From positions 4,154,001-4,218,000 of the forward strand of contig NZ_LT607412.1 in the NCBI RefSeq assembly GCF_900091455.1: a stretch of 64,000 nucleotides of DNA, written 5' to 3'. How positions within the stretch are numbered: the first letter of the stretch is position 1; the number at the start of each line of letters is the position of its first letter. A program made the translations under genes and the position numbers. The notes under the pieces are model-generated. The model did no database searches and was not told the origin of the DNA. It was given only the letters and a program-made list of their open reading frames with translations. Below, in pieces: positions 1 to 64,000 of the stretch. Origin of the DNA: Micromonospora coriariae (GTDB lineage: Bacteria; Actinomycetota; Actinomycetes; Mycobacteriales; Micromonosporaceae).

Positions 1-362
1 GGCACACCATGCTGCTCTACGCGCTGTCCGGCCTCTGCTGCGGCATCGCGGCCATCATGCTCACCTCCCAGGCCACCTCGGCCCAGGCGGCGATGGCCAA
101 CCTCTACGAGTTGGACGCGATCGCCGCCGCGATCATCGGCGGGACGCTGCTCAGCGGCGGCCGGGGCACGGTCGTCGGCTCGCTGCTCGGTGTGATCATC
201 TTCGCCACGATCACGAATCTCTTCGCCATCAACGGCCTCTCCATCGAGGCACAGAACATGGTCAAGGGCGGCATCATCGTCGTCGCCGTCCTGGTCCAGC
301 AGTTCCAGTTCAAGTCCTTCACTCGGCTCCTCGCGCGGAACAGGCTCACCACCACAACCTGA
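1..362 (+). CDS. Sugar ABC transporter permease, C-terminal part (RbsC family)
   Basis: The reading frame is already open at the window edge (codons from base 3), so this is the 3' end of a longer gene. The visible part has hydrophobic segments and the stretch LDAIAAAIIGGTLLSGGRGT, typical of the conserved cytoplasmic loop near the end of RbsC/AraH-type monosaccharide permeases (BPD_transp_2 family). These proteins form the membrane channel of class-2 monosaccharide importers and contact the ATPase. The next gene encodes a periplasmic-type binding protein of the same importer class, which supports the call. The ATPase gene is presumably upstream, outside the window. The substrate cannot be read from this fragment; ribose, allose, inositol or xylose are all possible. 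Confidence 0.85.
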   Translation, partial: HTMLLYALSGLCCGIAAIMLTSQATSAQAAMANLYELDAIAAAIIGGTLLSGGRGTVVGSLLGVIIFATITNLFAINGLSIEAQNMVKGGIIVVAVLVQQFQFKSFTRLLARNRLTTTT

Positions 363-458
363 CGCACCGCACGTTGTTCGCTGGCCACGTCGAGACCTTC
401 GACAGTGGCCGGACCTCGCACACCCTCAACAACTCCATTCCGTTCCCAGGAGGTCGTC

Positions 459-1511
459 ATGACCCAGCACAGTCGCGACCTGTCGCGCCGTCGGTTGCTT
501 TTCGGTGGTGCCGCCGTCGGCGCCGCCACCCTGCTCACCGCCTGCACCAGTAACGAGACCCCGGCGGCCAGCACGCAGACCAAGGCCGCCGGCGACGGCG
601 CCGGCAACAACGCCCCGGGCAGGAAGGTCGTCATCGGCTTCTCCGCCCCCGCCGCCGACCACGGCTGGATGGGCGCGATCCACGCCAACGCCAAGGCGCA
701 GGCTGCCGCCTACTCCGACGTCGAGCTCAAGGAGGTCGACGGCGGGGCGAACTCGGAGGCGCAGCGCTCCACGCTCGGCACCTTGATCGCCCAGAAGCCG
801 GACATCATCGTGGTGCTGCCGCACGACGGCAAGGAGGTCAACGCGGTCGCCCTCCAGGCGATGCAGGCGGGCATCCCGATCGTCAACCTGGACCGGGTCT
901 TCCCCGACGCGCTGGCCTCACGGCTGGTCATCAAGGGCGACAACTACGGCATGGGCGTGTCCGCCGGGCACTTCATCGGCAAGCAGCTCAAGGACAAGGG
1001 CGTCGCCAACCCGGTCATCGGTGAGATCGCCGGCCTGGAGATCCCGCTGACGGTCGAGCGCAGCGCGGGCTTCGCGGCGGCCCTGGCCACCTACGGCTTC
1101 AAGGTGTCCAACCGCCGTTCGGCCGAGTTCACCTCGGACAGCGGCCAGCGTGAGGCGGCCCAGCTGCTCCAGGCGCTGCCGAAGATCGACGCGATCTGGA
1201 ACCACGACGACGACCAGGGCATCGGCGTGCTCGCCGCCATCAAGCAGGCCAACCGCTCCGAGTTCTTCATGGTCGGCGGCGCGGGCTCGAAGCTCGCGAT
1301 CGAGGCGATCAAGGCCGACAACAGCGTGCTCAAGGCGACGGTCACCTACAACCCGTCGATGGCCTCGTCGGCGATCTCGCTGGCCCGGCTCATCGCGCAG
1401 GGCCGGGGCCTGGGTGACCTCACCGAGCTGCAGGTGCCCAAGGAAGTGACCCTCGCCTCGGAGACGATCACCAAGGAGAACGCGAGCAGCTACGAGAAGC
1501 TCGGGTTCTGA
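459..1511 (+). CDS. Sugar ABC transporter substrate-binding lipoprotein
   Basis: A 350-residue protein of the Peripla_BP_4 (RbsB-like) family that would capture a sugar or cyclitol outside the membrane and deliver it to the permease encoded upstream. The chosen ATG follows an AGGAGG ribosome-binding site 8 bases away; an upstream in-frame start at 405 has none. The N-terminus carries a twin-arginine motif (SRRRLLFGG) and a lipobox LTAC, so it is probably Tat-exported and lipid-anchored. Two-lobe binding-protein features include IGFSAPAADHGWMGAI near the start and the INHD-like segment WNHDDDQG that often lines the sugar site. It is 97 bases from the permease gene, consistent with one operon. 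The ligand is not determined by sequence alone. Confidence 0.88.
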   Translation: MTQHSRDLSRRRLLFGGAAVGAATLLTACTSNETPAASTQTKAAGDGAGNNAPGRKVVIGFSAPAADHGWMGAIHANAKAQAAAYSDVELKEVDGGANSEAQRSTLGTLIAQKPDIIVVLPHDGKEVNAVALQAMQAGIPIVNLDRVFPDALASRLVIKGDNYGMGVSAGHFIGKQLKDKGVANPVIGEIAGLEIPLTVERSAGFAAALATYGFKVSNRRSAEFTSDSGQREAAQLLQALPKIDAIWNHDDDQGIGVLAAIKQANRSEFFMVGGAGSKLAIEAIKADNSVLKATVTYNPSMASSAISLARLIAQGRGLGDLTELQVPKEVTLASETITKENASSYEKLGF

Positions 1512-1531
1512 CACACGGGGGGAGACCCACC

Positions 1532-2758
1532 TTGTCCACGACAGACAAAGAACTGCGGGTCGGCATGGTCGGCTACGCGTTCATGGGCGCCGCGCACTCG
1601 CAGGCGTGGCGCACCGTGAACCGCGTGTACGACCTGCCGGCGCGGGCCCGGATGGCGCTGATCTGCGGCCGGGACACCGGAAAGGTGGCGGACGCCGCCG
1701 ACCGGCTCGGTTGGGACGCGTACACCACGGACTGGCGTGACCTGATCAGCCGGGACGACATCGACGTGGTCGACGTCTGCACCCCGGGCGACAGCCACGC
1801 CGAGATCGCCCTCGCCGCGTTGGCCGCCGGCAAGCACGTGCTGTGCGAGAAGCCGTTGGCCAACACGGTGGCCGAGGCGCGGGCGATGACCGCCGCGGCG
1901 GACACCGCCCGGGCAGCCGGGGTGCGGTCGATGTGCGGGTTCAACTACCGCCGGGTCCCCGCGGTCACGATGATGCGTCAGCTCGTCGCCGACGGACGAC
2001 TCGGAGTGATTCGACACGTCCGAGCGACGTACCTGCAGGACTGGATCGTGGACCCGCAGTTCCCGCTGGTGTGGCGGTTGCAGAAGGACAGGGCGGGCTC
2101 CGGCGCGCTCGGCGACATCGGCGCGCACATCATCGACCTGACCCAGTTCGTCACCGGCCAACGGATCACCGGCGTCAGCGCGGTCACCGAGACCTTCGTC
2201 AAGGAACGGCCGTTGCCGGCCGGGTCCAGCGGTTTGGCGGCCTCGGTGGACGGCAGTGGGTCGGCCGACGGCAACGCTGCGGTCACCGGTCCGGTCACCG
2301 TCGACGACGCCGCGGTCTTCGTGGCCCGGCTCGACGGTGGCGCGCTGGCCACGTACGAGGCGAGCCGGTTCGCCACCGGCCGCAAGAACGCCCTGCGCGT
2401 CGAGATCAACGGCTCGCTGGGCAGCGTGGTCTTCGACCTGGAACGCCTCAACGAGCTGGAGTTCTACGACGCCACCCGGCCCAGCGTGGAACAGGGTTTC
2501 AGCCGCATCCTGGTGACCGAGGGGGAGCACCCATACATGTCGGCGTGGTGGCCGCCCGGCCACATCATCGGCTACGAGCACTCCTTCACCCACCAGATGC
2601 GCGACTTCATCGAGGCGGTCGCCACCGGCGTCGACCCGGCTCCCTCCTTCGCCGACGCGTTGCAGGTCCAGCTCGTGCTGGACGCGGTGACCCGTTCGGC
2701 GGAGATCGGCTCCTCCTGGACCGAGGTGCAACCGGCGCTGGCCGCGGTGGCCGTCTGA
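1532..2758 (+). CDS. Gfo/Idh/MocA family NAD(P)-dependent oxidoreductase
   Basis: A 408-residue dehydrogenase with an N-terminal Rossmann fold (VGMVGYAFMGAAHS, a relaxed GxGxxG loop) and the family signature CEKPLA near residue 109, containing the catalytic lysine. The family interconverts hydroxyl and keto groups on sugars and cyclitols using NAD(P). The start is TTG, 15 bases or so after a GGGGGGAG Shine-Dalgarno; the downstream ATG at 1565 would remove the first beta strand, so TTG is preferred. It sits 20 bases after the sugar-binding protein, so it probably oxidises the imported substrate or a product. ThuB, inositol dehydrogenase (IolG) and 3-keto-sugar enzymes are all members, and the exact activity is not decidable here. 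Confidence 0.85.
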   Translation: MSTTDKELRVGMVGYAFMGAAHSQAWRTVNRVYDLPARARMALICGRDTGKVADAADRLGWDAYTTDWRDLISRDDIDVVDVCTPGDSHAEIALAALAAGKHVLCEKPLANTVAEARAMTAAADTARAAGVRSMCGFNYRRVPAVTMMRQLVADGRLGVIRHVRATYLQDWIVDPQFPLVWRLQKDRAGSGALGDIGAHIIDLTQFVTGQRITGVSAVTETFVKERPLPAGSSGLAASVDGSGSADGNAAVTGPVTVDDAAVFVARLDGGALATYEASRFATGRKNALRVEINGSLGSVVFDLERLNELEFYDATRPSVEQGFSRILVTEGEHPYMSAWWPPGHIIGYEHSFTHQMRDFIEAVATGVDPAPSFADALQVQLVLDAVTRSAEIGSSWTEVQPALAAVAV

Positions 2759-2778
2759 CCTCTGACCTCTGACCATCT

Positions 2779-2806
2779 GCGATGGTGGTGTTCGCGCCGC
2801 CATCGC
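2779..2806 (+). terminator. Hairpin after the sugar importer operon
   Basis: An inverted repeat with 10-bp arms and one mismatch (GCGATGGTGG / CCGCCATCGC) and an 8-base loop lies 20 bases after the stop codon of the oxidoreductase gene. There is no T-tract, which is usual for high-GC actinomycetes. It is preceded by a short triplicated TCTGACC repeat at 2756-2773. Confidence 0.5.
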
Positions 2807-3321
2807 CCGACCGGCTTTCCGGAGTCGACCGGCGAGGGACCGGCCGCGGTTTGCGCCCCGCGGCCGGGACAGGTCGGCACCGGAGGGCGTGCAGCCGGGC
2901 CGTACGGCCCGGTGGCGCACGAGCAGGACGGTCGTCCGGTGCGACCGGACCGGGATTCCCCGGCCGCACCGGAGGACCGCCACCACCCCCGGCGATCCGG
3001 AGGACCTGATGGCACCGCCCGCCGCTGCCCCCACCCGTACCGCTTCCGTTCGCCGACGTCCGGCGGGCCGCACATTGGTCGACGATCCGGTGGGCACGGC
3101 GGCCTGAGACGTCCGGTCGGGGCATGCCAACGCCCCGGTCGGCTGGACGCGGGGGAGGCAGGGTCGAGACGCCGACCGACCCTGCCTACCAGCCCCGTCT
3201 GCCCGCACCCGTGCCGGGAGCCGGTCCGGCGTCGTCGCCGCCGACGCCGACGTCGGGTTCCGGTGCCATCCCGGTGCGGGGCGGGCGGGCGGGGCCGATC
3301 CACCCAGGGCGTATCTTTCCG
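2807..3321. other. Gene-poor gap, no gene supported
   Basis: About 515 bases of very GC-rich sequence separate the importer operon from the ebo-like operon. Open frames occur on both strands, but they are Arg/Pro/Gly-rich, lack ribosome-binding sites and resemble no protein family I recognise. The right end (3310-3352) becomes abruptly AT-rich, which marks the promoter/operator region of the next operon. I see no RNA gene. Confidence 0.6.
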
Positions 3322-3341
3322 AGGAATATTCTGATATTCCT
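3322..3341 (+). promoter_or_regulatory. Perfect inverted-repeat operator candidate of the ebo-like operon
   Basis: AGGAATAT-TCTG-ATATTCCT has perfect 8-bp arms around a 4-base spacer, in an AT-rich island (3311-3352) within roughly 72% GC DNA. It lies 46 bases upstream of the first gene of the operon. The symmetry and spacing fit the binding site of a dimeric repressor or activator. The following segment TATATTTAG could supply a -10 element. The regulator is not identified in the window. Confidence 0.6.
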
Positions 3342-3386
3342 ATATTTAGTTACACCGACGGTTCCTCCTGAACGGGAAGGAGCACC

Positions 3387-4553
3387 ATGCGAACGGGTGT
3401 CTGGTTGGTGGGGGCGCGCGGTTCCGTCGCGACCACCAGCATCGTCGGAGGGCTCGCGCTGCGGGCCGGCCTGGCCGGGCCGACCGGCTGCGTCACCGAG
3501 CTGCCGGAGCTGCGCGGTCCAGCCCTGCCGTCCTTCGCCGATCTGGTCTTCGGCGGGCACGACCTGGCCACCACCCCGCTGTGCAAGCGGGCCGAGGCAC
3601 TGGCCGACAGCGGTGTCATCCCCGGTCGGCTGGTCGCCGCGCTCCCGGACGAGCTGGCCGCCGTCGAGCAGGAGCTGCGTCCCGCGCCGGTCGGCGCCAC
3701 CCAGGCCGACCGGGCCGCCGCCGTGGTGAGCGACCTCACCGCCTTCCGCGAGCGGCACGCGCTGGACCGGGTGGTGGTCGTCAACGTCTCGGCCACCGAA
3801 CCGGCCCCCGCACCGCATCCCGGGCACGCCGATCCGGAGGCGCTGCGCGCCGCTCTCACCGGCCCCGACGAGGTGCTGCCGTCCAGCTCCCTGTACGCGT
3901 ACGCGGCGCTGCTGGCCGGCTGCCCGTACGTCGACTTCACCCCGTCCACCGGGCTGCGGCTGCCGGCGCTGACCGCGCTGGCCGAGCAGGCCCGGCTGCC
4001 GTACGCCGGGCACGACGGCAAGACCGGGGAGACGCTTGTCAAGTCGGTGCTCGCGCCGATGTTCGCGATGCGGAACCTGGCCGTGCGCTCCTGGTCCGGG
4101 GTCAACCTGCTCGGCGGCGGCGACGGCGCCACCCTCGCCGACCCGGCCGCCAACGCGGCCAAGGTGCGGAGCAAGCAGCGGGTGCTCGGCGAGACGCTGG
4201 GCTACCTGCCCCAGGGCGGCTCGCGGATCGAGTACGTCGAGGACCTGGGCGACTTCAAGACCGCCTGGGATCTGATCACCTTCGCCGGCTTCCTCGGCAC
4301 CGGCATGCGGATGGAGTTCACCTGGCACGGCTGCGACTCCGCGCTGGCCGCGCCGCTGGTGCTCGACCTGGCCCGGCTCACCGCCGCCGCGCACGCCGCC
4401 GGGCACGTCGGGCCGCTGTCCGAGCTGGGCTTCTTCTTCAAGGATCCGCTCGGCACACCGACCCACTCGCTGGCCGAGCAGTGGGCCCGGCTGGTCGACT
4501 TCACCCGCGAGTTGCACGCCGGCCGGGACGGTGCCGATGACCACGCTGGCTGA
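3387..4553 (+). CDS. myo-Inositol-1-phosphate synthase family protein, first gene of the ebo-like operon
   Basis: A 388-residue protein of the inositol-3-phosphate synthase family, which cyclises glucose-6-phosphate with bound NAD. Family marks are the N-terminal dinucleotide loop GARGSVATTSIVGG, the segment GHDGKTGETLVKSVLAPMF (conserved catalytic lysines) and NLLGGGDG. Length fits the short actinobacterial form. The ATG has a good GGAAGGAG site. The next gene starts 17 bases before its stop. In S. coelicolor I recall SCO3243 (inositol-phosphate synthase-like) beside SCO3242 (prenyltransferase), the same pairing. In classical ebo clusters the sugar-phosphate cyclase is EboD, a dehydroquinate-synthase relative; here this unrelated cyclase occupies that role in the gene set. 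It need not be the cell's housekeeping ino1. Confidence 0.85.
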   Translation: MRTGVWLVGARGSVATTSIVGGLALRAGLAGPTGCVTELPELRGPALPSFADLVFGGHDLATTPLCKRAEALADSGVIPGRLVAALPDELAAVEQELRPAPVGATQADRAAAVVSDLTAFRERHALDRVVVVNVSATEPAPAPHPGHADPEALRAALTGPDEVLPSSSLYAYAALLAGCPYVDFTPSTGLRLPALTALAEQARLPYAGHDGKTGETLVKSVLAPMFAMRNLAVRSWSGVNLLGGGDGATLADPAANAAKVRSKQRVLGETLGYLPQGGSRIEYVEDLGDFKTAWDLITFAGFLGTGMRMEFTWHGCDSALAAPLVLDLARLTAAAHAAGHVGPLSELGFFFKDPLGTPTHSLAEQWARLVDFTRELHAGRDGADDHAG

Positions 4554-5406
4554 CCTCGCCGAACTGGTCCGGGCGCCGGCCGCGCTCTCGGTCCCCGGCG
4601 ACGTGGTCGCCGGCGCGGCGGCGGCCGGCGCGCTGAACCGGCGTACCCCCGCCCTGGCCGGCGCCTCGGTGCTGCTCTACTGGGCCGGCATGGCCGCCAA
4701 CGATTGGGCCGACCGGCGGTTGGACGCCGTCGAACGGCCCGAGCGACCCATCCCCAGCGGTCGGGTCGCCCCGGCCGCCGCGGTCGGTCTCGCGGCCGGC
4801 CTCACCGCCGCCGGCCTCGGCCTGGCCGCCGCCGTGGGCGGTCGCCGTGCCGCGGCGCTCGCCGTGCCGCTGGCGGCCAGCATCTGGGGGTACGACCTGT
4901 TGGCCAAGAACACCGCCGCCGGGCCCGCCGTGATGGCCGCCTGTCGAGGGCTGGACGTGCTGCTCGGCGCGTCCGGCGGTCGGCTGACCCGGGCGCTGCC
5001 GGCGGCGGCGACCGTCGCCGCGCACACCTGGACGGTCACCGCGCTGTCCCGCCGCGAGGTCACCGGCGCCGACGCCGCCCTGCCGCTGCGCACGTTGGCC
5101 GGCACCGCCCTGGTCGCCGCCAGCGCCGCCGCACCCGACGGCCGGGCCCGATCGGTCGGCATCGTCGCCGCGCTGCCCGCGATACTGTCCGGCTGGTACG
5201 CCGCCCGCTACGGCGCGGCCCAGGCCCAGGTGGTCCGGGACCCGTCAGCCGGGCGGGTACGCGCCGCGGTCGGCGCCGGCATCACCGGACTGCCCGCCCT
5301 GCAGGGAGCGCTCACCGCGCGCGGCGGAGCCGGCCTGCTCGGGCTGGCCGTCGCCGCGGCGGCACCGCTGGGCCGGCGGCTGGCTCGGAAGGTCTCCCCG
5401 ACATGA
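4537..5406 (+). CDS. eboC: UbiA-type prenyltransferase (SCO3242 family, EboC-like)
   Basis: A 289-residue membrane protein of the UbiA superfamily, which moves a polyprenyl chain from its diphosphate to a polar acceptor. The first Asp-rich motif is visible as NDWADRRLDAVERPERPIP (NDxxDxxxD plus the ERP.RP.PSGR signature). The second is weak (GYDLLAKN) where many members have D-rich sequence. Multiple Ala/Leu-rich hydrophobic helices follow. I chose the ATG at 4537 rather than GTG at 4531; it overlaps the preceding gene by 17 bases, suggesting coupling. The cyclitol phosphate made by the preceding enzyme is a sensible acceptor and the prenyl synthase at the operon's end a sensible donor source. 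That is inference from context. Confidence 0.85.
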   Translation: MTTLADLAELVRAPAALSVPGDVVAGAAAAGALNRRTPALAGASVLLYWAGMAANDWADRRLDAVERPERPIPSGRVAPAAAVGLAAGLTAAGLGLAAAVGGRRAAALAVPLAASIWGYDLLAKNTAAGPAVMAACRGLDVLLGASGGRLTRALPAAATVAAHTWTVTALSRREVTGADAALPLRTLAGTALVAASAAAPDGRARSVGIVAALPAILSGWYAARYGAAQAQVVRDPSAGRVRAAVGAGITGLPALQGALTARGGAGLLGLAVAAAAPLGRRLARKVSPT

Positions 5407-6422
5407 CCGCCCCCCAGCCGCGCACCGCACCGCCGGCCGCCGACGCACGGACGCTGCGCCTCGGGTACGGCACAAACGGCTTCGCCAACCACCGGCTCGA
5501 CGACGCGCTCGCCGTCCTCGCCGACCTCGGCTACGTCGGTGTGGCGCTGACGCTCGACCACGACCACCTCGACCCGTTCGCTCCCGGTCTCACCCGCCGG
5601 GTCGCGGCGGTGGGCCGGCGACTGAGCGCGCTGGGCCTCTCGGTGGTGATCGAGACCGGAGCCCGCTACCTGCTCGACCCGTGGCACAAGCACGCACCGA
5701 CGCTGCTGCACGACGACCCGACCCGGCGGGTCGAGTTCCTGCGCCGGGCCGTCCGGGTCGGTGCCGACCTGGGTGCGGAGGCGGTCTCCTTCTGGGCCGG
5801 CGTCCGGCCCGACGCGGTGCCGGCGCAGACCGCCTGGGACCGGTTGGTGGCCGGCTGCGCCACAGTGGTCGACGCCGCCGACGCGGCCGGTGTCACCCTC
5901 GGCTTCGAACCGGAGCCGGGGATGCTGGTCGAGGACATCGCCGGCTGGCGTCGGTTGCGCGCGGCGCTCGGTGAGCCGCGCCGCTTCGGCATCACGCTCG
6001 ACATCGGGCACTGCCGCTGCCTGGAGCCGTGGCCGGTGCCGCAGTGCGTCGCCGAGGTGGCCGGGCACCTGGTCAACGTGCAGATCGACGACATGCGCCG
6101 GGGCGTGCACGAGCACCTGGAGTTCGGTGCCGGCGAGATCGACTTCCCGCCGGTGCTGGCGGCCCTGGCGCAGGCCGGCTACCGCGGGTTGGTCGCCGTC
6201 GAGCTGCCCCGGGACTCGCACGCCGCGCCCGCCGTGGCCGCCCGGTCGATCGAGTTCCTGCGCGCCGCCGCCGCGACGGCGGCGGCCCGGAGCACCACCG
6301 CGATCACGACGGCGACTGGCCGGCGTAGCGAGGACGAGGTGCCCGCGGGCGCCCTTTGCTCTGCTTCAACGGACGCGACAGCGGCCGTCCGATATCCGGA
6401 CAGTGGCCGTCGCGTGGAGTGA
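5403..6422 (+). CDS. Sugar phosphate isomerase/epimerase (AP endonuclease-2-like TIM barrel)
   Basis: A 339-residue xylose-isomerase-like TIM barrel. Metal-ligand-type segments appear in the usual order: FEPEPGMLVED, TLDIGHCRCLE, NVQIDDM and VAVELPRDSH. The ATG overlaps the previous stop (ATGA). The barrel ends near residue 285. The last ~45 residues, low-complexity and Ala/Thr-rich then unlike any fold, are encoded partly by the large inverted repeat at 6347-6441, and the stop codon lies inside its right arm. I infer that the repeat landed at the 3' end and supplied a new tail and stop. The reaction is unknown; the family includes epimerases and isomerases of phosphorylated or keto sugars. 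Confidence 0.8.
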   Translation: MTAPQPRTAPPAADARTLRLGYGTNGFANHRLDDALAVLADLGYVGVALTLDHDHLDPFAPGLTRRVAAVGRRLSALGLSVVIETGARYLLDPWHKHAPTLLHDDPTRRVEFLRRAVRVGADLGAEAVSFWAGVRPDAVPAQTAWDRLVAGCATVVDAADAAGVTLGFEPEPGMLVEDIAGWRRLRAALGEPRRFGITLDIGHCRCLEPWPVPQCVAEVAGHLVNVQIDDMRRGVHEHLEFGAGEIDFPPVLAALAQAGYRGLVAVELPRDSHAAPAVAARSIEFLRAAAATAAARSTTAITTATGRRSEDEVPAGALCSASTDATAAVRYPDSGRRVE

Positions 6423-6441
6423 AGCAGAGCAGTGGGCGCCC
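6347..6441. repeat. Long compound inverted repeat inside the ebo-like operon
   Basis: The outer arms are GGGCGCCC (6347-6354 and 6434-6441), then TGCTCTGCTTCA (6357-6368) pairing with TGAAGCAGAGCA (6420-6431). Nested inside are ACGCGAC (6373-6379) with GTCGCGT (6409-6415), and GTCCG (6387-6391) with CGGAC (6397-6401). The whole could fold into one interrupted hairpin of about 95 bases. It has the look of a dispersed REP-type palindrome. It spans the end of the isomerase gene and stops 37 bases before eboA. Confidence 0.75.
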
Positions 6442-6478
6442 CTGGGGTGCCTCGCAGCAGCACGAGGGAGGAGACGGG

Positions 6479-7117
6479 ATGACACCGGATTCACTACGGG
6501 CCGCACTGCGGGGCGTACCTGATCCCGACTGGCTGGACACGGCGCTGCGCCGGGTCGAGGCCGAGCCCGGCGCGATCACCCGGCTCTTCCCGGCCGCCGG
6601 CCGGCGCTGCGGCCGGGCCGCACTGCCCGACGCACCCGGCTGGACGGCCGACGACGCCGCCCGGGTGCTGTTGCTCACCGCCCTGCCCGCTGACCACGCC
6701 CAGCTCGCCGACACGCTCTACCGGCACGGCGACGCGGCCGAGCGGCGGGCGGTCCTGCGTGCCCTGCCGCTGCTGCCGATCGGGGCCGTCGGGGTGCCGC
6801 TGCTGCACGACGCGATCCGGACCAACGACACCCGGCTGGTCGCCGCCGCTCTCGGCCCGTACGCGCGGCATCTCGACCCGGCGGCCTGGCGGCAGGCGGT
6901 GCTCAAGTGCGTGTTCTCCGGCGTGCCGCTGGCCGTGGTGGCCGACCTGGACGCCCGCGCCGACGGTGAGCTGGCCGCGATGCTGGCCGCGCTGGCCGCC
7001 GAACGGCACGCCGCCGGCCGGGAGTTGCCCGCCGACGCCACCGACCTGCTCGACCGGCTCACCGCGCACAGCGGAGGGACCGGCCCCGTCGACCGTCCCA
7101 CCCCCACGGAGGCGTGA
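6479..7117 (+). CDS. eboA: EboA domain-containing protein
   Basis: A 212-residue soluble, Ala/Leu-rich, probably all-helical protein. It matches what I know of the EboA family: a helical repeat region (ARVLLLTALP, RRAVLRALPLLP) and, in the second half, the segment TNDTRLVAAALGPYARHLD followed by WRQAVLKCVFSGVPL, which is the most characteristic stretch. EboA is essential for the cyanobacterial export pathway of scytonemin precursors, but its biochemical role is unknown. The ATG follows GGGAGGAGA at good spacing; an earlier in-frame ATG at 6356 falls in the inverted repeat and is rejected. Its stop overlaps the next ATG (TGATG). Confidence 0.88.
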   Translation: MTPDSLRAALRGVPDPDWLDTALRRVEAEPGAITRLFPAAGRRCGRAALPDAPGWTADDAARVLLLTALPADHAQLADTLYRHGDAAERRAVLRALPLLPIGAVGVPLLHDAIRTNDTRLVAAALGPYARHLDPAAWRQAVLKCVFSGVPLAVVADLDARADGELAAMLAALAAERHAAGRELPADATDLLDRLTAHSGGTGPVDRPTPTEA

Positions 7118-7971
7118 TGCGCATCTTCGACCCGCACATCCACATGACCTCACGCACCACTGACGACTACGAACGGATGGCCGCCGCCGGCGTCCGGGCG
7201 GTGGTGGAGCCGGCGTTCTGGCTGGGCCAGCCCCGCACCAGCGCCGCCTCGTTCGCCGACTACTTCGACTCCCTGATCGGCTGGGAGCCGTTCCGCGCCG
7301 GGCAGTTCGGGGTGCGGCACCACGCCACCGTGGCGCTGAACCCCAAGGAGGCGAACGATCCGCGCTGCCGGCCGGTGCTCGACCTGCTGCCGCGCTACCT
7401 GGACAAGGACGCGGTCGTCGCGGTCGGCGAGATCGGCTACGACTCGATGACCCCGGAGGAGGACGACGCGTTCGCCGCGCAGCTCGCGCTGGCCGTGGCG
7501 TACGACCTGCCGGCGCTGGTGCACACCCCGCACCGGGACAAGGCCCGGGGCGTCGAGCGCACCCTCGCCGTGGTCACCGAGTCCGGCATCGACCCGGGCC
7601 GGGTGGTGGTCGACCACCTGAACGAGGTGACCGTCAAGCTGGTCCGGGACACCGGCTGCTGGCTGGGGTTCTCCATCTATCCGGACACCAAGATGTCACC
7701 GCCACGCATGGTCGAGCTGCTGCGGGAGTACGGAACGGAACGGATGCTGGTCAACTCGGCCGCCGACTGGGGACGCTCGGACCCACTGCTGACCAGGGCC
7801 ACCGGCGAGGCGATGCTGCTGGCCGGGTTCACCGACGACGACGTCGACCGGGTGCTGTGGCGCAACCCGGTGCAGTTCTACGGGCAGTCCGGCCGGCTCG
7901 ACCTGACCGACCTGGGCGTGGCCGCCGTGGACCCGGGGACCGGCAACTCGATCCTGCGCGGCGGCAGCTGA
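7117..7971 (+). CDS. eboB: TatD-family metal-dependent hydrolase (EboB)
   Basis: A 284-residue amidohydrolase-fold protein. Metal-binding positions fit TatD: DPHIHM at residues 5-10 (HxH), VGEIGYD (bridging Glu), LVHTPH, VDHLNE, and NSAADWG near residue 210 carrying the last Asp. TatD proteins hydrolyse phosphodiester or other bonds; the EboB group acts in metabolite export clusters with no defined reaction. The ATG overlaps the eboA stop and its own stop overlaps the eboE ATG (TGATG), so all three are almost certainly translated together. GTG at 7114 is an alternative start. Confidence 0.9.
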   Translation: MRIFDPHIHMTSRTTDDYERMAAAGVRAVVEPAFWLGQPRTSAASFADYFDSLIGWEPFRAGQFGVRHHATVALNPKEANDPRCRPVLDLLPRYLDKDAVVAVGEIGYDSMTPEEDDAFAAQLALAVAYDLPALVHTPHRDKARGVERTLAVVTESGIDPGRVVVDHLNEVTVKLVRDTGCWLGFSIYPDTKMSPPRMVELLREYGTERMLVNSAADWGRSDPLLTRATGEAMLLAGFTDDDVDRVLWRNPVQFYGQSGRLDLTDLGVAAVDPGTGNSILRGGS

Positions 7972-9173
7972 TGCGGCTGCGGCACGCCGGCGGCGACACC
8001 GTCCACCTCGGCTACTGCACCAATGTGCACCCCGCCGAGGATCTCGCCGGCATCCTCGCCCAACTGGACACCTACGCCGTGCCGGTCCGCGCGGCGCTCG
8101 GCTCCGACCTGCTCGGCCTCGGCCTGTGGCTGGCCGCCCCGGTCGCCGCCGAGCTGGCCGCCGACCCGGCGCTGCGCCGCCGGCTGCGCGCCGAACTGGA
8201 CGCGCGCGGGCTGGAGGTGGTCACCCTCAACGGCTTCCCGTACGCGGCCTTCCAGGCGCCGGTGGTCAAGCACGACGTCTACCGGCCGGACTGGACGACC
8301 GAGCAGCGCCTGACGTACACCCTGGACCTGGCCCGGGTGCTCGCGGACCTGCTGCCCGACGACGCCGCCCGGGGTTCGATCTCCACCCTGCCGCTGGCCT
8401 GGCGGCGGCCCTGGGACGACGAGCGGGCCGACGCCGCCCGCCGCCGGCTCGACCAGCTCGCCGCCGGCCTGGCCGGGGTGCAACGGGACACCGGCCGCCA
8501 GGTGCGGGTCGGCTTCGAACCCGAGCCGGGCTGCGTGGTGGAGAGCACCGGTCAGGCCGCCGCACTGCTGTCCGGCGTGGACACCGAACGGTTGGGCGTC
8601 TGCCTCGACCTGGCCCACCTCGCCTGCGCCTGGGAGGAGCCGGCCACGGCGCTGGCCCGGCTGGAGAGCGCCGGCCTGCCGGTGGTCAAGGTGCAGGTCT
8701 CCGCCGCCGTCGAGGCGACCGACCCGGCCGGTGGCGCCGACGCGCTGCGCCGCTGGGTGGAGCCACGCTTCCTGCACCAGACCCGGGGCGCGGGCTGCGC
8801 CGGCGGAACCGACCCGGCCGACCCGGCGTACGCGGCCGACGATCTGGACGCGGCGCTCGACGCGGCGCTGCCCGGCCCGTGGCGGGTGCACTACCACGTG
8901 CCCCTGCACGCCCCACCCGAGGAACCGCTCGGCTCCACCCTGCCGGTGCTGCGCGCCGCGCTGGCCGCGCTCTACGCCGGCCCCGCCGCCGGCTGTGACC
9001 ACCTCGACGTGGAGACGTACACCTGGGGGGTGCTGCCCGCCGCACGGCGGCCCGGCAGCGACGCGGAGCTGGCCGCCGGCATCGCCGCCGAGCTGGCCTT
9101 CGCCCGCGCCGAGCTGGTCGGTCTGGGTCTGACTCCGGAGCTGACCAGGGCCGGGGCGGTGGTGTCGCGATGA
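7971..9173 (+). CDS. eboE: Metabolite traffic protein EboE
   Basis: A 400-residue TIM barrel of the EboE family. The opening LGYCTNVHPAEDLAGILAQL, the segment VVTLNGFPYAAFQ and KHDVYRPDW are highly characteristic of EboE. Later metal-ligand-like segments are GFEPEPGCVVEST, CLDLAHLACAWE and VKVQVSAAVE, parallel to those in the isomerase two genes upstream, suggesting a shared fold and perhaps related chemistry on one metabolite. The final domain (HVPLHAPP, VETYTWGVLP) is also typical. Start and stop overlap both neighbours (TGATG, ATGA). In cyanobacteria and Pseudomonas the family is required for moving a metabolite to the cell envelope; its reaction is not known. Confidence 0.92.
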   Translation: MRLRHAGGDTVHLGYCTNVHPAEDLAGILAQLDTYAVPVRAALGSDLLGLGLWLAAPVAAELAADPALRRRLRAELDARGLEVVTLNGFPYAAFQAPVVKHDVYRPDWTTEQRLTYTLDLARVLADLLPDDAARGSISTLPLAWRRPWDDERADAARRRLDQLAAGLAGVQRDTGRQVRVGFEPEPGCVVESTGQAAALLSGVDTERLGVCLDLAHLACAWEEPATALARLESAGLPVVKVQVSAAVEATDPAGGADALRRWVEPRFLHQTRGAGCAGGTDPADPAYAADDLDAALDAALPGPWRVHYHVPLHAPPEEPLGSTLPVLRAALAALYAGPAAGCDHLDVETYTWGVLPAARRPGSDAELAAGIAAELAFARAELVGLGLTPELTRAGAVVSR

Positions 9174-10594
9174 GCCGGCGACTGGTGGTGCTCGACGTGG
9201 TCGGGTTGACCCCGCGACTGCTGGCGCACATGCCCCGGCTGCGGGGGGTCGCCGACGGGGGCTTCCGGGCCGAGCTGGGCACCGTGCTGCCCGCGGTGAC
9301 CTGCTCGGTGCAGTCCACCTTCCTCACCGGCGAGCCGCCGAGCGGGCACGGGATCGTCGGCAACGGGTGGTATTTCCGGGAGCTGGGTGAGGTGCTGCTG
9401 TGGCGGCAGCACAACGCGCTGGTCGGCGGGGAGAAGCTCTGGCAGGCGGCCCGGCGGGCCGAGCCCGGCTACACCGTCGCCAACGTCTGCTGGTGGTACG
9501 CGATGGGCGCCGACGTCGACTGGACGGTGACCCCGCGCCCCGTGTACCACGCCGACGGTCGCAAGGAGCCGGACTGCTACACCGACCCGCCGGAGCTGCA
9601 CGACGCGCTCACCGGGCGGCTGGGCACCTTCCCGCTGTTCACCTACTGGGGGCCGACCGCCGGGCTGCCCTCGTCGCGGTGGATCTGCCAGGCGGCGGAG
9701 CAGATCCTGGCCGACGTGTCGCCCGACCTGACCCTGGTCTACGTTCCGCACCTGGACTACGACCTGCAACGGTACGGCCCGTCCTCCCCGCAGGCCGCTG
9801 CCGCGGCGGCGGAGCTGGACACGGTGCTCGGGCCGCTCCTGGACGCCGCCCGGGCCCGCGACGCGACAGTCGTGGTGCTCTCCGAGTACGGCATCACCGA
9901 CGTGTCCCGACCGGTGGACGTCAATCGGCTGCTGCGCGCCGAGGGGCTGCTGCGGGTGCACACCCAGGCGGGCATGGAGTACCTCGACCCGTGGACGTCC
10001 CGGGCGTTCGCGGTCGCCGACCACCAGGTCGCGCACGTCTACGTACGGGACCCGGCCGACGTTCCGACTGTGGCGAAGCTCTGCGCCGGGTTGCCCGGAG
10101 TCGCCGAGGTGCTCGACGCCGAGGGCAAGGCCGCGCACGGGCTGGATCATCCACGCGCCGGTGAGCTGGTGCTGGTGGCCGAGCCGGACGCCTGGTTCAC
10201 GTACTACTACTGGCTGGACGACGCCCGCGCGCCGGACTTCGCCCGCCTGGTGGAGATTCATCGGAAGCCGGGATACGACCCCGCCGAGCTGTTCTTCGAC
10301 CCGGCCGCGCCGGGGGCGGCGAAGCGTCGGGCGGGCATCGCGCTGGCCCGCAAGAAGCTGGGCATGCGCTACCTGATGAGCGCGGTCGGCCTGGACGCCG
10401 GAGCCCGGGCGGTACGCGGCTCACACGGCCGGTTGCCGACCGACCCGGCGGACGCCCCGGTGCTGCTCTGCTCCGACCCGGCCGCGGCCCGGGAGCGGAT
10501 CGCAGCCACCGAGGTCAAGGAGCTGCTGCTGGAGCTGGCCGGGCTGACCCGGGGCGGCGGCGCCGACGCGGACGGGCCGGGGGAGGATTCATGA
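9170..10594 (+). CDS. eboF: Type I phosphodiesterase / nucleotide pyrophosphatase family (EboF-like)
   Basis: A 474-residue alkaline-phosphatase-superfamily protein. The metal-binding Asp is at LDVVG and the nucleophile Thr in LPAVTCSVQSTFLTGEPPSG, followed by HGIVGNGWY. Later sites are YVPHLDYDLQRYGP, VVLSEYGITD (in place of the usual SDHG) and HQVAHVY. These enzymes cleave phosphate mono- or diesters, often outside the membrane; no signal peptide is evident, so it probably acts in the cytoplasm. A nucleotide-pyrophosphatase-like gene accompanies the ebo genes in other phyla (EboF), which supports the role assignment. It overlaps eboE by four bases and the prenyl synthase by four. It could dephosphorylate the prenylated cyclitol phosphate. 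Confidence 0.85.
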   Translation: MSRRLVVLDVVGLTPRLLAHMPRLRGVADGGFRAELGTVLPAVTCSVQSTFLTGEPPSGHGIVGNGWYFRELGEVLLWRQHNALVGGEKLWQAARRAEPGYTVANVCWWYAMGADVDWTVTPRPVYHADGRKEPDCYTDPPELHDALTGRLGTFPLFTYWGPTAGLPSSRWICQAAEQILADVSPDLTLVYVPHLDYDLQRYGPSSPQAAAAAAELDTVLGPLLDAARARDATVVVLSEYGITDVSRPVDVNRLLRAEGLLRVHTQAGMEYLDPWTSRAFAVADHQVAHVYVRDPADVPTVAKLCAGLPGVAEVLDAEGKAAHGLDHPRAGELVLVAEPDAWFTYYYWLDDARAPDFARLVEIHRKPGYDPAELFFDPAAPGAAKRRAGIALARKKLGMRYLMSAVGLDAGARAVRGSHGRLPTDPADAPVLLCSDPAAARERIAATEVKELLLELAGLTRGGGADADGPGEDS

Positions 10595-11658
10595 CCGTCA
10601 CGGTCGCGCCCGCCGACGCGAGTGGCCTACGGGCGCGCTTCGACGCGGAGCTGGCCGGTTTCCTGGACCGGCAGGGCCCGGACTGGCCGGACGGCGCGCC
10701 ACGCGGCGTGTTCACCGCGTTGTACCGGTTCGTGCTGGCCGGCGGGAAACGGCTGCGCCCGCTCTTCTGCTACTGGGGCTGGCGCGGCGCCGGGGCGCCC
10801 GACGGCACCCCGATCGTGGTGGCCTCGGCGGCACTGGAGCTGTTCCACGCGTTCGCGTTGATCCACGACGACATCCTGGACGGCAGCGACCGCCGCCGGG
10901 GCGAGCCGTCGGTGCACCGGCTCTTCGCCGACCTGCACGCCCGCTCGTCCTGGCGCGGCGACCCCGAGGCGTACGGACGCAACACGGCGCTGCTCTGCGG
11001 AGATCTCTGCGCGGCCTGGTCGGACCAGATGTTCCACGAGTGCGGCCTGAGCACCGAGCAGGTGCACCGGGGGTACGGGGTGTTCGCGTTGATGCGTACC
11101 GAGGTGATCGCCGGTGAGTACCTGGACCTGGTGTCCGGGGTTGGCGACGGCTCGGTGGCCAGCGCGCTCACCGTGATCCGGATGAAGGCCGCCCGGTACA
11201 CGGTGACCCGGCCACTGCAGATCGGCGCGGCTCTGGCCGGCGCGGGGCCGGAGCTGATCGCCGCGCTGGGCGAGTTCGGTGACCCGCTCGGTGACGCGTT
11301 CCAGCTCCGCGACGACGTGCTGGGCGTCTTCGGTGACCCGGCGGTCACCGGCAAGTCGGTTCTGGACGACCTGCGGGAGGGCAAGCCGACGGTGATGATG
11401 GCGCTCGCCCGCAGCGCCGCCGACCGGCCGCAGACCGCCCGGCTGCGGGAGCTGTTCGGCAATCCGGCGCTGGACGCCGACGGCGCGGCGGAGCTGCGCG
11501 GGATCATCGAGGCGACCGGGGCCCGGGAGCGCATCGAGCAGATGATCCGGGTCCGGACCGAGGCCGCGCTGGCCGCGCTGGAGAGCGCGGCGGTGGCCGA
11601 GGAGGCCCGCGCCGCGCTTGTCGCGTTGGCCGCGCAGGCGATAGACCGCCGCGCCTGA
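10591..11658 (+). CDS. Polyprenyl diphosphate synthase (last gene of the ebo-like operon)
   Basis: A 355-residue trans-isoprenyl diphosphate synthase. Motifs in order are GGKRLRP (residues ~50), the first Asp-rich motif HDDILDGSDRRRG (DDxxD), KAARYT, and the second Asp-rich motif FQLRDDVLGVFGD, then GKPT. It condenses isopentenyl diphosphate with an allylic primer to give a chain (C15-C40; length is not readable by eye). The ATG overlaps the phosphodiesterase stop (ATGA). Its presence in the operon fits a dedicated donor supply for the UbiA-type transferase. The classical six-gene ebo cluster has no such gene, making this an extension of the set. Confidence 0.9.
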   Translation: MTVTVAPADASGLRARFDAELAGFLDRQGPDWPDGAPRGVFTALYRFVLAGGKRLRPLFCYWGWRGAGAPDGTPIVVASAALELFHAFALIHDDILDGSDRRRGEPSVHRLFADLHARSSWRGDPEAYGRNTALLCGDLCAAWSDQMFHECGLSTEQVHRGYGVFALMRTEVIAGEYLDLVSGVGDGSVASALTVIRMKAARYTVTRPLQIGAALAGAGPELIAALGEFGDPLGDAFQLRDDVLGVFGDPAVTGKSVLDDLREGKPTVMMALARSAADRPQTARLRELFGNPALDADGAAELRGIIEATGARERIEQMIRVRTEAALAALESAAVAEEARAALVALAAQAIDRRA

Positions 11659-11668
11659 TCCGCCTGCC

Positions 11669-11695
11669 GACTTTCGATCGGATCGACGAAAGTTC
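11669..11695 (+). promoter_or_regulatory. Operator candidate GACTTTC-N11-CGAAAGTTC
   Basis: The inverted repeat ACTTTCG/CGAAAGT (perfect 7-bp arms, 10-base spacer, 11670-11693) lies within GACTTTC-N11-CGAAAGTTC. An almost identical arrangement with a 12-base spacer lies upstream of the ThuA-dehydrogenase gene that starts at 24032. The site is about 190 bases upstream of the sugar dehydrogenase start codon and just after the prenyl synthase stop. Confidence 0.55.
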
Positions 11696-11725
11696 ACGGC
11701 GATCAACCGGAAGGTATAGACACAT

Positions 11726-11762
11726 CGACACTTCACAATTTAGTGTCGTGGCCAACACGACA
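11726..11762 (+). promoter_or_regulatory. Two overlapping perfect inverted repeats in the dehydrogenase promoter region
   Basis: CGACACT/AGTGTCG (11726-11732 and 11742-11748) shares bases with TGTCGTG/CACGACA (11744-11750 and 11756-11762, 5-base loop). The two hairpins are mutually exclusive if transcribed. The segment CACAATTTAGTG between them is the most AT-rich of the region and could contain the -10 element. This suggests an operator pair or a small attenuator-like switch. Confidence 0.45.
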
Positions 11763-11883
11763 ATGTTTCGTCGAGGTGAACCGGCGGCGCGGTAACCCAT
11801 CGGCATCCCCACCACCGCTACGGCATCCGGCGCGACGGCGCGCGCCCGGCCTGGCAGTCATTCGTCAGGAAGGGACAGCCCCC

Positions 11884-14760
11884 ATGTCCATAAAGGACGT
11901 ACCCAATCACCGGTCCCGACGATGGTTCTCCGCCGGATCGGCACTGCTCCTGGTGGCCGCGGCCGGCACGGTCGCGCTCGGCGTCGGCCCGGCCGCGCTC
12001 GGTGGCCCGACCCCCGCACAGGCCCACCCCATCAACGCCACGGACTTTCAGCAGGTCGAGCTGGCCCGCGGCGTGGCCGACATGGGTGAGCCGATGTCGC
12101 TGGCCGTGCTGCCGGACCGCTCGGTCCTGCACACCGCCCGCAACGGCACGCTGCGCCGCACCGACGCCAACGGCACCACCTCGGTGATCGGCACCCTGCC
12201 GGTCTACACCCACGACGAGGAGGGCCTGCAGGGCGTCGGGGTCGACCCCAACTTCGCCAGCAACCGGCAGATCTTCCTCTACTACGCCCCGCCGCTCTCC
12301 ACCCCCGGCGGCGACGCGCCCGCCACCGGCACCGACTTCTCGGCCTGGCAGGGCGTCAACCGGCTCTCCCGGTTCACCCTCAACGCCGACTTCACAATCA
12401 ACCAGGCCAGCAAGGTCGACGTGCTCGACGTGCCGGCCGATCGCGGGCTGTGCTGCCACGTCGGCGGGGACATCGACTTCGACGCCGCCGGCAACCTGTA
12501 CCTGTCCACCGGCGACGACACCAACCCGTTCGACTCGGCCGGATACGCGCCGCTGGACGAGCGGACCAACCGCAACCCGGGATACGACGCGCAGCGCAGC
12601 GCCGGCAACACCAACGACCTGCGCGGCAAGATCCTGCGGATCAAGGTGAACGCGAACGGCACGTACGCCATCCCGGCGGGCAACCTGTTCGCGCCCGGCA
12701 CGGCCAGGACCCGGCCGGAGATCTACGCGATGGGCTTCCGCAACCCGTTCCGGATCAGCGTGGACAAGGCCACCGGCGTCGTCTACGTCGGTGACTACGG
12801 GCCGGACGCCGGCTCCACCAGCGCCACCCGTGGGCCGTCCGGCCAGGTGGAGTTCAACCGGGTCGCCGCGCCGGGCAACTACGGCTGGCCGTACTGCACC
12901 GGCACCAACACCAGCACCGAGACCTACAACGAGTGGGACTTCGCCACAAACACCGGCGGGGCGAAGTACAACTGCACCGGTGGGCCGACCAACAACTCGT
13001 TCCGCAACAGTGGCCTGGGCACCCTGCCGGCGGCCAAGCCGGCCTGGATCCGGTACGCCGGCGACGCCGGCACCCCGCCCGAGTTCGGTGGCGGCTCCGA
13101 GTCACCGATGGGCGGCCCGGTCTACCGGTACAACGCCTCGTCCACCTCGACCACGAAGTTCCCGCAGTCGTTCGACGGGCAGTTCTTCGCCACCGAGTTC
13201 GGCCGCGGCTGGATCAAGCCGATCCACGTCAACGCCGACGGCTCCCGGGGCACCATCGACAGCTTCCCCTGGGTGGGCAAGCAGGTGATGGACTCGGCGT
13301 TCGGCCCGGACGGCGCGTACTACGTGCTCGACTACGGCACCGGCTACTTCAACGGTGACGCCAACTCCGCGCTCTACCGCTTCGACTACGTCGGCGGCGG
13401 CAACCGGGCGCCCAACGCCTCGGCCAGCGCGAACCGGACCTCGGGCGCGGCGCCGCTGGCGGTCACGTTCTCCTCGGCCGGCTCCTCGGACCCGGAGGGC
13501 GGCGCGCTGACGTACTCGTGGAACTTCGGTGACGGCACCAGCTCCACGGCGGCCAACCCGTCCAAGACCTACACCACCAACGGCACCTACACGGCGACGC
13601 TGACCGTGCGGGACCCGCAGGGCGCCACCGGCACCGCCAGCGTGGTGATCAACGTGGGCAACACCGCGCCCACGGTGACGATCAACAACCCGGGCAACGG
13701 GCAGCTGTTCAGCTTCGGCGACACGGTGCCGTTCAGCATCACCGTGACCGACCCGGAGGACGGCACGATCGACTGCACGAAGGTCAGGATGACCTACGTC
13801 CTCGGGCACGACCAGCACGGTCACCAGATCACCTCGAAGACCGGCTGCTCCGGATCGATCACCATTCCGGTCGACGGTGAGCACGACGACGCCGCGAACA
13901 TCTTCGCCATCTTCGACGCCGAGTACACCGACGCCGGTGGGCTGACCACGCACACCCAGCACACGCTGCCGCCGCGGCACCGGCAGGCCGAGTTCTTCGG
14001 CACCTCGTCCGGGATCAACGTGTTCAACAAGACCCCGGCCGAGGGTGGCAAGACCGTCGGCGACATCAACAACGGCGACTGGATCGCGTTCCAGCCGTAC
14101 CGGTTGGGCAACGTGACGTCGTTCAGCGCCCGGGTCTCCTCGGCCGGTGCCGGCGGCACGCTCCAGGTCCGGGCCGGCTCGGCCACCGGCACGGTGCTCG
14201 GTTCGGCCACTGTGCCGGTCACCGGAGGCTGGGAGACCTTCACCACGGTGACGGGGGCGATCACCAACCCGCCGACCGGAACCACGACGCTCTACCTGAC
14301 CTTCGCCGGGTCGGGCACCGGCGCGCTCTACGACCTGGACGCCTTCACCTTCGTCACGGGCACGCCGCCAACCGGCGGGGCCGGCCCGATCAAGGGCCTG
14401 GCCGGCAAGTGCCTGGACGTGCGCAACGCGGCCACCGCCGACGGCACGCAGATCCAGATCTACACCTGCAACGGCACTACGGCGCAGACCTGGACGGTCA
14501 CGCCGAACTCGACGATCAGGGCGTTGGGTAAGTGCCTCGACGTCTCGGGCGGCGGTTCGGCCGACGGCACCAAGATCCAGCTCTGGACCTGCAACGGGAC
14601 CGGTGCGCAGAACTGGGCAGCGCAGGCCGACGGCACGGTCCGCAACGTCCAGTCCGGCAAGTGCCTCGACGTCTCCGGCAACAACTCCGCCGACAGCACG
14701 GCGGTCCACCTCTGGACCTGTGTCGGCGGCGCTGCCAACCAAAAGTGGATCCTGCCCTGA
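11884..14760 (+). CDS. Secreted PQQ-type sugar dehydrogenase with PKD, CBM6-like and ricin-lectin domains
   Basis: A 958-residue exported protein. Residues 1-48 form a signal peptide with twin arginines (RSRRWF) ending PAQA-HP. Residues ~55-500 are a glucose/sorbosone-dehydrogenase beta propeller: LCCHVGGDIDFD, NTNDLRGKILRI, RPEIYAMGFRNPFRI and FGPDGAYYVLDYGTG are typical. A PKD domain (~505-590, YSWNFGDG), an unnamed segment (~595-700), a CBM6-like domain (~705-825) and a ricin B-lectin with three QxW-type repeats (~833-958) follow. It presumably oxidises a sugar on a polysaccharide outside the cell with PQQ. ATG at 11884 follows AGGAAGGGAC; the earlier frame start at 11743 lies within the promoter palindromes. 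The next gene (ThuA-DUF1080) likely works with it. Confidence 0.88.
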   Translation: MSIKDVPNHRSRRWFSAGSALLLVAAAGTVALGVGPAALGGPTPAQAHPINATDFQQVELARGVADMGEPMSLAVLPDRSVLHTARNGTLRRTDANGTTSVIGTLPVYTHDEEGLQGVGVDPNFASNRQIFLYYAPPLSTPGGDAPATGTDFSAWQGVNRLSRFTLNADFTINQASKVDVLDVPADRGLCCHVGGDIDFDAAGNLYLSTGDDTNPFDSAGYAPLDERTNRNPGYDAQRSAGNTNDLRGKILRIKVNANGTYAIPAGNLFAPGTARTRPEIYAMGFRNPFRISVDKATGVVYVGDYGPDAGSTSATRGPSGQVEFNRVAAPGNYGWPYCTGTNTSTETYNEWDFATNTGGAKYNCTGGPTNNSFRNSGLGTLPAAKPAWIRYAGDAGTPPEFGGGSESPMGGPVYRYNASSTSTTKFPQSFDGQFFATEFGRGWIKPIHVNADGSRGTIDSFPWVGKQVMDSAFGPDGAYYVLDYGTGYFNGDANSALYRFDYVGGGNRAPNASASANRTSGAAPLAVTFSSAGSSDPEGGALTYSWNFGDGTSSTAANPSKTYTTNGTYTATLTVRDPQGATGTASVVINVGNTAPTVTINNPGNGQLFSFGDTVPFSITVTDPEDGTIDCTKVRMTYVLGHDQHGHQITSKTGCSGSITIPVDGEHDDAANIFAIFDAEYTDAGGLTTHTQHTLPPRHRQAEFFGTSSGINVFNKTPAEGGKTVGDINNGDWIAFQPYRLGNVTSFSARVSSAGAGGTLQVRAGSATGTVLGSATVPVTGGWETFTTVTGAITNPPTGTTTLYLTFAGSGTGALYDLDAFTFVTGTPPTGGAGPIKGLAGKCLDVRNAATADGTQIQIYTCNGTTAQTWTVTPNSTIRALGKCLDVSGGGSADGTKIQLWTCNGTGAQNWAAQADGTVRNVQSGKCLDVSGNNSADSTAVHLWTCVGGAANQKWILP

Positions 14761-14766
14761 GCTGAA

Positions 14767-14814
14767 AGGAAGGGCCCCTTGTTAACGCCTAGTGTTGTAC
14801 AAGGGGCCCCTCCT
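14767..14814. repeat. GGGGCCCC palindrome between two secreted-protein genes
   Basis: AGGAAGGGCCCCTTGT (14767-14782) pairs with ACAAGGGGCCCCTCCT (14799-14814), with 16-bp arms, one mismatch and a 16-base spacer. From memory, such GGGCCCC palindromes recur widely between genes in Micromonospora and Salinispora, which supports the taxonomic guess. It may act as a partial terminator or mRNA stabiliser between the genes. The second gene's ribosome-binding site (AATTAGGAGA) follows directly. Confidence 0.8.
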
Positions 14815-14835
14815 AACCGCAATTAGGAGAGCGAT

Positions 14836-16953
14836 ATGCGCAGACTCCTGCGACCCGTCCTCGGCGCGGCCACCGCCGTCCTCGCCGTCCTCGCCTGCAC
14901 CACCCCGGCCAGCCCGGCCAGCGCCGCCGACGCCCCCTACGACGTGCTGGTCTTCTCCAAGACGGCCGGCTTCCGGCACGACGCGATCCCGGTCGGCATC
15001 CAGACCATCCGCGACCTGGGCGCGGGCAACAGCTTCACCGTCACCGCCACCGAGGACGCCGCCGCCTTCACCACCGCCAACCTCAACCAGTACGAGGCGG
15101 TCGTCTTCCTCAACACCACAGGTGACGTGCTCAACGCCAGCCAGCAGACGGCCTTCGAGTCGTACATCGGCTCCGGCCGGGGGTACGTGGGCGTGCACGC
15201 CGCCGCCGACACCGAGTACGACTGGCCGTTCTACGGCAACCTGGTCGGCGCGTGGTTCGCCTCGCACCCGGCCATCCAGCAGGCCAACGTCAAGGTGGAG
15301 GACCGGGGGCACGCGGCGACCGGGCACCTGCCGCAGACCTGGACCCGCACCGACGAGTGGTACAACTACCGGACCAACGCCCGGTCCACGGCCCACGTGC
15401 TGGCCACCCTCGACGAGTCGTCGTACTCCGGTGGCGGGATGGGCGCCGACCACCCGCACTCCTGGTGCAAGAGCTACAGCGGTGGCCGGTCGTTCTACAC
15501 CGGCGGCGGGCACACCCAGGCGTCGTACGCCGAGCCGGCGTTCCGGGCGCATCTACTCGGCGGCATCCGGTACGCGGCCGGTCGCAGCAAGGCCGACTGC
15601 CGGCCCGAGACCGGCTACACCCCGCTCTACAACGGCTCGACCAGCGGCTGGTCGCAGGCTGGCCCGGGCAACTTCACCAACTCCGACGCCACCCTCACCT
15701 CGGTGGGCGGGATGGGGCTGTTCTGGTACAACGCCAAGCAGTTCACCAACTACTCGTTGAAGCTGGACTGGAAGCTGGCCGGGGACGACAACTCCGGCGT
15801 GTTCATCGGCTTCCCACCCTCCAGTGACCCCTGGTCGGCTGTGGACAACGGCTACGAGATCCAGATCGACGCCACCGACGCGGCAGACCGCACCACCGGA
15901 TCGGTCTACACCTTCAAGTCCGCCGACATCGCCGCCCGTGACGCGGCGCTGAACGCGCCGGGGGAGTGGAACACCTACGAGTTGCTGGTCGAGGGTGAGC
16001 GGTTGCAGATCTTCCTCAACGGCGTGAAGATCAACGACTTCACCAACACGAACCCGGTTCGTTCGTTGGCCGGGCACATCGGCATCCAGAACCACGGCAC
16101 CGGCGACGACGCCTCGTTCCGCAACATCCGGATCAAGGAGCTGGGCACCACGCCGCCGCCGACGGGGAACACCACAGTCCAGGCCGAGGCTTTCAGTTCG
16201 GCCAACGGGGTCACCCCGTTCACCAAGGCGGGCGCCAATGGTGGCCAGACCATCGGCTACATCGACCCGGGTGACTGGGCCGCGTACAACGGCGTGAACC
16301 TGACCGGGGTCACCTCGTTCACCTCCCGGGTCGTCTCGGGCGGCGCGGGCGGCACCATCCAGGTCCGTACCGGCTCGGCCACCGGCCCGGTGCTCGGCTC
16401 GGTCGCGGTGCCGAACACCGGCAGCTGGACCACCTTCGCCAACGTCACCACCGCGCTGTCCGGTGTCCCGTCCGGCGCCCAGAGCCTCTACCTCACCTTC
16501 ACCGGTAGTGGCACCGGGCTCTTCGACGTGGACGACTTCACCCTGGTCAGGGGCGGCGGTGGCGGCACGCCGGGAGTCGGCCCGATCAAGGGCCTGGGCG
16601 GCAAGTGCCTCGACGTGCGGAACAGCGGCACCGCCGACGGCACCCAGATCCAGATCTACACCTGCAACGGGAGTACGGCGCAGACCTGGACCGTGACGCC
16701 GAACTCGACGGTCAAGGCGCTGGGCAAGTGCCTGGACGTGTCCGGCAACGGCACCGCCGACGGCACCAAGATCCAGCTCTGGACCTGCAACGGCACCGGG
16801 GCGCAGAACTGGGCGGCCCAGGCCGACGGCAGCCTGCGCAACACGTCGTCGAGCAAGTGCCTCGACGTCTCCGGGAACAACTCCGCGGACAACACGGTCG
16901 TGCACCTCTGGACCTGCAACGGCGCGGCCAACCAGAAGTGGACGCTGCCCTGA
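14836..16953 (+). CDS. Secreted ThuA domain - DUF1080 - CBM6-like - ricin lectin protein
   Basis: A 705-residue exported protein with a signal peptide to about residue 31 (SPASAAD). Residues ~35-255 are a ThuA-like domain (DVLVFSKTAGFRHDAIPVG, GYVGVHAAADTEYDWPFYG, HPHSWCKSYSGGRSFYT). Residues ~258-435 are DUF1080, a concanavalin-like fold annotated as 3-keto-disaccharide hydrolase (FTNYSLKLDWKLAGDDNSGVF, GHIGIQNHGTGDD). A CBM6-like domain (~445-575) and a ricin B-lectin (~583-705) follow. The lectin tail is nearly identical to that of the preceding protein. ThuA proteins are linked to 3-keto-trehalose formation, so keto-disaccharide handling is the most reasonable role. It is 75 bases after the dehydrogenase and both would bind the same polymer. 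Confidence 0.88.
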   Translation: MRRLLRPVLGAATAVLAVLACTTPASPASAADAPYDVLVFSKTAGFRHDAIPVGIQTIRDLGAGNSFTVTATEDAAAFTTANLNQYEAVVFLNTTGDVLNASQQTAFESYIGSGRGYVGVHAAADTEYDWPFYGNLVGAWFASHPAIQQANVKVEDRGHAATGHLPQTWTRTDEWYNYRTNARSTAHVLATLDESSYSGGGMGADHPHSWCKSYSGGRSFYTGGGHTQASYAEPAFRAHLLGGIRYAAGRSKADCRPETGYTPLYNGSTSGWSQAGPGNFTNSDATLTSVGGMGLFWYNAKQFTNYSLKLDWKLAGDDNSGVFIGFPPSSDPWSAVDNGYEIQIDATDAADRTTGSVYTFKSADIAARDAALNAPGEWNTYELLVEGERLQIFLNGVKINDFTNTNPVRSLAGHIGIQNHGTGDDASFRNIRIKELGTTPPPTGNTTVQAEAFSSANGVTPFTKAGANGGQTIGYIDPGDWAAYNGVNLTGVTSFTSRVVSGGAGGTIQVRTGSATGPVLGSVAVPNTGSWTTFANVTTALSGVPSGAQSLYLTFTGSGTGLFDVDDFTLVRGGGGGTPGVGPIKGLGGKCLDVRNSGTADGTQIQIYTCNGSTAQTWTVTPNSTVKALGKCLDVSGNGTADGTKIQLWTCNGTGAQNWAAQADGSLRNTSSSKCLDVSGNNSADNTVVHLWTCNGAANQKWTLP

Positions 16954-16964
16954 CCGGCTGAGTC

Positions 16965-17000
16965 TGGAGGGGCTCCCCGGCACGGCGGACGGCCCCTCCA
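16965..17000 (+). terminator. Hairpin after the ThuA-DUF1080 gene
   Basis: Perfect 9-bp arms TGGAGGGGC (16965-16973) and GCCCCTCCA (16992-17000) lie 11 bases after the stop codon of the ThuA-DUF1080 gene. The long loop makes it weaker than the hairpin just downstream. Confidence 0.5.
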
Positions 17001-17020
17001 GGCCACTCGACCTCGGCGCT

Positions 17021-17061
17021 GACGCATCCCGCCGGTTGTGCCCCGGCCGGCGGGATGCGTC
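17021..17061 (+). terminator. Strong 15-bp hairpin, probable terminator
   Basis: Perfect 15-bp arms GACGCATCCCGCCGG (17021-17035) and CCGGCGGGATGCGTC (17047-17061) enclose an 11-base loop. It sits 67 bases after the ThuA-DUF1080 gene and 128 bases before the kinase gene, separating the two transcription units. No T-tract follows. Confidence 0.7.
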
Positions 17062-17188
17062 GCGCTCACGTCGATGGACGCCCACGCGCCGGCAACCCGG
17101 GTCGCCGGTCGGCGCGGCACCCGCGAGCCGCGAGGCAGTCGGTACGCCGCGGGCGGGGTTCGCAGCCGGCTGCCGTACCTTGACCAGC

Positions 17189-17683
17189 ATGGGGCGTTTC
17201 GCGCAGTGGCGCCGGATGGTGCGGGCGCAGGGGAACCGGCTGCGCTGGGCGCTGCGCGGCGCCGAGGAGCCGGACACGTCGACCGGGCCGGCGCCCAGCC
17301 TGAACCGCCTGGACGCTCTGGTGGAGGGATTCGCCGCCGGTCAGCCCGTGCACTGGACCCTGGCCGGGCCGCCCCGGCCGCTGCCCGGCGCGGTCGACGC
17401 AGCGGCGTACCGGATCATCGAGGAGTCGCTGACCAACGCGCATCGACATGCGCCGGGCGCACCGGTCGCGGTCCGGCTGCGCTACGACGCCACGGGCATC
17501 ACCATCGAGGTACGCGACGACGGCGCTGGTGCCGCGCCGATGGGCGGGGGCGCCGGGCACGGTCTGATCGCACTGCGTAGGCGCGCCGAGCGGATCGGCG
17601 GCACCTTCTCCGCAGGCCCACGCGCCGGGGGTGGCTTCGTCGTCCGGGCTGTCCTGCCCGCTCCCGAGGAGGTGGCCGAGTGA
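17189..17683 (+). CDS. Truncated NarL-type sensor histidine kinase ATPase domain
   Basis: A 164-residue protein containing only the ATP-binding half of a HPK7 (DesK/NarX-like) kinase. It has the N box EESLTNAHRHAPGAP, G1 box VRDDGAG and G2 box GHGLIALRRRAERIGG. There are no membrane segments and no dimerisation/phospho-acceptor helix (HisKA_3), so the protein cannot autophosphorylate in the usual way and looks like a surviving C-terminal piece. The start chosen is ATG at 17189. Its stop overlaps a GTG that opens with MTIRR and then runs into TAG at 17727, resembling the first codons of a lost response-regulator gene. Likely a decaying two-component system; a stand-alone anti-sigma-like ATPase is the alternative. 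Confidence 0.6.
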   Translation: MGRFAQWRRMVRAQGNRLRWALRGAEEPDTSTGPAPSLNRLDALVEGFAAGQPVHWTLAGPPRPLPGAVDAAAYRIIEESLTNAHRHAPGAPVAVRLRYDATGITIEVRDDGAGAAPMGGGAGHGLIALRRRAERIGGTFSAGPRAGGGFVVRAVLPAPEEVAE

Positions 17684-17901
17684 CGATCCGGCGGCGGGGC
17701 TTTCGCGATGGGGCCCGGCGGAAATAGGGTGGGGCCGGCGACCGTGACGGTGGCCGGTGACCCGGTGGGAGGCGCAACCCGCCGGGCCCAGGTGCGTTCC
17801 GCACCCACCGGTGTCCCGTCCCGGTGCCGCGTACCGCTCTGACCGGTCACCCTCGCCCCGGTCCGCACACGGAATCCCCATCACAACAGGGGAGAAGGAC
17901 A

Positions 17902-18909
17902 ATGGCGCGACCCATCACGCTCTTCACCGGCCAGTGGGCCGACCTGCCGTTCGAGGAGGTCTGCCGGCTCGCCTCCGAGTGGGGCTACGACGGTCTGGAG
18001 ATCGCCTGCTGGGGCGACCACTTCGAGGTCGACAAGGCGCTCGCCGACGACTCGTACGTCGATCGCAAGCGGGAGACGCTCGCGAAGCACAACCTCGAGG
18101 TCTTCACGATCTCCAACCACCTCGTCGGTCAGGCGGTCTGCGACCACCCGATCGACGAGCGGCACCAGGACATCCTGCCCGGCCGGATCTGGGGTGACGG
18201 GGAGCCCGAGGGCGTCCGCCAGCGGGCCGCCGAGGAGATCAAGGACACCGCACGGGCGGCGGCGAAGCTCGGGGTGAAGACGGTCGTCGGCTTCACCGGC
18301 TCGTCGATCTGGCACACCCTGGCGATGTTCCCGCCGGTGCCGCCGGCGATGATCGAGCGCGGCTACCAGGACTTCGCCGACCGGTGGAACCCGATCCTCG
18401 ACGTGTTCGACGAGGTGGGGGTGCGCTTCGCGCACGAGGTGCACCCCAGCGAGATCGCGTACGACTACTGGACGACCAAGCGCACGCTGGAGGCGATCGG
18501 CAACCGGCCCGCGTTCGGGTTGAACTGGGACCCGTCGCACTTCGTCTGGCAGGAACTGGACCCGGTGAACTTCATCTTCGACTTCGCCGACCGGATCTAC
18601 CACGTGGACTGCAAGGACGCCAAGGTGCGTACCGGGGACGGTCGGCGCGGCCGGCTCGCCTCCCACCTGCCCTGGGCGGACCTGCGCCGCGGCTGGGACT
18701 TCGTCTCCACCGGGCACGGGGACGTGCCCTGGGAGGACTGCTTCCGGGCGTTGAACGCCATCGGCTACGCCGGGCCCATCTCGATCGAGTGGGAGGACGC
18801 CGGGATGGACCGGCTGGTCGGCGCACCCGAGGCGTTGCAGTTCGTCCGCCGGCTCGCCTTCGACGCCCCGTCCGCCGCCTTCGACGCGGCCTTCAGCAGC
18901 AAGGACTGA
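17902..18909 (+). CDS. Sugar phosphate isomerase/epimerase (xylose-isomerase-like TIM barrel)
   Basis: A 335-residue cytoplasmic TIM barrel. The opening [20 protein letters not shown] and metal-ligand segments [32 protein letters not shown] and [10 protein letters not shown] are those of the IolE/IolI-like family. The ATG follows GGGGAGAAGGAC at proper spacing; the frame is open further upstream but has no better start. The gene stands alone, closed by a hairpin terminator and convergent to a ROK regulator pseudogene. Members act on inosose, hydroxypyruvate, or 3-keto-sugar derivatives. With ThuA/DUF1080 and dehydrogenase genes on either side, a role in keto-sugar use is reasonable but unproved. 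Confidence 0.85.
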
Positions 18910-18919
18910 ACCGAAGCTG

Positions 18920-18948
18920 CCGGGGGTCGACCGTTGGTCGGCCCCCGG
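18920..18948. terminator. Bidirectional hairpin between convergent genes
   Basis: CCGGGGGTCGACC (18920-18932) pairs with GGTCGGCCCCCGG (18936-18948), 13-bp arms with one mismatch and a 3-base loop. It lies exactly between the isomerase stop and the stop of the ROK pseudogene on the opposite strand. Confidence 0.75.
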
Positions 18949-19481
18949 TCAGTCGACGGCGAAGACGCACTCGCTGGTTGGCCGCGCCGCACCCACCACC
19001 CCGGCCCGGCCGGCCAGGTCGGACAGGACGATCGGCATGGTGCCGGTGGTGAGCGGCGCCGATCGGCGGTAGACCACGGCGCGGATCTCGGCGAGCAGGA
19101 CGTGCCCGAGGCCGTCCACCGCGCCCCCGATGACGACGATGCCGGGGTTGAAGATGCTGACCAGGCCGACCAGCACCCGACCGAGGCGGCGGGCGGCGTC
19201 GCGTACCACCGTCCGCGCGGCCGGGTCGCCGGCGGTCGCCGCCCCGGCGACGTCGCGCACGGTGGGGGTGCCCGCCTCGGCGAGCCGGGCGGTCAGCGTG
19301 GGGGACCGGCCCGTCCGGGCGGCGGCGAGCAGCCCAGCACGTCGCCCAGATCCACCCGGGACCGGGGACCGTCGTCGCGCAGCAGCCGGACCAGCCGGGA
19401 CTGGTGCGTGTTCTCCGGCGTGACGAGCACCATCGCCACCACCTCCGGCCGGAGTTTCGCACGGCGGTGTTTCGGCCGCAT
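18949..19481 (-). pseudogene. ROK-family transcriptional repressor, internal deletion
   Basis: The minus strand opens with an N-terminus like the winged-helix part of ROK repressors (TPENTHQSRLVRLLRDDGPR, about residues 19-38 after ATG at 19481). The frame then leaves homology at about 19345 (DVLGCSPP). A second frame continues with the classical C-terminal half of a ROK protein: IFNPGIVVIGGAVDGLG and the closing GAARPTSECVF. The rest of the winged helix, the ATP-binding and sugar-binding parts and the zinc motif, roughly 200 residues, are missing, and the two pieces are in different frames. So an internal deletion plus frame change destroyed a sugar-responsive regulator. It sits among sugar-oxidation genes it may once have controlled. 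Confidence 0.75.
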
Positions 19482-19488
19482 GGCGCGA

Positions 19489-19518
19489 GGGGCCGCATCC
19501 GATGACGGATGCGGCCCC
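19489..19518 (-). terminator. Perfect 13-bp hairpin terminator
   Basis: GGGGCCGCATCCG-ATGA-CGGATGCGGCCCC (13-bp perfect arms, 4-base loop) lies 19 bases beyond the stop codon of the minus-strand isomerase gene. It would end the transcript that starts at the ThuA-dehydrogenase gene. Confidence 0.8.
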
Positions 19519-19537
19519 GGCGTGCGTGTCGGGTCGG

Positions 19538-20608
19538 TCAGCCCCGCAGACCCGACATGTGCTGGTAGCTGATCTCCGCGAACCGCAGCGAGCGGCCCGG
19601 GTCGGCGGCGCCGCCCGGTGCGTTGTCCTGCTCCCACATCGGGTTGTGGTAACCCTTCGCGCCCATGTTGGCGAAGAAGTTCCCGTAGTCGATGTCACCC
19701 TCGCCGAGCGGCACCATCTCGTACCCGGCCGCGCTGGCCGGGTTGTACGTGCCGTCCTTCGCGTGGAACAGCGGGAACCGGATCGGCTGGGCCGCGACCA
19801 CGGCCAGCGGGTCGAAGATGCTGGTCTGGGTCACCCCGTCCGGGTCGGTGTAGCTGCGGAACCGGTGCTGGGCCACGTGCGCCCAGTAGATGTCCATCTC
19901 GAACCAGACCCACTCCGGGTTGGTCAGCCCGATGAAGTACTCCAGCTTCCGCACCCCCGACGACCGGGTCGGCCGGCCTTGGGCGTCCAGCGGCCCGCTG
20001 TCGAGCAGGAAGTTGTACGCCGCGTCGTGGTTGTGCGTGTAGAGCTTCAGCCCTCGAGCGGCGGCCATCTCGCCGAAGGTGTTCCACCGGTCGACGGCGG
20101 CGTCCCAGTCGGCCTTGTAGTTGCTGCCGGTCGGGTCGTTGCCGGTGCCGATGTGGGTCATGCCCAGCGTCTCGGCGATGTCCAGCTGCTGCTCGAACTG
20201 CGCGATGGTGGTCGGGTTGACGGTGCCTGGCACCGAGGCGTGCGAGCCGTTGGCGCGCAGACCGTTGTCGTCAAGGATCTTGCGGATCTCCTCGGGGGTG
20301 ATCTGTCGGCCCAGGATGGAGCTGTGCTGCGTGTAGCCGGCGAACTCCACCTCCTTGTAGCCGATCTCGGCGAGCCGACCGAGCACCCGCTCGAAGCCGT
20401 AGGGCACCTCGGTGGCGTCCGGGACGGCGCTGATCCGGTCCCGGACGCTGTAGAGGATGATGCCGCGCTTGCCGGTGGGGACCAGCAGGCCGTTGCCGGC
20501 GAAGGCCGGGGAGGCCAGGCCGGTGGCGCCGACCGCTGCCGCGCCGGCGACGCCGGCAAGGGCGCCGAGCATCCGGCGACGGCTCATTCCGTGCTGACTG
20601 TCGTTCAT
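19538..20608 (-). CDS. Tat-exported sugar phosphate isomerase/epimerase-like protein
   Basis: A 356-residue TIM barrel with a clear twin-arginine signal (SRRRMLGALAGVAGAAAVG, cleavage near SPAFA-GN), so it acts outside the membrane. The barrel contains KRGIILYSVRDRI, EVEFAGYTQHS, LYTHNHDAAYN, WFEMDIYWAH and LFHAKDG, typical of secreted xylose-isomerase-like proteins. Because it is extracytoplasmic, a phosphosugar substrate is unlikely; members of this group have been linked to 3-keto-glycoside cleavage or epimerisation. It lies 94 bases downstream of the 1109-residue ThuA-dehydrogenase gene on the same strand. A GGCCGGGG/CCCCGGCC hairpin (20664-20692) lies between them and could reduce its expression. 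Its ribosome-binding site is GGAAGGCAGCAG before ATG. Confidence 0.87.
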   Translation of the reverse strand: MNDSQHGMSRRRMLGALAGVAGAAAVGATGLASPAFAGNGLLVPTGKRGIILYSVRDRISAVPDATEVPYGFERVLGRLAEIGYKEVEFAGYTQHSSILGRQITPEEIRKILDDNGLRANGSHASVPGTVNPTTIAQFEQQLDIAETLGMTHIGTGNDPTGSNYKADWDAAVDRWNTFGEMAAARGLKLYTHNHDAAYNFLLDSGPLDAQGRPTRSSGVRKLEYFIGLTNPEWVWFEMDIYWAHVAQHRFRSYTDPDGVTQTSIFDPLAVVAAQPIRFPLFHAKDGTYNPASAAGYEMVPLGEGDIDYGNFFANMGAKGYHNPMWEQDNAPGGAADPGRSLRFAEISYQHMSGLRG

Positions 20609-20702
20609 CTGCTGCTGCCTTCCTTGGTACGTGTTCTCGATGTGGGTGACGGGTTGAGCGGTGGGCCGGGGCCGCTGGCGGCGACCCCGGCCGTGGCGGT
20701 CG

Positions 20703-23700
20703 CTACGGCGCGACGCCGATGCCCTGACCGGTGAACTCGACCCAGTTCAGGTTGCCGAGACCGCTGGTCGGACCGCCCGGGACTGTGGTGAACACGAGGT
20801 AGAGTCGGTGCGTGCCGCCCGGATCGGTGACCGGCGCGGTGGTGCTGGTGAAGGCGTTGTTGCCGCTGGTCGCGTTGACCACGGCGGTGGTCAGCACCGG
20901 GCCGGTGGGCGAGTCGAGCCGCAGCTGGACGCCGAACCGGGGCTGCCCGGCGGTGGCCGCGCTGCCGCCGGAGGTGCGCAGCGTGACCGACTGCATGTTC
21001 CGCAGGTTCACGCCGTTGTTCACCGCGATCCAGTCGCCCGGGTCGAGGCTGCCGCGCTGCTGCCCGCCACCCGTGTCGGAGCTCGCGCCGACGGTGGTGC
21101 CGGACTCGTTCGTGGCGAACTCGACCTCCTGCCGCTTGGCCTGGACGATCTGCTGGTCCACTGTGGTCAGTGCCGGCTGCCCGTTCGCCCCCTTGTCGCT
21201 GTAGGAGGCGCTGACCACGCCGTAGATGTAGCCACCGTGCGACGCGTCGTCAGGGTCCGTGGGCAGGACGCCCGAGCAGCCGAACTGGTTGGCCTCACCG
21301 TGGCCGTGGCTGTCGTGGCCGAGGACGAAGGTCACCTCGACCTTGGCGCAGTCGACAGGCCCGTCCTCGGGGTCGGTGACCGTGACCGACCACGGGATGT
21401 CGTCACCCCAGCTGAAGAAGCCGCCTTCCACCGGGGTGGTAACGGTCACCGTCGGGGCGGTGTTGCCGACCGTGATGGTGGTGTTGGCCGACGCGGTCTT
21501 GCCGCTGGAGTCGGTCACCGTCAGCCGCGCGGTGTAGACGCCGTTGGCGGTGTAGGTGTGCGTCGGGTTCGGGTCGACGGAGTCGGTCGTGCCGTTGCCG
21601 TCGAAGTCCCAGGCGAACGAGATGGAGTCCGCCGGGTCCGGGTCCTTCGACCCCTCGCTGCTATACGCGACGGTCAGCGGCGCTGCGCCGTTGGTCCGGT
21701 CGGCCGTGAGCACGGCGTTCGGCGCCCGCAGGCCCTTGACGTAGCTGAACTTCAGCATGGCCGCGTCGGGGTTGACGTTGAAGAACCCATCGCCGTACGT
21801 CAGCAGGTAGAAGCTGCCGTCGGGACCCCACTTCATGTCCATCGGGTTGTCGCAGAGGAACGGCTTGGCCGAGGTGGTGGGCGCCTGACCGCAGTTCAAC
21901 ACATTGTTGATCTTCAGGATGTCGCCCCGGTCGTCCAGCCGGATCTCCTTGAGCGTGTCCCGGGTGAACTCGCCGAAGATGATCGCGCCGTCGAAGTACG
22001 CGGGGAACTTCGTCTCCGACCTCAGCTCCGGGTCGTAGTCGTAGCGCGCCGCGCCGTGCGGTCCGACGCCGCCGGTGCCCAGTTCAGGGAAGAGCACGGG
22101 GCAGGTCTGCGTCGGGGTGGACAGGTAGGACTCCGGGCACGGGGTCGGTGCCTGGAACGAGTACCAGAGCTCCGATTTCTGCACCGCCGGCAGGTCGGTC
22201 AGGCCGGTGTTGTGCCTTGAGGTGTTGCGCGGCGCCGCGCAGTCGAACGGCGCGACCGGAGAGATCGGGTTGGTGGTCCAGTTCATCTCGATGTACGGCA
22301 GGTTCGGCTGCACGCACATCGGCCAGCCGTAGTTCGCCGGCTTGTCCACCACCATCATCCGGCCGGTTCCCGCCGGTCCCCGGCCGACCGCCGCGGTCGA
22401 CGAGTCGGGGGAGTAGTCGGTGATGTAGGCGACGTCGTTCTTGTCGAGGGTGATCCGGAACGGATTCCGGAAGCCCATCGCATAGATCTCGGGGCGGCTC
22501 TTGTCGCCCGAGTCCTGCGCCTCGGGGAACATGTTCCCTTCGGGGGCCGTGTAGCTGCCGTCGGCTCCCACCGCGATGCGCAGGACCTTGCCGCGCAGGT
22601 CGTTGGTGTTGGCGGCGCTGCGCCGGGCGTCCACGAACGGCGCCTGGTAGACCCCACTGGCGCTGACCGAGTCGTTGTGCGGGGAGAAGCCGCCGGACCC
22701 GCCGCCGCCGGCCGGGGTGTCGTCCCCGGTGACCAGCCAGAGGTTGTTCTTCGAGTCGAACGCGATGTCACCGGCCACGTGGCAGCAGGCGCCCCGGTCC
22801 ACCGGCACCTGGAGGATCTTCTGCTCTGATGCGACGTCCAGCGACGGGGTCTCGCCGTCGATGAACTTGAAGCGGGAGAGCTGGAAGTAGCCCTTCCACT
22901 GGTCCCAGGCCGCCGGGTCGGTGCTGGTGGTGGGCGCGCCGCCGGCCGGAGTGTCCAACGGCGGGGCGTAGTAGAGGTAGACCCACCGGTTGGTGGCGAA
23001 GTCTCGGTCGACCGCCGGCCCGTACATCCCGTCCTCGCTGTGCGTGTAGACCGGGATCTGGGCGAGCACGCTGGTCGTGTTGGTCTCCGGGTCGTGCAGC
23101 CGTACGCCACCGCGGCGGTCGGTCTGGATCACCCGGCCGTCGGGCAGCACGTCGAAGCCGATCGGCTCGTTGACGTTGGGCTGCGCGCCGATGACCTCCA
23201 TCTGGTAGTTGGCCAGCACGGTCGCGCCGCAGTCGCCGTCGGTGGTGCCGGACGCCCACTGGATCGCCCCGGCGAGGTGAGCGCGTAGGTCGGCACCGGA
23301 GAAGCTCTCCGGAGTGGCGCCGAGTCCGGTGTAGAAGGACCGGCCGCCCTGGTAGTCCTTGCACCAGGTGACCGGGTGGTCGATGCCCATGGTGCCGCCG
23401 GAGTACGTCTTCTCGTCCACCGTGGCCAGGACGTGTGAGACGCCCCGGACGTTGGCCGCGAAGTTGTACCACCGGTCGGTCGTGGTCCACCGCTCCGGCA
23501 GCGGCGCGGACGCCGGGTGCACCCGGTCGGCGACGGTCACCGTGGCTGGGCTGGCCGGCGCGGGGGCGCCCACGGCCCGGGTGCCGAGCACGTTGTCGAG
23601 GAAGGCCCAGCCTGGCTCGGCCTCGATCGCGGAGTGCACGCCGACGAAGCCGCCGCCGTCGCGGTAGTACTGCTCGAACGCGGCCTGCTGGCGGTCGGTC

Positions 23701-24032
23701 AGCACGTCGCCGGAGGTGTTCAGGAAGACCACCGCACGGAACTGCTTCAGGTGCGGCTCGTCGAACTTCCGGGCGTCGTCGGTCACCTCGACCGTGAAGC
23801 GCCGGTCGTTGGCGAGTTGGCGGATCGCCTCGACGCCGGCGTCCGTGGTCGCGTGGTTGCCGGCGGCCGACCGGGTGAAGACGAGAATCTTGTACTGGAT
23901 GCCGTTGCTCCCGGCCGCGGGCGCGGCCTGCGCCGGTGTGGCCCGTTGTGGTTCGGTCGCGACGAGCGTCGCGCCGACGAGGGTGAGAAGGCTGAGATAG
24001 GTGGCGGCTCTTCGGCCGATTGGTCTACGCAT
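20703..24032 (-). CDS. Secreted ThuA - PQQ-type sugar dehydrogenase - PKD - CBM-like fusion protein
   Basis: A 1109-residue exported protein. After a signal peptide (to ~38, PAQAAPA), residues ~45-270 form a ThuA domain (YKILVFTRSAAGNHATTDAG, GGFVGVHSAIEAEPGW, PVTWCKDYQGGRSFYTGLG). Residues ~275-765 form a glucose/sorbosone dehydrogenase propeller (ACCHVAGDIAFD, NTNDLRGKVLRI, RPEIYAMGFRNPFRI, WGPDGSFYLLTYGDG). A PKD domain follows at ~768-860 (FAWDFDGNG), a segment like that in the 11884 protein (EVTFVLGHDSHGHG) and a C-terminal CBM6-like domain (~985-1105). Unlike the first locus it has no ricin tail and joins ThuA to the dehydrogenase in one chain. It is the first gene of a minus-strand unit with the exported isomerase. 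Confidence 0.9.
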   Translation of the reverse strand: MRRPIGRRAATYLSLLTLVGATLVATEPQRATPAQAAPAAGSNGIQYKILVFTRSAAGNHATTDAGVEAIRQLANDRRFTVEVTDDARKFDEPHLKQFRAVVFLNTSGDVLTDRQQAAFEQYYRDGGGFVGVHSAIEAEPGWAFLDNVLGTRAVGAPAPASPATVTVADRVHPASAPLPERWTTTDRWYNFAANVRGVSHVLATVDEKTYSGGTMGIDHPVTWCKDYQGGRSFYTGLGATPESFSGADLRAHLAGAIQWASGTTDGDCGATVLANYQMEVIGAQPNVNEPIGFDVLPDGRVIQTDRRGGVRLHDPETNTTSVLAQIPVYTHSEDGMYGPAVDRDFATNRWVYLYYAPPLDTPAGGAPTTSTDPAAWDQWKGYFQLSRFKFIDGETPSLDVASEQKILQVPVDRGACCHVAGDIAFDSKNNLWLVTGDDTPAGGGGSGGFSPHNDSVSASGVYQAPFVDARRSAANTNDLRGKVLRIAVGADGSYTAPEGNMFPEAQDSGDKSRPEIYAMGFRNPFRITLDKNDVAYITDYSPDSSTAAVGRGPAGTGRMMVVDKPANYGWPMCVQPNLPYIEMNWTTNPISPVAPFDCAAPRNTSRHNTGLTDLPAVQKSELWYSFQAPTPCPESYLSTPTQTCPVLFPELGTGGVGPHGAARYDYDPELRSETKFPAYFDGAIIFGEFTRDTLKEIRLDDRGDILKINNVLNCGQAPTTSAKPFLCDNPMDMKWGPDGSFYLLTYGDGFFNVNPDAAMLKFSYVKGLRAPNAVLTADRTNGAAPLTVAYSSEGSKDPDPADSISFAWDFDGNGTTDSVDPNPTHTYTANGVYTARLTVTDSSGKTASANTTITVGNTAPTVTVTTPVEGGFFSWGDDIPWSVTVTDPEDGPVDCAKVEVTFVLGHDSHGHGEANQFGCSGVLPTDPDDASHGGYIYGVVSASYSDKGANGQPALTTVDQQIVQAKRQEVEFATNESGTTVGASSDTGGGQQRGSLDPGDWIAVNNGVNLRNMQSVTLRTSGGSAATAGQPRFGVQLRLDSPTGPVLTTAVVNATSGNNAFTSTTAPVTDPGGTHRLYLVFTTVPGGPTSGLGNLNWVEFTGQGIGVAP

Positions 24033-24190
24033 CGAACCTCGCTCTGGTCGGGCGGGTCCGCCTCAGCATCGGTACGTCGCTGAGGAGGTCGCGGGAGTAC
24101 CAAGAGCCTGGCCAGGTTCTACGCAGGACGATATTTGCGCCCGGCACTAAAGAGAAGAGGTTAGCAGCGGAAGTTTTCGATGAAGTGGTC

Positions 24191-24218
24191 GAACTTTCGC
24201 TCCAAATCGGAGAAAGTC
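24191..24218 (-). promoter_or_regulatory. Operator candidate GACTTTC-N12-CGAAAGTTC
   Basis: On the minus strand (the direction of the ThuA-dehydrogenase gene) this reads GACTTTC, 12 bases, CGAAAGTTC. It matches the arrangement at 11669-11695 except for one extra spacer base. It is about 160 bases upstream of the start codon at 24032. A second partial copy (TCGAAAACTTCC) follows at about 24170-24181. Confidence 0.55.
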
Positions 24219-24263
24219 CCCCAGTGGTGGCCGTGTGCCGCCCTGACGTGCGCAGACGCGAAC

Positions 24264-24293
24264 AGGCCCGGCCGCCACAGTGGCAGCCGGGCC
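24264..24293 (-). terminator. Hairpin terminator downstream of the YtxH-like gene
   Basis: AGGCCCGGC (24264-24272) pairs with GCCGGGCCC (24285-24293), with an inner GCCAC-A-GTGGC helix. This gives a nearly continuous stem 15 bases beyond the stop codon of the minus-strand gene at 24308. It also insulates that gene from the ThuA-dehydrogenase promoter. Confidence 0.7.
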
Positions 24294-24307
24294 CTTCGGG
24301 TGTGCGT

Positions 24308-24727
24308 CTACAGGGTGCTGGCGTTGGTGCCCGAGCCGGACGGCTTGGTGCGGGGGGTGGCCGACGGCGACCCGGAGGTCGTGCCGACCGCGCTGCTGGT
24401 GCCCGACGAGCCGGAGCCCGCCTTGGCGCCGACGGTGGCGGGCGTGCCGGCGAACGCGTCGTCGGCGGCGGTCAGCTCCTGCTTGCCGGAGCTGCCGTTG
24501 CCCGTGCCCAACTTCTCGCCCAGCTTCGTCTGGCCGAGCTTGTCCTTGCCCTCGCTGTAGAGCCGGTTGGCCTGGGCCTGCGCGACCCCGGCCGCCTCCT
24601 GGACGGTCGGGTGGTCGAGCACCTTGCGGCCCCGGACGACCAGCTCCTCGTACTTCTCCCGGCCGGCACGGGCGCCCAGGACGAATCCCGCAGCCAGCCC
24701 GCCAAGAAACATGATCTTTCCGCGCAT
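24308..24727 (-). CDS. YtxH-like small membrane protein
   Basis: A 139-residue protein starting at an ATG preceded by GGAAGGAGCC; the longer frame upstream has no site. The N-terminus KIMFLGGLAAGFVLGARAGR is a short membrane segment ending in GARAGRE, followed by YEELVVRGRKVLDHP and an Ala/Gln helical stretch, the typical arrangement of actinobacterial YtxH-domain proteins. The C-terminal third is low-complexity Gly/Ser/Thr. Function of these proteins is unclear; a general stress or envelope role is suggested in other bacteria. It is transcribed alone. Confidence 0.75.
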   Translation of the reverse strand: MRGKIMFLGGLAAGFVLGARAGREKYEELVVRGRKVLDHPTVQEAAGVAQAQANRLYSEGKDKLGQTKLGEKLGTGNGSSGKQELTAADDAFAGTPATVGAKAGSGSSGTSSAVGTTSGSPSATPRTKPSGSGTNASTL

Positions 24728-25019
24728 GGCGGCTCCTTCCGTACCTGACGCGCCGTCGCCCCGGCGGGCTGCCCCGTCGGGAGCGACCAATTCGCGCCTG
24801 CGTCCTCTGTCCGCAGCTAACTACCCATCCTGCTCTCCGCCCATACCTGCTTGTGCCCGGATGACGATTTGCCCCGATTATCGATGGGCCCCGCTGCTGA
24901 CCTGGGCATCTGGATCATGGAAGGCGGGAGGCCCAACCCACTGGACCACCACCCCCGGATGTCCTGTACTCTTGTCCCGTCGCACGGCGTCGGGGAGATC
25001 CGGGCCGAGCGGTGCACGG

Positions 25020-25092
25020 TCCCCTGTAGCTCAATTGGCAGAGCAGCCGGCTGTTAACCGGCAGGTTATTGGTTCGAGTCCAATCGGGGGAG
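25020..25092 (+). tRNA. tRNA-Asn (anticodon GTT)
   Basis: A complete cloverleaf. Acceptor TCCCCTG pairs with CGGGGGA, D-arm GCTC...GAGC, anticodon stem GCCGG/CCGGC with loop CTGTTAA (anticodon 25053-25055), and T-arm GGTTCGAGTCC. Discriminator base is G at 25092. No CCA is encoded. Confidence 0.97.
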
Positions 25093-25266
25093 CTTCTCCA
25101 CCCAACGCCCGTCGGCAGCAAGCCGACGGGCGTCTTCGTGTTCCACAACCCCGTGGTTCACCCGGAGTGACCGGTTTGGGGTCTCCGCGCCCCGCTCGCC
25201 CGGCAGGATGGTCGCTGTCGACTTAGACTCCCGCTGCGTCGATTGGTGCGTCGATCCTTGGGGTGA

Positions 25267-27396
25267 ATGCCGATGTCCGGACGAGGGGGCCACGCCCGGG
25301 CCACCCTGATCGCGGTGGCGGTCGTGCTGGCCTGGCTGGTGATCGGGGGCGTGGCCGGGCCGTACTCCGGGCGCCTCGGCGAGGTCGCCACCAACGACAA
25401 CGCCGCCTTCCTGCCCACCGACGCCGAGGCGACCCGCGCGCAGGACCTCGCCGGCGAATTCGTCGACCGGCAGACCATCCCGGCGCTTGTCGTTTACGAA
25501 CGGACCTCGGGCATCACGGACGCGGACCGGCAGCGGGCGAGCGCCGACGTGGCCCGCTTCGCGCAGGTGCCCGGCGTGGTCAACCCGCTGCCCCCGCCGA
25601 TCCCCAGCGAGGACGGCCAGGCGCTCCAGGTCGTCGTGCCGGTGGACGACGCGGAGGGCGAGGAGATCGGCTCGGTCGTCGAGCGCCTGCGCGACATCGC
25701 CGGCGGTGACCGGGACGGGCTCACCGTCGACGTCGCCGGACCCGCCGGGCTGCTCGCCGACCTGATCGAGGTCTTCTCCGCCATCGACGGGCCACTACTG
25801 CTGGTCACCCTGGTCGTGGTCCTGGTAATCCTGCTGATCGTCTACCGCAGCCCGGTGCTCTGGGTCTTCCCGCTGCTGGCCGCCGGGATGTCGTACGCGC
25901 TGGCTTCGGTCTTCGTCTACCTGCTCGCCGACGCCGACGTGCTCAAACTCAACGGCCAGGCCCAGGGCATCCTCACCGTGCTGGTCTTCGGCGCCGGCAC
26001 CGACTACGCGCTGCTGCTCATCGCCCGCTACCGGGAGGAACTGCACCGGCACGACCGCCCCTTCCACGCCATGCGTACGGCGTGGAAGGGCGCCGCCCCG
26101 GCCATCATCGCCTCCGGCGGAACGGTCATCGTCAGCCTGCTCTGCCTGCTGCTGTCCAGTCTCAACTCCAACCGGGCGCTCGGCCCGGTCGCCGCCATCG
26201 GCATCGCCGCCACCCTGCTGGTGATGCTCACCTTCCTGCCCGCACTGCTGCTGCTCGGCGGCCGGTGGGCGTTCTGGCCGCGACGGCCCCGGGCCGACCA
26301 GGCCGACCCGCAGACCGAGCACGGCATCTGGGGCCGGATCGCCGGCTTCGTGGCCCGGCACGCCCGACCGGTCTGGCTGAGCACCGCCGTCGTGCTGGCC
26401 ATCCTCACGCTCGGCCTCACCCAGCTCGGCGCCACCACCCTCGGCCAGTCCGACCTGTTCACCCAGCGCACCGACTCGGTCGACGGCCAGGAGGTCATCG
26501 CCCGGCACTACCCGGCCGGCACGGGCAGCCCGGCCACCATCTTCGCCACCGAGCAGACCGCCCGGCAGGTGGCCCAGGTGGCGCAGAACGTGCCCGGCGT
26601 CGCCGCGGTCCGCCCGGTCAGCGCAACCCAGCAGTCCGGCCCGCCCGACGGAAACGCCCCGCCGAAGGTCGTCGACGGGCGGGTCCAACTCGACGCGACC
26701 CTCGCCGACCCACCGGACAGTGACGGCGCGGAGCGGACCATCCGGGAGCTGCGGGTGGCCGTACACCAGGTGCCCGGCGCGGACGCGGTGGTCGGCGGCT
26801 TCACCGCGATCAACGTGGACACCTCGGACGCCGCCCGCCGCGACCAGAACGTCATCATCCCGGTGGTGCTCGTCGTCATAGCGGTCATCCTGGCCCTGCT
26901 GCTGCGCGCACTCCTCGCACCGGTGCTGCTGATCGCCACCGTGCTGCTGAGCTTCGCGGCCACGCTCGGCCTCTGCGCGCTGCTGTTCCGCCACGCCTTC
27001 GACTTCCCCGGGGTGGACGCGTCGTTCCCGCTGTTCGCGTTCGTCTTCCTGGTCGCACTCGGCATCGACTACAACATCTTCCTGATGAGCCGGGTCCGGG
27101 AGGAGTCGGTCAAGCGGGGCACCCGCGCCGGGGTGCTCGCCGGTCTCGCCGTCACCGGCGGAGTGATCACCTCCGCCGGCATCGTGCTCGCCGCGACCTT
27201 CTCCGCGCTGGCCGTCCTGCCGCTGGTGGTGCTGGTCGAACTGGGCACCGCGGTCGCGGTGGGAGTGCTCATCGACACCATCATCGTCCGGTCGTTGCTG
27301 GTGCCCGCGCTCGCGTACGACATCGGGCCGAGAATCTGGTGGCCGGGCCGGTTGTCCCGGGCGAACGGTGAGCGGGAGGCACGCCATGCTCGCTGA
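25267..27396 (+). CDS. MMPL family RND-type membrane transporter
   Basis: A 709-residue protein with the two-fold MMPL arrangement: one TM helix, a large extracytoplasmic loop (~35-175), a block of five TM helices (~178-345), a second TM and loop (~370-540), and a second block (~545-690). The MMPL signature segments GAGTDYALLLIARYREEL and ALGIDYNIFLMSRVREE, with the GxDY motifs for proton translocation, are both present. Such proteins export lipids or toxic compounds using the proton gradient. Start could be ATG 25267 or ATG 25273. The next gene overlaps its end by 11 bases. Confidence 0.92.
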   Translation: MPMSGRGGHARATLIAVAVVLAWLVIGGVAGPYSGRLGEVATNDNAAFLPTDAEATRAQDLAGEFVDRQTIPALVVYERTSGITDADRQRASADVARFAQVPGVVNPLPPPIPSEDGQALQVVVPVDDAEGEEIGSVVERLRDIAGGDRDGLTVDVAGPAGLLADLIEVFSAIDGPLLLVTLVVVLVILLIVYRSPVLWVFPLLAAGMSYALASVFVYLLADADVLKLNGQAQGILTVLVFGAGTDYALLLIARYREELHRHDRPFHAMRTAWKGAAPAIIASGGTVIVSLLCLLLSSLNSNRALGPVAAIGIAATLLVMLTFLPALLLLGGRWAFWPRRPRADQADPQTEHGIWGRIAGFVARHARPVWLSTAVVLAILTLGLTQLGATTLGQSDLFTQRTDSVDGQEVIARHYPAGTGSPATIFATEQTARQVAQVAQNVPGVAAVRPVSATQQSGPPDGNAPPKVVDGRVQLDATLADPPDSDGAERTIRELRVAVHQVPGADAVVGGFTAINVDTSDAARRDQNVIIPVVLVVIAVILALLLRALLAPVLLIATVLLSFAATLGLCALLFRHAFDFPGVDASFPLFAFVFLVALGIDYNIFLMSRVREESVKRGTRAGVLAGLAVTGGVITSAGIVLAATFSALAVLPLVVLVELGTAVAVGVLIDTIIVRSLLVPALAYDIGPRIWWPGRLSRANGEREARHAR

Positions 27397-28624
27397 GACC
27401 GACGTCGTCATCGTCGGCGGCGGCCTGGCCGGCCTCGCCGCCGCCCGCCGGCTGCACCGCGCCGGCGTGCCCTGGCGGCTGCTGGAGGCCAGCAGCCGGA
27501 TCGGTGGCCGGATCGCCACCGACGTCGTGGACGGCTACCTGATCGACCGCGGCTTCCAGGTGCTCAACACCGCCTACCCCCGGCTCGGCACACTGCTGGA
27601 CACCGACCGGCTCGACCTCGGCTACTTCACCTCCGGGGTGCTGGTGCGCAAGGGCGACGACCTGCTGCGGCTGGTCAACCCGCTGCGCGAGCCGACCGGC
27701 GGCCCCCGCACCGCGCTGGCCGGGGTCGGCACCCTGCTCGACCGGCTGCGCTTCGCCGCGCTCGCCACCGGCTGCGCCACGCTGCCCGCGTCCCGGCTGC
27801 TGACAGCGCCGGAGACCAGCGCGGAGGTGGCGCTGCGCCGGGCGGGCCTGTCCGACGCGATCATCGAGGAGCTGCTGCGGCCGTTCCTGTCCGGCGTGCT
27901 CATCGACCGGGAGCTGGCGACCTCCAGCCACGTGCTGGCGATGGTGCTGCGCTCGTTCGCCCGCGGCCGGATCGGGCTGCCCGCCGAGGGAATGGCCGCG
28001 CTGCCCCGGGCGATCGCCGCCCCGCTGCCGGCCGACCTGATCACGCTGGACACCCCGGTCGCCGAGGTCGCGCCCTGCCGGGTCCGCACCCAGGCCGGCG
28101 ACATCCGCTGCCGGGCCGTCGTGGTCGCCGTCGACCCGCCCGCCGCGGCCGCGCTGCTGCCGGCCCTGGCGACGGTACGGATGCACAGCTACACCACCTA
28201 CTACCACAGTGCGCCCGAGCCGCCGCTGACCGAGCCGATCCTGCTCGTCGACGGTGACCGGCGGGAGACGGTCGCCAACACCGTGGTGGTCAGCAACGCC
28301 ACCCCGACGTACGCGCCAGCCGGGCGGCACCTGGTGGCCACCTCGGTGGTCGGCCCGACGGCCCCGCCCGAGCCGACCGTACGGGCCGAGTTGACCCGGC
28401 TGTACGGCCGGTCCACCGCCGACTGGACCCACCTCACCACCGTCGCCGTCCCCGACGCGCTACCCGCCGCGCCGCCACCGCAGGAGCGACTGCGCAAGCC
28501 GGTCGCGCTGGGGGAGGGGCTTTTCGTGGCCGGCGACCACCGCGACAGCCCGTCCATCCAGGGCGCGCTGACCAGCGGCTGGCGTACCGCCGGAGCGGTG
28601 CTGGCGGAGTTGCGTGCCGAGTGA
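27386..28624 (+). CDS. FAD-dependent oxidoreductase (amine-oxidase/phytoene-desaturase-like)
   Basis: A 412-residue flavoprotein. The FAD-binding Rossmann motif VVIVGGGLAGLAAARRL is at residues ~8-24, followed by the second conserved Glu and GGRIATD, and a C-terminal FAD site ending GLFVAGDHRDSPSIQGAL. This is the pattern of the amine-oxidase / protoporphyrinogen-oxidase / carotenoid-desaturase superfamily. The substrate is unknown. ATG at 27386 follows GCGGGAGGCACGCC and overlaps the MMPL gene, implying translational coupling; the pair might oxidise and export a lipid-like product. Confidence 0.85.
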   Translation: MLAETDVVIVGGGLAGLAAARRLHRAGVPWRLLEASSRIGGRIATDVVDGYLIDRGFQVLNTAYPRLGTLLDTDRLDLGYFTSGVLVRKGDDLLRLVNPLREPTGGPRTALAGVGTLLDRLRFAALATGCATLPASRLLTAPETSAEVALRRAGLSDAIIEELLRPFLSGVLIDRELATSSHVLAMVLRSFARGRIGLPAEGMAALPRAIAAPLPADLITLDTPVAEVAPCRVRTQAGDIRCRAVVVAVDPPAAAALLPALATVRMHSYTTYYHSAPEPPLTEPILLVDGDRRETVANTVVVSNATPTYAPAGRHLVATSVVGPTAPPEPTVRAELTRLYGRSTADWTHLTTVAVPDALPAAPPPQERLRKPVALGEGLFVAGDHRDSPSIQGALTSGWRTAGAVLAELRAE

Positions 28625-28749
28625 CCGGCTGCCGCGCGGGGTCCCCGGGCGGTCGGCAGCGCGCTGTTATATTCCTGTTGCCCATCGTGCTGCTGCTCGC
28701 GTGGGCGCCGGTCGGCTCGGTGCTGGCCGCCGGCCGCCGGGCGGGATAA
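28621..28749 (+). CDS. Possible 42-residue small membrane protein
   Basis: A GTG at 28621 overlaps the preceding stop codon (GTGA) and opens a 42-codon frame ending in TAA. It encodes a basic N-terminus, one very hydrophobic helix (AVIFLLPIVLLLAWAPVG) and a short basic tail GRRAG. The coupling and the single clean transmembrane helix make it plausible. There is no homolog I can name and the size allows chance. Confidence 0.35.
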   Translation: MTGCRAGSPGGRQRAVIFLLPIVLLLAWAPVGSVLAAGRRAG

Positions 28750-28765
28750 GATCCGGCGCGGTGTC

Positions 28766-28842
28766 GGGGCGGTAGCTCAGCCGGTTAGAGCAGGGGACTC
28801 ATAATCCCTCGGTCGCGGGTTCGAGTCCCGCCCGCCCCACCA
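28766..28842 (+). tRNA. tRNA-Met (anticodon CAT), with encoded CCA; island integration site
   Basis: Acceptor GGGGCGG pairs with CCGCCCC; D-arm GCTC...GAGC; anticodon stem GGGGA/TCCCT with loop CTCATAA (CAT at 28800-28802); T-arm GCGGGTTCGAGTCCCGC. ACCA follows at 28839-28842. Bases 28801-28840 recur exactly at 33020-33059, marking it as an attachment site. CAT could also denote the lysidine-modified tRNA-Ile, but the overall sequence resembles actinobacterial elongator tRNA-Met. Confidence 0.93.
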
Positions 28843-28935
28843 GCCGTTTTCCCTGGTCAGCCATGCTGCCGACGACCCGGACGGACCGCGTCGAGGTCCG
28901 GGCCGACCCCCTCAGTCCGCACTGAGTCCGCAGCA

Positions 28936-29217
28936 GTGTTCGAAGACGGCGTCATGTACGCCAGCAGTGAGCCCTGCCCCATGTGCCTCATGGCCTGCTA
29001 CTGGGCACGCATCCCCCGCCTGGTCTTCGGAGCCACTAGCCACGACGTAGCCACCTACGGCTTCGAGGACCACCAGTTCTACCGAGAGGTCGCCCAACCG
29101 GCCGAGCGGCGTTCACTCGGCGAAGAGGTTGCCGAAGGAGCACTCCGGGACCAGGCCGTCGACGTATTGCGCAAGTGGGCCGACATGCTGCCCTCACCGG
29201 TCGTACCCAAGCTCTGA
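28936..29217 (+). pseudogene. Nucleoside/guanine deaminase, C-terminal fragment
   Basis: A 93-codon frame begins in the middle of a zinc-dependent deaminase: MYASSEPCPMCLMACYWARI carries the PCxxC zinc ligands, then GATSHDVATYGFEDHQFYRE and a helical end. This resembles guanine deaminase / CMP-dCMP deaminase family proteins of about 155 residues. The N-terminal half with the catalytic HAE motif is absent and no such sequence is readable upstream in any frame, so it cannot be active. The break near 28936 is 93 bases inside the island edge, suggesting that recombination at the insertion site cut the gene. Confidence 0.75.
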
Positions 29218-29317
29218 CAGAGCCCACTGACAGAGCCCACTGCCGAGTCCCACCACATGCCTGACGGATCCGTCCCAGGACCTGCTTGACGGTTGGCCTA
29301 GCTGCACCCATGGCGAC

Positions 29318-29866
29318 TTACTTCTTCGCGATCGAAGTGGCAGTGGAGTTGGCGACGATGAGACCGCGGCTGGGCGTGTCCCACCAGTAGGGCAGGGAGG
29401 CCGGGTCCGGCTGGAAGTCGCACCAAGTGCCGTCGAATGGGAACTCGCCGCGCTCGGCGCAGGCGATGAGTCGTTCGCCCTCGGCGCGGATCTGCGCGGC
29501 GTCGTCGAGGTCCCAGAAGAGCGGGTCGCCGGTCTGTGCGGCGAACTCGTCCTCGTCCTTCCAGACCCAGCTGCGATCTGGGGCGACGAGTACGTCGAGG
29601 GCATGGTCTTGCACGTCGACGCCCCCGGCCCAGCGGTCAACGGGGGCTTCCAGGTTGATGTACCAGCCGGCAAAAGCGCCGTTGGCCCCCCATGACCACC
29701 AGATTGAGTGAGCAGCGCCTGGCGGCATCACCATCAGTGTTCGGTATGGCTGCCAGAAGCCGGGCTGAAGCAGGGTCGGCATGGTCAACTCGTCGCGAAG
29801 GGGCGGAGATCGAGTGGGAATGCCGTCCAAAGCGGTGCGGCGCACGGTTACGTTTGCTGTCCTCAT
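29318..29866 (-). CDS. DUF402 domain-containing protein (FomD-like)
   Basis: A protein of about 182 residues. The pattern AFAGWYINLEAPVDRWAGG, VDVQDHALDVLVAPD and WVWKDEDEFA is diagnostic of DUF402, a barrel family that includes FomD, a cation-dependent nucleoside-diphosphate hydrolase of fosfomycin biosynthesis. Residues D and E of the QDHALDV and KDEDEF segments are the expected metal ligands. The N-terminal region is short and may have lost a few strands; ATG 29866 was chosen over an unsupported start at 29911. It is isolated within the island; substrate unknown. Confidence 0.75.
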   Translation of the reverse strand: MRTANVTVRRTALDGIPTRSPPLRDELTMPTLLQPGFWQPYRTLMVMPPGAAHSIWWSWGANGAFAGWYINLEAPVDRWAGGVDVQDHALDVLVAPDRSWVWKDEDEFAAQTGDPLFWDLDDAAQIRAEGERLIACAERGEFPFDGTWCDFQPDPASLPYWWDTPSRGLIVANSTATSIAKK

Positions 29867-30037
29867 CCCGATTCGTCGGCCAGCTCGGTGGCCCCGGCAG
29901 CTGCATGTCACCGGTCAGGCGTCGTGACCTGATAGGAGCTTGTGCGAGAGGCGCCCACCACTGTGTTGTCCGCATCGCCTGACCGGTGACGTGTCCACGT
30001 GTTCTCGACGCGACCGAGAAAGGCGGACCTCACCAGC

Positions 30038-30831
30038 ATGGCAGCGAAGAAGCGATCTGTTATCGGTGGTGTCGACACCCACCGCGACACGCACCGCGCC
30101 GCCGTCATCGACAGCACTGGCGGGCTCCTGGCCGACGCCGAGTTCCCCGCGACCACCGCCGGCTACGTGGATCTGTTGGCCTGGATGCGCTCCTTCGGGC
30201 GGGTAACCGCCGTGGGCGTGGAGGGCACCGGCAGCTACGGCGCCGGACTGGCCCGCTATCTGACCAGCAAAAAGATCACCATCAGGGAGGTGGACCGGCC
30301 GGACCGCCGCGCCCGCCGCAACCAGGGCAAGTCCGATCCGATCGACGCGATGACCGCCGCCCGCGCCACCCTCGCCGGCACCGCCATGGGCACCCCGAAG
30401 ACCCGCACCGGACCGGTCGAGGCGATCCGCGCCCTCAGGGTCGGCCGCCGAGGAGCGGTCAAGGCCCGCACCGCCGCCCTGAATCAGATGTGCGGCCTGG
30501 TCGCCGCCGCCCCCGAACCCCTGCGAGCCCACCTGACCAGGGCCAGCGCCGCCGTGCTGGTCAGCCGCTGCGCTGTCCTGACCTACGACCCGGCCAGACT
30601 TCACGAACCGGAGCACGCCACCGCCGCAGCCCTGGTCGGGCTCGCCCGCCGGGTCACCGCCCTCACCGAGGAGATCACCGCTCTCGACCGGCAGGTGACA
30701 CCCATCGTCGAGAGGCCTAGCGCACCACCGAAGGCCTCAGCAAGCAAGAAATCCTGCGCTGCCTGAAGCGCTACATCGTTTGCGACGTCTACACCGCCCT
30801 GGCCGCAGACTTCGCCGCCCTGACCACTTGA
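30038..30831 (+). pseudogene. IS110-family transposase, deletion derivative
   Basis: ATG 30038 opens the N-terminal DEDD domain of an IS110 transposase: GGVDTHRDTHRAAVID (first Asp), VGVEGTGSYGAGLARYL (Glu) and RRNQGKSDPIDAMTAARA (Asp residues), then the helical linker to TALDRQVTP. The Transposase_20 (Tnp) domain that should follow is missing. Sequence resumes in another frame as KQEILRCLKRYI...DFAALTT and a stop at 30831, which is the normal end of such transposases. An internal deletion of roughly 130 residues plus frame change inactivated it. IS110 elements lack long terminal repeats, so the ends cannot be set by eye. Confidence 0.8.
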
Positions 30832-30860
30832 CCTCCCTCGGAACATCGGGGTGGCTCGGC

Positions 30861-31346
30861 TCACTCGGCGATGACGACGGTGTATTCGACCGTGGCGCCG
30901 CTCTGTTCGCACATGTGCTTGCCGACCTCGACGAAGCCGAGCGATCGGGTCAGGCGCAGACTGCGCTCGTTCCACGACTGCACCACCGCGCGGAGCCGGT
31001 GAATGCCGGTCGTGGACCGATAGTGGTCCAACACAGCGGAGGCGAAGTGCGCCCCGTTGCCCTGCCCGACCATGGCCGGATTCATGCCCACGCCTACGTC
31101 GAGCACCCCGTCCTCCGGTTTCAGGCCGGGCACCGTCGCCTCAGCCCCGGAGCAGCAGAACCCGACTAACGGACCGCCGTCGACACCCGCGACCGCAAGG
31201 TAGGCCGCGTTGTCACTCATCAACCCGTCTTCCGGCCGCGAGTCGTAGATCCGCCACGGGCCGTCATACCTCCACTCGGCGATCTGCCCCGCGTCCTCGG
31301 TCGTGAGCGGACGGACAAGAAGCTGCGCAGGCCATACCTCGGTCAT
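30861..31346 (-). CDS. GNAT family N-acetyltransferase
   Basis: A 161-residue acetyltransferase. It opens LLVRPLTTEDAGQIAEWRYD as in the RimJ/aminoglycoside-acetyltransferase-like branch; the acetyl-CoA site is MNPAMVGQGNGAHFASAVLD (a Q/GxGxG/A loop) and the final strands include WNERSLRLTRSLGFVEVG, the classic NxxxxxxxxxLGF motif. ATG 31346 is preferred to the frame start 31391. Substrate unknown. It starts divergently from the HAD gene, with a long hairpin between the two. Confidence 0.85.
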   Translation of the reverse strand: MTEVWPAQLLVRPLTTEDAGQIAEWRYDGPWRIYDSRPEDGLMSDNAAYLAVAGVDGGPLVGFCCSGAEATVPGLKPEDGVLDVGVGMNPAMVGQGNGAHFASAVLDHYRSTTGIHRLRAVVQSWNERSLRLTRSLGFVEVGKHMCEQSGATVEYTVVIAE

Positions 31347-31433
31347 CGGAGCATTCTCACCGATCCGGAGCTGCCCCGGGGATGACGGCATCCGCGCTCA
31401 TCGACACGCCGTGATCGTTCCTTCGCGAAGGGA

Positions 31434-31472
31434 TCAAGCTTCGCTGGCGAGGCGGTCGCCAGCGAAGCTTGA
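31434..31472. repeat. Perfect 17-bp inverted repeat between divergent genes
   Basis: TCAAGCTTCGCTGGCGA (31434-31450) and TCGCCAGCGAAGCTTGA (31456-31472) form a perfect stem with a 5-base loop. A perfect 12-base palindrome CCTTCGCGAAGG (31420-31431) lies just left of it. The pair lies 66 bases before the HAD gene and 88 bases before the acetyltransferase start on the other strand. It may be an operator, an RNA hairpin or a recombination scar. Confidence 0.7.
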
Positions 31473-31537
31473 CATCCATAGGAGCATCGGGATGGCAAGC
31501 AAGGGGACAGCGGTGACGATCTCAGTAGGATGCTGAG

Positions 31538-32224
31538 ATGTCTCGACCAGTGATCTTCGACCTCTTCCATACCTTGATCCATGGGGCCGACGAGGAGCGT
31601 GACCGGGTAGTCGGCGAGATGGCGGTCATGGTCGGCGTAGTTCCGGCCGAGCTGGTCGCCGCGTACCACGCCACGTGGCGGGACCGGCTGGTCCGATGGG
31701 ATGTGGAGGAGACCATCCGCATCCTCGCCGGGCGGCTCGGCAGCACACCTACCAACGAACAGGTGACACGGGCCGGTGAGCATCGGCGAGCCCTCGGACG
31801 CCGAGTGCTGGACAGCGTCTCGACCGCCACCCTGGACGTGCTCGACGCGCTACGCGGCGAAGGACATCCCCTGGCCCTCATCAGCAACGCCTCCTCGGAC
31901 ACCGCCGAGCCATGGCCGCAGAGTCCGCTCGCCGGACGGTTCGATATCGCGATCTTCTCCTGCGATGTCGGGCTGGCCAAGCCCGACCCGGCGATCTATC
32001 ACCTTGCTGCCGAGCGCCTGGGCGTTCGGCCGGCAGAGTGCGTCTTTGTTGGCGACGGCGCAGACGGTGAGCTGGCCGGAGCGGCAGCGGTGGGTATGAC
32101 CGTCTTCCGGACCACGGAGCACAACGACACCGATCCGGGCTGGGGCGGGCCGGCTTTCGCTACCCTGGGCGACCTGCCCGCCATACTCCGAGAGCCGTCC
32201 AAGGTCATGGAGCCGGCCGAGTAG
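31538..32224 (+). CDS. HAD superfamily hydrolase
   Basis: A 228-residue HAD phosphatase-like protein. Motif I is FDLFHTLIHG; the second Asp of DxD is replaced by histidine in DLFHT, as in some dehalogenase-like and sugar phosphatase-like members. Motif II is LALISNAS, motif III lysine is in VGLAKPDPAIYH and motif IV is CVFVGDGADGELAGAAAVG. It has a helical cap of about 70 residues. It probably removes phosphate from, or dehalogenates, a small molecule. It lies alone inside the island. Confidence 0.87.
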   Translation: MSRPVIFDLFHTLIHGADEERDRVVGEMAVMVGVVPAELVAAYHATWRDRLVRWDVEETIRILAGRLGSTPTNEQVTRAGEHRRALGRRVLDSVSTATLDVLDALRGEGHPLALISNASSDTAEPWPQSPLAGRFDIAIFSCDVGLAKPDPAIYHLAAERLGVRPAECVFVGDGADGELAGAAAVGMTVFRTTEHNDTDPGWGGPAFATLGDLPAILREPSKVMEPAE

Positions 32225-32556
32225 AGCGGTCAGTACAGCCAGTCGTACAGCCAAGCCCACCGGCTGACGCCGGCGCTACCCGACACCGGCAGACGGGCTG
32301 ACCAGGGCAGCAGCGACCCGACCAGCCATCCGCGATCTTCTTCTAATCTGCAGGCCAGCATGGGCCATCCGTGGGCCAGCAACCCTGGGCGCGTAGCGGG
32401 CACGAGCGGGCACGAGGCGCAACCGGGCCGGCCGCCGCCGGCAGGCGTTTCGGGCATCACGACCGGTCGAGCGCGCTCTTCCAAACTGACGCTCCGCGCC
32501 CAACTCCGAGCAGTCCGCCCTTCGGACATCAAAGGTGGTTGATACACTCCGCGCCC
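32225..32556. other. Island spacer with short direct repeats, no gene supported
   Basis: It contains GCGGGCACGA in tandem (about 32396-32416) and a segment near 32256-32283 (CCCACCGGCTGACGCC) that recurs with changes near 32942-32968 (CCCATCGGCTGACGCC), flanking the lipoprotein gene. Minus-strand frames here are Arg/Gly-rich and unsupported. Confidence 0.5.
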
Positions 32557-32937
32557 ATGGAGAGGCGCTACGCAGCAGCCACCCTGTCCCTGTCCCTCGC
32601 GGCACTTCTCACCGCCTGCACCAGCAGTGCGTCGCGTGACGAGCAGATGGAGTACCTGCACAAGATGGCTCAGCGTGGAGCCGAAGCACATGCCGTGTAC
32701 AAGAGCCAGGGAGACGCCGGCGACCCGGATAAGTGTGAATCGGCCTACAGACTCTACAGTGGACCCCAAGGGAACGACGCGCCTGACGTCGGGAACTACG
32801 ACGAAAAAATCGCCTTCCTGAAAGAAGGCGAGAGGTTATTCATGGGCAGCTGCATGAGCGGCACGCCGTCGCCGGTCTCCGCGCGGAGTAAGCCCGCCAG
32901 CCCTTCCGCCCCACCGGCCTCCCGGGCGACTACGTAA
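32557..32937 (+). CDS. Small putative lipoprotein
   Basis: A 126-residue protein with a lipoprotein signal (basic MERRY, hydrophobic core, lipobox LTAC with Cys at residue 20). The mature part is hydrophilic, with a helical segment (EQMEYLHKMAQRGAEAHAVYK), two further cysteines (KCESAYR and GSCMSG) that could pair, and a Ser/Pro/Ala-rich tail. I recognise no family. It would sit on the outer face of the membrane. It is the last gene before the right attachment repeat and has a base composition less GC-rich than its chromosomal neighbours. Confidence 0.65.
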   Translation: MERRYAAATLSLSLAALLTACTSSASRDEQMEYLHKMAQRGAEAHAVYKSQGDAGDPDKCESAYRLYSGPQGNDAPDVGNYDEKIAFLKEGERLFMGSCMSGTPSPVSARSKPASPSAPPASRATT

Positions 32938-33010
32938 GCATCCCATCGGCTGACGCCAGCACCCCGACCGATTGGCGGTCCGCGTCTGGTCCGCAAGAGG
33001 CCCACGGATG

Positions 33011-33059
33011 GCAGGGGACATAATCCCTCGGTCGCGGGTTCGAGTCCCGCCCGCCCCAC
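33011..33059. repeat. Duplicate of the tRNA-Met 3' half (island attachment repeat)
   Basis: Bases 33020-33059 are identical to 28801-28840 (anticodon loop to acceptor end). The match continues leftward as GCAGGGGAC after a 2-base gap that removes TC of the anticodon loop. It lacks the 5' half of the tRNA and the CCA, so it is not a functional tRNA gene but the displaced attachment site. Confidence 0.9.
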
Positions 33060-33161
33060 TCCATGACGTGATCTCGCTTCTGACTTGCGCTTCTGCGGTT
33101 CGCGTGACCGGAGGGCGGCGTCCAGTAGGTGGCGGTGCGCGACGTGTTCGGGCGTGCCGGC

Positions 33162-34115
33162 TCAGGCTGATGGCGGTTCGGCGATGATGCGCGCGAGAGT
33201 GCGTCGGCCCATCCGACTCATCGTGGCGTTGGTCTGGTGGTAGTACCAGACCACCCCCATTGCCTGCTGGAAGGCCCACGCTTTGCCGCGCTCCCATTCG
33301 AGATCGTCGCAGCCGAGTTGCTGCCGAAATGCCTGACGTGGCTCGCGTTCCAGTAGGTGCCAGGCACTTACGAGGTCAAGGGCAGGGTCGGCAGGCCCCA
33401 GTCCGCCCACGTCGAGAACCCCGGCCAGCCGCCCGTCGGAGACGAGGACGTTTCCCGGAATGAGATCACCATGGTTCATCCTGTCCGGGGCCTCGCCCCG
33501 CGGCAGTTCCCTCATGACCTCCCAGATCCAGCGGAGCCGCGGGACGTCCAGCAGCGTCTCGCTGTGCCCGAAGCAGGTCTCCATCCAGCCGTCGTGCGCT
33601 GGTAGCTCGCCACCGCGACCCTGGCCTGTGAACGTGCGTCCCCGTGTGTCGATGGCTCGCACGCCACTGACGAATTCGGCCAGATCGTGCGCGAACGCGA
33701 ACGAGTCACGCGGGTCCTGGTCGGTGGCTACGACACCGGGTACCCACGTCTGTACCGACCACGGAAGCGGGTAGTCGATACCGGGTGCACCGATGGCGAC
33801 CGGCTCGGGGGTGGGAAACCGCGTCCGACCCATCAGTTCTCGGGCCGCTTCCGCTTCGCGTTCCAGCCAGCCCTGCGCCGCGTCGACCTCACGAGGCTGA
33901 AGGGGGAACCGGGCCGTGAATCGTTCCCCGATACGGAAGATGGCATTGACCGTTCCCTGCGAAGCGACGTGCCTGACAGGCAGGCTCCGCCACTCGGGGA
34001 ACTGCGCGTCCACCAACTCACGCACCACGTCGAGTGAGACTGTGAGCTGGCCATCGTGCATCGGCACATCCGGCGATAGGGGTGCGCGGTGGGTAGCGGC
34101 TGGCACGACAATCAT
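33162..34115 (-). CDS. Aminoglycoside phosphotransferase (APH) family kinase
   Basis: A protein of up to 317 residues with a kinase-like fold. Catalytic loop MNHGDLIPGNVLV (HGDxxxxN) and the metal-binding segment DVGGLGPADPALDL are clear; the N-lobe has GTVNAIFRIGERFTARFP. The family phosphorylates antibiotics or small metabolites; resistance cannot be asserted from sequence. ATG 34115 is two bases after the stop of the MFS gene (same strand, upstream), so coupling is likely; ATG 34061 is an alternative. It lies just outside the island and forms an operon with the MFS and SDR genes. Confidence 0.85.
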   Translation of the reverse strand: MIVVPAATHRAPLSPDVPMHDGQLTVSLDVVRELVDAQFPEWRSLPVRHVASQGTVNAIFRIGERFTARFPLQPREVDAAQGWLEREAEAARELMGRTRFPTPEPVAIGAPGIDYPLPWSVQTWVPGVVATDQDPRDSFAFAHDLAEFVSGVRAIDTRGRTFTGQGRGGELPAHDGWMETCFGHSETLLDVPRLRWIWEVMRELPRGEAPDRMNHGDLIPGNVLVSDGRLAGVLDVGGLGPADPALDLVSAWHLLEREPRQAFRQQLGCDDLEWERGKAWAFQQAMGVVWYYHQTNATMSRMGRRTLARIIAEPPSA

Positions 34116-34117
34116 CC

Positions 34118-35320
34118 TTAGTCAGGTGTTCTGGGCGGCGACTGTGGCTCGAGGGTGCCGGTGACAGGGCTTGATGCCAGGTGGCGGGCAAGAGCGATCG
34201 CGGCGAGGAGCGCCAGGACCGCGCATACGCCCAGCCACCCGAAGTGGGCGTAGGCGCGGGATCCGAGCCAGGAACCCACACTGCCCCCGAGGTAGGCGCA
34301 GGTCATGTAGGCGGTGTTGCGTCTGCTCCGGGCTTCGGGCCGTAGGGCGTAGATGCGCACCTGGTTGGCGACCATGCCGGACTGCATTCCGACGTCGAGC
34401 AGCAATGTGCCGAGCGCCAGTGCCGCGAGGCCCCCCGCCCCGCCGAGGCTGGCGAGCGCGAGGACGGCGGCCGAGGCGATGATCCCGAGCAGGCAGGCCA
34501 GGTTCATCGCGTCGCTGCCCCGACGGTCCACCAGCCGTCCGACGACCGGGGTGCACAGCATTGTCACCGCGTTGACCAGGGCGAGCGTTCCGACCGCCGG
34601 TGCGCCCAAGTCGTATGTGGGGCCGGTGAGCAGCAGCGCGACGGCGGTCCAGACCGCGGAGAAACCGGCGAATACCGTCGCCTGGTAGAAACAGGAGCGG
34701 CGCAGGTCGGCCTCGGTGCGTAGCAGGCGCAGCGACTCGGCCAGCAGCGCCGGGTACCGGTGCCCGGACGGCGGTCGTGTAGTCGGCAGTACGCGGGCCA
34801 TGACCACGGCGATGAACAGCACGGATGCCGCCGCTGCCAGGTAGGGGGCCCGCCATCCGAACCAGTCGCCGATGGTGCCCGCGACGGTGCGGGACAGCAA
34901 CATGCCACCGATCGAGCCACTCAGCAGGGTGCCGCTGACCACGCCAGACTGGTCGTCGGCAACGAGGCCGGCTGCCATCGGGCCGATGATCGGTGCGACC
35001 ACGGTCGTGACCCCGACGAGGGCGCTCGCGCCGACGAGCGGCGGCAGCGCGGGTGCGGCGCTCGCGGCGAGCAGCCCCAGCCCGGTGAGGCCGAGCAGGG
35101 TGACGATCAGCGGGCGGTGCGGGAACCGGTCGCCGAGCGGCACCAACAGGAAGATCCCGGCGGCATAGCCGAACTGCACCGCGGTCACCACCAGGGCGGC
35201 CGAGTCGGCGCTGACGTGCAGGCTGGCGGAGACCAGCGGGCTGATCGTCTGGGGGAAGTAGATGTTTCCGACGGCGACCCCGCAGGTGAGGGCGAGGAGC
35301 ACCAGCAGCCTGCGACTCAT
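34118..35320 (-). CDS. MFS transporter (drug/sugar efflux type)
   Basis: A 400-residue membrane protein with 12 predicted helices. It starts LVLLALTCGVAVGNIYFPQTISPLV and has the loop motif GDRFPHRPLIVTLLG (a DRxGRR-like motif A) after TM2, and a second half-repeat RLVDRRGSDAMN. The pattern matches the YgaY/YnfM-like efflux branch. It probably exports a small molecule by proton exchange. It is followed directly by the APH-like kinase gene and preceded (34 bases) by the SDR gene. Confidence 0.9.
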   Translation of the reverse strand: MSRRLLVLLALTCGVAVGNIYFPQTISPLVSASLHVSADSAALVVTAVQFGYAAGIFLLVPLGDRFPHRPLIVTLLGLTGLGLLAASAAPALPPLVGASALVGVTTVVAPIIGPMAAGLVADDQSGVVSGTLLSGSIGGMLLSRTVAGTIGDWFGWRAPYLAAAASVLFIAVVMARVLPTTRPPSGHRYPALLAESLRLLRTEADLRRSCFYQATVFAGFSAVWTAVALLLTGPTYDLGAPAVGTLALVNAVTMLCTPVVGRLVDRRGSDAMNLACLLGIIASAAVLALASLGGAGGLAALALGTLLLDVGMQSGMVANQVRIYALRPEARSRRNTAYMTCAYLGGSVGSWLGSRAYAHFGWLGVCAVLALLAAIALARHLASSPVTGTLEPQSPPRTPD

Positions 35321-35353
35321 TTGAGCACCGCCGGTTCGAAAGCGTCGATCACG

Positions 35354-36142
35354 TCAGTCCACCGGCCCGCCGGCGACGTAGATGACCTGGCCGGAGACGA
35401 ACCCGGCTTCGGGGCTGACAAGGTACGACGCGGTGTGCGCGATGTCCTCGGGCTGGCCGACCCGGCGCACCGGGATGGTCTGCGCCACGATCCGCTGGTG
35501 CTCCTCGAAGCTGCGGCCCCGCCGCTGGGCCCCGACTCTGGTCATGTCACTGACCACGAAGCCCGGCCCGATGGCGTTCGCCGTCACGCCGTGCTGCCCG
35601 AGCCGCAGCGCGAGCGACTTGGTGAAGCCGATCAGACCGGCCTTCGCGGCGGCGTAGTCAACGCGGCCGGAATCGCCGAGCGCGGAGATGCTCGACATGT
35701 TGACGATCCGTCCCCAGCCGGCCGCCATCATGTAGGGGGTCACGGCCCGGGTGAGGAAGAACGCCCCGCGCAGACTGACCCCGACGACCGCGTCCCACTG
35801 CTCGGTGCTGGTCTCCTCGACGCCGGCGTTGGGGCCGCCAATGCCGGCGTTGTTGATCAGCACCGTCGGTGGTCCCAACTCGGCGGCGATCCGAGCGACA
35901 GCGGCGGCCACGGCCGACTCGTCGTTGACGTCGGCGGCGAAGGCCGCCGCTGTTCCGCCGTCGCGGGTGATGGCATCCACGGTGCCGGCGCAGTCTTCCT
36001 CGGCCAGGTCGACCACGGCGACCGCGAGGCCATCGTGCGCCAGACGCCTGGCCACCCCGGCGCCGATGCCGCGTGCCGCGCCCGTGACGATCGCCGTGCG
36101 CTGCCGATTGGCCTGGTCTGTCATGTTGATCTGGTCTGTCAT
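35354..36142 (-). CDS. SDR family NAD(P)-dependent oxidoreductase (3-oxoacyl-ACP reductase-like)
   Basis: A classical short-chain dehydrogenase of about 262 residues: cofactor motif TGAARGIGAGVARRL, NNAGIGGPNAG, catalytic Ser in MSSISALGDSG, YAAAK active site, and closing VSGQVIYVAGGPVD. It reduces or oxidises a carbonyl/hydroxyl with NAD(P). Two in-frame ATG codons (36142 and 36124) open nearly identical short repeats MTDQ; I give the longer. It is the first gene of a three-gene operon, divergent from the regulator at 36199. Confidence 0.9.
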   Translation of the reverse strand: MTDQINMTDQANRQRTAIVTGAARGIGAGVARRLAHDGLAVAVVDLAEEDCAGTVDAITRDGGTAAAFAADVNDESAVAAAVARIAAELGPPTVLINNAGIGGPNAGVEETSTEQWDAVVGVSLRGAFFLTRAVTPYMMAAGWGRIVNMSSISALGDSGRVDYAAAKAGLIGFTKSLALRLGQHGVTANAIGPGFVVSDMTRVGAQRRGRSFEEHQRIVAQTIPVRRVGQPEDIAHTASYLVSPEAGFVSGQVIYVAGGPVD

Positions 36143-36198
36143 GCCTGGAAGTCCACGGCACGGGTCGGTGGTCACCAAACGATGTAGCATATGGCTTA

Positions 36199-37188
36199 AT
36201 GATCAGCTTCCTGCTCAGCGTCGAGGACCTCGCGGACACCCGCTTCGCGATCTCACCGATCTACCAGACCGTGCTCAGCCTGCGGGTATTGCGCGAGCCC
36301 GGCTTGTACGCGCTGCACCTGCCGTGGCGCAGGTCGGTTCTCGGCAGAATCGATGCGCCCGGTGCCGACCTGCTGATGTCCCTGGTCGGGCCAGACCGCG
36401 CCGTTGCGGATTTCCTGACGCCCCGGCCGACGGAGTTCGCCGTGACCTTCGAAGAAGAGTTGGCCGCAGTACGCCGGACGCCTCCGGATGTCGTTCGCCG
36501 CGACGTGTTGGCCGTGTACGGACGTGGCCGGCTTCCGGACATCTTGCAGGAGATCACCGCGGACGACGATGCTCCTGTCCTCGCACTCCGCGATGCCATC
36601 TGCGACCACCTGCAGCGTTACTGGGAGATCGCGATCAAGCCGACCTGGCCGCAGATGCGACTCGTCCTGGAAGCAGACATGACCTACCGCGCCCGACAAC
36701 TGGCCGTTGGAGGCGCGCGCCTGCTCTTCGCCGACATGCACCCGAATCTGCGCTGGCAGGACGGCGTCCTGCACATCGACAAGATGATCGGCAGGCACCA
36801 TGTCGCGGCAGCCGGCCGAGGACTTCTGCTGGTGCCGTCCGTGTTCTCCTACAAGCCCGCCCCGCCAGTCAGTCCGCAGGAACCGCCAGTGCTGGCATAC
36901 CCCTGCCGTGGAGTAGCAACGCTCTGGGCGCCGACACCGACCGCCGACGCGACCGCCGTCACATCGCTCCTCGGCGCGCCCAGAGCGCGACTGCTCCACC
37001 TCCTTGCCGAACCGCTACCGACCGTGGAGATCGCCCGCCGGCTCACAGTCACACCCAGTGCCGTGTCACAGCATCTACAGGTCCTCCACGCGACAGGCCT
37101 GATCACTCGCGCCCGCGACGGACGGCACGTGCTGTACCGGCGCAGCCCTCTTGGCGATCAGTTGGCCGGCCAGCCGGCGGAGCAGTGA
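36199..37188 (+). CDS. DUF5937 / ArsR-type winged-helix transcriptional regulator
   Basis: A 329-residue protein. The first ~250 residues match DUF5937-type regulator N-termini (FAISPIYQTVLSLRVLREPG, RLVLEADMTYRARQLAVGG, LRWQDGVLHID). Residues ~255-320 are an ArsR-like winged helix (LPTVEIARRLTVTPSAVSQH, LQVLHATGLITRARDGRHVLY). It is divergently transcribed from the SDR-MFS-APH operon with a 56-base AT-rich gap (ATGTAGCATATGGCTTA), so it probably regulates that operon and itself. The ligand is unknown. Confidence 0.82.
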   Translation: MISFLLSVEDLADTRFAISPIYQTVLSLRVLREPGLYALHLPWRRSVLGRIDAPGADLLMSLVGPDRAVADFLTPRPTEFAVTFEEELAAVRRTPPDVVRRDVLAVYGRGRLPDILQEITADDDAPVLALRDAICDHLQRYWEIAIKPTWPQMRLVLEADMTYRARQLAVGGARLLFADMHPNLRWQDGVLHIDKMIGRHHVAAAGRGLLLVPSVFSYKPAPPVSPQEPPVLAYPCRGVATLWAPTPTADATAVTSLLGAPRARLLHLLAEPLPTVEIARRLTVTPSAVSQHLQVLHATGLITRARDGRHVLYRRSPLGDQLAGQPAEQ

Positions 37189-37314
37189 TCCCAGTGGACC
37201 AAGGCGCTGCCCTTCGATGGGCGTTGCGCTGTTGCCGTGCGCGGATTTGATTGGCGCGCGCGTTAACCGCACCGTCCTCCCAGAGCGTTCATGGGGTGGG
37301 AGGTACACACGCAC

Positions 37315-37848
37315 ATGCAACGACCCCGGGAACTGAGGCCGCCGGAGGGCTTCGCCGAGTTCGTCGCGGCGCGCTCCGATGCGCTGCTGCGTTCGGCCTG
37401 GCTGCTCACCGGTGACGCCGGTCGGGCCGAGGACCTGTTACAGACGGTCCTGGCGGACGTCTGGCGGCGCTGGGCCACGATTATGGCTGTCGGGCATCCC
37501 GAGGCGTACCTGCGCAAGGCCTTGTTCACCACGTACGCGTCCTGGTGGCGGCGTCGCTGGCGCAATGAGATTCCAAGCCAGCCACCGGACAGGTCCGAAT
37601 ACGGCGACATCGCCGGGGAGTCCGCTGACCGGGACGCGGTACGCCGCGCCCTGGCCCGGCTCAGCCGACAGCAGCGGGCGGTCGTGGTGCTCCGCTACGT
37701 CGAGGACCTGACGGTCCAGCGGACAGCGGAAGTGCTCGGCTGCTCGCACAACACGGTCAAGGTGCAGGCCTTCCGTGCCCTACGGATTCTGCGTACCGAT
37801 CCGAACCTTGAGCTGTCCGCCACCCGGAGGTCACGACATGACGCATGA
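37315..37848 (+). CDS. SigE-family ECF RNA polymerase sigma factor
   Basis: A 177-residue sigma-70 factor of the actinobacterial SigE family. Region 2 begins FAEFVAARSDALLRSAWLLTG with AEDLLQTVLADVWRRW, and region 4 is LSRQQRAVVVLRYVEDLTVQ then AEVLGCSHNTVKVQAFRALR. ATG 37315 follows GGGAGG and matches the usual N-terminus; ATG 37291 would overlap the ribosome-binding site. The following gene overlaps its end by 11 bases and encodes a membrane protein that fits an anti-sigma partner. Confidence 0.9.
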   Translation: MQRPRELRPPEGFAEFVAARSDALLRSAWLLTGDAGRAEDLLQTVLADVWRRWATIMAVGHPEAYLRKALFTTYASWWRRRWRNEIPSQPPDRSEYGDIAGESADRDAVRRALARLSRQQRAVVVLRYVEDLTVQRTAEVLGCSHNTVKVQAFRALRILRTDPNLELSATRRSRHDA

Positions 37849-38938
37849 AGATGAGGACATCAAGCTCCTGTTGACCGAGGCTGTTCCCCCGCTGGCGTCG
37901 CCACCGGATCGGGTTGGCGCGGTGGCGAGGCGGGTCCGCCGGCACAGGCAGCGGCTGATCGGAACTAGCGCGCTCGCCATGGCGATGACGGTTGCGCTAG
38001 GTGTCGCAGGGGTGCAGATCCTCACCGGCGGCAACCACGCCCCTCCATCTCAGACGGCGGACGACTCGGGCGGGCAAGGGCGGTGGACCTCGTGTGCCGA
38101 CGCGGCACCGGAAATGGCCACTCCCGGCTTCCGGATCACGGCTGAAGACGTGGTCGTCCTGCCCCGCCTCGATGGTGACTTCACGCCGACAGCGGTCGTC
38201 ATCTGCGGACACGAGACGCAGCGACGCGCTGACGGAGGCGAGGACATCGTGGCGACGGAACGTCGTGCCGACGACGTCGCCGCCCTCGTCACCGCGCTCC
38301 GCCTGCCGGACGAGTCGAGCACAAACCGAGGGGGGTGCTTCATGATGTTGGCATTGGCGCCCTGGCTGGCGGTCGTCGACGCCGACGGCCGGTGGATGCG
38401 GCCCGGGATTCCCCTCGACTCGTGCCGGAAACCGCGGCCCGAGGTACGTGAAGCCCTCGACGCACTGCCGCTGACCACGGTGGCGACCCGCCCGATCGCC
38501 GAGGTCGAGTCGGCCGAGGCCGCCACTGCCGGTTGCAGCCAGCGTTGGAAGGACATGCTGTCGGTGGAGACGACGAGAAAGCCGGGCCCCCGCACCGGAG
38601 CCCTCCCCGAACTGTTCCCCGCCGCGCAGCAGATTCGCCTCTGCGTTTACCAGGTACCGAAGAGCGCGGAGGGGAGCGACGGCGAGTTCGCGCACGGGAC
38701 GGTGCTGCCGGCGGATCGCCGGGCGGCAATCGAGCACGCCCTCGATGCTGCCGGGCCGGCGGAGTCGTGCAACGGACACGCCAGCCGGTTCGCGCTGCTG
38801 TGGTCAGTGGCCGGCGGCGACCCGCAGACGTACGTCGAACTCGACGGTTGCCACCGGATCATGGTGGTCGCCGCTTCCGACGGCCCGGTGCTGGCGCAGG
38901 GCGACGCCGCACTGGCCGAGCTGATCGACAAGCCATGA
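37838..38938 (+). CDS. Membrane-anchored protein, probable anti-sigma partner
   Basis: A 366-residue protein. A cytoplasmic N-terminus (EDEDIKLLLTEAVPPLASPP, then an Arg-rich stretch) precedes one membrane helix (GTSALAMAMTVALGVAGVQIL, ~44-64) and a ~300-residue extracytoplasmic domain with several cysteines (SCADAA, ICGHET, GGCFMM, DSCRK) that may pair. The gene overlaps the sigma factor gene, the typical layout of SigE-family operons whose second protein is a membrane anchor thought to bind the sigma factor. No zinc anti-sigma (HxxxCxxC) motif is visible, so regulation would use another mechanism. Confidence 0.7.
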   Translation: MTHEDEDIKLLLTEAVPPLASPPDRVGAVARRVRRHRQRLIGTSALAMAMTVALGVAGVQILTGGNHAPPSQTADDSGGQGRWTSCADAAPEMATPGFRITAEDVVVLPRLDGDFTPTAVVICGHETQRRADGGEDIVATERRADDVAALVTALRLPDESSTNRGGCFMMLALAPWLAVVDADGRWMRPGIPLDSCRKPRPEVREALDALPLTTVATRPIAEVESAEAATAGCSQRWKDMLSVETTRKPGPRTGALPELFPAAQQIRLCVYQVPKSAEGSDGEFAHGTVLPADRRAAIEHALDAAGPAESCNGHASRFALLWSVAGGDPQTYVELDGCHRIMVVAASDGPVLAQGDAALAELIDKP

Positions 38939-39030
38939 CACCATCCGGCTTCCGTGACCGGCCGGAGGAGGCACCTTCAGCGACGCCAGAACTGAAAGCC
39001 GAGCGGGAAGTACCCGTCGGCGTCCGACCT

Positions 39031-39690
39031 TCACGCGGCCGGTCTGCGACGGAACTGCCGGCGGTACTCCGACGGTGTGACACCCGTGGTGGACACGAAC
39101 AGCGTGCGGAAGGTCGCGGCGTCGGCGTAGCCGACCTGGACGGTGATCTCGTGGATCCTGCGCTCCGACGTCTCCAGCAGCCGTTTCGCGGCGCTCACCC
39201 GGGCAGCCTGCAGGTAGGCCAGGGGCGAACTGCCGGTCGCGGACGCGAAGCGGCGCAGCAGCGTGCGAGTGCTCACGTGAAAGGTGGCCGCGAGCGCCGC
39301 GAGGTCGTACCGGTCGGCGAGATGCGCGCGTAACCACCGTTGCACCTCGTCGACGAACGTCGTCGCGGCGACGGGCCGCAAGGTGTCCTCGACGTACGGG
39401 GCTTGGCTGTGCCGAGTGTCGGGAACGAGCGTGACCTGCGACGTCGCCCGCGCGATGCGGTCACCGCCGTGCCGGCGGACGAGGTCGAGTGCGAGATCGT
39501 GCGCGGCGCTGAACGCACCCGTGGTGGCGAAGCGTCCGTCGCGCACGATCAGCGCCGTCGACTGCACGTCGATGAGCGGGTAGCGCCGTGCGAGTTCCGG
39601 CGTGAACAGCCACGACGTGGTCGCGGTGTGACCGTTGAGCAGGCCCGCCTCGGCGAGCAGGAACGTGCCACCGCACACAGCCGACAGTCA
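39031..39690 (-). pseudogene. GlxA-type AraC family regulator, 5'-truncated
   Basis: The minus-strand frame begins abruptly with SAVCGGTFLLAEAGLLNGHT, which in GlxA-type regulators lies about 100 residues into the DJ-1/PfpI-like domain, and continues intact through the C-terminal AraC double helix-turn-helix (LAALAATFHVSTRTLLRRF and IHEITVQVGYADAATFRTLF). A TGA stands in frame just upstream of this match, at about 39690. So the front third is missing and the apparent GTG start is accidental. The other side of the break is the HD-domain gene on the opposite strand. Confidence 0.75.
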
Positions 39691-39773
39691 CAGCGCTCTC
39701 CTCGCGCGTTCCCGACACGCGCCTCAGCGCCGCCGCCACCGACCTGCTCATCGCGTCATCGCCGGCCACGCTG

Positions 39774-40280
39774 GTGAACCACTGCCTGCGTACGTACCAC
39801 TTCGGGCTCGCGATGGCCGACCGCGACGGCCTCGACCCTGACCTCGAGTTGCTGTTCATCGGTGCCGCTCTGCACGACCTGGGGCTCACCGAACGCTATG
39901 ACGGGCCGGCGCCGTTCGAGGAGATCGGCGCGGACGCCGCCGCCGAATTCCTGCTGTCGCAGGGCGTCGACGCGACGCGTGCCGACCTGGTGGCCGAGGC
40001 GATCCGCCTGCATGTGCGCGCGCAGACCGCGACGGATCCGCGGCCCGAGGTCGCACTCCTGAGTATCGGCGCGGCGGTCGACGTGTTCGGACTTCGCCTG
40101 GACCTGATCCCCCCGGACATCACCCGGCGAATCATCGAGGAGCATCCACGGCTCGGCTTCACCGCCGCGATCACCAAGATCGTGGCCGACCAGTCGGCTC
40201 GCAAGCCCGACAGCGCACTGGCCCGACTCGACCGCGCGGGCGGCGCCCAACTGCTCGCGGCAACCCCGTTCTCCGACTGA
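39774..40280 (+). CDS. HD-domain phosphohydrolase-like protein, probably 5'-truncated
   Basis: A 168-residue frame from GTG 39774. It has the HD-domain features HCLRTYHFGLAMA, FIGAALHDLGLTERY (HD pair) and a later helix with AIRLHV, as in cyanamide-hydratase-like proteins. The matching frame runs upstream without a start (RLSAAATDLLIASSPATLVN, an expected N-terminal sequence for the family) until about 39700, where homology stops at the break shared with the AraC fragment. The residues needed for metal binding (H, HD, H) remain, but the natural start is gone. A metal-dependent hydrolase role is likely for the parent gene. Confidence 0.65.
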   Translation: MNHCLRTYHFGLAMADRDGLDPDLELLFIGAALHDLGLTERYDGPAPFEEIGADAAAEFLLSQGVDATRADLVAEAIRLHVRAQTATDPRPEVALLSIGAAVDVFGLRLDLIPPDITRRIIEEHPRLGFTAAITKIVADQSARKPDSALARLDRAGGAQLLAATPFSD

Positions 40281-40395
40281 CAGTCGTGGCGTGCTCGGGC
40301 TGCCGGTCTCCCTGGACCGGCCCCGTCGAGGACAAAACCCCTGCTCAGGCAGCGGAAACCGTTGCCGGTAGTCGCCTTTCCATCGAAGGATCTTT

Positions 40396-40442
40396 ACTTT
40401 CGTTGAATCGATACATAGATTGGTGTCATCAGTCGAAAGTTC
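40396..40442 (+). promoter_or_regulatory. ACTTTCG / CGAAAGTTC motif upstream of the copper-oxidase locus
   Basis: ACTTTCG (40396-40402) and CGAAAGTTC (40434-40442) occur in inverted orientation with a 31-base spacer. The segment is AT-rich (TTGAATCGATACATAGAT between them), consistent with a promoter about 115 bases upstream of the oxidase start. The CGAAAGTTC half is shared with the sites at 11687 and 24191. Confidence 0.45.
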
Positions 40443-40557
40443 TGAGTCTTCCGAGCAAAGTCGCGGCGGCTCATGAGCTCGCGGGGCCGTCCCTCTGTGC
40501 TCGACGGTCGCCGCACCCTGCCCTGTCGCGGCTGTGCCCGGTCGAGAACGGAGTCCC

Positions 40558-41562
40558 ATGGACGACCATCCCGTCGGCTCTCCCCGCCACCTGTCCCGCA
40601 GATCCCTGATGACCACCGGAGTGCTGGCCGCCGGAGCGGTCGGCGTGACCGCGTCCACGGTCGGCGCCCCGTTCAGCGGCAGTCCGGCCCAGGCCGTGGC
40701 CGGTGTCACCAAGAAGGTCACCATCTACGCCGAGCAGCTGCCCGGAGGGCTGTTCGGGTACGGCCTGGCACCCGGTCAGGCCACCGTGCCGGGGCCGGTG
40801 CTGGAGATCTACGAGGGTGACACCCTGGAGATCACCCTGGTCAACACCACCACCCAGCGGCTGTCCATCCATCCGCACGGGGTCGACTACAGCACCGACT
40901 CGGACGGCAGCCCGCTCAACGCCTCGTTCAACAATCCCGGCGAGACCCGGACGTACGTGTGGCGCTCGCGGGAGATGTTCCTCGCGTCCGGCCGGCGGTT
41001 CATGCCGGGCAGCGCCGGCTACTGGCACTACCACGACCACGCCATGGGCACCGACCACGGCACCGCCGGGGTGGCCAAGGGGCTGTACGGCGCGCTGATC
41101 GTGCGGCGTCGCGGCGACATCCTGCCGGAGAAGCAGTTCACTGTCGTGTTCAACGACATGATGATCAACAACCGGATGGCGCCGGACACCCCGATGTTCG
41201 AGGCGAACCTGGGCCAGCGGGTGGAGTGGCTCGCCATCGGGCACGGCGGCACCTTCCACACCTTCCACCTGCACGCGCACCGCTGGGCGGACAACCGCAC
41301 CGGGATGCTCGAGGGCCCGGCCGACCCCAGCCTCGTGATCGACAACAAGGACCTCAACCCGGGCAGCTCGTTCGGGTTCCAGGTGCTGGCCGGGGAGGGC
41401 GTCGGGCCCGGCGCGTGGATGTACCACTGCCACGTGCAGTCCCACTCCGACGGCGGCATGGCCGGGATCTTCCTCGTGCGCAACGCCGACGGCAGCATGC
41501 CGCCGGGCGCGGAGGAGGCCATCCACAGGTTCCAGGGCCACACCCACACGCACGGCAGCTGA
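40558..41562 (+). CDS. Tat-exported two-domain multicopper oxidase (small laccase-like)
   Basis: A 334-residue secreted copper oxidase. The twin-arginine signal is SRRSLMTTGVLAAGAVG. All four copper-binding His clusters are present: IHPHGVDY, WHYHDHAMG, TFHTFHLHAHRW and MYHCHVQSHSDGGM (the Cys of type 1 copper). Length and two cupredoxin domains fit the small laccases (SLAC/EpoA type) of actinomycetes, which work as trimers and oxidise phenols or reduced metals with O2. ATG 40558 was selected; 40534 is possible. It is 23 bases upstream of the giant dehydrogenase gene, so it may accept electrons from that enzyme or from the cupredoxin encoded after it. Confidence 0.92.
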   Translation: MDDHPVGSPRHLSRRSLMTTGVLAAGAVGVTASTVGAPFSGSPAQAVAGVTKKVTIYAEQLPGGLFGYGLAPGQATVPGPVLEIYEGDTLEITLVNTTTQRLSIHPHGVDYSTDSDGSPLNASFNNPGETRTYVWRSREMFLASGRRFMPGSAGYWHYHDHAMGTDHGTAGVAKGLYGALIVRRRGDILPEKQFTVVFNDMMINNRMAPDTPMFEANLGQRVEWLAIGHGGTFHTFHLHAHRWADNRTGMLEGPADPSLVIDNKDLNPGSSFGFQVLAGEGVGPGAWMYHCHVQSHSDGGMAGIFLVRNADGSMPPGAEEAIHRFQGHTHTHGS

Positions 41563-41585
41563 GGAAATCGAAAGTGGGGACGGGG

Positions 41586-44500
41586 ATGACAAGAAAACTA
41601 CGACGAACGCTCGCCGCGGCAGCGGTCATCGCGATGCTGATGCCGGGCACACCGGCGGCAGCCGCACCACAGGCGGCAGCCGCACCACAGGCGCAGCAGA
41701 CCAGGACAGCGGTCCTCGTCTTCCACGGGCCGGTGGCCGAGCAGCAGGATCCGGTCGCCCGCGCCGCGGCAGCCATCAAGGAACTCGGCGCCGCCAATGG
41801 CATCGAGGTCACGGCCACCACGAACCCGGCGGTGTTCACCACGGCCCGGCTGTCCGCGTACCGCAGCGTGGTCTTTCTCTCCGCGACGGGCGCTGCGCTC
41901 AACCGTGACCAGGAAACGGCGTTGCAGAGCTACATGAAGGCCGGCGGCGGCTTCGTCGGCATCGCCGACGCGGCCCGCGCGCAGGTCGACTCCGCCTGGT
42001 TCACCGGCCTGATCGGCACCCGCCCGGCGGGCGCGATCCCGGTGGCCGAGCCGGTGGCCCGGGTGACCGCCAGCGGCGAGAACGCGCCGAACGAGACCAA
42101 GGAGAAGCTGACCGACGGCGACTCCGGCACCAAGTGGCTCGTCCGCACCCCGACGGGCTGGGTGGCGTACGAGTTGAGCGCCGCCAAACGGATCACCGGG
42201 TACGCGCTGACGTCGGCAAACGACTCCTCCGGCCGGGACCCGAAGGACTGGACCCTGCAGGGCTCCACTGACGGCCAGAGCTGGTCCGACCTGGACCGGC
42301 GCACCGGCCAGACCTTCGCGGAGCGGTTCCAGACCCGCCGGTTCGACATCGCCACGCCGCAGGAGTTCAAGCACTTCCGGCTGAACATCACCGCGAACAG
42401 CGGCGAACCGCTGACCCAGCTCGCCGACCTGCGCCTGTTCACCGGCAGCACCGCGCCACCGGAGCCGCCCGCGGTGAACCGGGCGGTCGTCGACATCCTG
42501 GACCGGAACCACCCGGCCACGGCGTCGCTGCCGATGACGCTCACCCGCTCCGACCGCTGGGAGAACTGGGACCCGAACCCGATCGGCACCGTGCACACCG
42601 TGGCTCAGGTCGAGGAGCGGCACTACAACCCGGGACCGGGCGCCAACGGGCCGTTCCACCCGGTGTCCTGGTGCCGGGACTACGACGGCGGCCGGTCGTT
42701 CTACACCGGCATGGGCCACACCGAGGGCAGCTACGGCGAGGCGGCGTTCCGTACGCACCTGACCGGGGCGCTCAAGTGGACCACCGGGCTGGAGCGGGGT
42801 GACTGTCAGGCGACGATCGCCGCGAACTACAAGGTGGAGCGGCTCACCGCGGCCAACCAGACCGGGCAACTGGACCAGATCGGCGAGCCGCACGGGCTCA
42901 CCATCGCCCCGGACAACACGGTGTTCTACGTCGGCAAGGCGGCCTGCCCGAGCGGCCCCGTCGCGGACTGGAACGACCCGAACGTCGGCCTGGGCTGCGG
43001 CACCATCCACTCGTGGGACCCGCGCACCAAGCAGGCCAAGCTGCTCACCACCCTGGCGGTGATGGGCAACCGGGGCAGCGGCTCGGAACTGGTGAAGAAC
43101 GAGGAGGGCCTGCTCGGCATCGTTCCCGACCCGAAGTTCGCCGAGAACGGCTGGCTCTACGTCTACTGGATGCCGCACGAGTCGGTCGACCGGGTGCAGC
43201 GCATCGGGCAGCGGACGATCTCCCGGTTCACCTACGACCGGGAGACCCAGACCATCGACCAGGCCACCCGCAAGGACCTGCTGCAGTTCCCGGTGCAGAT
43301 CCACAGCTGCTGCCACGCCGGTGGGGGCATGGCGTTCGACGCCAAGGGCAACCTGTACGTGGGGTCCGGCGACAACAACTCCTCCGAGGGCTCGCAGGGC
43401 TACTCCGGCAACAACTGGACCCAGGAGTACCAGGGGATCTCGTTCCAGGACGCCCGCCGCACCTCGGGCAACACCAACGACCTCGCCGGGAAGATCATCC
43501 GTATCCACCCGGAGGCGGACGGCACGTACACCATCCCGGAGGGCAATCTGTTCCCGCCGGGCACCGAGAAGACCCGGCCGGAGATCTACGTGATGGGCGT
43601 GCGCAACATCGCCCGCCTCCAGGTCGACCCGGAGCACCAGTGGCTGACCGCAGGCTGGGTCGGCCCGGACGCCGCGTCGCCGAGCCCGACGCTGGGCCCG
43701 GCGAAGTACGAGACCGCGACCATCATCACCTCGGCCGGTAACCAGGGTTGGCCGTACTGCATGGGCAACCGGCAGCCGTACCGGGACCGCAGCACCACCG
43801 ACGCGATGGTGCTGACCGGCTGGTACGACTGCGACAACCTGAAGAACGAGTCGCCGCGCAACACCGGCCTGGTGGACATCCCGCCGGCCCGGGACAACAT
43901 GATCTGGTACTCCCCGGACGGCGGCGGCCCGGTGTTCCCGGAGCGGACGGACGGCAGCGGCCTCCCGACCTACGTCGCGGCCGACGCCACCTACACCCAG
44001 CCGTACCTGCGCGGCGGCGGCCAGGCCATCATGTCCGGTCCGACCTACCACCGCGACCTCGTCGACACCAGCAGCGGCGTGGCCTGGCCGGAGTACTGGG
44101 ACGAGAAGTGGTTCATTGGCGACCAGTCGAACGCCAACAACCGCGTCGCGGTCACCGTCGACCCGGCCGGCGTACCCACCGCCGCCCCGCCGGTGTACGC
44201 CGAGTCGCTGCGGGCCATCATCCCCGGCGGCAACGGCGACACCCGGCTGCAGAGCTGGATGGACGCCAAGTTCGGCCCGGACGGCGCGCTCTACCTGCTG
44301 GACTACGGAGGCGGGTTCTTCAGTCTGCACCCCAACCAGAAGCTCATCCGGATCACCTACACCGGTGGGGCACCGACCCCGGCGCCGGCCGCCACCTCGG
44401 TCGCCGTGCAGAACAAGCCGCTGACCACGGCCTTCAACGGATCTCGCTCCGGTGGGGTCAGCTACCGGTGGGAGTTCGGCGACGGCGCCACGTCGACCGA

Positions 44501-45518
44501 GGCGAACCCTCGGCACACGTACGCCCGGGTCGGCACCTACACGGCGAAGCTGACCGTCACCTACGCCGACGGAGAGACGGCGACGGTGCAGACCACCGTC
44601 ACTGTGGGCTGTGCGGTGCCGGACAACCGGGCCACAGTGTGGCTCGGTGACACGGACACGAAGGTGCCCAGCCGTACGGTCGGGCAGGGCTGCACCATCA
44701 ACGACCTGATCGACGATGAGAGCACCTGGGCCGACCACAACAGCTTCGTCCGGCACGTGACCGCGGTGACCCGCACGCTGCAGGACGACGACCTGCTCAG
44801 TGCCCGCGAATCCGGCACGCTGACCCGTCTGGCCGCCGCGTCCGAGATCGGCCGGGACGGACACACCGGGTACGAGCCGCTCTTCGACGGCACCGCCGAG
44901 TCCCTGCTCGGCTGGCAGCAGGCGCCGTCCGGATCGTTCGGCATCCAGCCGGACGGCTCACTGCGCTCCAGCGGCGGCCTGGGCATGCTCTGGCACACCA
45001 GGGAACTCGCCGACTTCTCGCTGAAGGTGCAGTTCCGCGACATCGCGCCGGGCACCGGCCGGGCCAACACCGGCGTCTTCACCCGGTTCCCGGACCCGCG
45101 GATCCCGCTGGAGCAACGTCCGCCGGGTAGCTGCGGCACGGTCGGATCCGCCCGGACCTCACCGGCGTGGGTGGCGATCTACTGCGGCCACGAAATCCAG
45201 ATCTACGACGGTGAGACCGGCGAGCCGCAGAAGACCGGCTCGGTCTACAACTTCGATCCGGTGCCGCTCGCCCAGGCCGGCGTCACCCCGAAGGACCAGT
45301 GGAACGACTACGAGATCCGCGTGGTCGGGCAGCACTACACGATGATCCGCAATGGCGTGGTGATCAACGAGTTCGACAACACGCCGGGGAAGCAGTCCTC
45401 ACGCGCAGGTGACCCGCCAACCGACCTGCGGCAGTTCCTCAGCGGCTTCATCGGGCTCCAGAACCACGGCGACAACGATCTGATCGAGTTCCGCAACGTC
45501 CGCGTGCGCGAGCTCTAG
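41586..45518 (+). CDS. Secreted ThuA (with F5/8C insert) - sugar dehydrogenase - PKD - DUF1080 multidomain protein
   Basis: A 1310-residue exported protein. After a signal peptide (to ~36) come the first half of a ThuA domain (~45-155), an F5/8-type-C carbohydrate-binding module (~156-283, TDGDSGTKWLV, DWTLQGSTDGQSWSDL) and the second half of ThuA (~296-401, VSWCRDYDGGRSFYTGMGH). Then follow a glucose/sorbosone dehydrogenase (~432-925, HSCCHAGGGMAFD, NTNDLAGKIIRIHPEADGTY), a PKD domain (~935-1005, YRWEFGDGATS), an unnamed module (~1006-1092, GCTINDLIDDE) and DUF1080 (~1096-1310). One chain thus combines what the 11884 and 14836 proteins carry separately. It probably oxidises and cleaves a glycoside outside the cell. 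The start ATG follows GGGGACGGGG. Confidence 0.9.
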   Translation: MTRKLRRTLAAAAVIAMLMPGTPAAAAPQAAAAPQAQQTRTAVLVFHGPVAEQQDPVARAAAAIKELGAANGIEVTATTNPAVFTTARLSAYRSVVFLSATGAALNRDQETALQSYMKAGGGFVGIADAARAQVDSAWFTGLIGTRPAGAIPVAEPVARVTASGENAPNETKEKLTDGDSGTKWLVRTPTGWVAYELSAAKRITGYALTSANDSSGRDPKDWTLQGSTDGQSWSDLDRRTGQTFAERFQTRRFDIATPQEFKHFRLNITANSGEPLTQLADLRLFTGSTAPPEPPAVNRAVVDILDRNHPATASLPMTLTRSDRWENWDPNPIGTVHTVAQVEERHYNPGPGANGPFHPVSWCRDYDGGRSFYTGMGHTEGSYGEAAFRTHLTGALKWTTGLERGDCQATIAANYKVERLTAANQTGQLDQIGEPHGLTIAPDNTVFYVGKAACPSGPVADWNDPNVGLGCGTIHSWDPRTKQAKLLTTLAVMGNRGSGSELVKNEEGLLGIVPDPKFAENGWLYVYWMPHESVDRVQRIGQRTISRFTYDRETQTIDQATRKDLLQFPVQIHSCCHAGGGMAFDAKGNLYVGSGDNNSSEGSQGYSGNNWTQEYQGISFQDARRTSGNTNDLAGKIIRIHPEADGTYTIPEGNLFPPGTEKTRPEIYVMGVRNIARLQVDPEHQWLTAGWVGPDAASPSPTLGPAKYETATIITSAGNQGWPYCMGNRQPYRDRSTTDAMVLTGWYDCDNLKNESPRNTGLVDIPPARDNMIWYSPDGGGPVFPERTDGSGLPTYVAADATYTQPYLRGGGQAIMSGPTYHRDLVDTSSGVAWPEYWDEKWFIGDQSNANNRVAVTVDPAGVPTAAPPVYAESLRAIIPGGNGDTRLQSWMDAKFGPDGALYLLDYGGGFFSLHPNQKLIRITYTGGAPTPAPAATSVAVQNKPLTTAFNGSRSGGVSYRWEFGDGATSTEANPRHTYARVGTYTAKLTVTYADGETATVQTTVTVGCAVPDNRATVWLGDTDTKVPSRTVGQGCTINDLIDDESTWADHNSFVRHVTAVTRTLQDDDLLSARESGTLTRLAAASEIGRDGHTGYEPLFDGTAESLLGWQQAPSGSFGIQPDGSLRSSGGLGMLWHTRELADFSLKVQFRDIAPGTGRANTGVFTRFPDPRIPLEQRPPGSCGTVGSARTSPAWVAIYCGHEIQIYDGETGEPQKTGSVYNFDPVPLAQAGVTPKDQWNDYEIRVVGQHYTMIRNGVVINEFDNTPGKQSSRAGDPPTDLRQFLSGFIGLQNHGDNDLIEFRNVRVREL

Positions 45519-45526
45519 GAGAAACC

Positions 45527-47053
45527 ATGATCCGACGACTGAAGGCCGCGCTGGCGGCACTCCTGCTCACGGTGATCCCGTTGGCCGGTGTGCCCGCCTC
45601 CGCCGCCCCGCGCGTCGCGGAACAGGTGCTGACCTGGACCGCCGACGACGACATCACCCGCTACAAGTCCGCGCCCACCCAGGCGGTGGCCGGGGCGACC
45701 ACGATCATCTGGGAGAACAGCGCGGCCACCGGCAACACCACCGGGATGCCGCACACGCTGACCTTCGACACCACCACCGACGGCTACAACCACGACGTCA
45801 CGCTGAACATCCTGGCCAACCCGTTCGATGTGAACAACGGACGGCACGAGGCGACGGTGACCCTGACGCCGGGCAGGTACCGCTACTTCTGCTCCATCCC
45901 CGGCCACAGCCAGATGGTCGGCGAGCTGATCGTCACCGACGGCGGCGGAGGCGGCGACACCACACCGCCGGCGGTCTCGGCCACCGTGGCCGGCGACCGC
46001 GACCAGGAAGGCAACTACACAGGTACGGCCACGGTGACCGTCACGGCCACCGACGCCGGGTCGGGCGTGGAAACCGTCGAGTACCAGGTCGACGACACCA
46101 GCTTCCTGCCGTACACGCAGCCCGTGCCGGTCACCGCGATCGGCGACCACTCGGTGCAGTTCCGCGCCACCGACCAGGCGGGCAACACGAGTGAGGTCGG
46201 CTCGGTGTCGTTCCGGATCGTCGAGCCGAGCGAGGACGACACCACCCCACCGGTGGTGACCGCCGACCTGGCCGGCGACCGGGACGGCGACGGCAACTAC
46301 ATCGGTACGGCCACCGCCACGCTGGCCGCCACCGACGCGGATTCCGGTGTCGCCACGATCGAGTACTCGTTGGACGGGGCCGCCTTCACCGCGTACTCCC
46401 AACCGATAGTGGTCGACGACGTCGGCATGCACATGCTGCACTACCGGGCGACCGACGTCGCCGGGAACACGTCGGCCGAGCAGATGGCCCACTTCACCGT
46501 CGTCGAGCCGCAGGCCGAGGACACCACCCCGCCCACGGTGTCCGCCACAATCACCGGCGAACAGAACGACGACGGCGCGTACGTGGGCGGTGCGACGGTG
46601 ACCGTCACGGCAACCGACGACGGTTCGGGTGTCGCGTCGATCGAGTACGCGCTCGGCACCGGCGCCTGGACTCCGTACGCCAGCCCGGTCTCCGTCCGTA
46701 CCACCGGGGCGCACACCCTGCGCTACCGGGCGACGGACGTCGCCGGGAACGCCTCCGCCGAGCAGTCGGCGACGTTCACGGTCGTGGCGGACGGCACCGA
46801 CGCCTGCCCCGACTCGGACACCCGGGCCAGAGTGATCATCGACGGCGACGACACCGGCGTCGCCAACGTCGACACCGGCGACGGCTGCACCATCAACGAC
46901 CTGATCGACGAAGGCGCCGCCTACCCCGGGCACGCCGTATTCGTCCGGCACGTCGAAGCGGTCACCGCGACCCTGGTGGCCGGCGGCACCCTCACCCTGC
47001 GGCAGCAGGGCGCCATCGTCCGGGCCGCAGCCCGATCGGACGTCGGCGCATGA
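45527..47053 (+). CDS. Secreted cupredoxin with three Ig-like repeats and GCTINDLID module
   Basis: A 508-residue exported protein. After the signal peptide (to ~27, VPASA-AP), residues ~30-142 are a plastocyanin-like domain with type 1 copper ligands: His in GMPHTLTFD and Cys, His and Met in YRYFCSIPGHSQM. Three tandem OmpL47/Ig-like repeats of about 93 residues follow, each starting DTTPP and containing VTATDAGSGVETVEY-type and HxLxYRATDVAGN-type sequence. The last ~85 residues (GCTINDLIDEGAAY, VFVRHVEAVTATL) match the module in the preceding giant protein. A role as electron carrier between the dehydrogenase and the copper oxidase is a strong inference from gene order. It begins 8 bases after the giant gene. 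Confidence 0.88.
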   Translation: MIRRLKAALAALLLTVIPLAGVPASAAPRVAEQVLTWTADDDITRYKSAPTQAVAGATTIIWENSAATGNTTGMPHTLTFDTTTDGYNHDVTLNILANPFDVNNGRHEATVTLTPGRYRYFCSIPGHSQMVGELIVTDGGGGGDTTPPAVSATVAGDRDQEGNYTGTATVTVTATDAGSGVETVEYQVDDTSFLPYTQPVPVTAIGDHSVQFRATDQAGNTSEVGSVSFRIVEPSEDDTTPPVVTADLAGDRDGDGNYIGTATATLAATDADSGVATIEYSLDGAAFTAYSQPIVVDDVGMHMLHYRATDVAGNTSAEQMAHFTVVEPQAEDTTPPTVSATITGEQNDDGAYVGGATVTVTATDDGSGVASIEYALGTGAWTPYASPVSVRTTGAHTLRYRATDVAGNASAEQSATFTVVADGTDACPDSDTRARVIIDGDDTGVANVDTGDGCTINDLIDEGAAYPGHAVFVRHVEAVTATLVAGGTLTLRQQGAIVRAAARSDVGA

Positions 47054-47085
47054 GTCACCGAACCTCATCGACAGGGAGTACAGCG

Positions 47086-48066
47086 ATGCCCAGACGTACA
47101 GTCGCCAAGCTGGCCACCGTGAGCGCCGTCATCACCGCCTCGGTGCTGGCGGTGGCGCCCAGCGCGCACGCCGACCTGGTCACCCACTGCATCGGCACCG
47201 GTGGTGCGGTGACGGTGCCCAACGACCTGTACGTGCCGGCCGGTGAGTCCTGCGCGCTCACCGGCACCACGATCACCGGAAACGTCACCGTCGCTGCCGG
47301 AGGAAACCTGGTGGTCACCGGTGGCACAGTCAGCGGCGAGGTACGCGTCGCCGCGGACGGCTACCTGGACGCCACCGACACGACGATCTCCGGCCAGGTG
47401 GTGCTGGCCGCCGGCGGTTACGGGGCCTTCCTGCGGGACGTTCGGACCGGCAACGTGACGGTGCGGCCGAAGGGGGCCGCCACCATCGACAGCTTCCTGT
47501 TCGTCGAGCAGTCCACGATCGTCGGGACCGTCAACGCCGGTGCCGGTGAGGTCCGGCTCGACCGCGGCACCCAGGTGGAGCGCAACCTCAGCACCACCGG
47601 CACGTACTACACCGACGTGCACGACTCGTTCGTCGACGGCACGCTGTCGGTGCTGAACAGCGCCACCGGCAGCGTCGTGTGTGGCAGTGCGGTCCGCGGC
47701 TTGGCCACCTTCGCGGGCAACCTCGGCGCCGTGCAGCTCGGCCCGAACGGCCCGCTCGACAGTTGCGCCTCCGGGGGCTACTGGGGCCGGAACGTCAGCA
47801 TCACCAACACCACCGGCGGTGTCACAGTCGACGACAACATCATCGACGGCACGTTGACCCTGACGTCCAACAACCCCGTCGCCCAGGTGGCCGCGAACAA
47901 CCGGATCCGCGGTGGCGTGACCGGTGACCAGGCGGTTGCCACCAGCTCCCGGGCGGCCCGTACGGCAGCGGCCACCGACCGGGAGGAAGCTGGAGAGCAG
48001 CGGGCGGAAGCCCGCCGCGCCTCCGCGGCCCAGGAGGCCGCCGCGGCCGGCGCGGCGCGTCTCTAG
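47086..48066 (+). CDS. Secreted beta-helix-like repeat protein, unknown function
   Basis: A 326-residue exported protein (signal to about VAPSAHA-DL). The mature region is built of short repeats rich in Gly, Thr and Val such as ITGNVTVAAGGNLVVTGG, VSGEVRVAADGYLDATD and ISGQVVLAAGGYGAFLRD, about 20-25 residues per turn, the look of a right-handed beta helix or bactofilin-like solenoid. The last ~45 residues are a charged Ala/Arg/Glu helix. ATG 47086 has the better site (AGGGAGTACAGCG); ATG 47050 overlaps the cupredoxin stop and remains possible. As last gene of the locus it could be a scaffold or polymer-binding component. I do not recognise a named family. Confidence 0.75.
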   Translation: MPRRTVAKLATVSAVITASVLAVAPSAHADLVTHCIGTGGAVTVPNDLYVPAGESCALTGTTITGNVTVAAGGNLVVTGGTVSGEVRVAADGYLDATDTTISGQVVLAAGGYGAFLRDVRTGNVTVRPKGAATIDSFLFVEQSTIVGTVNAGAGEVRLDRGTQVERNLSTTGTYYTDVHDSFVDGTLSVLNSATGSVVCGSAVRGLATFAGNLGAVQLGPNGPLDSCASGGYWGRNVSITNTTGGVTVDDNIIDGTLTLTSNNPVAQVAANNRIRGGVTGDQAVATSSRAARTAAATDREEAGEQRAEARRASAAQEAAAAGAARL

Positions 48067-48180
48067 GTAGTCACCGGCGCGGGGTCACGGGCTGTCCGGC
48101 CCGTGGCCCCGCGTCGCCGTGGCCCCACCTCGCCGAGCGTCCCTGGTGTCGCGGTGGACACCGGCGGTCACGATGGCGGC

Positions 48181-48897
48181 ATGCGCAGATGGCAACGGCC
48201 GTACGCACTCGACGCGGCGACCGGCTTCGCGGTGCTGGGGCTGGTCGGGGTGGTTGGTTTCGCCACGTTCTTCGTGATCACGCCTGTGCACGAGCGGATG
48301 CCGACGCCGTTGGCGATCCTCTTCGGGATGTGGCTGGCCGTTGTCGCCGCCGTCGCGGCGCGGCAGGCCATGCTCGGGGTCTACGTCAGCGATCGCGGCG
48401 TCCGGTCCCGATCCCTGCTCCGTACGGCCACTGTGCCCTGGGCGTCGGTAGCGGACATCCGCAGTGGCGCGGCCACCATCGCGGGCCTGGACATGGGCCG
48501 TGCCACGATCGTCATCGAACGGACCGACGGTGAATCGGTGCAGACGCCGCTGCAGCGCGGCGATCTCTTCCGGCCGTTCACGTTCCGGCCCGAACTGGGT
48601 CGGCTGGCGACCTGGCCGGAACACTATGACGAGATCCTGGCGACACTGCAGGCACACCTTCGCGAGGCGCAGCGCCGGGGACAGGCGCCGGTCACCGATC
48701 GACCAGCACAGCCGCCCGCCGCCGGTGCCCGGCCGACGATCCGATCCGCCGGAGTCCACCGGACCCGCACGCCCTCCGGCGGGCCAACCGTCGACAAGCG
48801 GCGCGACATCCACGCCCTGACCCGGCAACACCAGCGGGGCGCGCTCACCGACGCCGAGTTTGCCGCGGAACTGGCCAAGATCCACGAGAGGGACTGA
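48181..48897 (+). CDS. Membrane protein with PH-like and SHOCT domains
   Basis: A 238-residue protein with two close N-terminal membrane helices (GLVGVVGFATFFVI and LFGMWLAVVAAVAA), then a bacterial PH-like domain (GVYVSDRGVRSRSLLRTATV, PWASVADIRSG), a linker and a C-terminal SHOCT motif (IHALTRQHQRGALTDAEFAAELAKI). SHOCT segments occur at the ends of many otherwise unrelated actinobacterial membrane proteins and probably mediate oligomerisation. The start at 48181 was chosen because it leaves the first helix intact; GTG/ATG codons upstream exist. Function unknown. Confidence 0.75.
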   Translation: MRRWQRPYALDAATGFAVLGLVGVVGFATFFVITPVHERMPTPLAILFGMWLAVVAAVAARQAMLGVYVSDRGVRSRSLLRTATVPWASVADIRSGAATIAGLDMGRATIVIERTDGESVQTPLQRGDLFRPFTFRPELGRLATWPEHYDEILATLQAHLREAQRRGQAPVTDRPAQPPAAGARPTIRSAGVHRTRTPSGGPTVDKRRDIHALTRQHQRGALTDAEFAAELAKIHERD

Positions 48898-48924
48898 GGC
48901 GATGCCGGGCATGGGTCGCCAAGG

Positions 48925-48970
48925 AGCGTGATACCTCAGGGGCATAAATATGCCTCAGAGGTATCACGCT
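48925..48970. repeat. 46-bp near-perfect palindrome
   Basis: The 22-base left arm (48925-48946, AGCGTGATACCTC then AGGGGCATA) pairs with the right arm (48949-48970, TATGCCTCAGAGG then TATCACGCT) with two mismatches and a 2-base loop. The AT-containing centre and near-perfect symmetry suggest a dispersed REP-type palindrome; I have the impression of similar units in other Micromonospora genomes but cannot check. It is adjacent to a broken methyltransferase gene. Confidence 0.8.
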
Positions 48971-49020
48971 CGCAACAGCGACCGCCCGGAAGGGGGCGCC
49001 GCGACGGCGCAGAGATCGCG

Positions 49021-49601
49021 TCACTGGGCACGATCGCCGACGCGTACGAGGCGTACGTGGGCCGGTGGAGCCGCCTGGTCGCGGCCGATTTCCTGCCGGG
49101 GCTGACGTGCCGCCCGGGAGGCACTGGCTGGACGTGGGCTGCGGCACGGGTGCGTTGACCTCGACGATCCTCACCAACGCCGATCCCGTCCGGGTGACCG
49201 GTGTGGACCGTTCGGCCGGGTTCGTCGCCAGCGCGCGTGCCCGGATCGCCGATGGCCGGTCGGCCTTCCAGGTCGGGGACGCCCGCGCGTTGCCGTTCTC
49301 CGATCGGACCGTGGACGTGGTGGTCAGCGGTCTGGCGCTCAACGTGACGACGCTGGCCGAGCCAGCCCGCGCGGCCCTGCGGGAGTTGCTGGTCGCCCGG
49401 CTGCCGGTGGAGCCCGACGGCTCGATCCGGCTCACCGCACGCGCCTGGGGTTCGGGGCACCGCACCGCGGTGACGGCCTCTGCCGGGGGTCCGTTCTTCG
49501 CCGGGCCCGTTGCTGAGCTAGATTCAGGTGCCTCTTCGAGGTGGCTGACCTGCGGATTCATCGCTTGCCGGCGATGGGATGGCGGCCGGCGGGGGCGGTG
49601 A
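49021..49601 (+). pseudogene. Class I SAM-dependent methyltransferase, frameshifted and internally deleted
   Basis: The N-terminal part (IADAYEAYVGRWSRLVAADF) is in one frame to about 49115. The AdoMet-binding motif LDVGCGTGALTSTIL is in a second frame (read from about 49113), so a small indel near CGCCCGGGAGG broke the gene. In the second frame the sequence goes from VSGLALNVTTLAEPARA directly to LRELLVARLPVEPDGSIRLT, which is normally the very C-terminus, so about 100 residues are missing. The remaining tail to 49601 is unrelated. Two independent lesions make it a clear pseudogene. The palindrome at 48925 lies about 50 bases before it. Confidence 0.8.
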
Positions 49602-49613
49602 CGACGGGGGTAC

Positions 49614-52274
49614 GTGGTGCGGGGCCGGGCGACGGAGCGCGACCGGATCGACCGGATGTTGACGGACGCCCGGGACGGCGCGAGCAGCGTTCTGCTGATC
49701 CACGGTGACGCCGGCATCGGCAAGACGGCACTGCTGGACTACGCCGCCGCTCGCGCGTCCGACATGCGGGTGCTGCGGATCGACGGTCTGGAATCGGAGA
49801 CCGAGCTGGCTTTCGCCGGCCTGCACCAGTTGTTCCTGCCGGCCATGGACCTCGTCGACCAGCTGCCCGGCCCGCAGGCCCGGGCCGTGCGTGCGGTCTT
49901 CGGGCTCACCGACGACACGGTGCGCGACCGGTTCGTCATCGGCCTGGCGGTGCTCAGCATGCTGTCCGAGGTCGCCGGCGAGGGAGCGCTGCTGTGCCTG
50001 GTGGACGACGTGCAGTGGCTCGACCGGGCATCGGTGGACGCGTTGGCGTTCGCCGCCCGCCGGTTGCAGGCCGAGGGCGTCGTGCTGATCTTCGGCGCCC
50101 GGGACGCCGCCGGGGTGGCCGGATTCGTCGGGCTCCCCGCGCTGCACCTCGCGGGACTCGACCCGGAGGCGGCCGCGGCGTTGGTCGCGGACCTGTCGCC
50201 GTACGTGCGTCAGCGGATCATGGATGAGGCGCAGGGCAACCCGCTCGCGCTGCGGGAGCTCTCCGCCGCGTTGACCCCGACAGAGCGTGCCGGTCAGCTC
50301 AGCCCGTTGACGCTGTCCGCACCGTCGAACCGGGTGCAGGACGCCTTCCTGGATCAGATCCGCCGGCTTCCCGAGGCCACCCGGACGCTGCTGTTGACGG
50401 CCGCCGCGGACGACACCGGAACACTCGACCTGATCCTGCGGGCCGCGAAGGCGACGGTCGGCGACCTGGCGCCGGCCGAGCGCTCCGGCCTCGTCGTGTT
50501 GACCGGCGACGCGCTGCGGTTCCGGCATCCGCTGATCCGGTACGCGGCGTACCAGGGCAGCCCGTTCGCCGACCGGGTCGCCGTGCACCGCGCGCTGGCG
50601 GCGGTGCTCGTCGCGCCCGAGCACGCGCATCGGCGTGCCTGGCAACTGGCCGCCGCGGCGAGCGGGCCGGACGAGCGGGTCGCCGACGAGTTGGAGCGGG
50701 TCGCGATCTGGGCCGGCGGTCGGCAGGCGCTGGCGTCGGCGTCCGCGGCGTACGAGCGGGCGGCCCAGCTCACGGCCGTACCGGAAGGCCGGGCCCGCCG
50801 GTTCATCGCCGCCGCACAGGCCGCCGCCGACGCTGGCCAGGACGAGCGGGGTGGCCGGCTCGCGGCGATGGTCGAGGTGGCGCCACAGGACCCGGGCCTG
50901 GCGGCGGACCTGGCACGGGTCCGGGCGGTGGTGGAGCTGGGGTACGGCAGCCCCGACGCCGCCGGCCGGATGCTGCTCGACTGCGCCGACCACATCGGCG
51001 CCCAGCGGCCGGACAAACTCCGCGCGCTGCTGGTGGACGCCCTGCACGCCGCCTTCTCGTCGGGAAACGCCGAGCTGATCGCGGCGGTCGCGGACCGGGC
51101 CCCGACCGAGCCGCTGCTGGCCGTGCCGGCCCGCCTGCTCACCGACGACGTGCCCGGTGCCCTGCGCGCGCTCCGAACGCTCGTGGCGGTGCGCGATCGA
51201 ACCGACACCGGGTTCATGGGCCGGCTGATGACCGGGACCTACTGCCACCTGGGCGCCGATGACGAGGCCGCGTACGAGATCGCGGCCGAGGCGGTCGAGC
51301 ACTGCCGGGACAACGGCATGGGTGGGTGGCTGCCCACCGCGCTGCACCTGCTCGCCCGGGTGGAGCTGACCCTCGGGCGGCTCGACGACGCGTCCGCGCA
51401 CGCCGCCGAGGCGCTCCGGTTGGCGGAGGGGTACGACCTGAGCCACCGGGCCGCCCACGTGCGTGCCGTCCTGGCGATCCTGGCCGCCGTTCGGGGCGAG
51501 GAGGAGCAGACCGGGCGGCTGGCGCGCGACGCGATGGCGTACACGCAGCCGCGCGCCGTCGGCCGGGCAACGGCGGACGCACTGTGGGCGGTGGGCCTGC
51601 TCGACCTGGGCCTCGGCCGCGCGGACGTGGCGCTGCGACGGTTGGAAGCGGCGCGAGCGGCCTCGGGTCACCGGTTGTTCGGCGCGTTCCTGCTGCCCGA
51701 TCTCGTCGAAGCGGCCGTACGCGCCGGTCGACCCGAGCGGGCCGCCGAACCGGCGCGTCTGCTCGCCGAGTGGGCCGAGGCCACCTGTCGCCCGGCGCTC
51801 GCCGCGCTGGCCCACCGATGCCGTGCCCTGACCGCGCCGGACACCGAGGCGGAGCAGCATTTCGCCTCGGCCGTCCGGCTGCACGGCGACGGCAACGCCT
51901 TCGATCGGGCCCGCACCGGGCTGCTCTACGGGGAGTGGCTGCGCCGCGCACGCCGGAAACTCGAAGCGCGCCGCCACCTGCGGGACGCTCTCGACACCTT
52001 CGCGGTGCTCGGCGCCGAGCCGTGGACCCGGCGGGCCGGGGCCGAGTTGCGGGCCAGCGGCGAGGTGGCGGAGCCGTCGCTGGGCGGACCGCTCAGCCGG
52101 CTGAGCCCGCAGGAACGCGAGGTCGTCCGGTTGGCCGCGGCGGGCGCGACCAACCGGGAGATCGCCACGCAACTGTTCCTGAGCCCACGCACCGTGGGGC
52201 ACCACCTCTACCGGGCGTTCCCCAAGCTCGGTGTCACCTCGCGCACCGACCTCGCCTCGGTGCTCTCCTCATGA
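49614..52274 (+). CDS. Large ATP-binding LuxR family transcriptional regulator (LAL type)
   Basis: An 886-residue regulator. The STAND/AAA ATPase domain has Walker A LIHGDAGIGKTALLDYA (~residues 28-44) and Walker B LCLVDDVQWLDRASVD (~127). A long helical TPR-like region follows (~400-800), and the C-terminus is a LuxR helix-turn-helix (LSPQEREVVRLAAAGATNRE and LFLSPRTVGHHLYRAFPKLG). Such proteins sense an inducer and often activate sugar or antibiotic gene clusters. The start is GTG 49614 (or GTG 49617) after GGGGG; promoter sequence lies inside the methyltransferase pseudogene. No target is obvious; adjacent genes face other ways. Confidence 0.92.
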   Translation: MVRGRATERDRIDRMLTDARDGASSVLLIHGDAGIGKTALLDYAAARASDMRVLRIDGLESETELAFAGLHQLFLPAMDLVDQLPGPQARAVRAVFGLTDDTVRDRFVIGLAVLSMLSEVAGEGALLCLVDDVQWLDRASVDALAFAARRLQAEGVVLIFGARDAAGVAGFVGLPALHLAGLDPEAAAALVADLSPYVRQRIMDEAQGNPLALRELSAALTPTERAGQLSPLTLSAPSNRVQDAFLDQIRRLPEATRTLLLTAAADDTGTLDLILRAAKATVGDLAPAERSGLVVLTGDALRFRHPLIRYAAYQGSPFADRVAVHRALAAVLVAPEHAHRRAWQLAAAASGPDERVADELERVAIWAGGRQALASASAAYERAAQLTAVPEGRARRFIAAAQAAADAGQDERGGRLAAMVEVAPQDPGLAADLARVRAVVELGYGSPDAAGRMLLDCADHIGAQRPDKLRALLVDALHAAFSSGNAELIAAVADRAPTEPLLAVPARLLTDDVPGALRALRTLVAVRDRTDTGFMGRLMTGTYCHLGADDEAAYEIAAEAVEHCRDNGMGGWLPTALHLLARVELTLGRLDDASAHAAEALRLAEGYDLSHRAAHVRAVLAILAAVRGEEEQTGRLARDAMAYTQPRAVGRATADALWAVGLLDLGLGRADVALRRLEAARAASGHRLFGAFLLPDLVEAAVRAGRPERAAEPARLLAEWAEATCRPALAALAHRCRALTAPDTEAEQHFASAVRLHGDGNAFDRARTGLLYGEWLRRARRKLEARRHLRDALDTFAVLGAEPWTRRAGAELRASGEVAEPSLGGPLSRLSPQEREVVRLAAAGATNREIATQLFLSPRTVGHHLYRAFPKLGVTSRTDLASVLSS

Positions 52275-53210
52275 CCCCGGCGCGGAGTAGAGCAGCCGGA
52301 TCTGCGCGGTCCGGTAACCGGCGCGCGCGAACGCCGCGGCCATCGGCACGTTCGTCGTGTCGGTGGTGGCCGTGATCAGCTCGGCCCCCTGCTCGGCGTG
52401 GAACCGGGTGATCTCGGCGAGCACGTCGTCGACGTAGCGACGCCCGCGCTGCTCGGGCACGACGCCCAGGTAACCGACGTTGCGGTTGTACGGGGTCGCG
52501 GACGGGATCGCCAGGCCGGCGAGCGTCCCATCGGCCGTGCGGGCCAGCCGCCACCACGCCCGCTCGCCCGGGCAGTCCAGGTAGAAGTCCATCTCCTCCC
52601 GGGCGGTGACCTCCGGGCTCTTGATCGCCAGGTTCCGACGGGTTTCCCTGTCCAGGCTGCCCACCGCGATCCGGCGGAACGCGTCGAGGAACTCGTCGTC
52701 GGATCCCTCGGAGAAGACCAGCCTCCCGCTGGACGTGGGCACCCCAACCTCGGGCGTCCACTCCAGCCGCAGCCGCTCCACCTCGTCGGTCAGCCCGACC
52801 GCGAGCGCCGCGTCCCGTCGCCAGGCCACCGCCGCCGCGACGGAATCATCGTCGCGCCAGCCGTTGGGCAGCGTCAGGTTGTACAGCGGCGGTCTTGGTG
52901 CGCCGTGCTGCGCGAACGCTTGCAGGCCTGCGGCGAGCAGTCCGGCCGCGACGCCCGCGCGGTCGGCGACCGACGCGTCGACGTGCAGGCAGTCCAGGGC
53001 GACCGGGTGGGCGCTGGACGCCTGCCCCCACCACAGCGCACGGCCGACCACCCGCTGCTCGTCCTCGGCGATCCAGGTCCACTCCGGCCGGTACATGCCC
53101 TGAGCAAGTTCGTCGAGGTAGCGGTCGGCGTCGATGGTGCTGACCCCGTCGTCGATGGGGAAGCCGGTGACCCGGTCGAGGTCGGCCCCGGTGGTGGCGC
53201 GGAACAGCAT
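52269..53210 (-). CDS. Tandem GNAT acetyltransferase domain protein
   Basis: A 313-residue protein with two GNAT-like halves. The second has the acetyl-CoA-binding region VGYLGVVPEQRGRRYVDDVL (R/QxxGxG/A-like, QRGRRY) and a typical end VPMAAAFARAGYRTAQIRLLY. The first half has WTWIAEDEQRVVGRALWWGQ and may be degenerate. This mycothiol-synthase-like duplicated arrangement is common in actinomycetes; the substrate is unknown. Start at ATG 53210 (MLFRATTGAD) is preferred to 53234, which would run into the upstream reductase gene's stop region. Its end overlaps the LuxR regulator's end by 6 bases on the opposite strand. Confidence 0.82.
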   Translation of the reverse strand: MLFRATTGADLDRVTGFPIDDGVSTIDADRYLDELAQGMYRPEWTWIAEDEQRVVGRALWWGQASSAHPVALDCLHVDASVADRAGVAAGLLAAGLQAFAQHGAPRPPLYNLTLPNGWRDDDSVAAAVAWRRDAALAVGLTDEVERLRLEWTPEVGVPTSSGRLVFSEGSDDEFLDAFRRIAVGSLDRETRRNLAIKSPEVTAREEMDFYLDCPGERAWWRLARTADGTLAGLAIPSATPYNRNVGYLGVVPEQRGRRYVDDVLAEITRFHAEQGAELITATTDTTNVPMAAAFARAGYRTAQIRLLYSAPGS

Positions 53211-53220
53211 CAGTCCTCTT

Positions 53221-53790
53221 TCAGTGCTTGACATAGGTGGACATGGTCGCGCCGGTGTTGAACACCCGGGTGTCGGTCAGCGTGAAGCTCGCCACGGCGA
53301 AGGGCGCCCGGAACAGGGGAATGCCGGAGCCGACGACAACGGGGTACCGCTTGATGACCAGTTCGTCGATCTCGTCCACCAACTGGCCGGCGAGCGTCGC
53401 CCCGCCGCAGAGCCAGATACCCATCCCGTCCTGGCGCTTGAGCGCTCTGACGAACGCGGCCGGTTCGTCGGCGACGATCTCCACCGACGGGTCGCGCTGC
53501 TCGAGAGTCTGGGAGAACACGTACTGCCGCAGGTGGGCGTACGGGCTCGTGACGCCGAGGGCCAGGGCCGGTTCGTAGGTCGCGCGGCCCATGAGGACGG
53601 TGTCGAACGTGGTGTTCGCCGCCGCGGCGATCCCGAGCGGCTCCCGCGCGTGGGTCGGCAGGGTCTCGGGGTAGTCGGCCAGGATGGCCGCGGCCAGATC
53701 CCCCTCGAACGCGAAGAAGTCGAACTCGCCGTCCGGACCGGCGATGAACCCGTCCAGGCTGGTGGCGATGTAGTACGTCAGTTTGCGCAA
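53221..53790 (-). CDS. Dihydrofolate reductase family protein (RibD C-terminal type)
   Basis: A 189-residue protein of the RibD_C fold: LTYYIATSLDGFIAGPDGEF at the start, TVLMGRATYEP, VFSQTLE, and IWLCGGATLAGQLVDEIDEL, then PVVVGSGIPLF, the standard signature set. These small NADPH-dependent reductases are widespread in actinomycetes with mostly unknown substrates. It lies 10 bases upstream of the tandem acetyltransferase on the same strand and is probably co-transcribed with it. Confidence 0.88.
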   Translation of the reverse strand: MRKLTYYIATSLDGFIAGPDGEFDFFAFEGDLAAAILADYPETLPTHAREPLGIAAAANTTFDTVLMGRATYEPALALGVTSPYAHLRQYVFSQTLEQRDPSVEIVADEPAAFVRALKRQDGMGIWLCGGATLAGQLVDEIDELVIKRYPVVVGSGIPLFRAPFAVASFTLTDTRVFNTGATMSTYVKH

Positions 53791-54278
53791 GTCAGCAGCT
53801 GCTTTCCACGGTTGATGTTGACAGCTGGAACGCTAGTCGGCTCACCGGCGGTCGGCATCGGTAGCAGCGACGTAACGTGACCGACGGTCGCGACCGTAAG
53901 AGGGGCGACCGTGCGAGTGGGGGACAGCGCGAAGGCCCGAGAGGGGGTGTCGCATACCGGACAAGACGGTAAAGCCCCTGGTAGAGCACTGTTGAGGCAG
54001 GTGCAGAGGCTGCGGATGGCGGGCCACATCCCAGTCCTCCGGCCCGGTGGGGACAGCATCGTCCGCACCGGCGCCGCCCTCACCCAGCCCGGCCTCGCCG
54101 CCGCGGCGGACACGGCACAGCCGCCGGCCCGACCACGCGCACAGCCCGTCCGTGGCTGCCGCCCACACCGCTCCGGGCGCCCGCAGCGGTGCCACCTTTC
54201 GCACCGTGGACCATGCCCGGTCCGGCGTCGCTCATCCGTGTGCCGGCCCGGCGACCGAAGCAGAGAGAGGGCCCCGAC
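53791..54278. other. Intergenic stretch, no gene supported
   Basis: About 490 bases between the divergent reductase and the small gene at 54279. The left part must contain the reductase promoter; the right end has the ribosome-binding region GCAGAGAGAGG. Short frames on both strands (for example 53911-54309 plus) are Arg/Pro-rich and without ribosome-binding sites. I see no RNA gene or strong terminator. Confidence 0.55.
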
Positions 54279-54548
54279 ATGGCCGCTCCCACCGCGACCG
54301 CAGCCCTGAGCGCATCCGCCTACTCACCGGGTGACCAGATGCTGCTGACCATCACCTACTCCGACACCGACACCAAACCGCTGACCGTCACCGTCGTGGT
54401 CACCGACGCGCAGGGCAACAGCAGCGCTCCGGTCAAGGTCACCGCGGTCATCGACCCGCTCACCCTGACCGTGACCGACGACTCCGGACGTACCTGGACC
54501 CGGGTCTCCGACAACGGCTCGGTTGCCGTGTACCGGGGGGTGGCGTGA
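54279..54548 (+). CDS. Small beta-rich protein, possibly phage-derived
   Basis: An 89-residue protein without signal peptide. Sequence such as SPGDQMLLTITYSDTDTKPL and TVVVTDAQGNSSAPVKVTAV alternates polar and beta-branched residues, suggesting one Ig-like beta sandwich. Its stop overlaps the next start (GTGATG). Comparable small Ig-like proteins precede large structural genes in actinophages and in phage-derived clusters, which is my reason for suggesting that origin; it is not proved. It follows AGAGAGAGGGCCCCGAC upstream of ATG. Confidence 0.6.
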   Translation: MAAPTATAALSASAYSPGDQMLLTITYSDTDTKPLTVTVVVTDAQGNSSAPVKVTAVIDPLTLTVTDDSGRTWTRVSDNGSVAVYRGVA

Positions 54549-55585
54549 TGCCCCGGGTCACCGTCCAGGTCCGCGACGCCGCCGGGCGCACCACGACCGC
54601 CACCGCCGACTACGCCCTCAACCAGCCGGTGCTCGGTGGCTACTACCTCTCCGGCGGCGCGGACCCCACCGCCGACATGGCCGGCGGGAACTTCCGCTCG
54701 CTCACCCAGTACCGCAGCTTCGCCGACGGCTACATCTTTCCCGGCTACAACCGGCCGTGGCTGACCAACCTGGGCAAGGCCGGCATGAAGATCAACATGG
54801 TCCTGGAGCTGAAACACTACGGGGCCCCGAACGCCGGGCCGCAGAGCTTCACCGTGGACGGCACCAGCTACACCGTGCCGGGGCCGTCGATGACCATCCA
54901 GCAGCGGCCCGGCACCACCTGGCCGAAGGCGTACGGGTACGGCCAGGTGCTCAACGGCCAGTGCGACGGGTTGCTCCACCGGGCCCTGTCGCAGTACCGC
55001 ACGCTCGGGTTCGGGGTGAACATCCAGCTCGCCTCGGAGTTGGACACGGACCACGAGTTCGGCACCACCGAGGGCAGCAAGGCGTACACCTGGGCCGAGT
55101 CGGACGCCCGCGCGGTGCAGGCGATGAACTACATCCTCACCTGGTTCAAGGCACGGACGCTGCCCGCCGGGACGACCTTCTCAATCGGCCTCGGCGGCTT
55201 CGACCGGGCCTGCTTCCAGCGCACCCACCCGGAGGCGCTGATGTCCCGGCTGGACTTCCTCCAGTGGAACGCCTACGCCACCAACGCCAACGACACCGCG
55301 CTGTCCCGGTTCCGTCGCACGAAGGACTGGGCGGTGGCGGACCTCGGCCCGGTGGCGCTGTCCCGACCCGTGATCATCGCGGAGTGGGGAGTGCGGTCGG
55401 CCGAGATCCCGAACCAGTCGGCCTGGATCGCCACCGTTCCGGCGGCCGTGGCCAAGCTCAACGCCGAGCGCGGACCACGGATCGTGCGGACCAACTACTT
55501 CAACTCCGGGTGGGGCACCCTGTCGCCGAAAGCGGCCGGGTTGGCCGCGCTGCGGACCGCGTACGCCACCCGCCCGTACGTCTGA
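54548..55585 (+). CDS. Putative glycoside-hydrolase-like TIM-barrel protein
   Basis: A 345-residue protein. A short beta-rich N-terminus (VQVRDAAGRTTTATADYALN) precedes a probable TIM barrel with segments typical of glycoside-hydrolase-like folds: YRSFADGYIFPGYNRPW, INMVLELKHYG, LDFLQWNAYATNAND and PVIIAEWGVRSAE, where the Glu of AEWG would be the nucleophile and a Glu in QLASELDTD a candidate acid/base. No signal peptide is present, so secretion would need another path such as a phage-tail-like particle, or it is cytoplasmic. It is translationally coupled with the preceding small protein. Substrate unknown. Start could also be GTG 54545. Confidence 0.6.
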   Translation: MPRVTVQVRDAAGRTTTATADYALNQPVLGGYYLSGGADPTADMAGGNFRSLTQYRSFADGYIFPGYNRPWLTNLGKAGMKINMVLELKHYGAPNAGPQSFTVDGTSYTVPGPSMTIQQRPGTTWPKAYGYGQVLNGQCDGLLHRALSQYRTLGFGVNIQLASELDTDHEFGTTEGSKAYTWAESDARAVQAMNYILTWFKARTLPAGTTFSIGLGGFDRACFQRTHPEALMSRLDFLQWNAYATNANDTALSRFRRTKDWAVADLGPVALSRPVIIAEWGVRSAEIPNQSAWIATVPAAVAKLNAERGPRIVRTNYFNSGWGTLSPKAAGLAALRTAYATRPYV

Positions 55586-55609
55586 CCGGCGGCCGGCGGG
55601 TGCGGCGGG

Positions 55610-56140
55610 TCAGCCCTCGTCGAGCCGGCCGGCGTACGTGTCGCGCAGCTCGGACCAGCCGAAGTCGAGGGCCTCGGCCCCCCGGATCGGGCCGACCGGG
55701 TGACCGTCGAGCAGCCGGTCGGCCACGTCGAGGCAGAGGTGCCAGCCGGCCGCGACCATCGGCAGCATGCCCGGGTCGGCGAGGGTGTGCCGGAGGGTGA
55801 GTCGGGTGCCGCTTACCAGCGGGCTCAGCTCCCAGCGCAGCAGGTCTTCGCCCCAGCTGTACTCGAGCAGGTGCGGTGGCTCGGCCCGGCGGACCGTGGC
55901 CGGGGCCGGGATGGCGGTCTCGCCGTCGACCATGGTGAGCACGGCGGCGCCGGGGGCGCCGAGGTTCCGGTCGGCGAGGAAGGGCGCCCACTCGGCGAGC
56001 TGTGCCGGGTCGGTCAGCGCCGCCCAGACGGTGGCCGGCGGGTGCCGCAGGTCGCGGACGAAGACCAGCGTGGTGCCGCCGTCGGCGGTCTCGGCGGCCA
56101 CCTCGGCGGGTGCGCTCGGGCGGAAGGCGTCGCGGTCCAT
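55610..56140 (-). CDS. SRPBCC / AHSA1 domain protein
   Basis: A 176-residue START-like protein: LVFVRDLRHPPATVWAALTD at the N-terminus is the AHSA1 signature, followed by LAEWAPFLADRN, PHLLEYSWGEDLLRWEL and GTRLTLRHTLADPG. These proteins bind hydrophobic ligands. It starts directly after the ArsR-type regulator gene, a very common two-gene arrangement in actinomycetes. Its own role is unknown. Confidence 0.9.
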   Translation of the reverse strand: MDRDAFRPSAPAEVAAETADGGTTLVFVRDLRHPPATVWAALTDPAQLAEWAPFLADRNLGAPGAAVLTMVDGETAIPAPATVRRAEPPHLLEYSWGEDLLRWELSPLVSGTRLTLRHTLADPGMLPMVAAGWHLCLDVADRLLDGHPVGPIRGAEALDFGWSELRDTYAGRLDEG

Positions 56141-56452
56141 TCACTGCTCCTGACTGTCGAGATGCCGTTCCAGGGCGTCCAGGTGCCGGTTCCACAGCCG
56201 GCGGTACGGGTCCAGCCAACCGTCGACCGCCCGTAGCGGGCCGGGGTCGAGGCGGTAGATGCGCTGCCGGGCGGCGATCCGGCAGGAGACGAAGCCGGCC
56301 TCGCGGAGCACGCGCAGGTGCTTCGAGACGGCCGGCTGGCTGACCTCGAGGCTGTCCACCAGCTCGCCGACGCTGCGCTCCGCGTCGCGGAGTTGGTCGA
56401 GGATCCGGCGCCGGGTGGGCTCGGCGAGGACGGTGAAGACGTCGGCGGACAC
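56141..56452 (-). CDS. ArsR/SmtB family winged-helix regulator
   Basis: A protein of 103 residues from GTG 56452 (GTG 56455 possible). ADVFTVLAEPTRRRILDQLR and SQPAVSKHLRVLREAGFVSC are diagnostic for ArsR-type repressors of the non-metal subgroup that pairs with SRPBCC proteins; the metal-binding ELCVCDL motif is absent. A good promoter (56459-56488) places transcription start at about the GTG, so the mRNA is probably leaderless. It likely represses its own operon and perhaps the divergent LLM oxidoreductase gene. Confidence 0.9.
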   Translation of the reverse strand: MSADVFTVLAEPTRRRILDQLRDAERSVGELVDSLEVSQPAVSKHLRVLREAGFVSCRIAARQRIYRLDPGPLRAVDGWLDPYRRLWNRHLDALERHLDSQEQ

Positions 56453-56458
56453 CACCCC

Positions 56459-56488
56459 AATATGCCGCACCGGTAATATGACTGTCAA
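56459..56488 (-). promoter_or_regulatory. Sigma-70-like promoter of the ArsR/SRPBCC operon
   Basis: On the minus strand, TTGACA (56488-56483), 18 bases, CATATT (56464-56459). The expected start point is only about 7 bases further, at or next to the GTG start codon. ATATG and CATAT half-sites repeated at 56475-56495 could form an operator for the ArsR-type protein. Confidence 0.6.
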
Positions 56489-56550
56489 AGCATATGAGCG
56501 ACGCCCGCCGTACCGGAGCGGCACCGGGACCGGCTTCCTATGCTCGGAGC

Positions 56551-57480
56551 ATGGAATTGCGGATCTTCACCGAACCCCAGCAGGGCGCCAGCTACGACCA
56601 GTTGCTCGCCGTGGCCCGCTGCGCCGAGGACGCCGGCTACGGTGCGTTCTTCCGGTCCGACCACTACCTCATGATGGGCGAGGTGACAGGTGAGCCCGGC
56701 CCCACCGACGCCTGGACCACCCTCGCCGGCCTCGCCCGGGACACCAGCCGGATCCGGCTCGGGACCCTGATGACGGCTGCCACCTTCCGGCTGCCCGGCC
56801 CGCTGGCGATCACCGTGGCGCAGGTCGACCAGATGAGCGGCGGCCGGGTGGAGCTGGGCATCGGCACCGGCTGGTACGCCGACGAGCACACCGCGTACGG
56901 CATCCCGTTCCCCGCCCTGGCCGAGCGGTTCGACCGGCTCGAGGAGCAGCTCGAGGTCATCACCGGGCTCTGGGCCACGCCGCCCGGGGAGCGGTTCGAT
57001 CACGCCGGCCGGTACTACCCGATCAGCGACTCGCCGGCCATGCCCAAGCCGGTGCAGCAGCCCCGCCCGCCGATCCTGCTCGGCGGGATGGGGCCGAAGC
57101 GCACCCCCCGGCTGGCCGCCCGCTACGCCGACGAGTTCAACCTGCCGTTCGCGTCGACAGCCGACACGGCGGCGCAGTTCGACCGGGTCCGCGCCGCGTG
57201 CGCCGAGATCGGTCGGGATCCGGCCGAGCTGGTCTGGTCCAACGCCCTCGTGCTCTGCTGCGGGCGGGACGACGCCGAGGTGGCCCGCCGGGCCGCCGCC
57301 ATCGGCCGTGACCCGGACGAGCTGCGGGCCAACGGTGTGGCCGGCACGCCCGCCGAGGTCCTCGACACCATCGGCCGGTACGCGGAAATCGGCAGTCAGC
57401 GGATCTACCTCCAGGTGCTGGACCTCAGCGACCTGGAGCACCTCGAGCTGGTCGCCAGCGAGGTGATGGCGAAGCTCTGA
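56551..57480 (+). CDS. LLM class F420- or FMN-dependent oxidoreductase
   Basis: A 309-residue luciferase-like monooxygenase-fold protein. MELRIFTEPQQGASYDQLLA, AYGAFFRSDHY-like GYGAFFRSDHYLMMG, RIRLGTLMTAATFRLPGPLA and ELGIGTGWYADEH are typical of the F420-dependent branch found in actinomycetes. It would oxidise or reduce a small organic substrate. ATG 56551 was selected; an in-frame ATG at 56494 lies within the divergent promoter region. It is divergent from the ArsR/SRPBCC pair. Confidence 0.88.
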   Translation: MELRIFTEPQQGASYDQLLAVARCAEDAGYGAFFRSDHYLMMGEVTGEPGPTDAWTTLAGLARDTSRIRLGTLMTAATFRLPGPLAITVAQVDQMSGGRVELGIGTGWYADEHTAYGIPFPALAERFDRLEEQLEVITGLWATPPGERFDHAGRYYPISDSPAMPKPVQQPRPPILLGGMGPKRTPRLAARYADEFNLPFASTADTAAQFDRVRAACAEIGRDPAELVWSNALVLCCGRDDAEVARRAAAIGRDPDELRANGVAGTPAEVLDTIGRYAEIGSQRIYLQVLDLSDLEHLELVASEVMAKL

Positions 57481-57505
57481 GCCCGTTCAGAAGCTCTGAG
57501 CCCGC

Positions 57506-57943
57506 TCACGAGCCTCGGTGAGCCCCGCCGCCCGTCCCGACCATGCCCGGGTCGCGCAGCACGGTGTCCAGCCGGCCGTCCCGATCGCTGTCCACATAGG
57601 TGACGTCGGCAACTCCGTCGCCGTCCAGGTCGACCTGGACGATGTCGGCGACGCCGTCGCCGTCGAGATCGGTGGCCACCTCCACCGAACCGTCCAGATG
57701 CCGGGTCACGATCGACCGCGGCGCGGCGCCGGGGGCGCGTGGCGGCGGCCCGGGCGCCGGCACCGGCGTCGGTGCCGGCGCGGGCGCGGGAGTCGGGCGG
57801 GGCCCGGGCGTGGGTGCCGGATGGCTCGGCAACCCGGCAACCGGCGGGGCGCTGGCCGGCTCGACACCACTGCCGGTCGGGTCCAGCTCCTCCTCGGAGG
57901 GGAACACGTCGCCCCGCGGGGCCGGATCACGGTAGCTGCTCAT
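57506..57943 (-). CDS. Proline-rich protein with calcium-binding (EF-hand-like) repeats
   Basis: A 145-residue protein. The first half is Pro/Ala-rich and disordered with a run of (P/A)-(T/P) repeats. The second has three consecutive DxDxDG loops: TDLDGDGVADIVQ, VDLDGDGVADVTY and VDSDRDGRLDTVL, as in dockerin/EF-hand-like calcium-binding repeats. There is no signal peptide. The loops are separated by about 13 residues. Unknown function; ATG 57943 precedes MSSYRD, a more usual start than 57976. Confidence 0.65.
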   Translation of the reverse strand: MSSYRDPAPRGDVFPSEEELDPTGSGVEPASAPPVAGLPSHPAPTPGPRPTPAPAPAPTPVPAPGPPPRAPGAAPRSIVTRHLDGSVEVATDLDGDGVADIVQVDLDGDGVADVTYVDSDRDGRLDTVLRDPGMVGTGGGAHRGS

Positions 57944-57963
57944 GGGCGTAGGGTTCCCCGACG

Positions 57964-58818
57964 ATGGCGAGAACAACCGTGCCCGATCGTCCGGTGTCCG
58001 TGGCTCCCGGTCTGTCGGACGATGCTGGGACCGACGCCACGGTCATGAACGGGGGTCCGAGCGTGGAACTGCGCCGGAGTCGGGGGGCCCTGGTGCTCGC
58101 CCTGGTCTGCGTACTCGGTGGGGTGGTTCTGCTCGCCCTGCCCCGCGACGACGCCCTGCTACGGACGATCACCGCGGTGGGTGCCGTCGCGCTCGGCGTC
58201 GTGGCGCTGGTCAGCGCGTTGCGGCCGTTCCGGTTCGGGATCGACGCGGACGGGCTGACCATTCGGCGACCGGGCCTGCGCCGGTCCATCCGGTGGGCCG
58301 AGGTGGACACGCTGGTCCTCGACGAGCCGCCCCGGCGGGACGGCCGTCCGGTGCCGCCACGGTTGCTGCTGGTGCCGGTGCCGGGTGAGCCGCTCGGGCC
58401 ACCGGTGACCGCCCGCCATCCCGTCGACGGCCGGCCCGCCATCGAGCTGCTCGTCCTCGACCAGGTCCGGGAGCAGCCGGAGCAGGTGTCCGCCGCGCTC
58501 ACCCGCTACGCCGGCGACCGGTTCGTGGACCTGCCCGCGCTGCGCCGCGCCGCCTTCACCGAGCCGGACCTCACCGCCAGCCTGCGCGGCTACCGGATGG
58601 ACCAGGTCGACCAGTTGATCCGGCGCGGCCAGGACGCCCTGGTGTCCGGGGACGCGCAGACCCGGCAGGCGGCCCGGGCGGAGATCGAACGAGCCCGCGC
58701 GGTCGGCCTGCCGATCGCCCAGCGCGGTTACGGCCGGCTCCAGGCCGACGCGGTGCTGGACGCCCTCGTCGCCGCGCTGGCCGACCAGCCGTCCACCGAT
58801 CGGGAGACCACATCGTGA
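57964..58818 (+). CDS. Membrane protein with PH-like domain and DivIVA-like motif
   Basis: Up to 284 residues; ATG 58045 would give 257. Two membrane helices (GALVLALVCVLGGVVLLAL and ITAVGAVALGVVALVSAL) precede a PH-like domain (FGIDADGLTIRRPGLRRSIR, WAEVDTLVLDEPP). The C-terminal part contains FTEPDLTASLRGYRMDQVDQ, resembling the DivIVA-type GYxxxxVDxxL motif, followed by a helical region. A role in envelope or division-site organisation is possible but speculative. It overlaps the start of the alditol oxidase gene (GTGA). Confidence 0.7.
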   Translation: MARTTVPDRPVSVAPGLSDDAGTDATVMNGGPSVELRRSRGALVLALVCVLGGVVLLALPRDDALLRTITAVGAVALGVVALVSALRPFRFGIDADGLTIRRPGLRRSIRWAEVDTLVLDEPPRRDGRPVPPRLLLVPVPGEPLGPPVTARHPVDGRPAIELLVLDQVREQPEQVSAALTRYAGDRFVDLPALRRAAFTEPDLTASLRGYRMDQVDQLIRRGQDALVSGDAQTRQAARAEIERARAVGLPIAQRGYGRLQADAVLDALVAALADQPSTDRETTS

Positions 58819-60098
58819 TCGCACCGGGACAGGGCGGCCCCTCGGCCGCCACGGCCGACGTGCCGCGCCGCAACTGGGCCGGCAACGTGCGCTACGGCGC
58901 ACGGTCGTTCCACCGGCCGACCTCCACCGACGAGCTGCGCCGGCTGGTCGCCGGCAGCTCCCGGATCCGGGCGGTGGGCACCGGGCACTCCTTCAACCAG
59001 CTCGGGGACACGAACGGCGACCTGGTCACCCTGGCCGGGCTACCTCCGACGATCGAGGTGGACGCCGAACGCGCACGGGTCACCGTCGCCGGCGCGCTGC
59101 GCTACGGCGACGTCGCCCGGCAGCTGCATGACCAGGGGTACGCGCTGGCCAACCTCGCTTCGCTGCCACACATCTCGGTGGCCGGGGCGGTCTCCACCGC
59201 CACCCACGGCTCCGGTCAGACCCACGGCAACCTGGCCACCTCGGTCGCCGCCCTGGAACTGGTCACCGCCGACGGCGACCTGCTGCGCGTCGACCGGGAC
59301 ACCGACTGTGACACCTTCGCCGGCATGGTCGTCGGGCTCGGTGCGCTCGGCCTGGTCACCCGGGTCACCCTGGACGTGGTGCCGACCTTCGAGCTGCGCC
59401 AGTACGTGCGGCTCGACCTGCCCCGGGAGGCGCTGGACGAGGCGCTCGGCTCGGCGTACAGCGTCAGCGTGTTCACCGACTGGCGCGGTCCGCGACTGCG
59501 GGAGGTGTGGCGCAAGCAGCGGGCGGACCAGCCGCCGCCCCCGGCGGACTGGCTCGGCACCACGGCCGCCGACGAGCCGCGCCATCCGGTGCTCGGGATG
59601 CCGGCGGAGAACTGCACCGAGCAGCTCGGTGTGCCGGGTCCGTGGCACGAGCGGCTGCCGCACTTCAAGCTCGGGTTCACCCCGAGCAGCGGCGACGAGC
59701 TGCAGTCCGAGTACCACCTGCCACGGGCGGCGGCGGCCGAGGCCCTCGCCGCCCTGGACGACGTGGCGCACCTGATCGCCCCGGTGCTCCAGGTGTGCGA
59801 GCTGCGCACTGTGGCGGCCGACGAGCTGTGGCTCAGCCCGAACCACCACCGGGACAGCATCGCCGTGCACTTCACCTGGATCGGCGACCCGGTCGCGGTG
59901 GCCCCCGTGCTGGCGGCGGTGGAGGAACGGCTGACGCCGTTCGCGCCGCGTCCGCACTGGGGCAAGGTCTTCGCCACCGATCCGGCCGCGCTGGCCGGCC
60001 GCTATCCCCGGTACGCGGACTTCACCGCCTTGCTGGCCCGCCTCGACCCGACCGGCAAGTTCCGCACGGATGAACTGGACACCTACTTCCCCCGCTGA
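58815..60098 (+). CDS. aldO: Alditol oxidase (FAD-dependent, AldO-like)
   Basis: A 427-residue flavoprotein closely resembling Streptomyces AldO, the soluble oxidase that converts xylitol, sorbitol and other alditols to aldoses with O2, releasing H2O2. The covalent-FAD histidine is in GTGHSFNQLGD. LASLPHISVAGAVSTATHGS, VSVFTDWRGPRLREVW, NCTEQLGVPGPWHERLPHFK and FTWIGDPVAV all parallel the family, and PHWGKVF lies near the end. The start is GTG overlapping the preceding stop. It ends within a palindrome shared with the convergent protease gene. Confidence 0.92.
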   Translation: MIAPGQGGPSAATADVPRRNWAGNVRYGARSFHRPTSTDELRRLVAGSSRIRAVGTGHSFNQLGDTNGDLVTLAGLPPTIEVDAERARVTVAGALRYGDVARQLHDQGYALANLASLPHISVAGAVSTATHGSGQTHGNLATSVAALELVTADGDLLRVDRDTDCDTFAGMVVGLGALGLVTRVTLDVVPTFELRQYVRLDLPREALDEALGSAYSVSVFTDWRGPRLREVWRKQRADQPPPPADWLGTTAADEPRHPVLGMPAENCTEQLGVPGPWHERLPHFKLGFTPSSGDELQSEYHLPRAAAAEALAALDDVAHLIAPVLQVCELRTVAADELWLSPNHHRDSIAVHFTWIGDPVAVAPVLAAVEERLTPFAPRPHWGKVFATDPAALAGRYPRYADFTALLARLDPTGKFRTDELDTYFPR

Positions 60099-60107
60099 TC
60101 AGCGGGG
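60090..60107. terminator. 18-bp perfect palindrome containing both convergent stop codons
   Basis: CCCCGCTGATCAGCGGGG has a 6-bp GC stem and a TGATCA loop. The plus-strand TGA (60096-60098) of the oxidase and the minus-strand TGA (60101-60099) of the protease overlap the palindrome's centre. It probably serves as a very compact bidirectional terminator. Confidence 0.65.
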
Positions 60108-61256
60108 CCCGGCCGGGGTGGGTTCGCTGGGCTGGTTGGTGCGGAGGGTGCCTCGTTGGACGGCGCGGCTGATGTCGCTCGGTGAGACGATGCCGACCAG
60201 CCGGCCGTCGGTCACCACCAGGGCCCGGCCGTCGGCGCACTCACTGAGCCGCGGGAGCAGATCGTTGAGCTCCTCACCCGGCTGGGCGAGGACGAGTTCG
60301 TCGGCCCGGCAGGCCACCTCGGCCAGCGTGGTCGACGCCCGCCGGTCGGCCGGTACGCCCCGCACCCGGTCCAGGGTGACCAGGCCGGTCGGCCGGCCCT
60401 CCTCGGTGAGCGGCAGCGCCGAATGCCGGTACGCGAACAGGTAGTTGTCGACGAAATCGGCGACAGTCATCTCCGCCGAGGCGGTCTGCGGCTGCGGGGT
60501 CATCACCTCGCCGACCCGGATCCCGCGCAGCGCGCTGCCGGTGCGGGCCTGCCGCTCCTCCATCCCGGCGGCCCCGATCAGGAACCAGCCGATCAACGCC
60601 AGCCAGAGCCCGCCGAATCCCACCCCGGACAGGAACTGCCACAGCCCGAGACCGATCAGCAGCGCGCCGAGCACCCAGCCGGCCCGGGCGGCGACGACCG
60701 ATGCCCGGGTGCGGTCGCCGGTGGCCTTCCACACGGCCGCGCGTAACAGCCGCCCGCCGTCCAGGGGCGCGGCCGGAAGCACGTTGAAGATCGCCAGCAG
60801 CACGTTGATGCCGGCCAGCCAGGCCGTCACCCCGAGCAGCAGGCCACCCTGCCCGGCCAGCGCGAGCAGCGCGGCGATGACGCCGAAGAAGGCCCCGAGC
60901 ACCAGGCTGACCAGCGGGCCGACCCCGGAGATCCGCAGCTCCGCGCCCGGGTCGCGGGGCTCACCCCGCAGCTCGGCCACCCCACCGAACAGCCACAGGG
61001 TGATGCCCCCGACCTCCAGGCCGTTGCGCTTGGCGACGATCGCGTGCGACACCTCGTGGGCCAGCAGGCCGACGAAGAAGACCACCGCCGCGGCCAACCC
61101 GGCGAGGGTGTACGCCACCGGTGACCGGTCCGGGTAGGACCGGGGAAACTGATTGGCCGCCAACCCCCAGGCGATCAGCGCGAAGATGACCAGAACACTC
61201 CAGTTGACGCCGACCGGTACACCCGCGATCCGGCCAAGCCGGAAGCTCGCCCTCAT
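60099..61256 (-). CDS. Site-2 protease family (M50) membrane metalloprotease with CBS pair
   Basis: A 385-residue protease. The zinc motif LLAHEVSHAIVAKRNG (HExxH) is in the second membrane segment and the second motif FNVLPAAPLDGGRLLRA (NxxPxxxLDGG) supplies the third ligand. About six membrane helices occupy residues 10-225. The C-terminal part (~240-375) is a CBS domain pair (EVMTPQPQTASAEMTVADFV, LVTLDRVRGVP, ALVVTDGRLVGIVSPSDISR) which may sense a nucleotide. These proteins cleave membrane proteins within the bilayer; the substrate is unknown. Convergent with aldO. Confidence 0.93.
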   Translation of the reverse strand: MRASFRLGRIAGVPVGVNWSVLVIFALIAWGLAANQFPRSYPDRSPVAYTLAGLAAAVVFFVGLLAHEVSHAIVAKRNGLEVGGITLWLFGGVAELRGEPRDPGAELRISGVGPLVSLVLGAFFGVIAALLALAGQGGLLLGVTAWLAGINVLLAIFNVLPAAPLDGGRLLRAAVWKATGDRTRASVVAARAGWVLGALLIGLGLWQFLSGVGFGGLWLALIGWFLIGAAGMEERQARTGSALRGIRVGEVMTPQPQTASAEMTVADFVDNYLFAYRHSALPLTEEGRPTGLVTLDRVRGVPADRRASTTLAEVACRADELVLAQPGEELNDLLPRLSECADGRALVVTDGRLVGIVSPSDISRAVQRGTLRTNQPSEPTPAGPR

Positions 61257-61319
61257 CCCTCCCCGTTACCCCCGCTCGGTCCGCCCATGCGCAGGACAGC
61301 GCGCCCGCGCCGTGGAAGC

Positions 61320-62174
61320 TCAGCGGCGCGGGCTCTCGCTGGCGATGGTCGCCTCGCGGGGCAGTGCGGCCGCGCGCAGCGCCCAGTCCAGCGCGTAGTC
61401 GGCGATCGCCTCCCAGCCGTCCTGCCCGACGGTGAAGTGCGACCGGCCGGGGAACTCCTGATACGCGGTGAGCGCCCGGGACTTCTGGTAGAGCGTGGCG
61501 TTGGCGCGGACCACCGACGGCGGCACCACGTGGTCGACCTCGCCGGCCATCAGCAGCAGCGGCGCGCGGTCGTCGCGCCCGGCGTCGACGCGGGCGGGTG
61601 AGCGTGGGTCGATGTTGGCGAACGCGCCTTCGAAGTACACCCGCCCCGCGCCGGGGACGGCATAGCGCTGCCAGGCCCGGTCGGAGTCTTCGCGACTCAT
61701 CGCATTGCCGAAGGTGTAGGCGAAGTCGTCCGGGGTGAACGGGACGGCCTTGTGCCGGTTGGCGGGGCTGCGCAGGATCGGGAAGCCGGAGCGCAGCTGA
61801 CTCAGGGGCACCTTGAGCACCCCCTTCACCTGCGCGGAGTGCACTCCCACTGCCGCCGCGCCGAGGCCCCGGTCGACAAGGATCTGGGTGATCAGGCCGC
61901 CGAACGAGTGCCCCATGATGATCGGCGGATAGGGCAGCGCCCGGATGAGTCCGTCGTAGTGCTCGACGATTCCGGCGATGCTCTGCTCGGCGATCGGGGT
62001 GGGATCGTCGCGCAGACTCTCGACGTCCCGGTCCATCCCGGGCCAGGCGGGCGTGAGCACCCGCAGACCCCGAGCGGTGTACCGCTGAGCCCACCTTTCC
62101 CAGCTGCGCGAGGTCATCCAGAGCCCGTGGATCAGCACGACCGTTTCGATCCGGCCCTGCGGCGTGGCACCCAT
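61320..62174 (-). CDS. Alpha/beta hydrolase
   Basis: A 284-residue hydrolase from ATG 62174 (after AAGGGGGAACGCG); longer starts at 62264 and 62312 have no site. The oxyanion segment VVLIHGLWMTSRSWERW, nucleophile elbow IMGHSFGGLITQ (GxSxG), Asp in AGEVDHVVPPSV and His in FPGRSHFTVGQ complete the triad. No signal peptide is visible. Serine-hydrolase activity on an ester or related bond is expected; substrate unknown. It is divergent from the ABC exporter genes. Confidence 0.88.
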   Translation of the reverse strand: MGATPQGRIETVVLIHGLWMTSRSWERWAQRYTARGLRVLTPAWPGMDRDVESLRDDPTPIAEQSIAGIVEHYDGLIRALPYPPIIMGHSFGGLITQILVDRGLGAAAVGVHSAQVKGVLKVPLSQLRSGFPILRSPANRHKAVPFTPDDFAYTFGNAMSREDSDRAWQRYAVPGAGRVYFEGAFANIDPRSPARVDAGRDDRAPLLLMAGEVDHVVPPSVVRANATLYQKSRALTAYQEFPGRSHFTVGQDGWEAIADYALDWALRAAALPREATIASESPRR

Positions 62175-62362
62175 CGCGTTCCCCCTTGTCCCGGCGTCCG
62201 GCCCGGCGGTTACCCGCTGCCGTGCGCGGAATTCCTCGGCGGTGCCGGTCCCGGTGCCCGTCATGCGGACGTCACGCTCGGTATCGCCGGGGCGGCCCCT
62301 GACAAATGTCACGGGCGGAACGTGACGACCGCTCCGGGTACCGGGCCCCGCGTGGCAGGAGC

Positions 62363-63271
62363 ATGACTGACATGACCAGTACGCACCCGGCCGTCGAACT
62401 CGACGGCCTCACCAAGACCTTCGGCGCCGTCACCGCGGTCGACGGGCTGAGCCTGCGGGTGCAGCCTGGCGAGGTGGTGGCGTTCCTCGGGCCCAACGGC
62501 GCGGGTAAGACCACCACCATCGACATGCTGCTCGGGCTGGCCCGCCCGGACGCGGGCACGGTCCGCATCCTCGGCGGCACCCCGGACGACGCGGTGGCCC
62601 GGGGCCGGGTCGCCGCGGTGCTCCAGACCGGCGGGCTGCTCAAGGACCTCACCGTCGGTGAGACCGTCCAGATGACCGCGCACTTCTACCGGCACACCCG
62701 CCCGGTGGCCGAGGTGCTGGAGCGGGCCGGCATCGCCGACATCGCCGACCGGGTGGTCGGGCGCTGCTCCGGCGGCCAGCAGCAGCGCCTGCGCTTCGCG
62801 CTCGCACTGCTGCCGGACCCGGATCTGATGGTGCTCGACGAGCCGACCACCGGCATGGACGTCGAGGGCCGGCGGGACTTCTGGCAGGCCCTGCGCCGCG
62901 ACGCGCGCGCCGGGCGGACCGTCATCTTCGCCACCCACTACCTGGATGAGGCGGACGCGTACGCCGACCGGATCGTGCTGGTCCGGCAGGGGCGCGTCGT
63001 CGCCGACGGCACCACCGCGGAGATCAAGAACCTGGCCGCGGGCCGCACCGTCCGGGCCACCCTGCCGGGCGCCGACCAGGCCGCGCTCGCCGCGCTGCCC
63101 GGCGTGGACGCCGTCGAGGTACGCGGCGACAGCGTGCTGGTGCGCACCGGCGACTCGGACGCGATCGCCCGACACCTGCTCACCCGGACCACGGCCCGGG
63201 ACGTGGAGATCACCTCCCGCAACCTCGAGGACGCCTTCCTCGCCCTGACCACCGAGCACACCGGAGCCTGA
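62363..63271 (+). CDS. ABC transporter ATP-binding protein (ABC-2/DrrA type)
   Basis: A 302-residue ATPase. Walker A is FLGPNGAGKTTTIDMLLG, the ABC signature is VVGRCSGGQQQRLRFALALL, and Walker B is LMVLDEPTTGMDVEGR, with the H-loop FATHYLDEA. A C-terminal extension (~215-302) is as in the NatA/DrrA-like group. It drives the permease encoded by the next gene, which starts 1 base after its stop. ATG 62363 follows GGCAGGAGC. The substrate, often a drug or lipid, is unknown. Confidence 0.94.
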   Translation: MTDMTSTHPAVELDGLTKTFGAVTAVDGLSLRVQPGEVVAFLGPNGAGKTTTIDMLLGLARPDAGTVRILGGTPDDAVARGRVAAVLQTGGLLKDLTVGETVQMTAHFYRHTRPVAEVLERAGIADIADRVVGRCSGGQQQRLRFALALLPDPDLMVLDEPTTGMDVEGRRDFWQALRRDARAGRTVIFATHYLDEADAYADRIVLVRQGRVVADGTTAEIKNLAAGRTVRATLPGADQAALAALPGVDAVEVRGDSVLVRTGDSDAIARHLLTRTTARDVEITSRNLEDAFLALTTEHTGA

Positions 63272-63272
63272 G

Positions 63273-64000
63273 ATGATCACCCTGCCGGCAACCCCCGCCG
63301 CCACCCGTGCCGACCGGCCCAACGAGCCGGACCGCCGGCTGCCCGCCCTGGGCGGGTTCGCCCCGGCCGTCCTGCGCATCGAGCTGCGCAGGGTGCTGCG
63401 CAACCGCCGCACGCTCGCGTTCACACTGATCATGCCGGGTGTCTTCTTCCTCATCTTCGGCCTGCCGCAGGGCGGGCAGTCGCTGGACAACGGCCGCCCG
63501 GTGACCGCGTACGTGATGATCAGCCTGGCCGTCTACGCGGCCATGGTGGCGACCACCAGCGCCGGCGGCGCTGTGGCCACCGAGCGGGCGCTGGGCTGGA
63601 GCCGGCAGCTGCGGCTCACCCCGCTGCGCCCGACCGCGTACGTGGCCACCAAGCTGATCACCGCGATGACCCTCGGCCTGCTCGCGGTCGTCGTCGAGTT
63701 CCTGGTGGGCGCGGCCGCCGGCGTCCGCATCCCGATGCACGTCTGGCTGCTGGCCGGCCTCGGCGCCTGGGTCGGCTCGCTGGTCTTCGCCGCGTTCGGC
63801 CTCTTCATCGGCTACCTGGTGCCGGCCGAGAACGTCATGCAGTTCATCGGGCCGATCCTGGCGGTGCTGGCCATGTTCGGCGGGCTCTTCGTCCCGCTCG
63901 AGGTGCTGCCGGAGGTGCTCCAGCACGTCGCCCGGTTCACCCCGGTGTACGGCGTGGGCGAGCTGTCCCGTGCCCCGCTGACCGGTGAAGGGGTCAGCAT
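63273..64000 (+). CDS. ABC-2 type transporter permease, 5' part
   Basis: The frame from ATG 63273 stays open to the end of the window (about 242 codons). It shows the ABC-2 permease pattern: RIELRRVLRNRRTLAFTLIM at the first helix, a long first loop, then helices AYVMISLAVYAAMVATTSAG, ITAMTLGLLAVVVEFLVGAA, GAWVGSLVFAAFGLFIGYLV and FIGPILAVLAMFGGLFVPLE. WSRQLRLTPLRPTAYVATK is the usual inter-helix signature. It would form the membrane part of the exporter with the ATPase just upstream. It is cut by the window edge. Confidence 0.9.
   Translation, partial: MITLPATPAATRADRPNEPDRRLPALGGFAPAVLRIELRRVLRNRRTLAFTLIMPGVFFLIFGLPQGGQSLDNGRPVTAYVMISLAVYAAMVATTSAGGAVATERALGWSRQLRLTPLRPTAYVATKLITAMTLGLLAVVVEFLVGAAAGVRIPMHVWLLAGLGAWVGSLVFAAFGLFIGYLVPAENVMQFIGPILAVLAMFGGLFVPLEVLPEVLQHVARFTPVYGVGELSRAPLTGEGVS

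Follow-up and report, generated by a model that had tools for sequence, protein, structure and literature searches.

A MIPS-type variant of the ebo operon in Micromonospora coriariae and its predicted prenylated cyclitol product

Which ring does an ebo-type operon build when the cyclase EboD is missing from it, and what would be made of that ring? The question was raised by a locus of Micromonospora coriariae (NCBI RefSeq assembly GCF_900091455.1, contig NZ_LT607412.1, positions 4,154,001 to 4,218,000), a stretch of 64,000 nucleotides referred to here as the window. An earlier note on this DNA had described an ebo-type operon in which an enzyme of the inositol-3-phosphate synthase (MIPS) family stands in for EboD. 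The gene set was confirmed and comprises eight genes on the + strand, at 3387-11658 of the window:

3387..4553, + strand: MIPS-family cyclase (inositol-3-phosphate synthase) in the place of EboD (PF07994, 168.5 bits; PF01658, 100.3; both over cut-off)
4537..5406, + strand: UbiA-superfamily prenyltransferase of the SCO3242 family, EboC-like (NF045897, 375.3 bits)
5403..6422, + strand: xylose-isomerase-like TIM-barrel enzyme, TIM (PF01261, 123.2)
6479..7117, + strand: EboA-domain protein (NF035938, 159 bits; cut-off 50)
7117..7971, + strand: EboB, TatD-like metal-dependent hydrolase (PF01026, 46.5; over cut-off)
7971..9173, + strand: EboE, TIM-barrel protein (NF035939, 413.9; cut-off 250)
9170..10594, + strand: EboF, NPP-fold protein with an altered metal site (PF01663, 218.9)
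10591..11658, + strand: polyprenyl diphosphate synthase, an optional member (PF00348, 152.5)

Gene order and distribution

Six of the seven gene junctions overlapped. The overlap was 17 bases for MIPS/UbiA (23 with the alternative UbiA start GTG 4531), 4 bases for UbiA/TIM, 1 base each for EboA/EboB and EboB/EboE and 4 bases each for EboE/EboF and EboF/polyprenyl synthase. Only TIM and EboA do not overlap: the start codon of EboA, the ATG at 6479, lies 56 bases beyond the stop codon of TIM. This ATG is preceded by a purine-rich, ribosome-binding-like stretch, and an alternative in-frame start, GTG 6419, gives a 4-base overlap with TIM. A scan of 2700-17800 found no sigma-70-type promoter; it returned four terminator-like sites, with 2.9 expected. 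An inverted repeat at 3323-3340 was rejected as a conserved operator, as 14/149 upstream regions contained it with three or fewer mismatches, and almost all of these were of a single sequence type.

The first seven genes, MIPS-UbiA-TIM-EboA-EboB-EboE-EboF, form a core of fixed order. This order was kept in 133 of 136 actinobacterial loci selected by their UbiA gene (56 plus 80 named loci, two subsets that share species), and in 11/13 and 16/20 actinobacterial loci selected by EboE. The last set comprised 20 loci out of 45 EboE matches and covered other families of the order. Loci L001-L015, which were short pieces or superseded by longer stretches, were left out of the synteny; protein counts omit MIPS sequences of 330 residues or fewer (1/149) and, for the other proteins, fragments shorter than a set length. 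The order recurs more often than by chance, and the neighbours of the operon MIPS hardly vary. The type, which the earlier note had described as actinobacterial, recurs in many actinobacteria but is not restricted to them: MIPS-type clusters were also found in Gemmatirosa and in haloarchaea (salt-loving archaea). The haloarchaeal clusters had rearranged genes and some genes missing, and at one locus, L248, MIPS was absent from the stretch examined. Haloferax volcanii, the control genome, matched the models for MIPS, EboE, ThuA and EboC, with EboE and EboC below cut-off. In the open-licence PMC literature, no account of ebo clusters of the MIPS type or from haloarchaea was found.

The eighth gene had been read as the operon's own polyprenyl synthase. 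It is present in the window operon, and both Asp-rich motifs place its product among polyprenyl diphosphate synthases. D93, D94 and D97 were present in 101/102 and D241 and D242 in 100/102 of these proteins, the remainder being gaps. None of the chain-length-specific models scored over cut-off. Its membership in the system was weakened by its distribution. Among the 133 core-order loci, the synthase lay downstream in 97, was absent in 35 and inverted in one; in L168 and L235 a polyprenyl synthase was found upstream. On the same strand, it occurred in 57/66 named Micromonosporaceae loci against 0/14 other named loci, and it was therefore rejected as a core member. The synthase is an optional addition that joined the operon in Micromonosporaceae.

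Cyclase and prenyltransferase

The canonical ebo cluster, as outlined in PMC5133447 and PMC6282210, shares with the window operon an EboA-domain protein, EboB, EboE and EboF homologues and an adjacent UbiA prenyltransferase. In contrast to it, the window operon lacks EboD and contains MIPS and an extra TIM barrel. Its UbiA scored 128.7 with the EboC model NF035940 (cut-off 250), which was not exceeded in any of 396 Actinomycetota genomes. EboB and EboF were 41-57% and 49-57% identical, respectively, to their counterparts in seven EboD-type clusters, the latter value supporting the assignment as EboF. The narrower EboA family model NF035937 was not reached (77; cut-off 320). Seven EboD queries matched 0/149 and 0/20 actinobacterial loci (0/169), the former being the actinobacterial part of a set of 158 loci (136 + 13 + 9). 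Eight ebo clusters annotated on plasmids from other phyla all had EboD, and none had an annotated MIPS. MIPS and EboD were thus mutually exclusive in the loci examined, and the extra TIM enzyme was seen only in MIPS-type clusters among those compared. A Saccharomonospora ebo cluster named in PMC9235831 lies outside this comparison. The operon is a MIPS-type variant of ebo and not a canonical ebo cluster; in protein families, gene overlaps and a MIPS in the position of EboD, the earlier note's reading was borne out.

The best solved relative of the operon MIPS was that of A. fulgidus (PDB 1u1i) with 239.4 bits. D210, N240, D246, K259, K263, K291 and K352, which we take to be the catalytic active-site residues, were present in 148/148 operon MIPS copies, and the seven positions aligned with 1u1i at a constant offset of 15. 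Another relative in the PDB, 6k96, is named five-membered-cyclitol-phosphate synthase. Given the intact active site, the operon MIPS could simply provide additional inositol for phospholipids or mycothiol. This is very improbable. Besides the operon copy, which differs from the A. fulgidus enzyme in being encoded in a prenyltransferase operon, the genome carries an Ino1-type gene at another site. Altogether, three PF01658 proteins were encoded, ruling out that the operon MIPS is the only ino1, a case that the earlier note, if combined with varying neighbours, had considered fatal to its proposal. Identity to housekeeping Ino1 was about 28%, and the gene tree separated the operon MIPS from ino1 as a clade with 100/100 support, with which the haloarchaeal cluster MIPS grouped. 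Furthermore, ebo genes neighboured the operon MIPS at nearly every locus.

The UbiA protein scored 58.5 with PF01040 and exceeded the cut-off of 260 of the SCO3242-family model. In Streptomyces coelicolor, SCO3242 and SCO3243 are transferase and myo-inositol phosphate synthase genes of neighbouring numbers; PMC3610822 lists them among the calcium-dependent antibiotic cluster genes, in a section that does not mention ebo. The curated DGGGP synthase model NF009521 gave 46.9, far under its cut-off of 296. The fold of the AlphaFold2 model (pLDDT 91.4) was equally similar to DGGGP synthase (PDB 6m31, 7bpu) and A. pernix UbiA, with tied Z values. The Asp-rich prenyl-diphosphate motif was intact in 151/151 proteins, and D140 (148/151), H163 (150/151) and S171 (150/151) were conserved. 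The earlier note had made its proposal depend on residues for a polar acceptor; these conserved polar residues are candidates for such an acceptor pocket. Position 22 was Asp in 149/151 MIPS-type proteins (two gaps) and in four haloarchaeal ones and Asn in seven other EboD-type proteins. It was rejected as a marker of cyclase type because Asp also occurs in the EboD-type EboC of Aureibacter.

An aromatic or quinoline compound could be the acceptor instead, with MIPS and the TIM enzymes making a separate sugar or cyclitol part. In vitro, 8-hydroxyquinoline-2-carboxylic acid serves as a farnesyl acceptor for EboC homologues of Maribacter, Zobellia and Algoriphagus (PMC9235831), and in fold the window UbiA resembles A. 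pernix UbiA no less than DGGGP synthase. Yet the core encodes no enzyme for an aromatic acceptor, and the window UbiA belongs to a sister family, with D140, H163 and S171 typical of the actinobacterial proteins. We consider this route distinctly unlikely.

EboF and the predicted pathway

In structure comparison, EboF showed the NPP fold. Seven residues presumably form the metal/nucleophile ligand set of this fold. Compared with the NPP/phosphonoacetate hydrolase family (PDB 5veo, 7mw8, 3t02), three were kept in EboF and four changed, D to V11, H to Q200, D to E239 and H to Y240, in 157/157 proteins. Phosphate removal through zinc-type chemistry is therefore unlikely from the sequence, and an ordinary zinc phosphatase was rejected. 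The phosphate-stripping role that the earlier note gave to this phosphodiesterase is thus not supported. Other enzymes retained their residues, with E171, D200, H203, H238 and E267 of TIM kept in 150/150 and H7, H9, E105, H136, H167 and D217 of EboB in 156/156 proteins. TIM and EboA were fused in one reading frame in 23/147 loci.

Retained active sites in EboB, TIM and MIPS argue against a mainly exporting role of the Ebo proteins, in which a prenylated carrier or membrane complex moves a cytoplasmic metabolite out to secreted enzymes; so does a core without a transporter. Such a role would be compatible with lipid synthesis. It is suggested by Nostoc, where the scytonemin monomer remains cytoplasmic in each of the ebo mutants (PMC6282210), and by a ScyD/ScyE-family gene immediately upstream of MIPS in four Streptomycetaceae loci. 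Export as the main function appears unlikely.

On balance, we slightly favour the reading that the product of this MIPS-type variant is a prenylated cyclitol lipid. Its inositol-type ring is predicted to come from MIPS, in place of the ring that EboD would provide in other phyla; MIPS, probably together with the TIM enzyme, would thereby replace EboD as the ring-forming step. An isoprenoid-cyclitol product was proposed earlier for ebo clusters (PMC5133447). In BE-40644 of Actinoplanes, a cyclitol from a sugar-phosphate cyclase is likewise prenylated by a UbiA-superfamily enzyme, but its ring derives from sedoheptulose 7-phosphate via an EboD-like cyclase (PMC5133447). In the predicted pathway, MIPS would convert glucose 6-phosphate to inositol 3-phosphate or a close relative, and TIM, EboE and EboB may remodel the ring. 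UbiA would attach the prenyl chain, supplied by the optional or a housekeeping synthase, to the polar acceptor, perhaps as an ether as in archaeal DGGGP synthase. EboF may bind a phosphorylated intermediate or be active without the zinc pair usual in its family; EboA may keep the enzymes together. Of the pathway in the earlier note, the roles of MIPS and UbiA and the product stay predictions, and phosphate removal by EboF is not supported.

Linked sugar-oxidation genes and implications

The core was flanked in the window by further genes:

3..362, + strand: sugar ABC transporter permease, 3' part (PF02653)
459..1511, + strand: ribose-type sugar-binding protein (PF13407, 122.5)
1532..2758, + strand: Gfo/Idh/MocA dehydrogenase, nearest to levoglucosan dehydrogenase (PF01408; NF052479, 363.6, below the cut-off of 650)
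11884..14760, + strand: GSDH-type sugar dehydrogenase with PKD, CBM6 and lectin domains (PF07995, 112.8)
14836..16953, + strand: ThuA with a 3-keto-disaccharide hydrolase domain (PF06283, 268.6; PF06439, 134.6)
17899..18909, + strand: second TIM-barrel protein, TIM2, weakly IolE-like (PF01261, 153.8; TIGR04379, 43.3, below cut-off)

The remainder of the permease and an ATPase gene are located upstream of the window (L221). The linked sugar-oxidation genes were missing from the earlier note. The neighbours likely encode sugar-oxidising enzymes, and linkage of sugar dehydrogenase, ThuA and 3-keto-sugar hydrolase genes was seen in actinobacteria and some haloarchaea. GSDH, ThuA or ScyD/E genes were present in 37/56, 61/80, 7/13 and 13/20 locus stretches. 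Together with the transporter and Gfo/Idh genes upstream and with TIM2, which overlaps or joins the end of EboF in several other loci, this frequency could indicate an island for sugar or cyclitol use, in which the core serves catabolism and MIPS and UbiA have a side role. However, the core occurred without the flank genes sought in 20/80 named loci, 0/8 EboD-type stretches carried GSDH, ThuA or ScyD/E genes, and a membrane prenyltransferase fits no known route of sugar degradation. A catabolic island is thus improbable. For the prenylated cyclitol lipid, the recurring linkage is a hint of purpose: the lipid may serve the cell envelope, in which the GSDH-type dehydrogenase and the 3-keto-sugar enzymes linked to the core would act.

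A much wider proposal, which we regard as a long shot, is that both kinds of ebo cluster, bacterial and archaeal alike, produce a membrane cofactor of an unknown class. This cofactor would be a lipid with a redox or carrier function, derived from a cyclitol and prenylated, for exported propeller-type oxidoreductases (GSDH, ScyE) and 3-keto-sugar enzymes. Either EboD or an unrelated cyclase, MIPS acting with a TIM enzyme, would build its ring, and EboF would be a zinc-free NPP-fold enzyme of new chemistry. The altered site puts the phosphodiesterase label in doubt for the EboF proteins compared, whether from EboD-type or MIPS-type clusters. Ebo clusters are widespread, and the literature surveyed gave no identified product for them. 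The chemistry of the MIPS family is well understood, and the MIPS-type ebo operon therefore gives a concrete substrate to test.

Operon make-up and gene order

The genome of Micromonospora coriariae comprises one contig of 6.93 Mb. As the earlier note had proposed, eight genes of the named families, nearly all overlapping, were found by family models. Overlaps of 1-17 bases occurred at six of seven junctions. The TIM/EboA junction showed a 56-base gap, given the ATG at 6479 as the EboA start.

3387-11658, + strand: eight-gene operon of MIPS, UbiA, TIM barrel, EboA-domain protein, EboB, EboE, EboF and polyprenyl diphosphate synthase
third operon gene, + strand: xylose-isomerase-like TIM barrel
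EboB, + strand: TatD-like protein
EboF, + strand: PF01663 protein

An exact 7-4-7 inverted repeat (GGAATAT/ATATTCC) was located in the AT-rich leader at 3323-3340, 64 bases 5' of the MIPS start; similar sequence was kept by near relatives only.

Conserved synteny, a check set beforehand, was borne out in three samples. Via the UbiA gene, 136 loci were chosen (56 loci from genomes of the same family and a set of 80 named loci, with species shared between both sets), and 133 held the order MIPS-UbiA-TIM-EboA-EboB-EboE-EboF. The closest named loci were those of Micromonospora. The exceptions were L026 at a contig end, the broken-up L032, and L115 without EboA and EboB. The EboE model scored above cut-off in 13 of 296 Actinomycetota genomes, including M. 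coriariae and one congener. The 12 other matching genomes supplied 13 EboE-selected loci, one of them (L180) below cut-off. The complete order was present in 11; L180 was degraded and L169, whose genome carries another copy, lacked MIPS. Within the taxonomic order, 81 of 298 genomes had EboE above cut-off. Of 20 loci drawn from 45 EboE matches in its other families, 16 held the complete order; L240 had no detectable MIPS, and three held only an EboE-like protein (33-42%). L169 (genome G228) showed a full UbiA-to-EboF set beside genes for an FAD-dependent oxidoreductase and a cytochrome P450, and is perhaps a version using another ring donor.

Residues that we take to be ligands were invariant in two core proteins: the TatD-type positions of EboB (156/156) and E171, D200, H203, H238 and E267 of TIM (150/150). 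In 23 of 147 loci, and in 7/7 loci of a further inspection, TIM and EboA were encoded as one continuous frame, agreeing with fused proteins noted in a passage of PMC5133447. Among named Micromonosporaceae loci, 57 of 66 had the polyprenyl synthase on the operon strand, versus 0 of 14 other named loci. Synthases of weak similarity (38%) stood 5' of MIPS in two loci (L168, L235), which hints at separate recruitment.

MIPS in place of EboD

Three PF01658 proteins, including an Ino1-type one, were detected in the M. coriariae genome, ruling out the operon MIPS as its sole ino1. It was 27% identical to the Ino1-type protein. The gene tree against housekeeping ino1 that the earlier note had called for set the operon copies apart: a 100/100 branch split 41 operon MIPS from 30 ino1 and the genome's third homologue, and median identity of operon copies to ino1 was 28%. 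Beyond the window, at G000:C1:653793-654089 (L182), the third homologue scored 65.1 bits for PF01658 in an open frame of 317 aa; its identity to the operon MIPS was about 27%, and in the tree it sat on a very long branch.

The best solved relative was the A. fulgidus MIPS (239.4 bits). D210, N240, D246, K259, K263, K291 and K352, presumably catalytic, occurred in 148/148 operon copies and correspond in the alignment, each shifted by 15, to A. fulgidus D225, N255, D261, K274, K278, K306 and K367. Since these seven active-site residues are kept, the operon MIPS looks active, judged by sequence. PDB chains 3qvw and 3qvx differed from 1u1i at two of the seven positions in the alignments. The relative 6k96 is known with another ring product.

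Seven EboD proteins from annotated plasmid ebo clusters, used as queries, matched 0/149 actinobacterial loci and 0/20 additional loci. The canonical EboC model was above cut-off in 0/396 Actinomycetota genomes. Eight annotated ebo clusters, from Deinococcus (2), Azospirillum, Roseivivax, Salipiger, Mycetohabitans, Ketogulonicigenium and Aureibacter, each had a gene annotated as '3-dehydroquinate synthase' and none annotated as MIPS. MIPS and EboD were therefore mutually exclusive in the loci examined. Saccharomonospora, an actinobacterium outside the compared loci with an ebo cluster according to part of PMC9235831, may be a rare EboD-type case. Directly upstream of the EboD-type clusters of Mycetohabitans (L216 2-4112) and Aureibacter (L246 859-3919), members of different phyla, lay genes for a hypothetical and a ferritin-like protein.

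MIPS-type clusters also occurred outside actinobacteria. Gemmatirosa plasmid 2 (L213) carried MIPS (45%), TIM, EboB, EboE, EboF and UbiA; a search there for EboA found none. Plasmids of the haloarchaea Halobaculum, Natronococcus and Halocatena held MIPS, an EboF homologue, TatD, UbiA and two TIM genes. Haladaptatus had the same set with no MIPS within its stretch, and EboA was not among the annotations of these archaeal stretches. The haloarchaeal cluster MIPS was about 45% identical to the window MIPS versus 29-30% to its ino1, and fell on the operon side of the 100/100 branch. The archaeal TIM proteins tested matched TIM better than EboE.

Sugar-oxidation neighbours

Genes for a sugar ABC transporter lay upstream of the operon, as did one for a Gfo/Idh dehydrogenase whose closest model, scoring below cut-off, was that of levoglucosan dehydrogenase. 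Downstream were GSDH, a ThuA protein that also carries a 3-keto-disaccharide hydrolase domain, and another TIM protein. Such genes recurred near the operon in other loci in varying order. A GSDH, ThuA or ScyD/E gene was present in 37/56, 61/80, 7/13 and 13/20 actinobacterial stretches and in 2/4 haloarchaeal versus 0/8 EboD-type stretches; in 20 of the 80 named loci, none of the flank genes sought was found. ThuA occurred in 24 of 56 family stretches versus about 2% expected from the 287 copies counted in 30 operon-bearing genomes totalling 260 Mb, a figure that is an excess rather than a probability because the loci share kinship.

In several loci of other families, a GSDH/ThuA gene ended just 5' of MIPS and the second TIM-barrel gene, TIM2, overlapped the EboF end. 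Haloarchaeal neighbours were a PQQ-dependent sugar dehydrogenase (L249), ThuA (L250) and Gfo/Idh and DUF1080 genes (L248). A ScyD/ScyE-family gene stood directly 5' of MIPS in four Streptomycetaceae loci, recalling the scytonemin link of ebo in sections of PMC6282210. In Streptomyces sp. NBC_00019 (L251 5020-25365), such a gene and the operon were followed by multicopper oxidase, aromatic prenyltransferase and type III polyketide synthase genes.

At 19538-24032 on the - strand, genes for another TIM-barrel protein and for a ThuA-GSDH protein of 1109 residues face the operon and repeat the set of sugar-oxidation domains close to it. A gene for an MMPL-family membrane protein, and after it one for an amine-oxidase-type flavoprotein, stood at 25267-28624, between tRNA-Asn (25020) and tRNA-Met (28766). 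A ROK-family regulator gene adjoined the operon in a distant actinobacterium (L177 6405-7778); a gene with a similar-looking start lay 5' of the transporter genes in the M. coriariae genome (L221 4406-5584).

Relation to canonical ebo clusters

The SCO3242 family and the EboA and EboE proteins already have named NCBI models. In portions of transcriptome papers, SCO3242/SCO3243 appear as calcium-dependent-antibiotic cluster genes (PMC3610822; PMC3897704), and S. coelicolor has another gene, SCO3899, for its housekeeping inositol synthase (excerpt of PMC7581861). A search of open-licence PMC papers found no description of a MIPS-type ebo cluster. EboD and an EboC above cut-off are two features that define the canonical cluster; because the window operon has neither, the MIPS-type cluster is filed as a variant, not a member.

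A prenylated cyclitol lipid was proposed earlier for canonical ebo clusters (PMC5133447, section 3.7). The strongest doubts about extending it here are the aromatic acceptors of tested EboC enzymes (PMC9235831), the unusual EboF site and the export phenotype in Nostoc (PMC6282210). The operon is most economically explained as a pathway for such a lipid, its chemistry being predicted from gene content; MIPS, probably with TIM as partner, would take the place of EboD.
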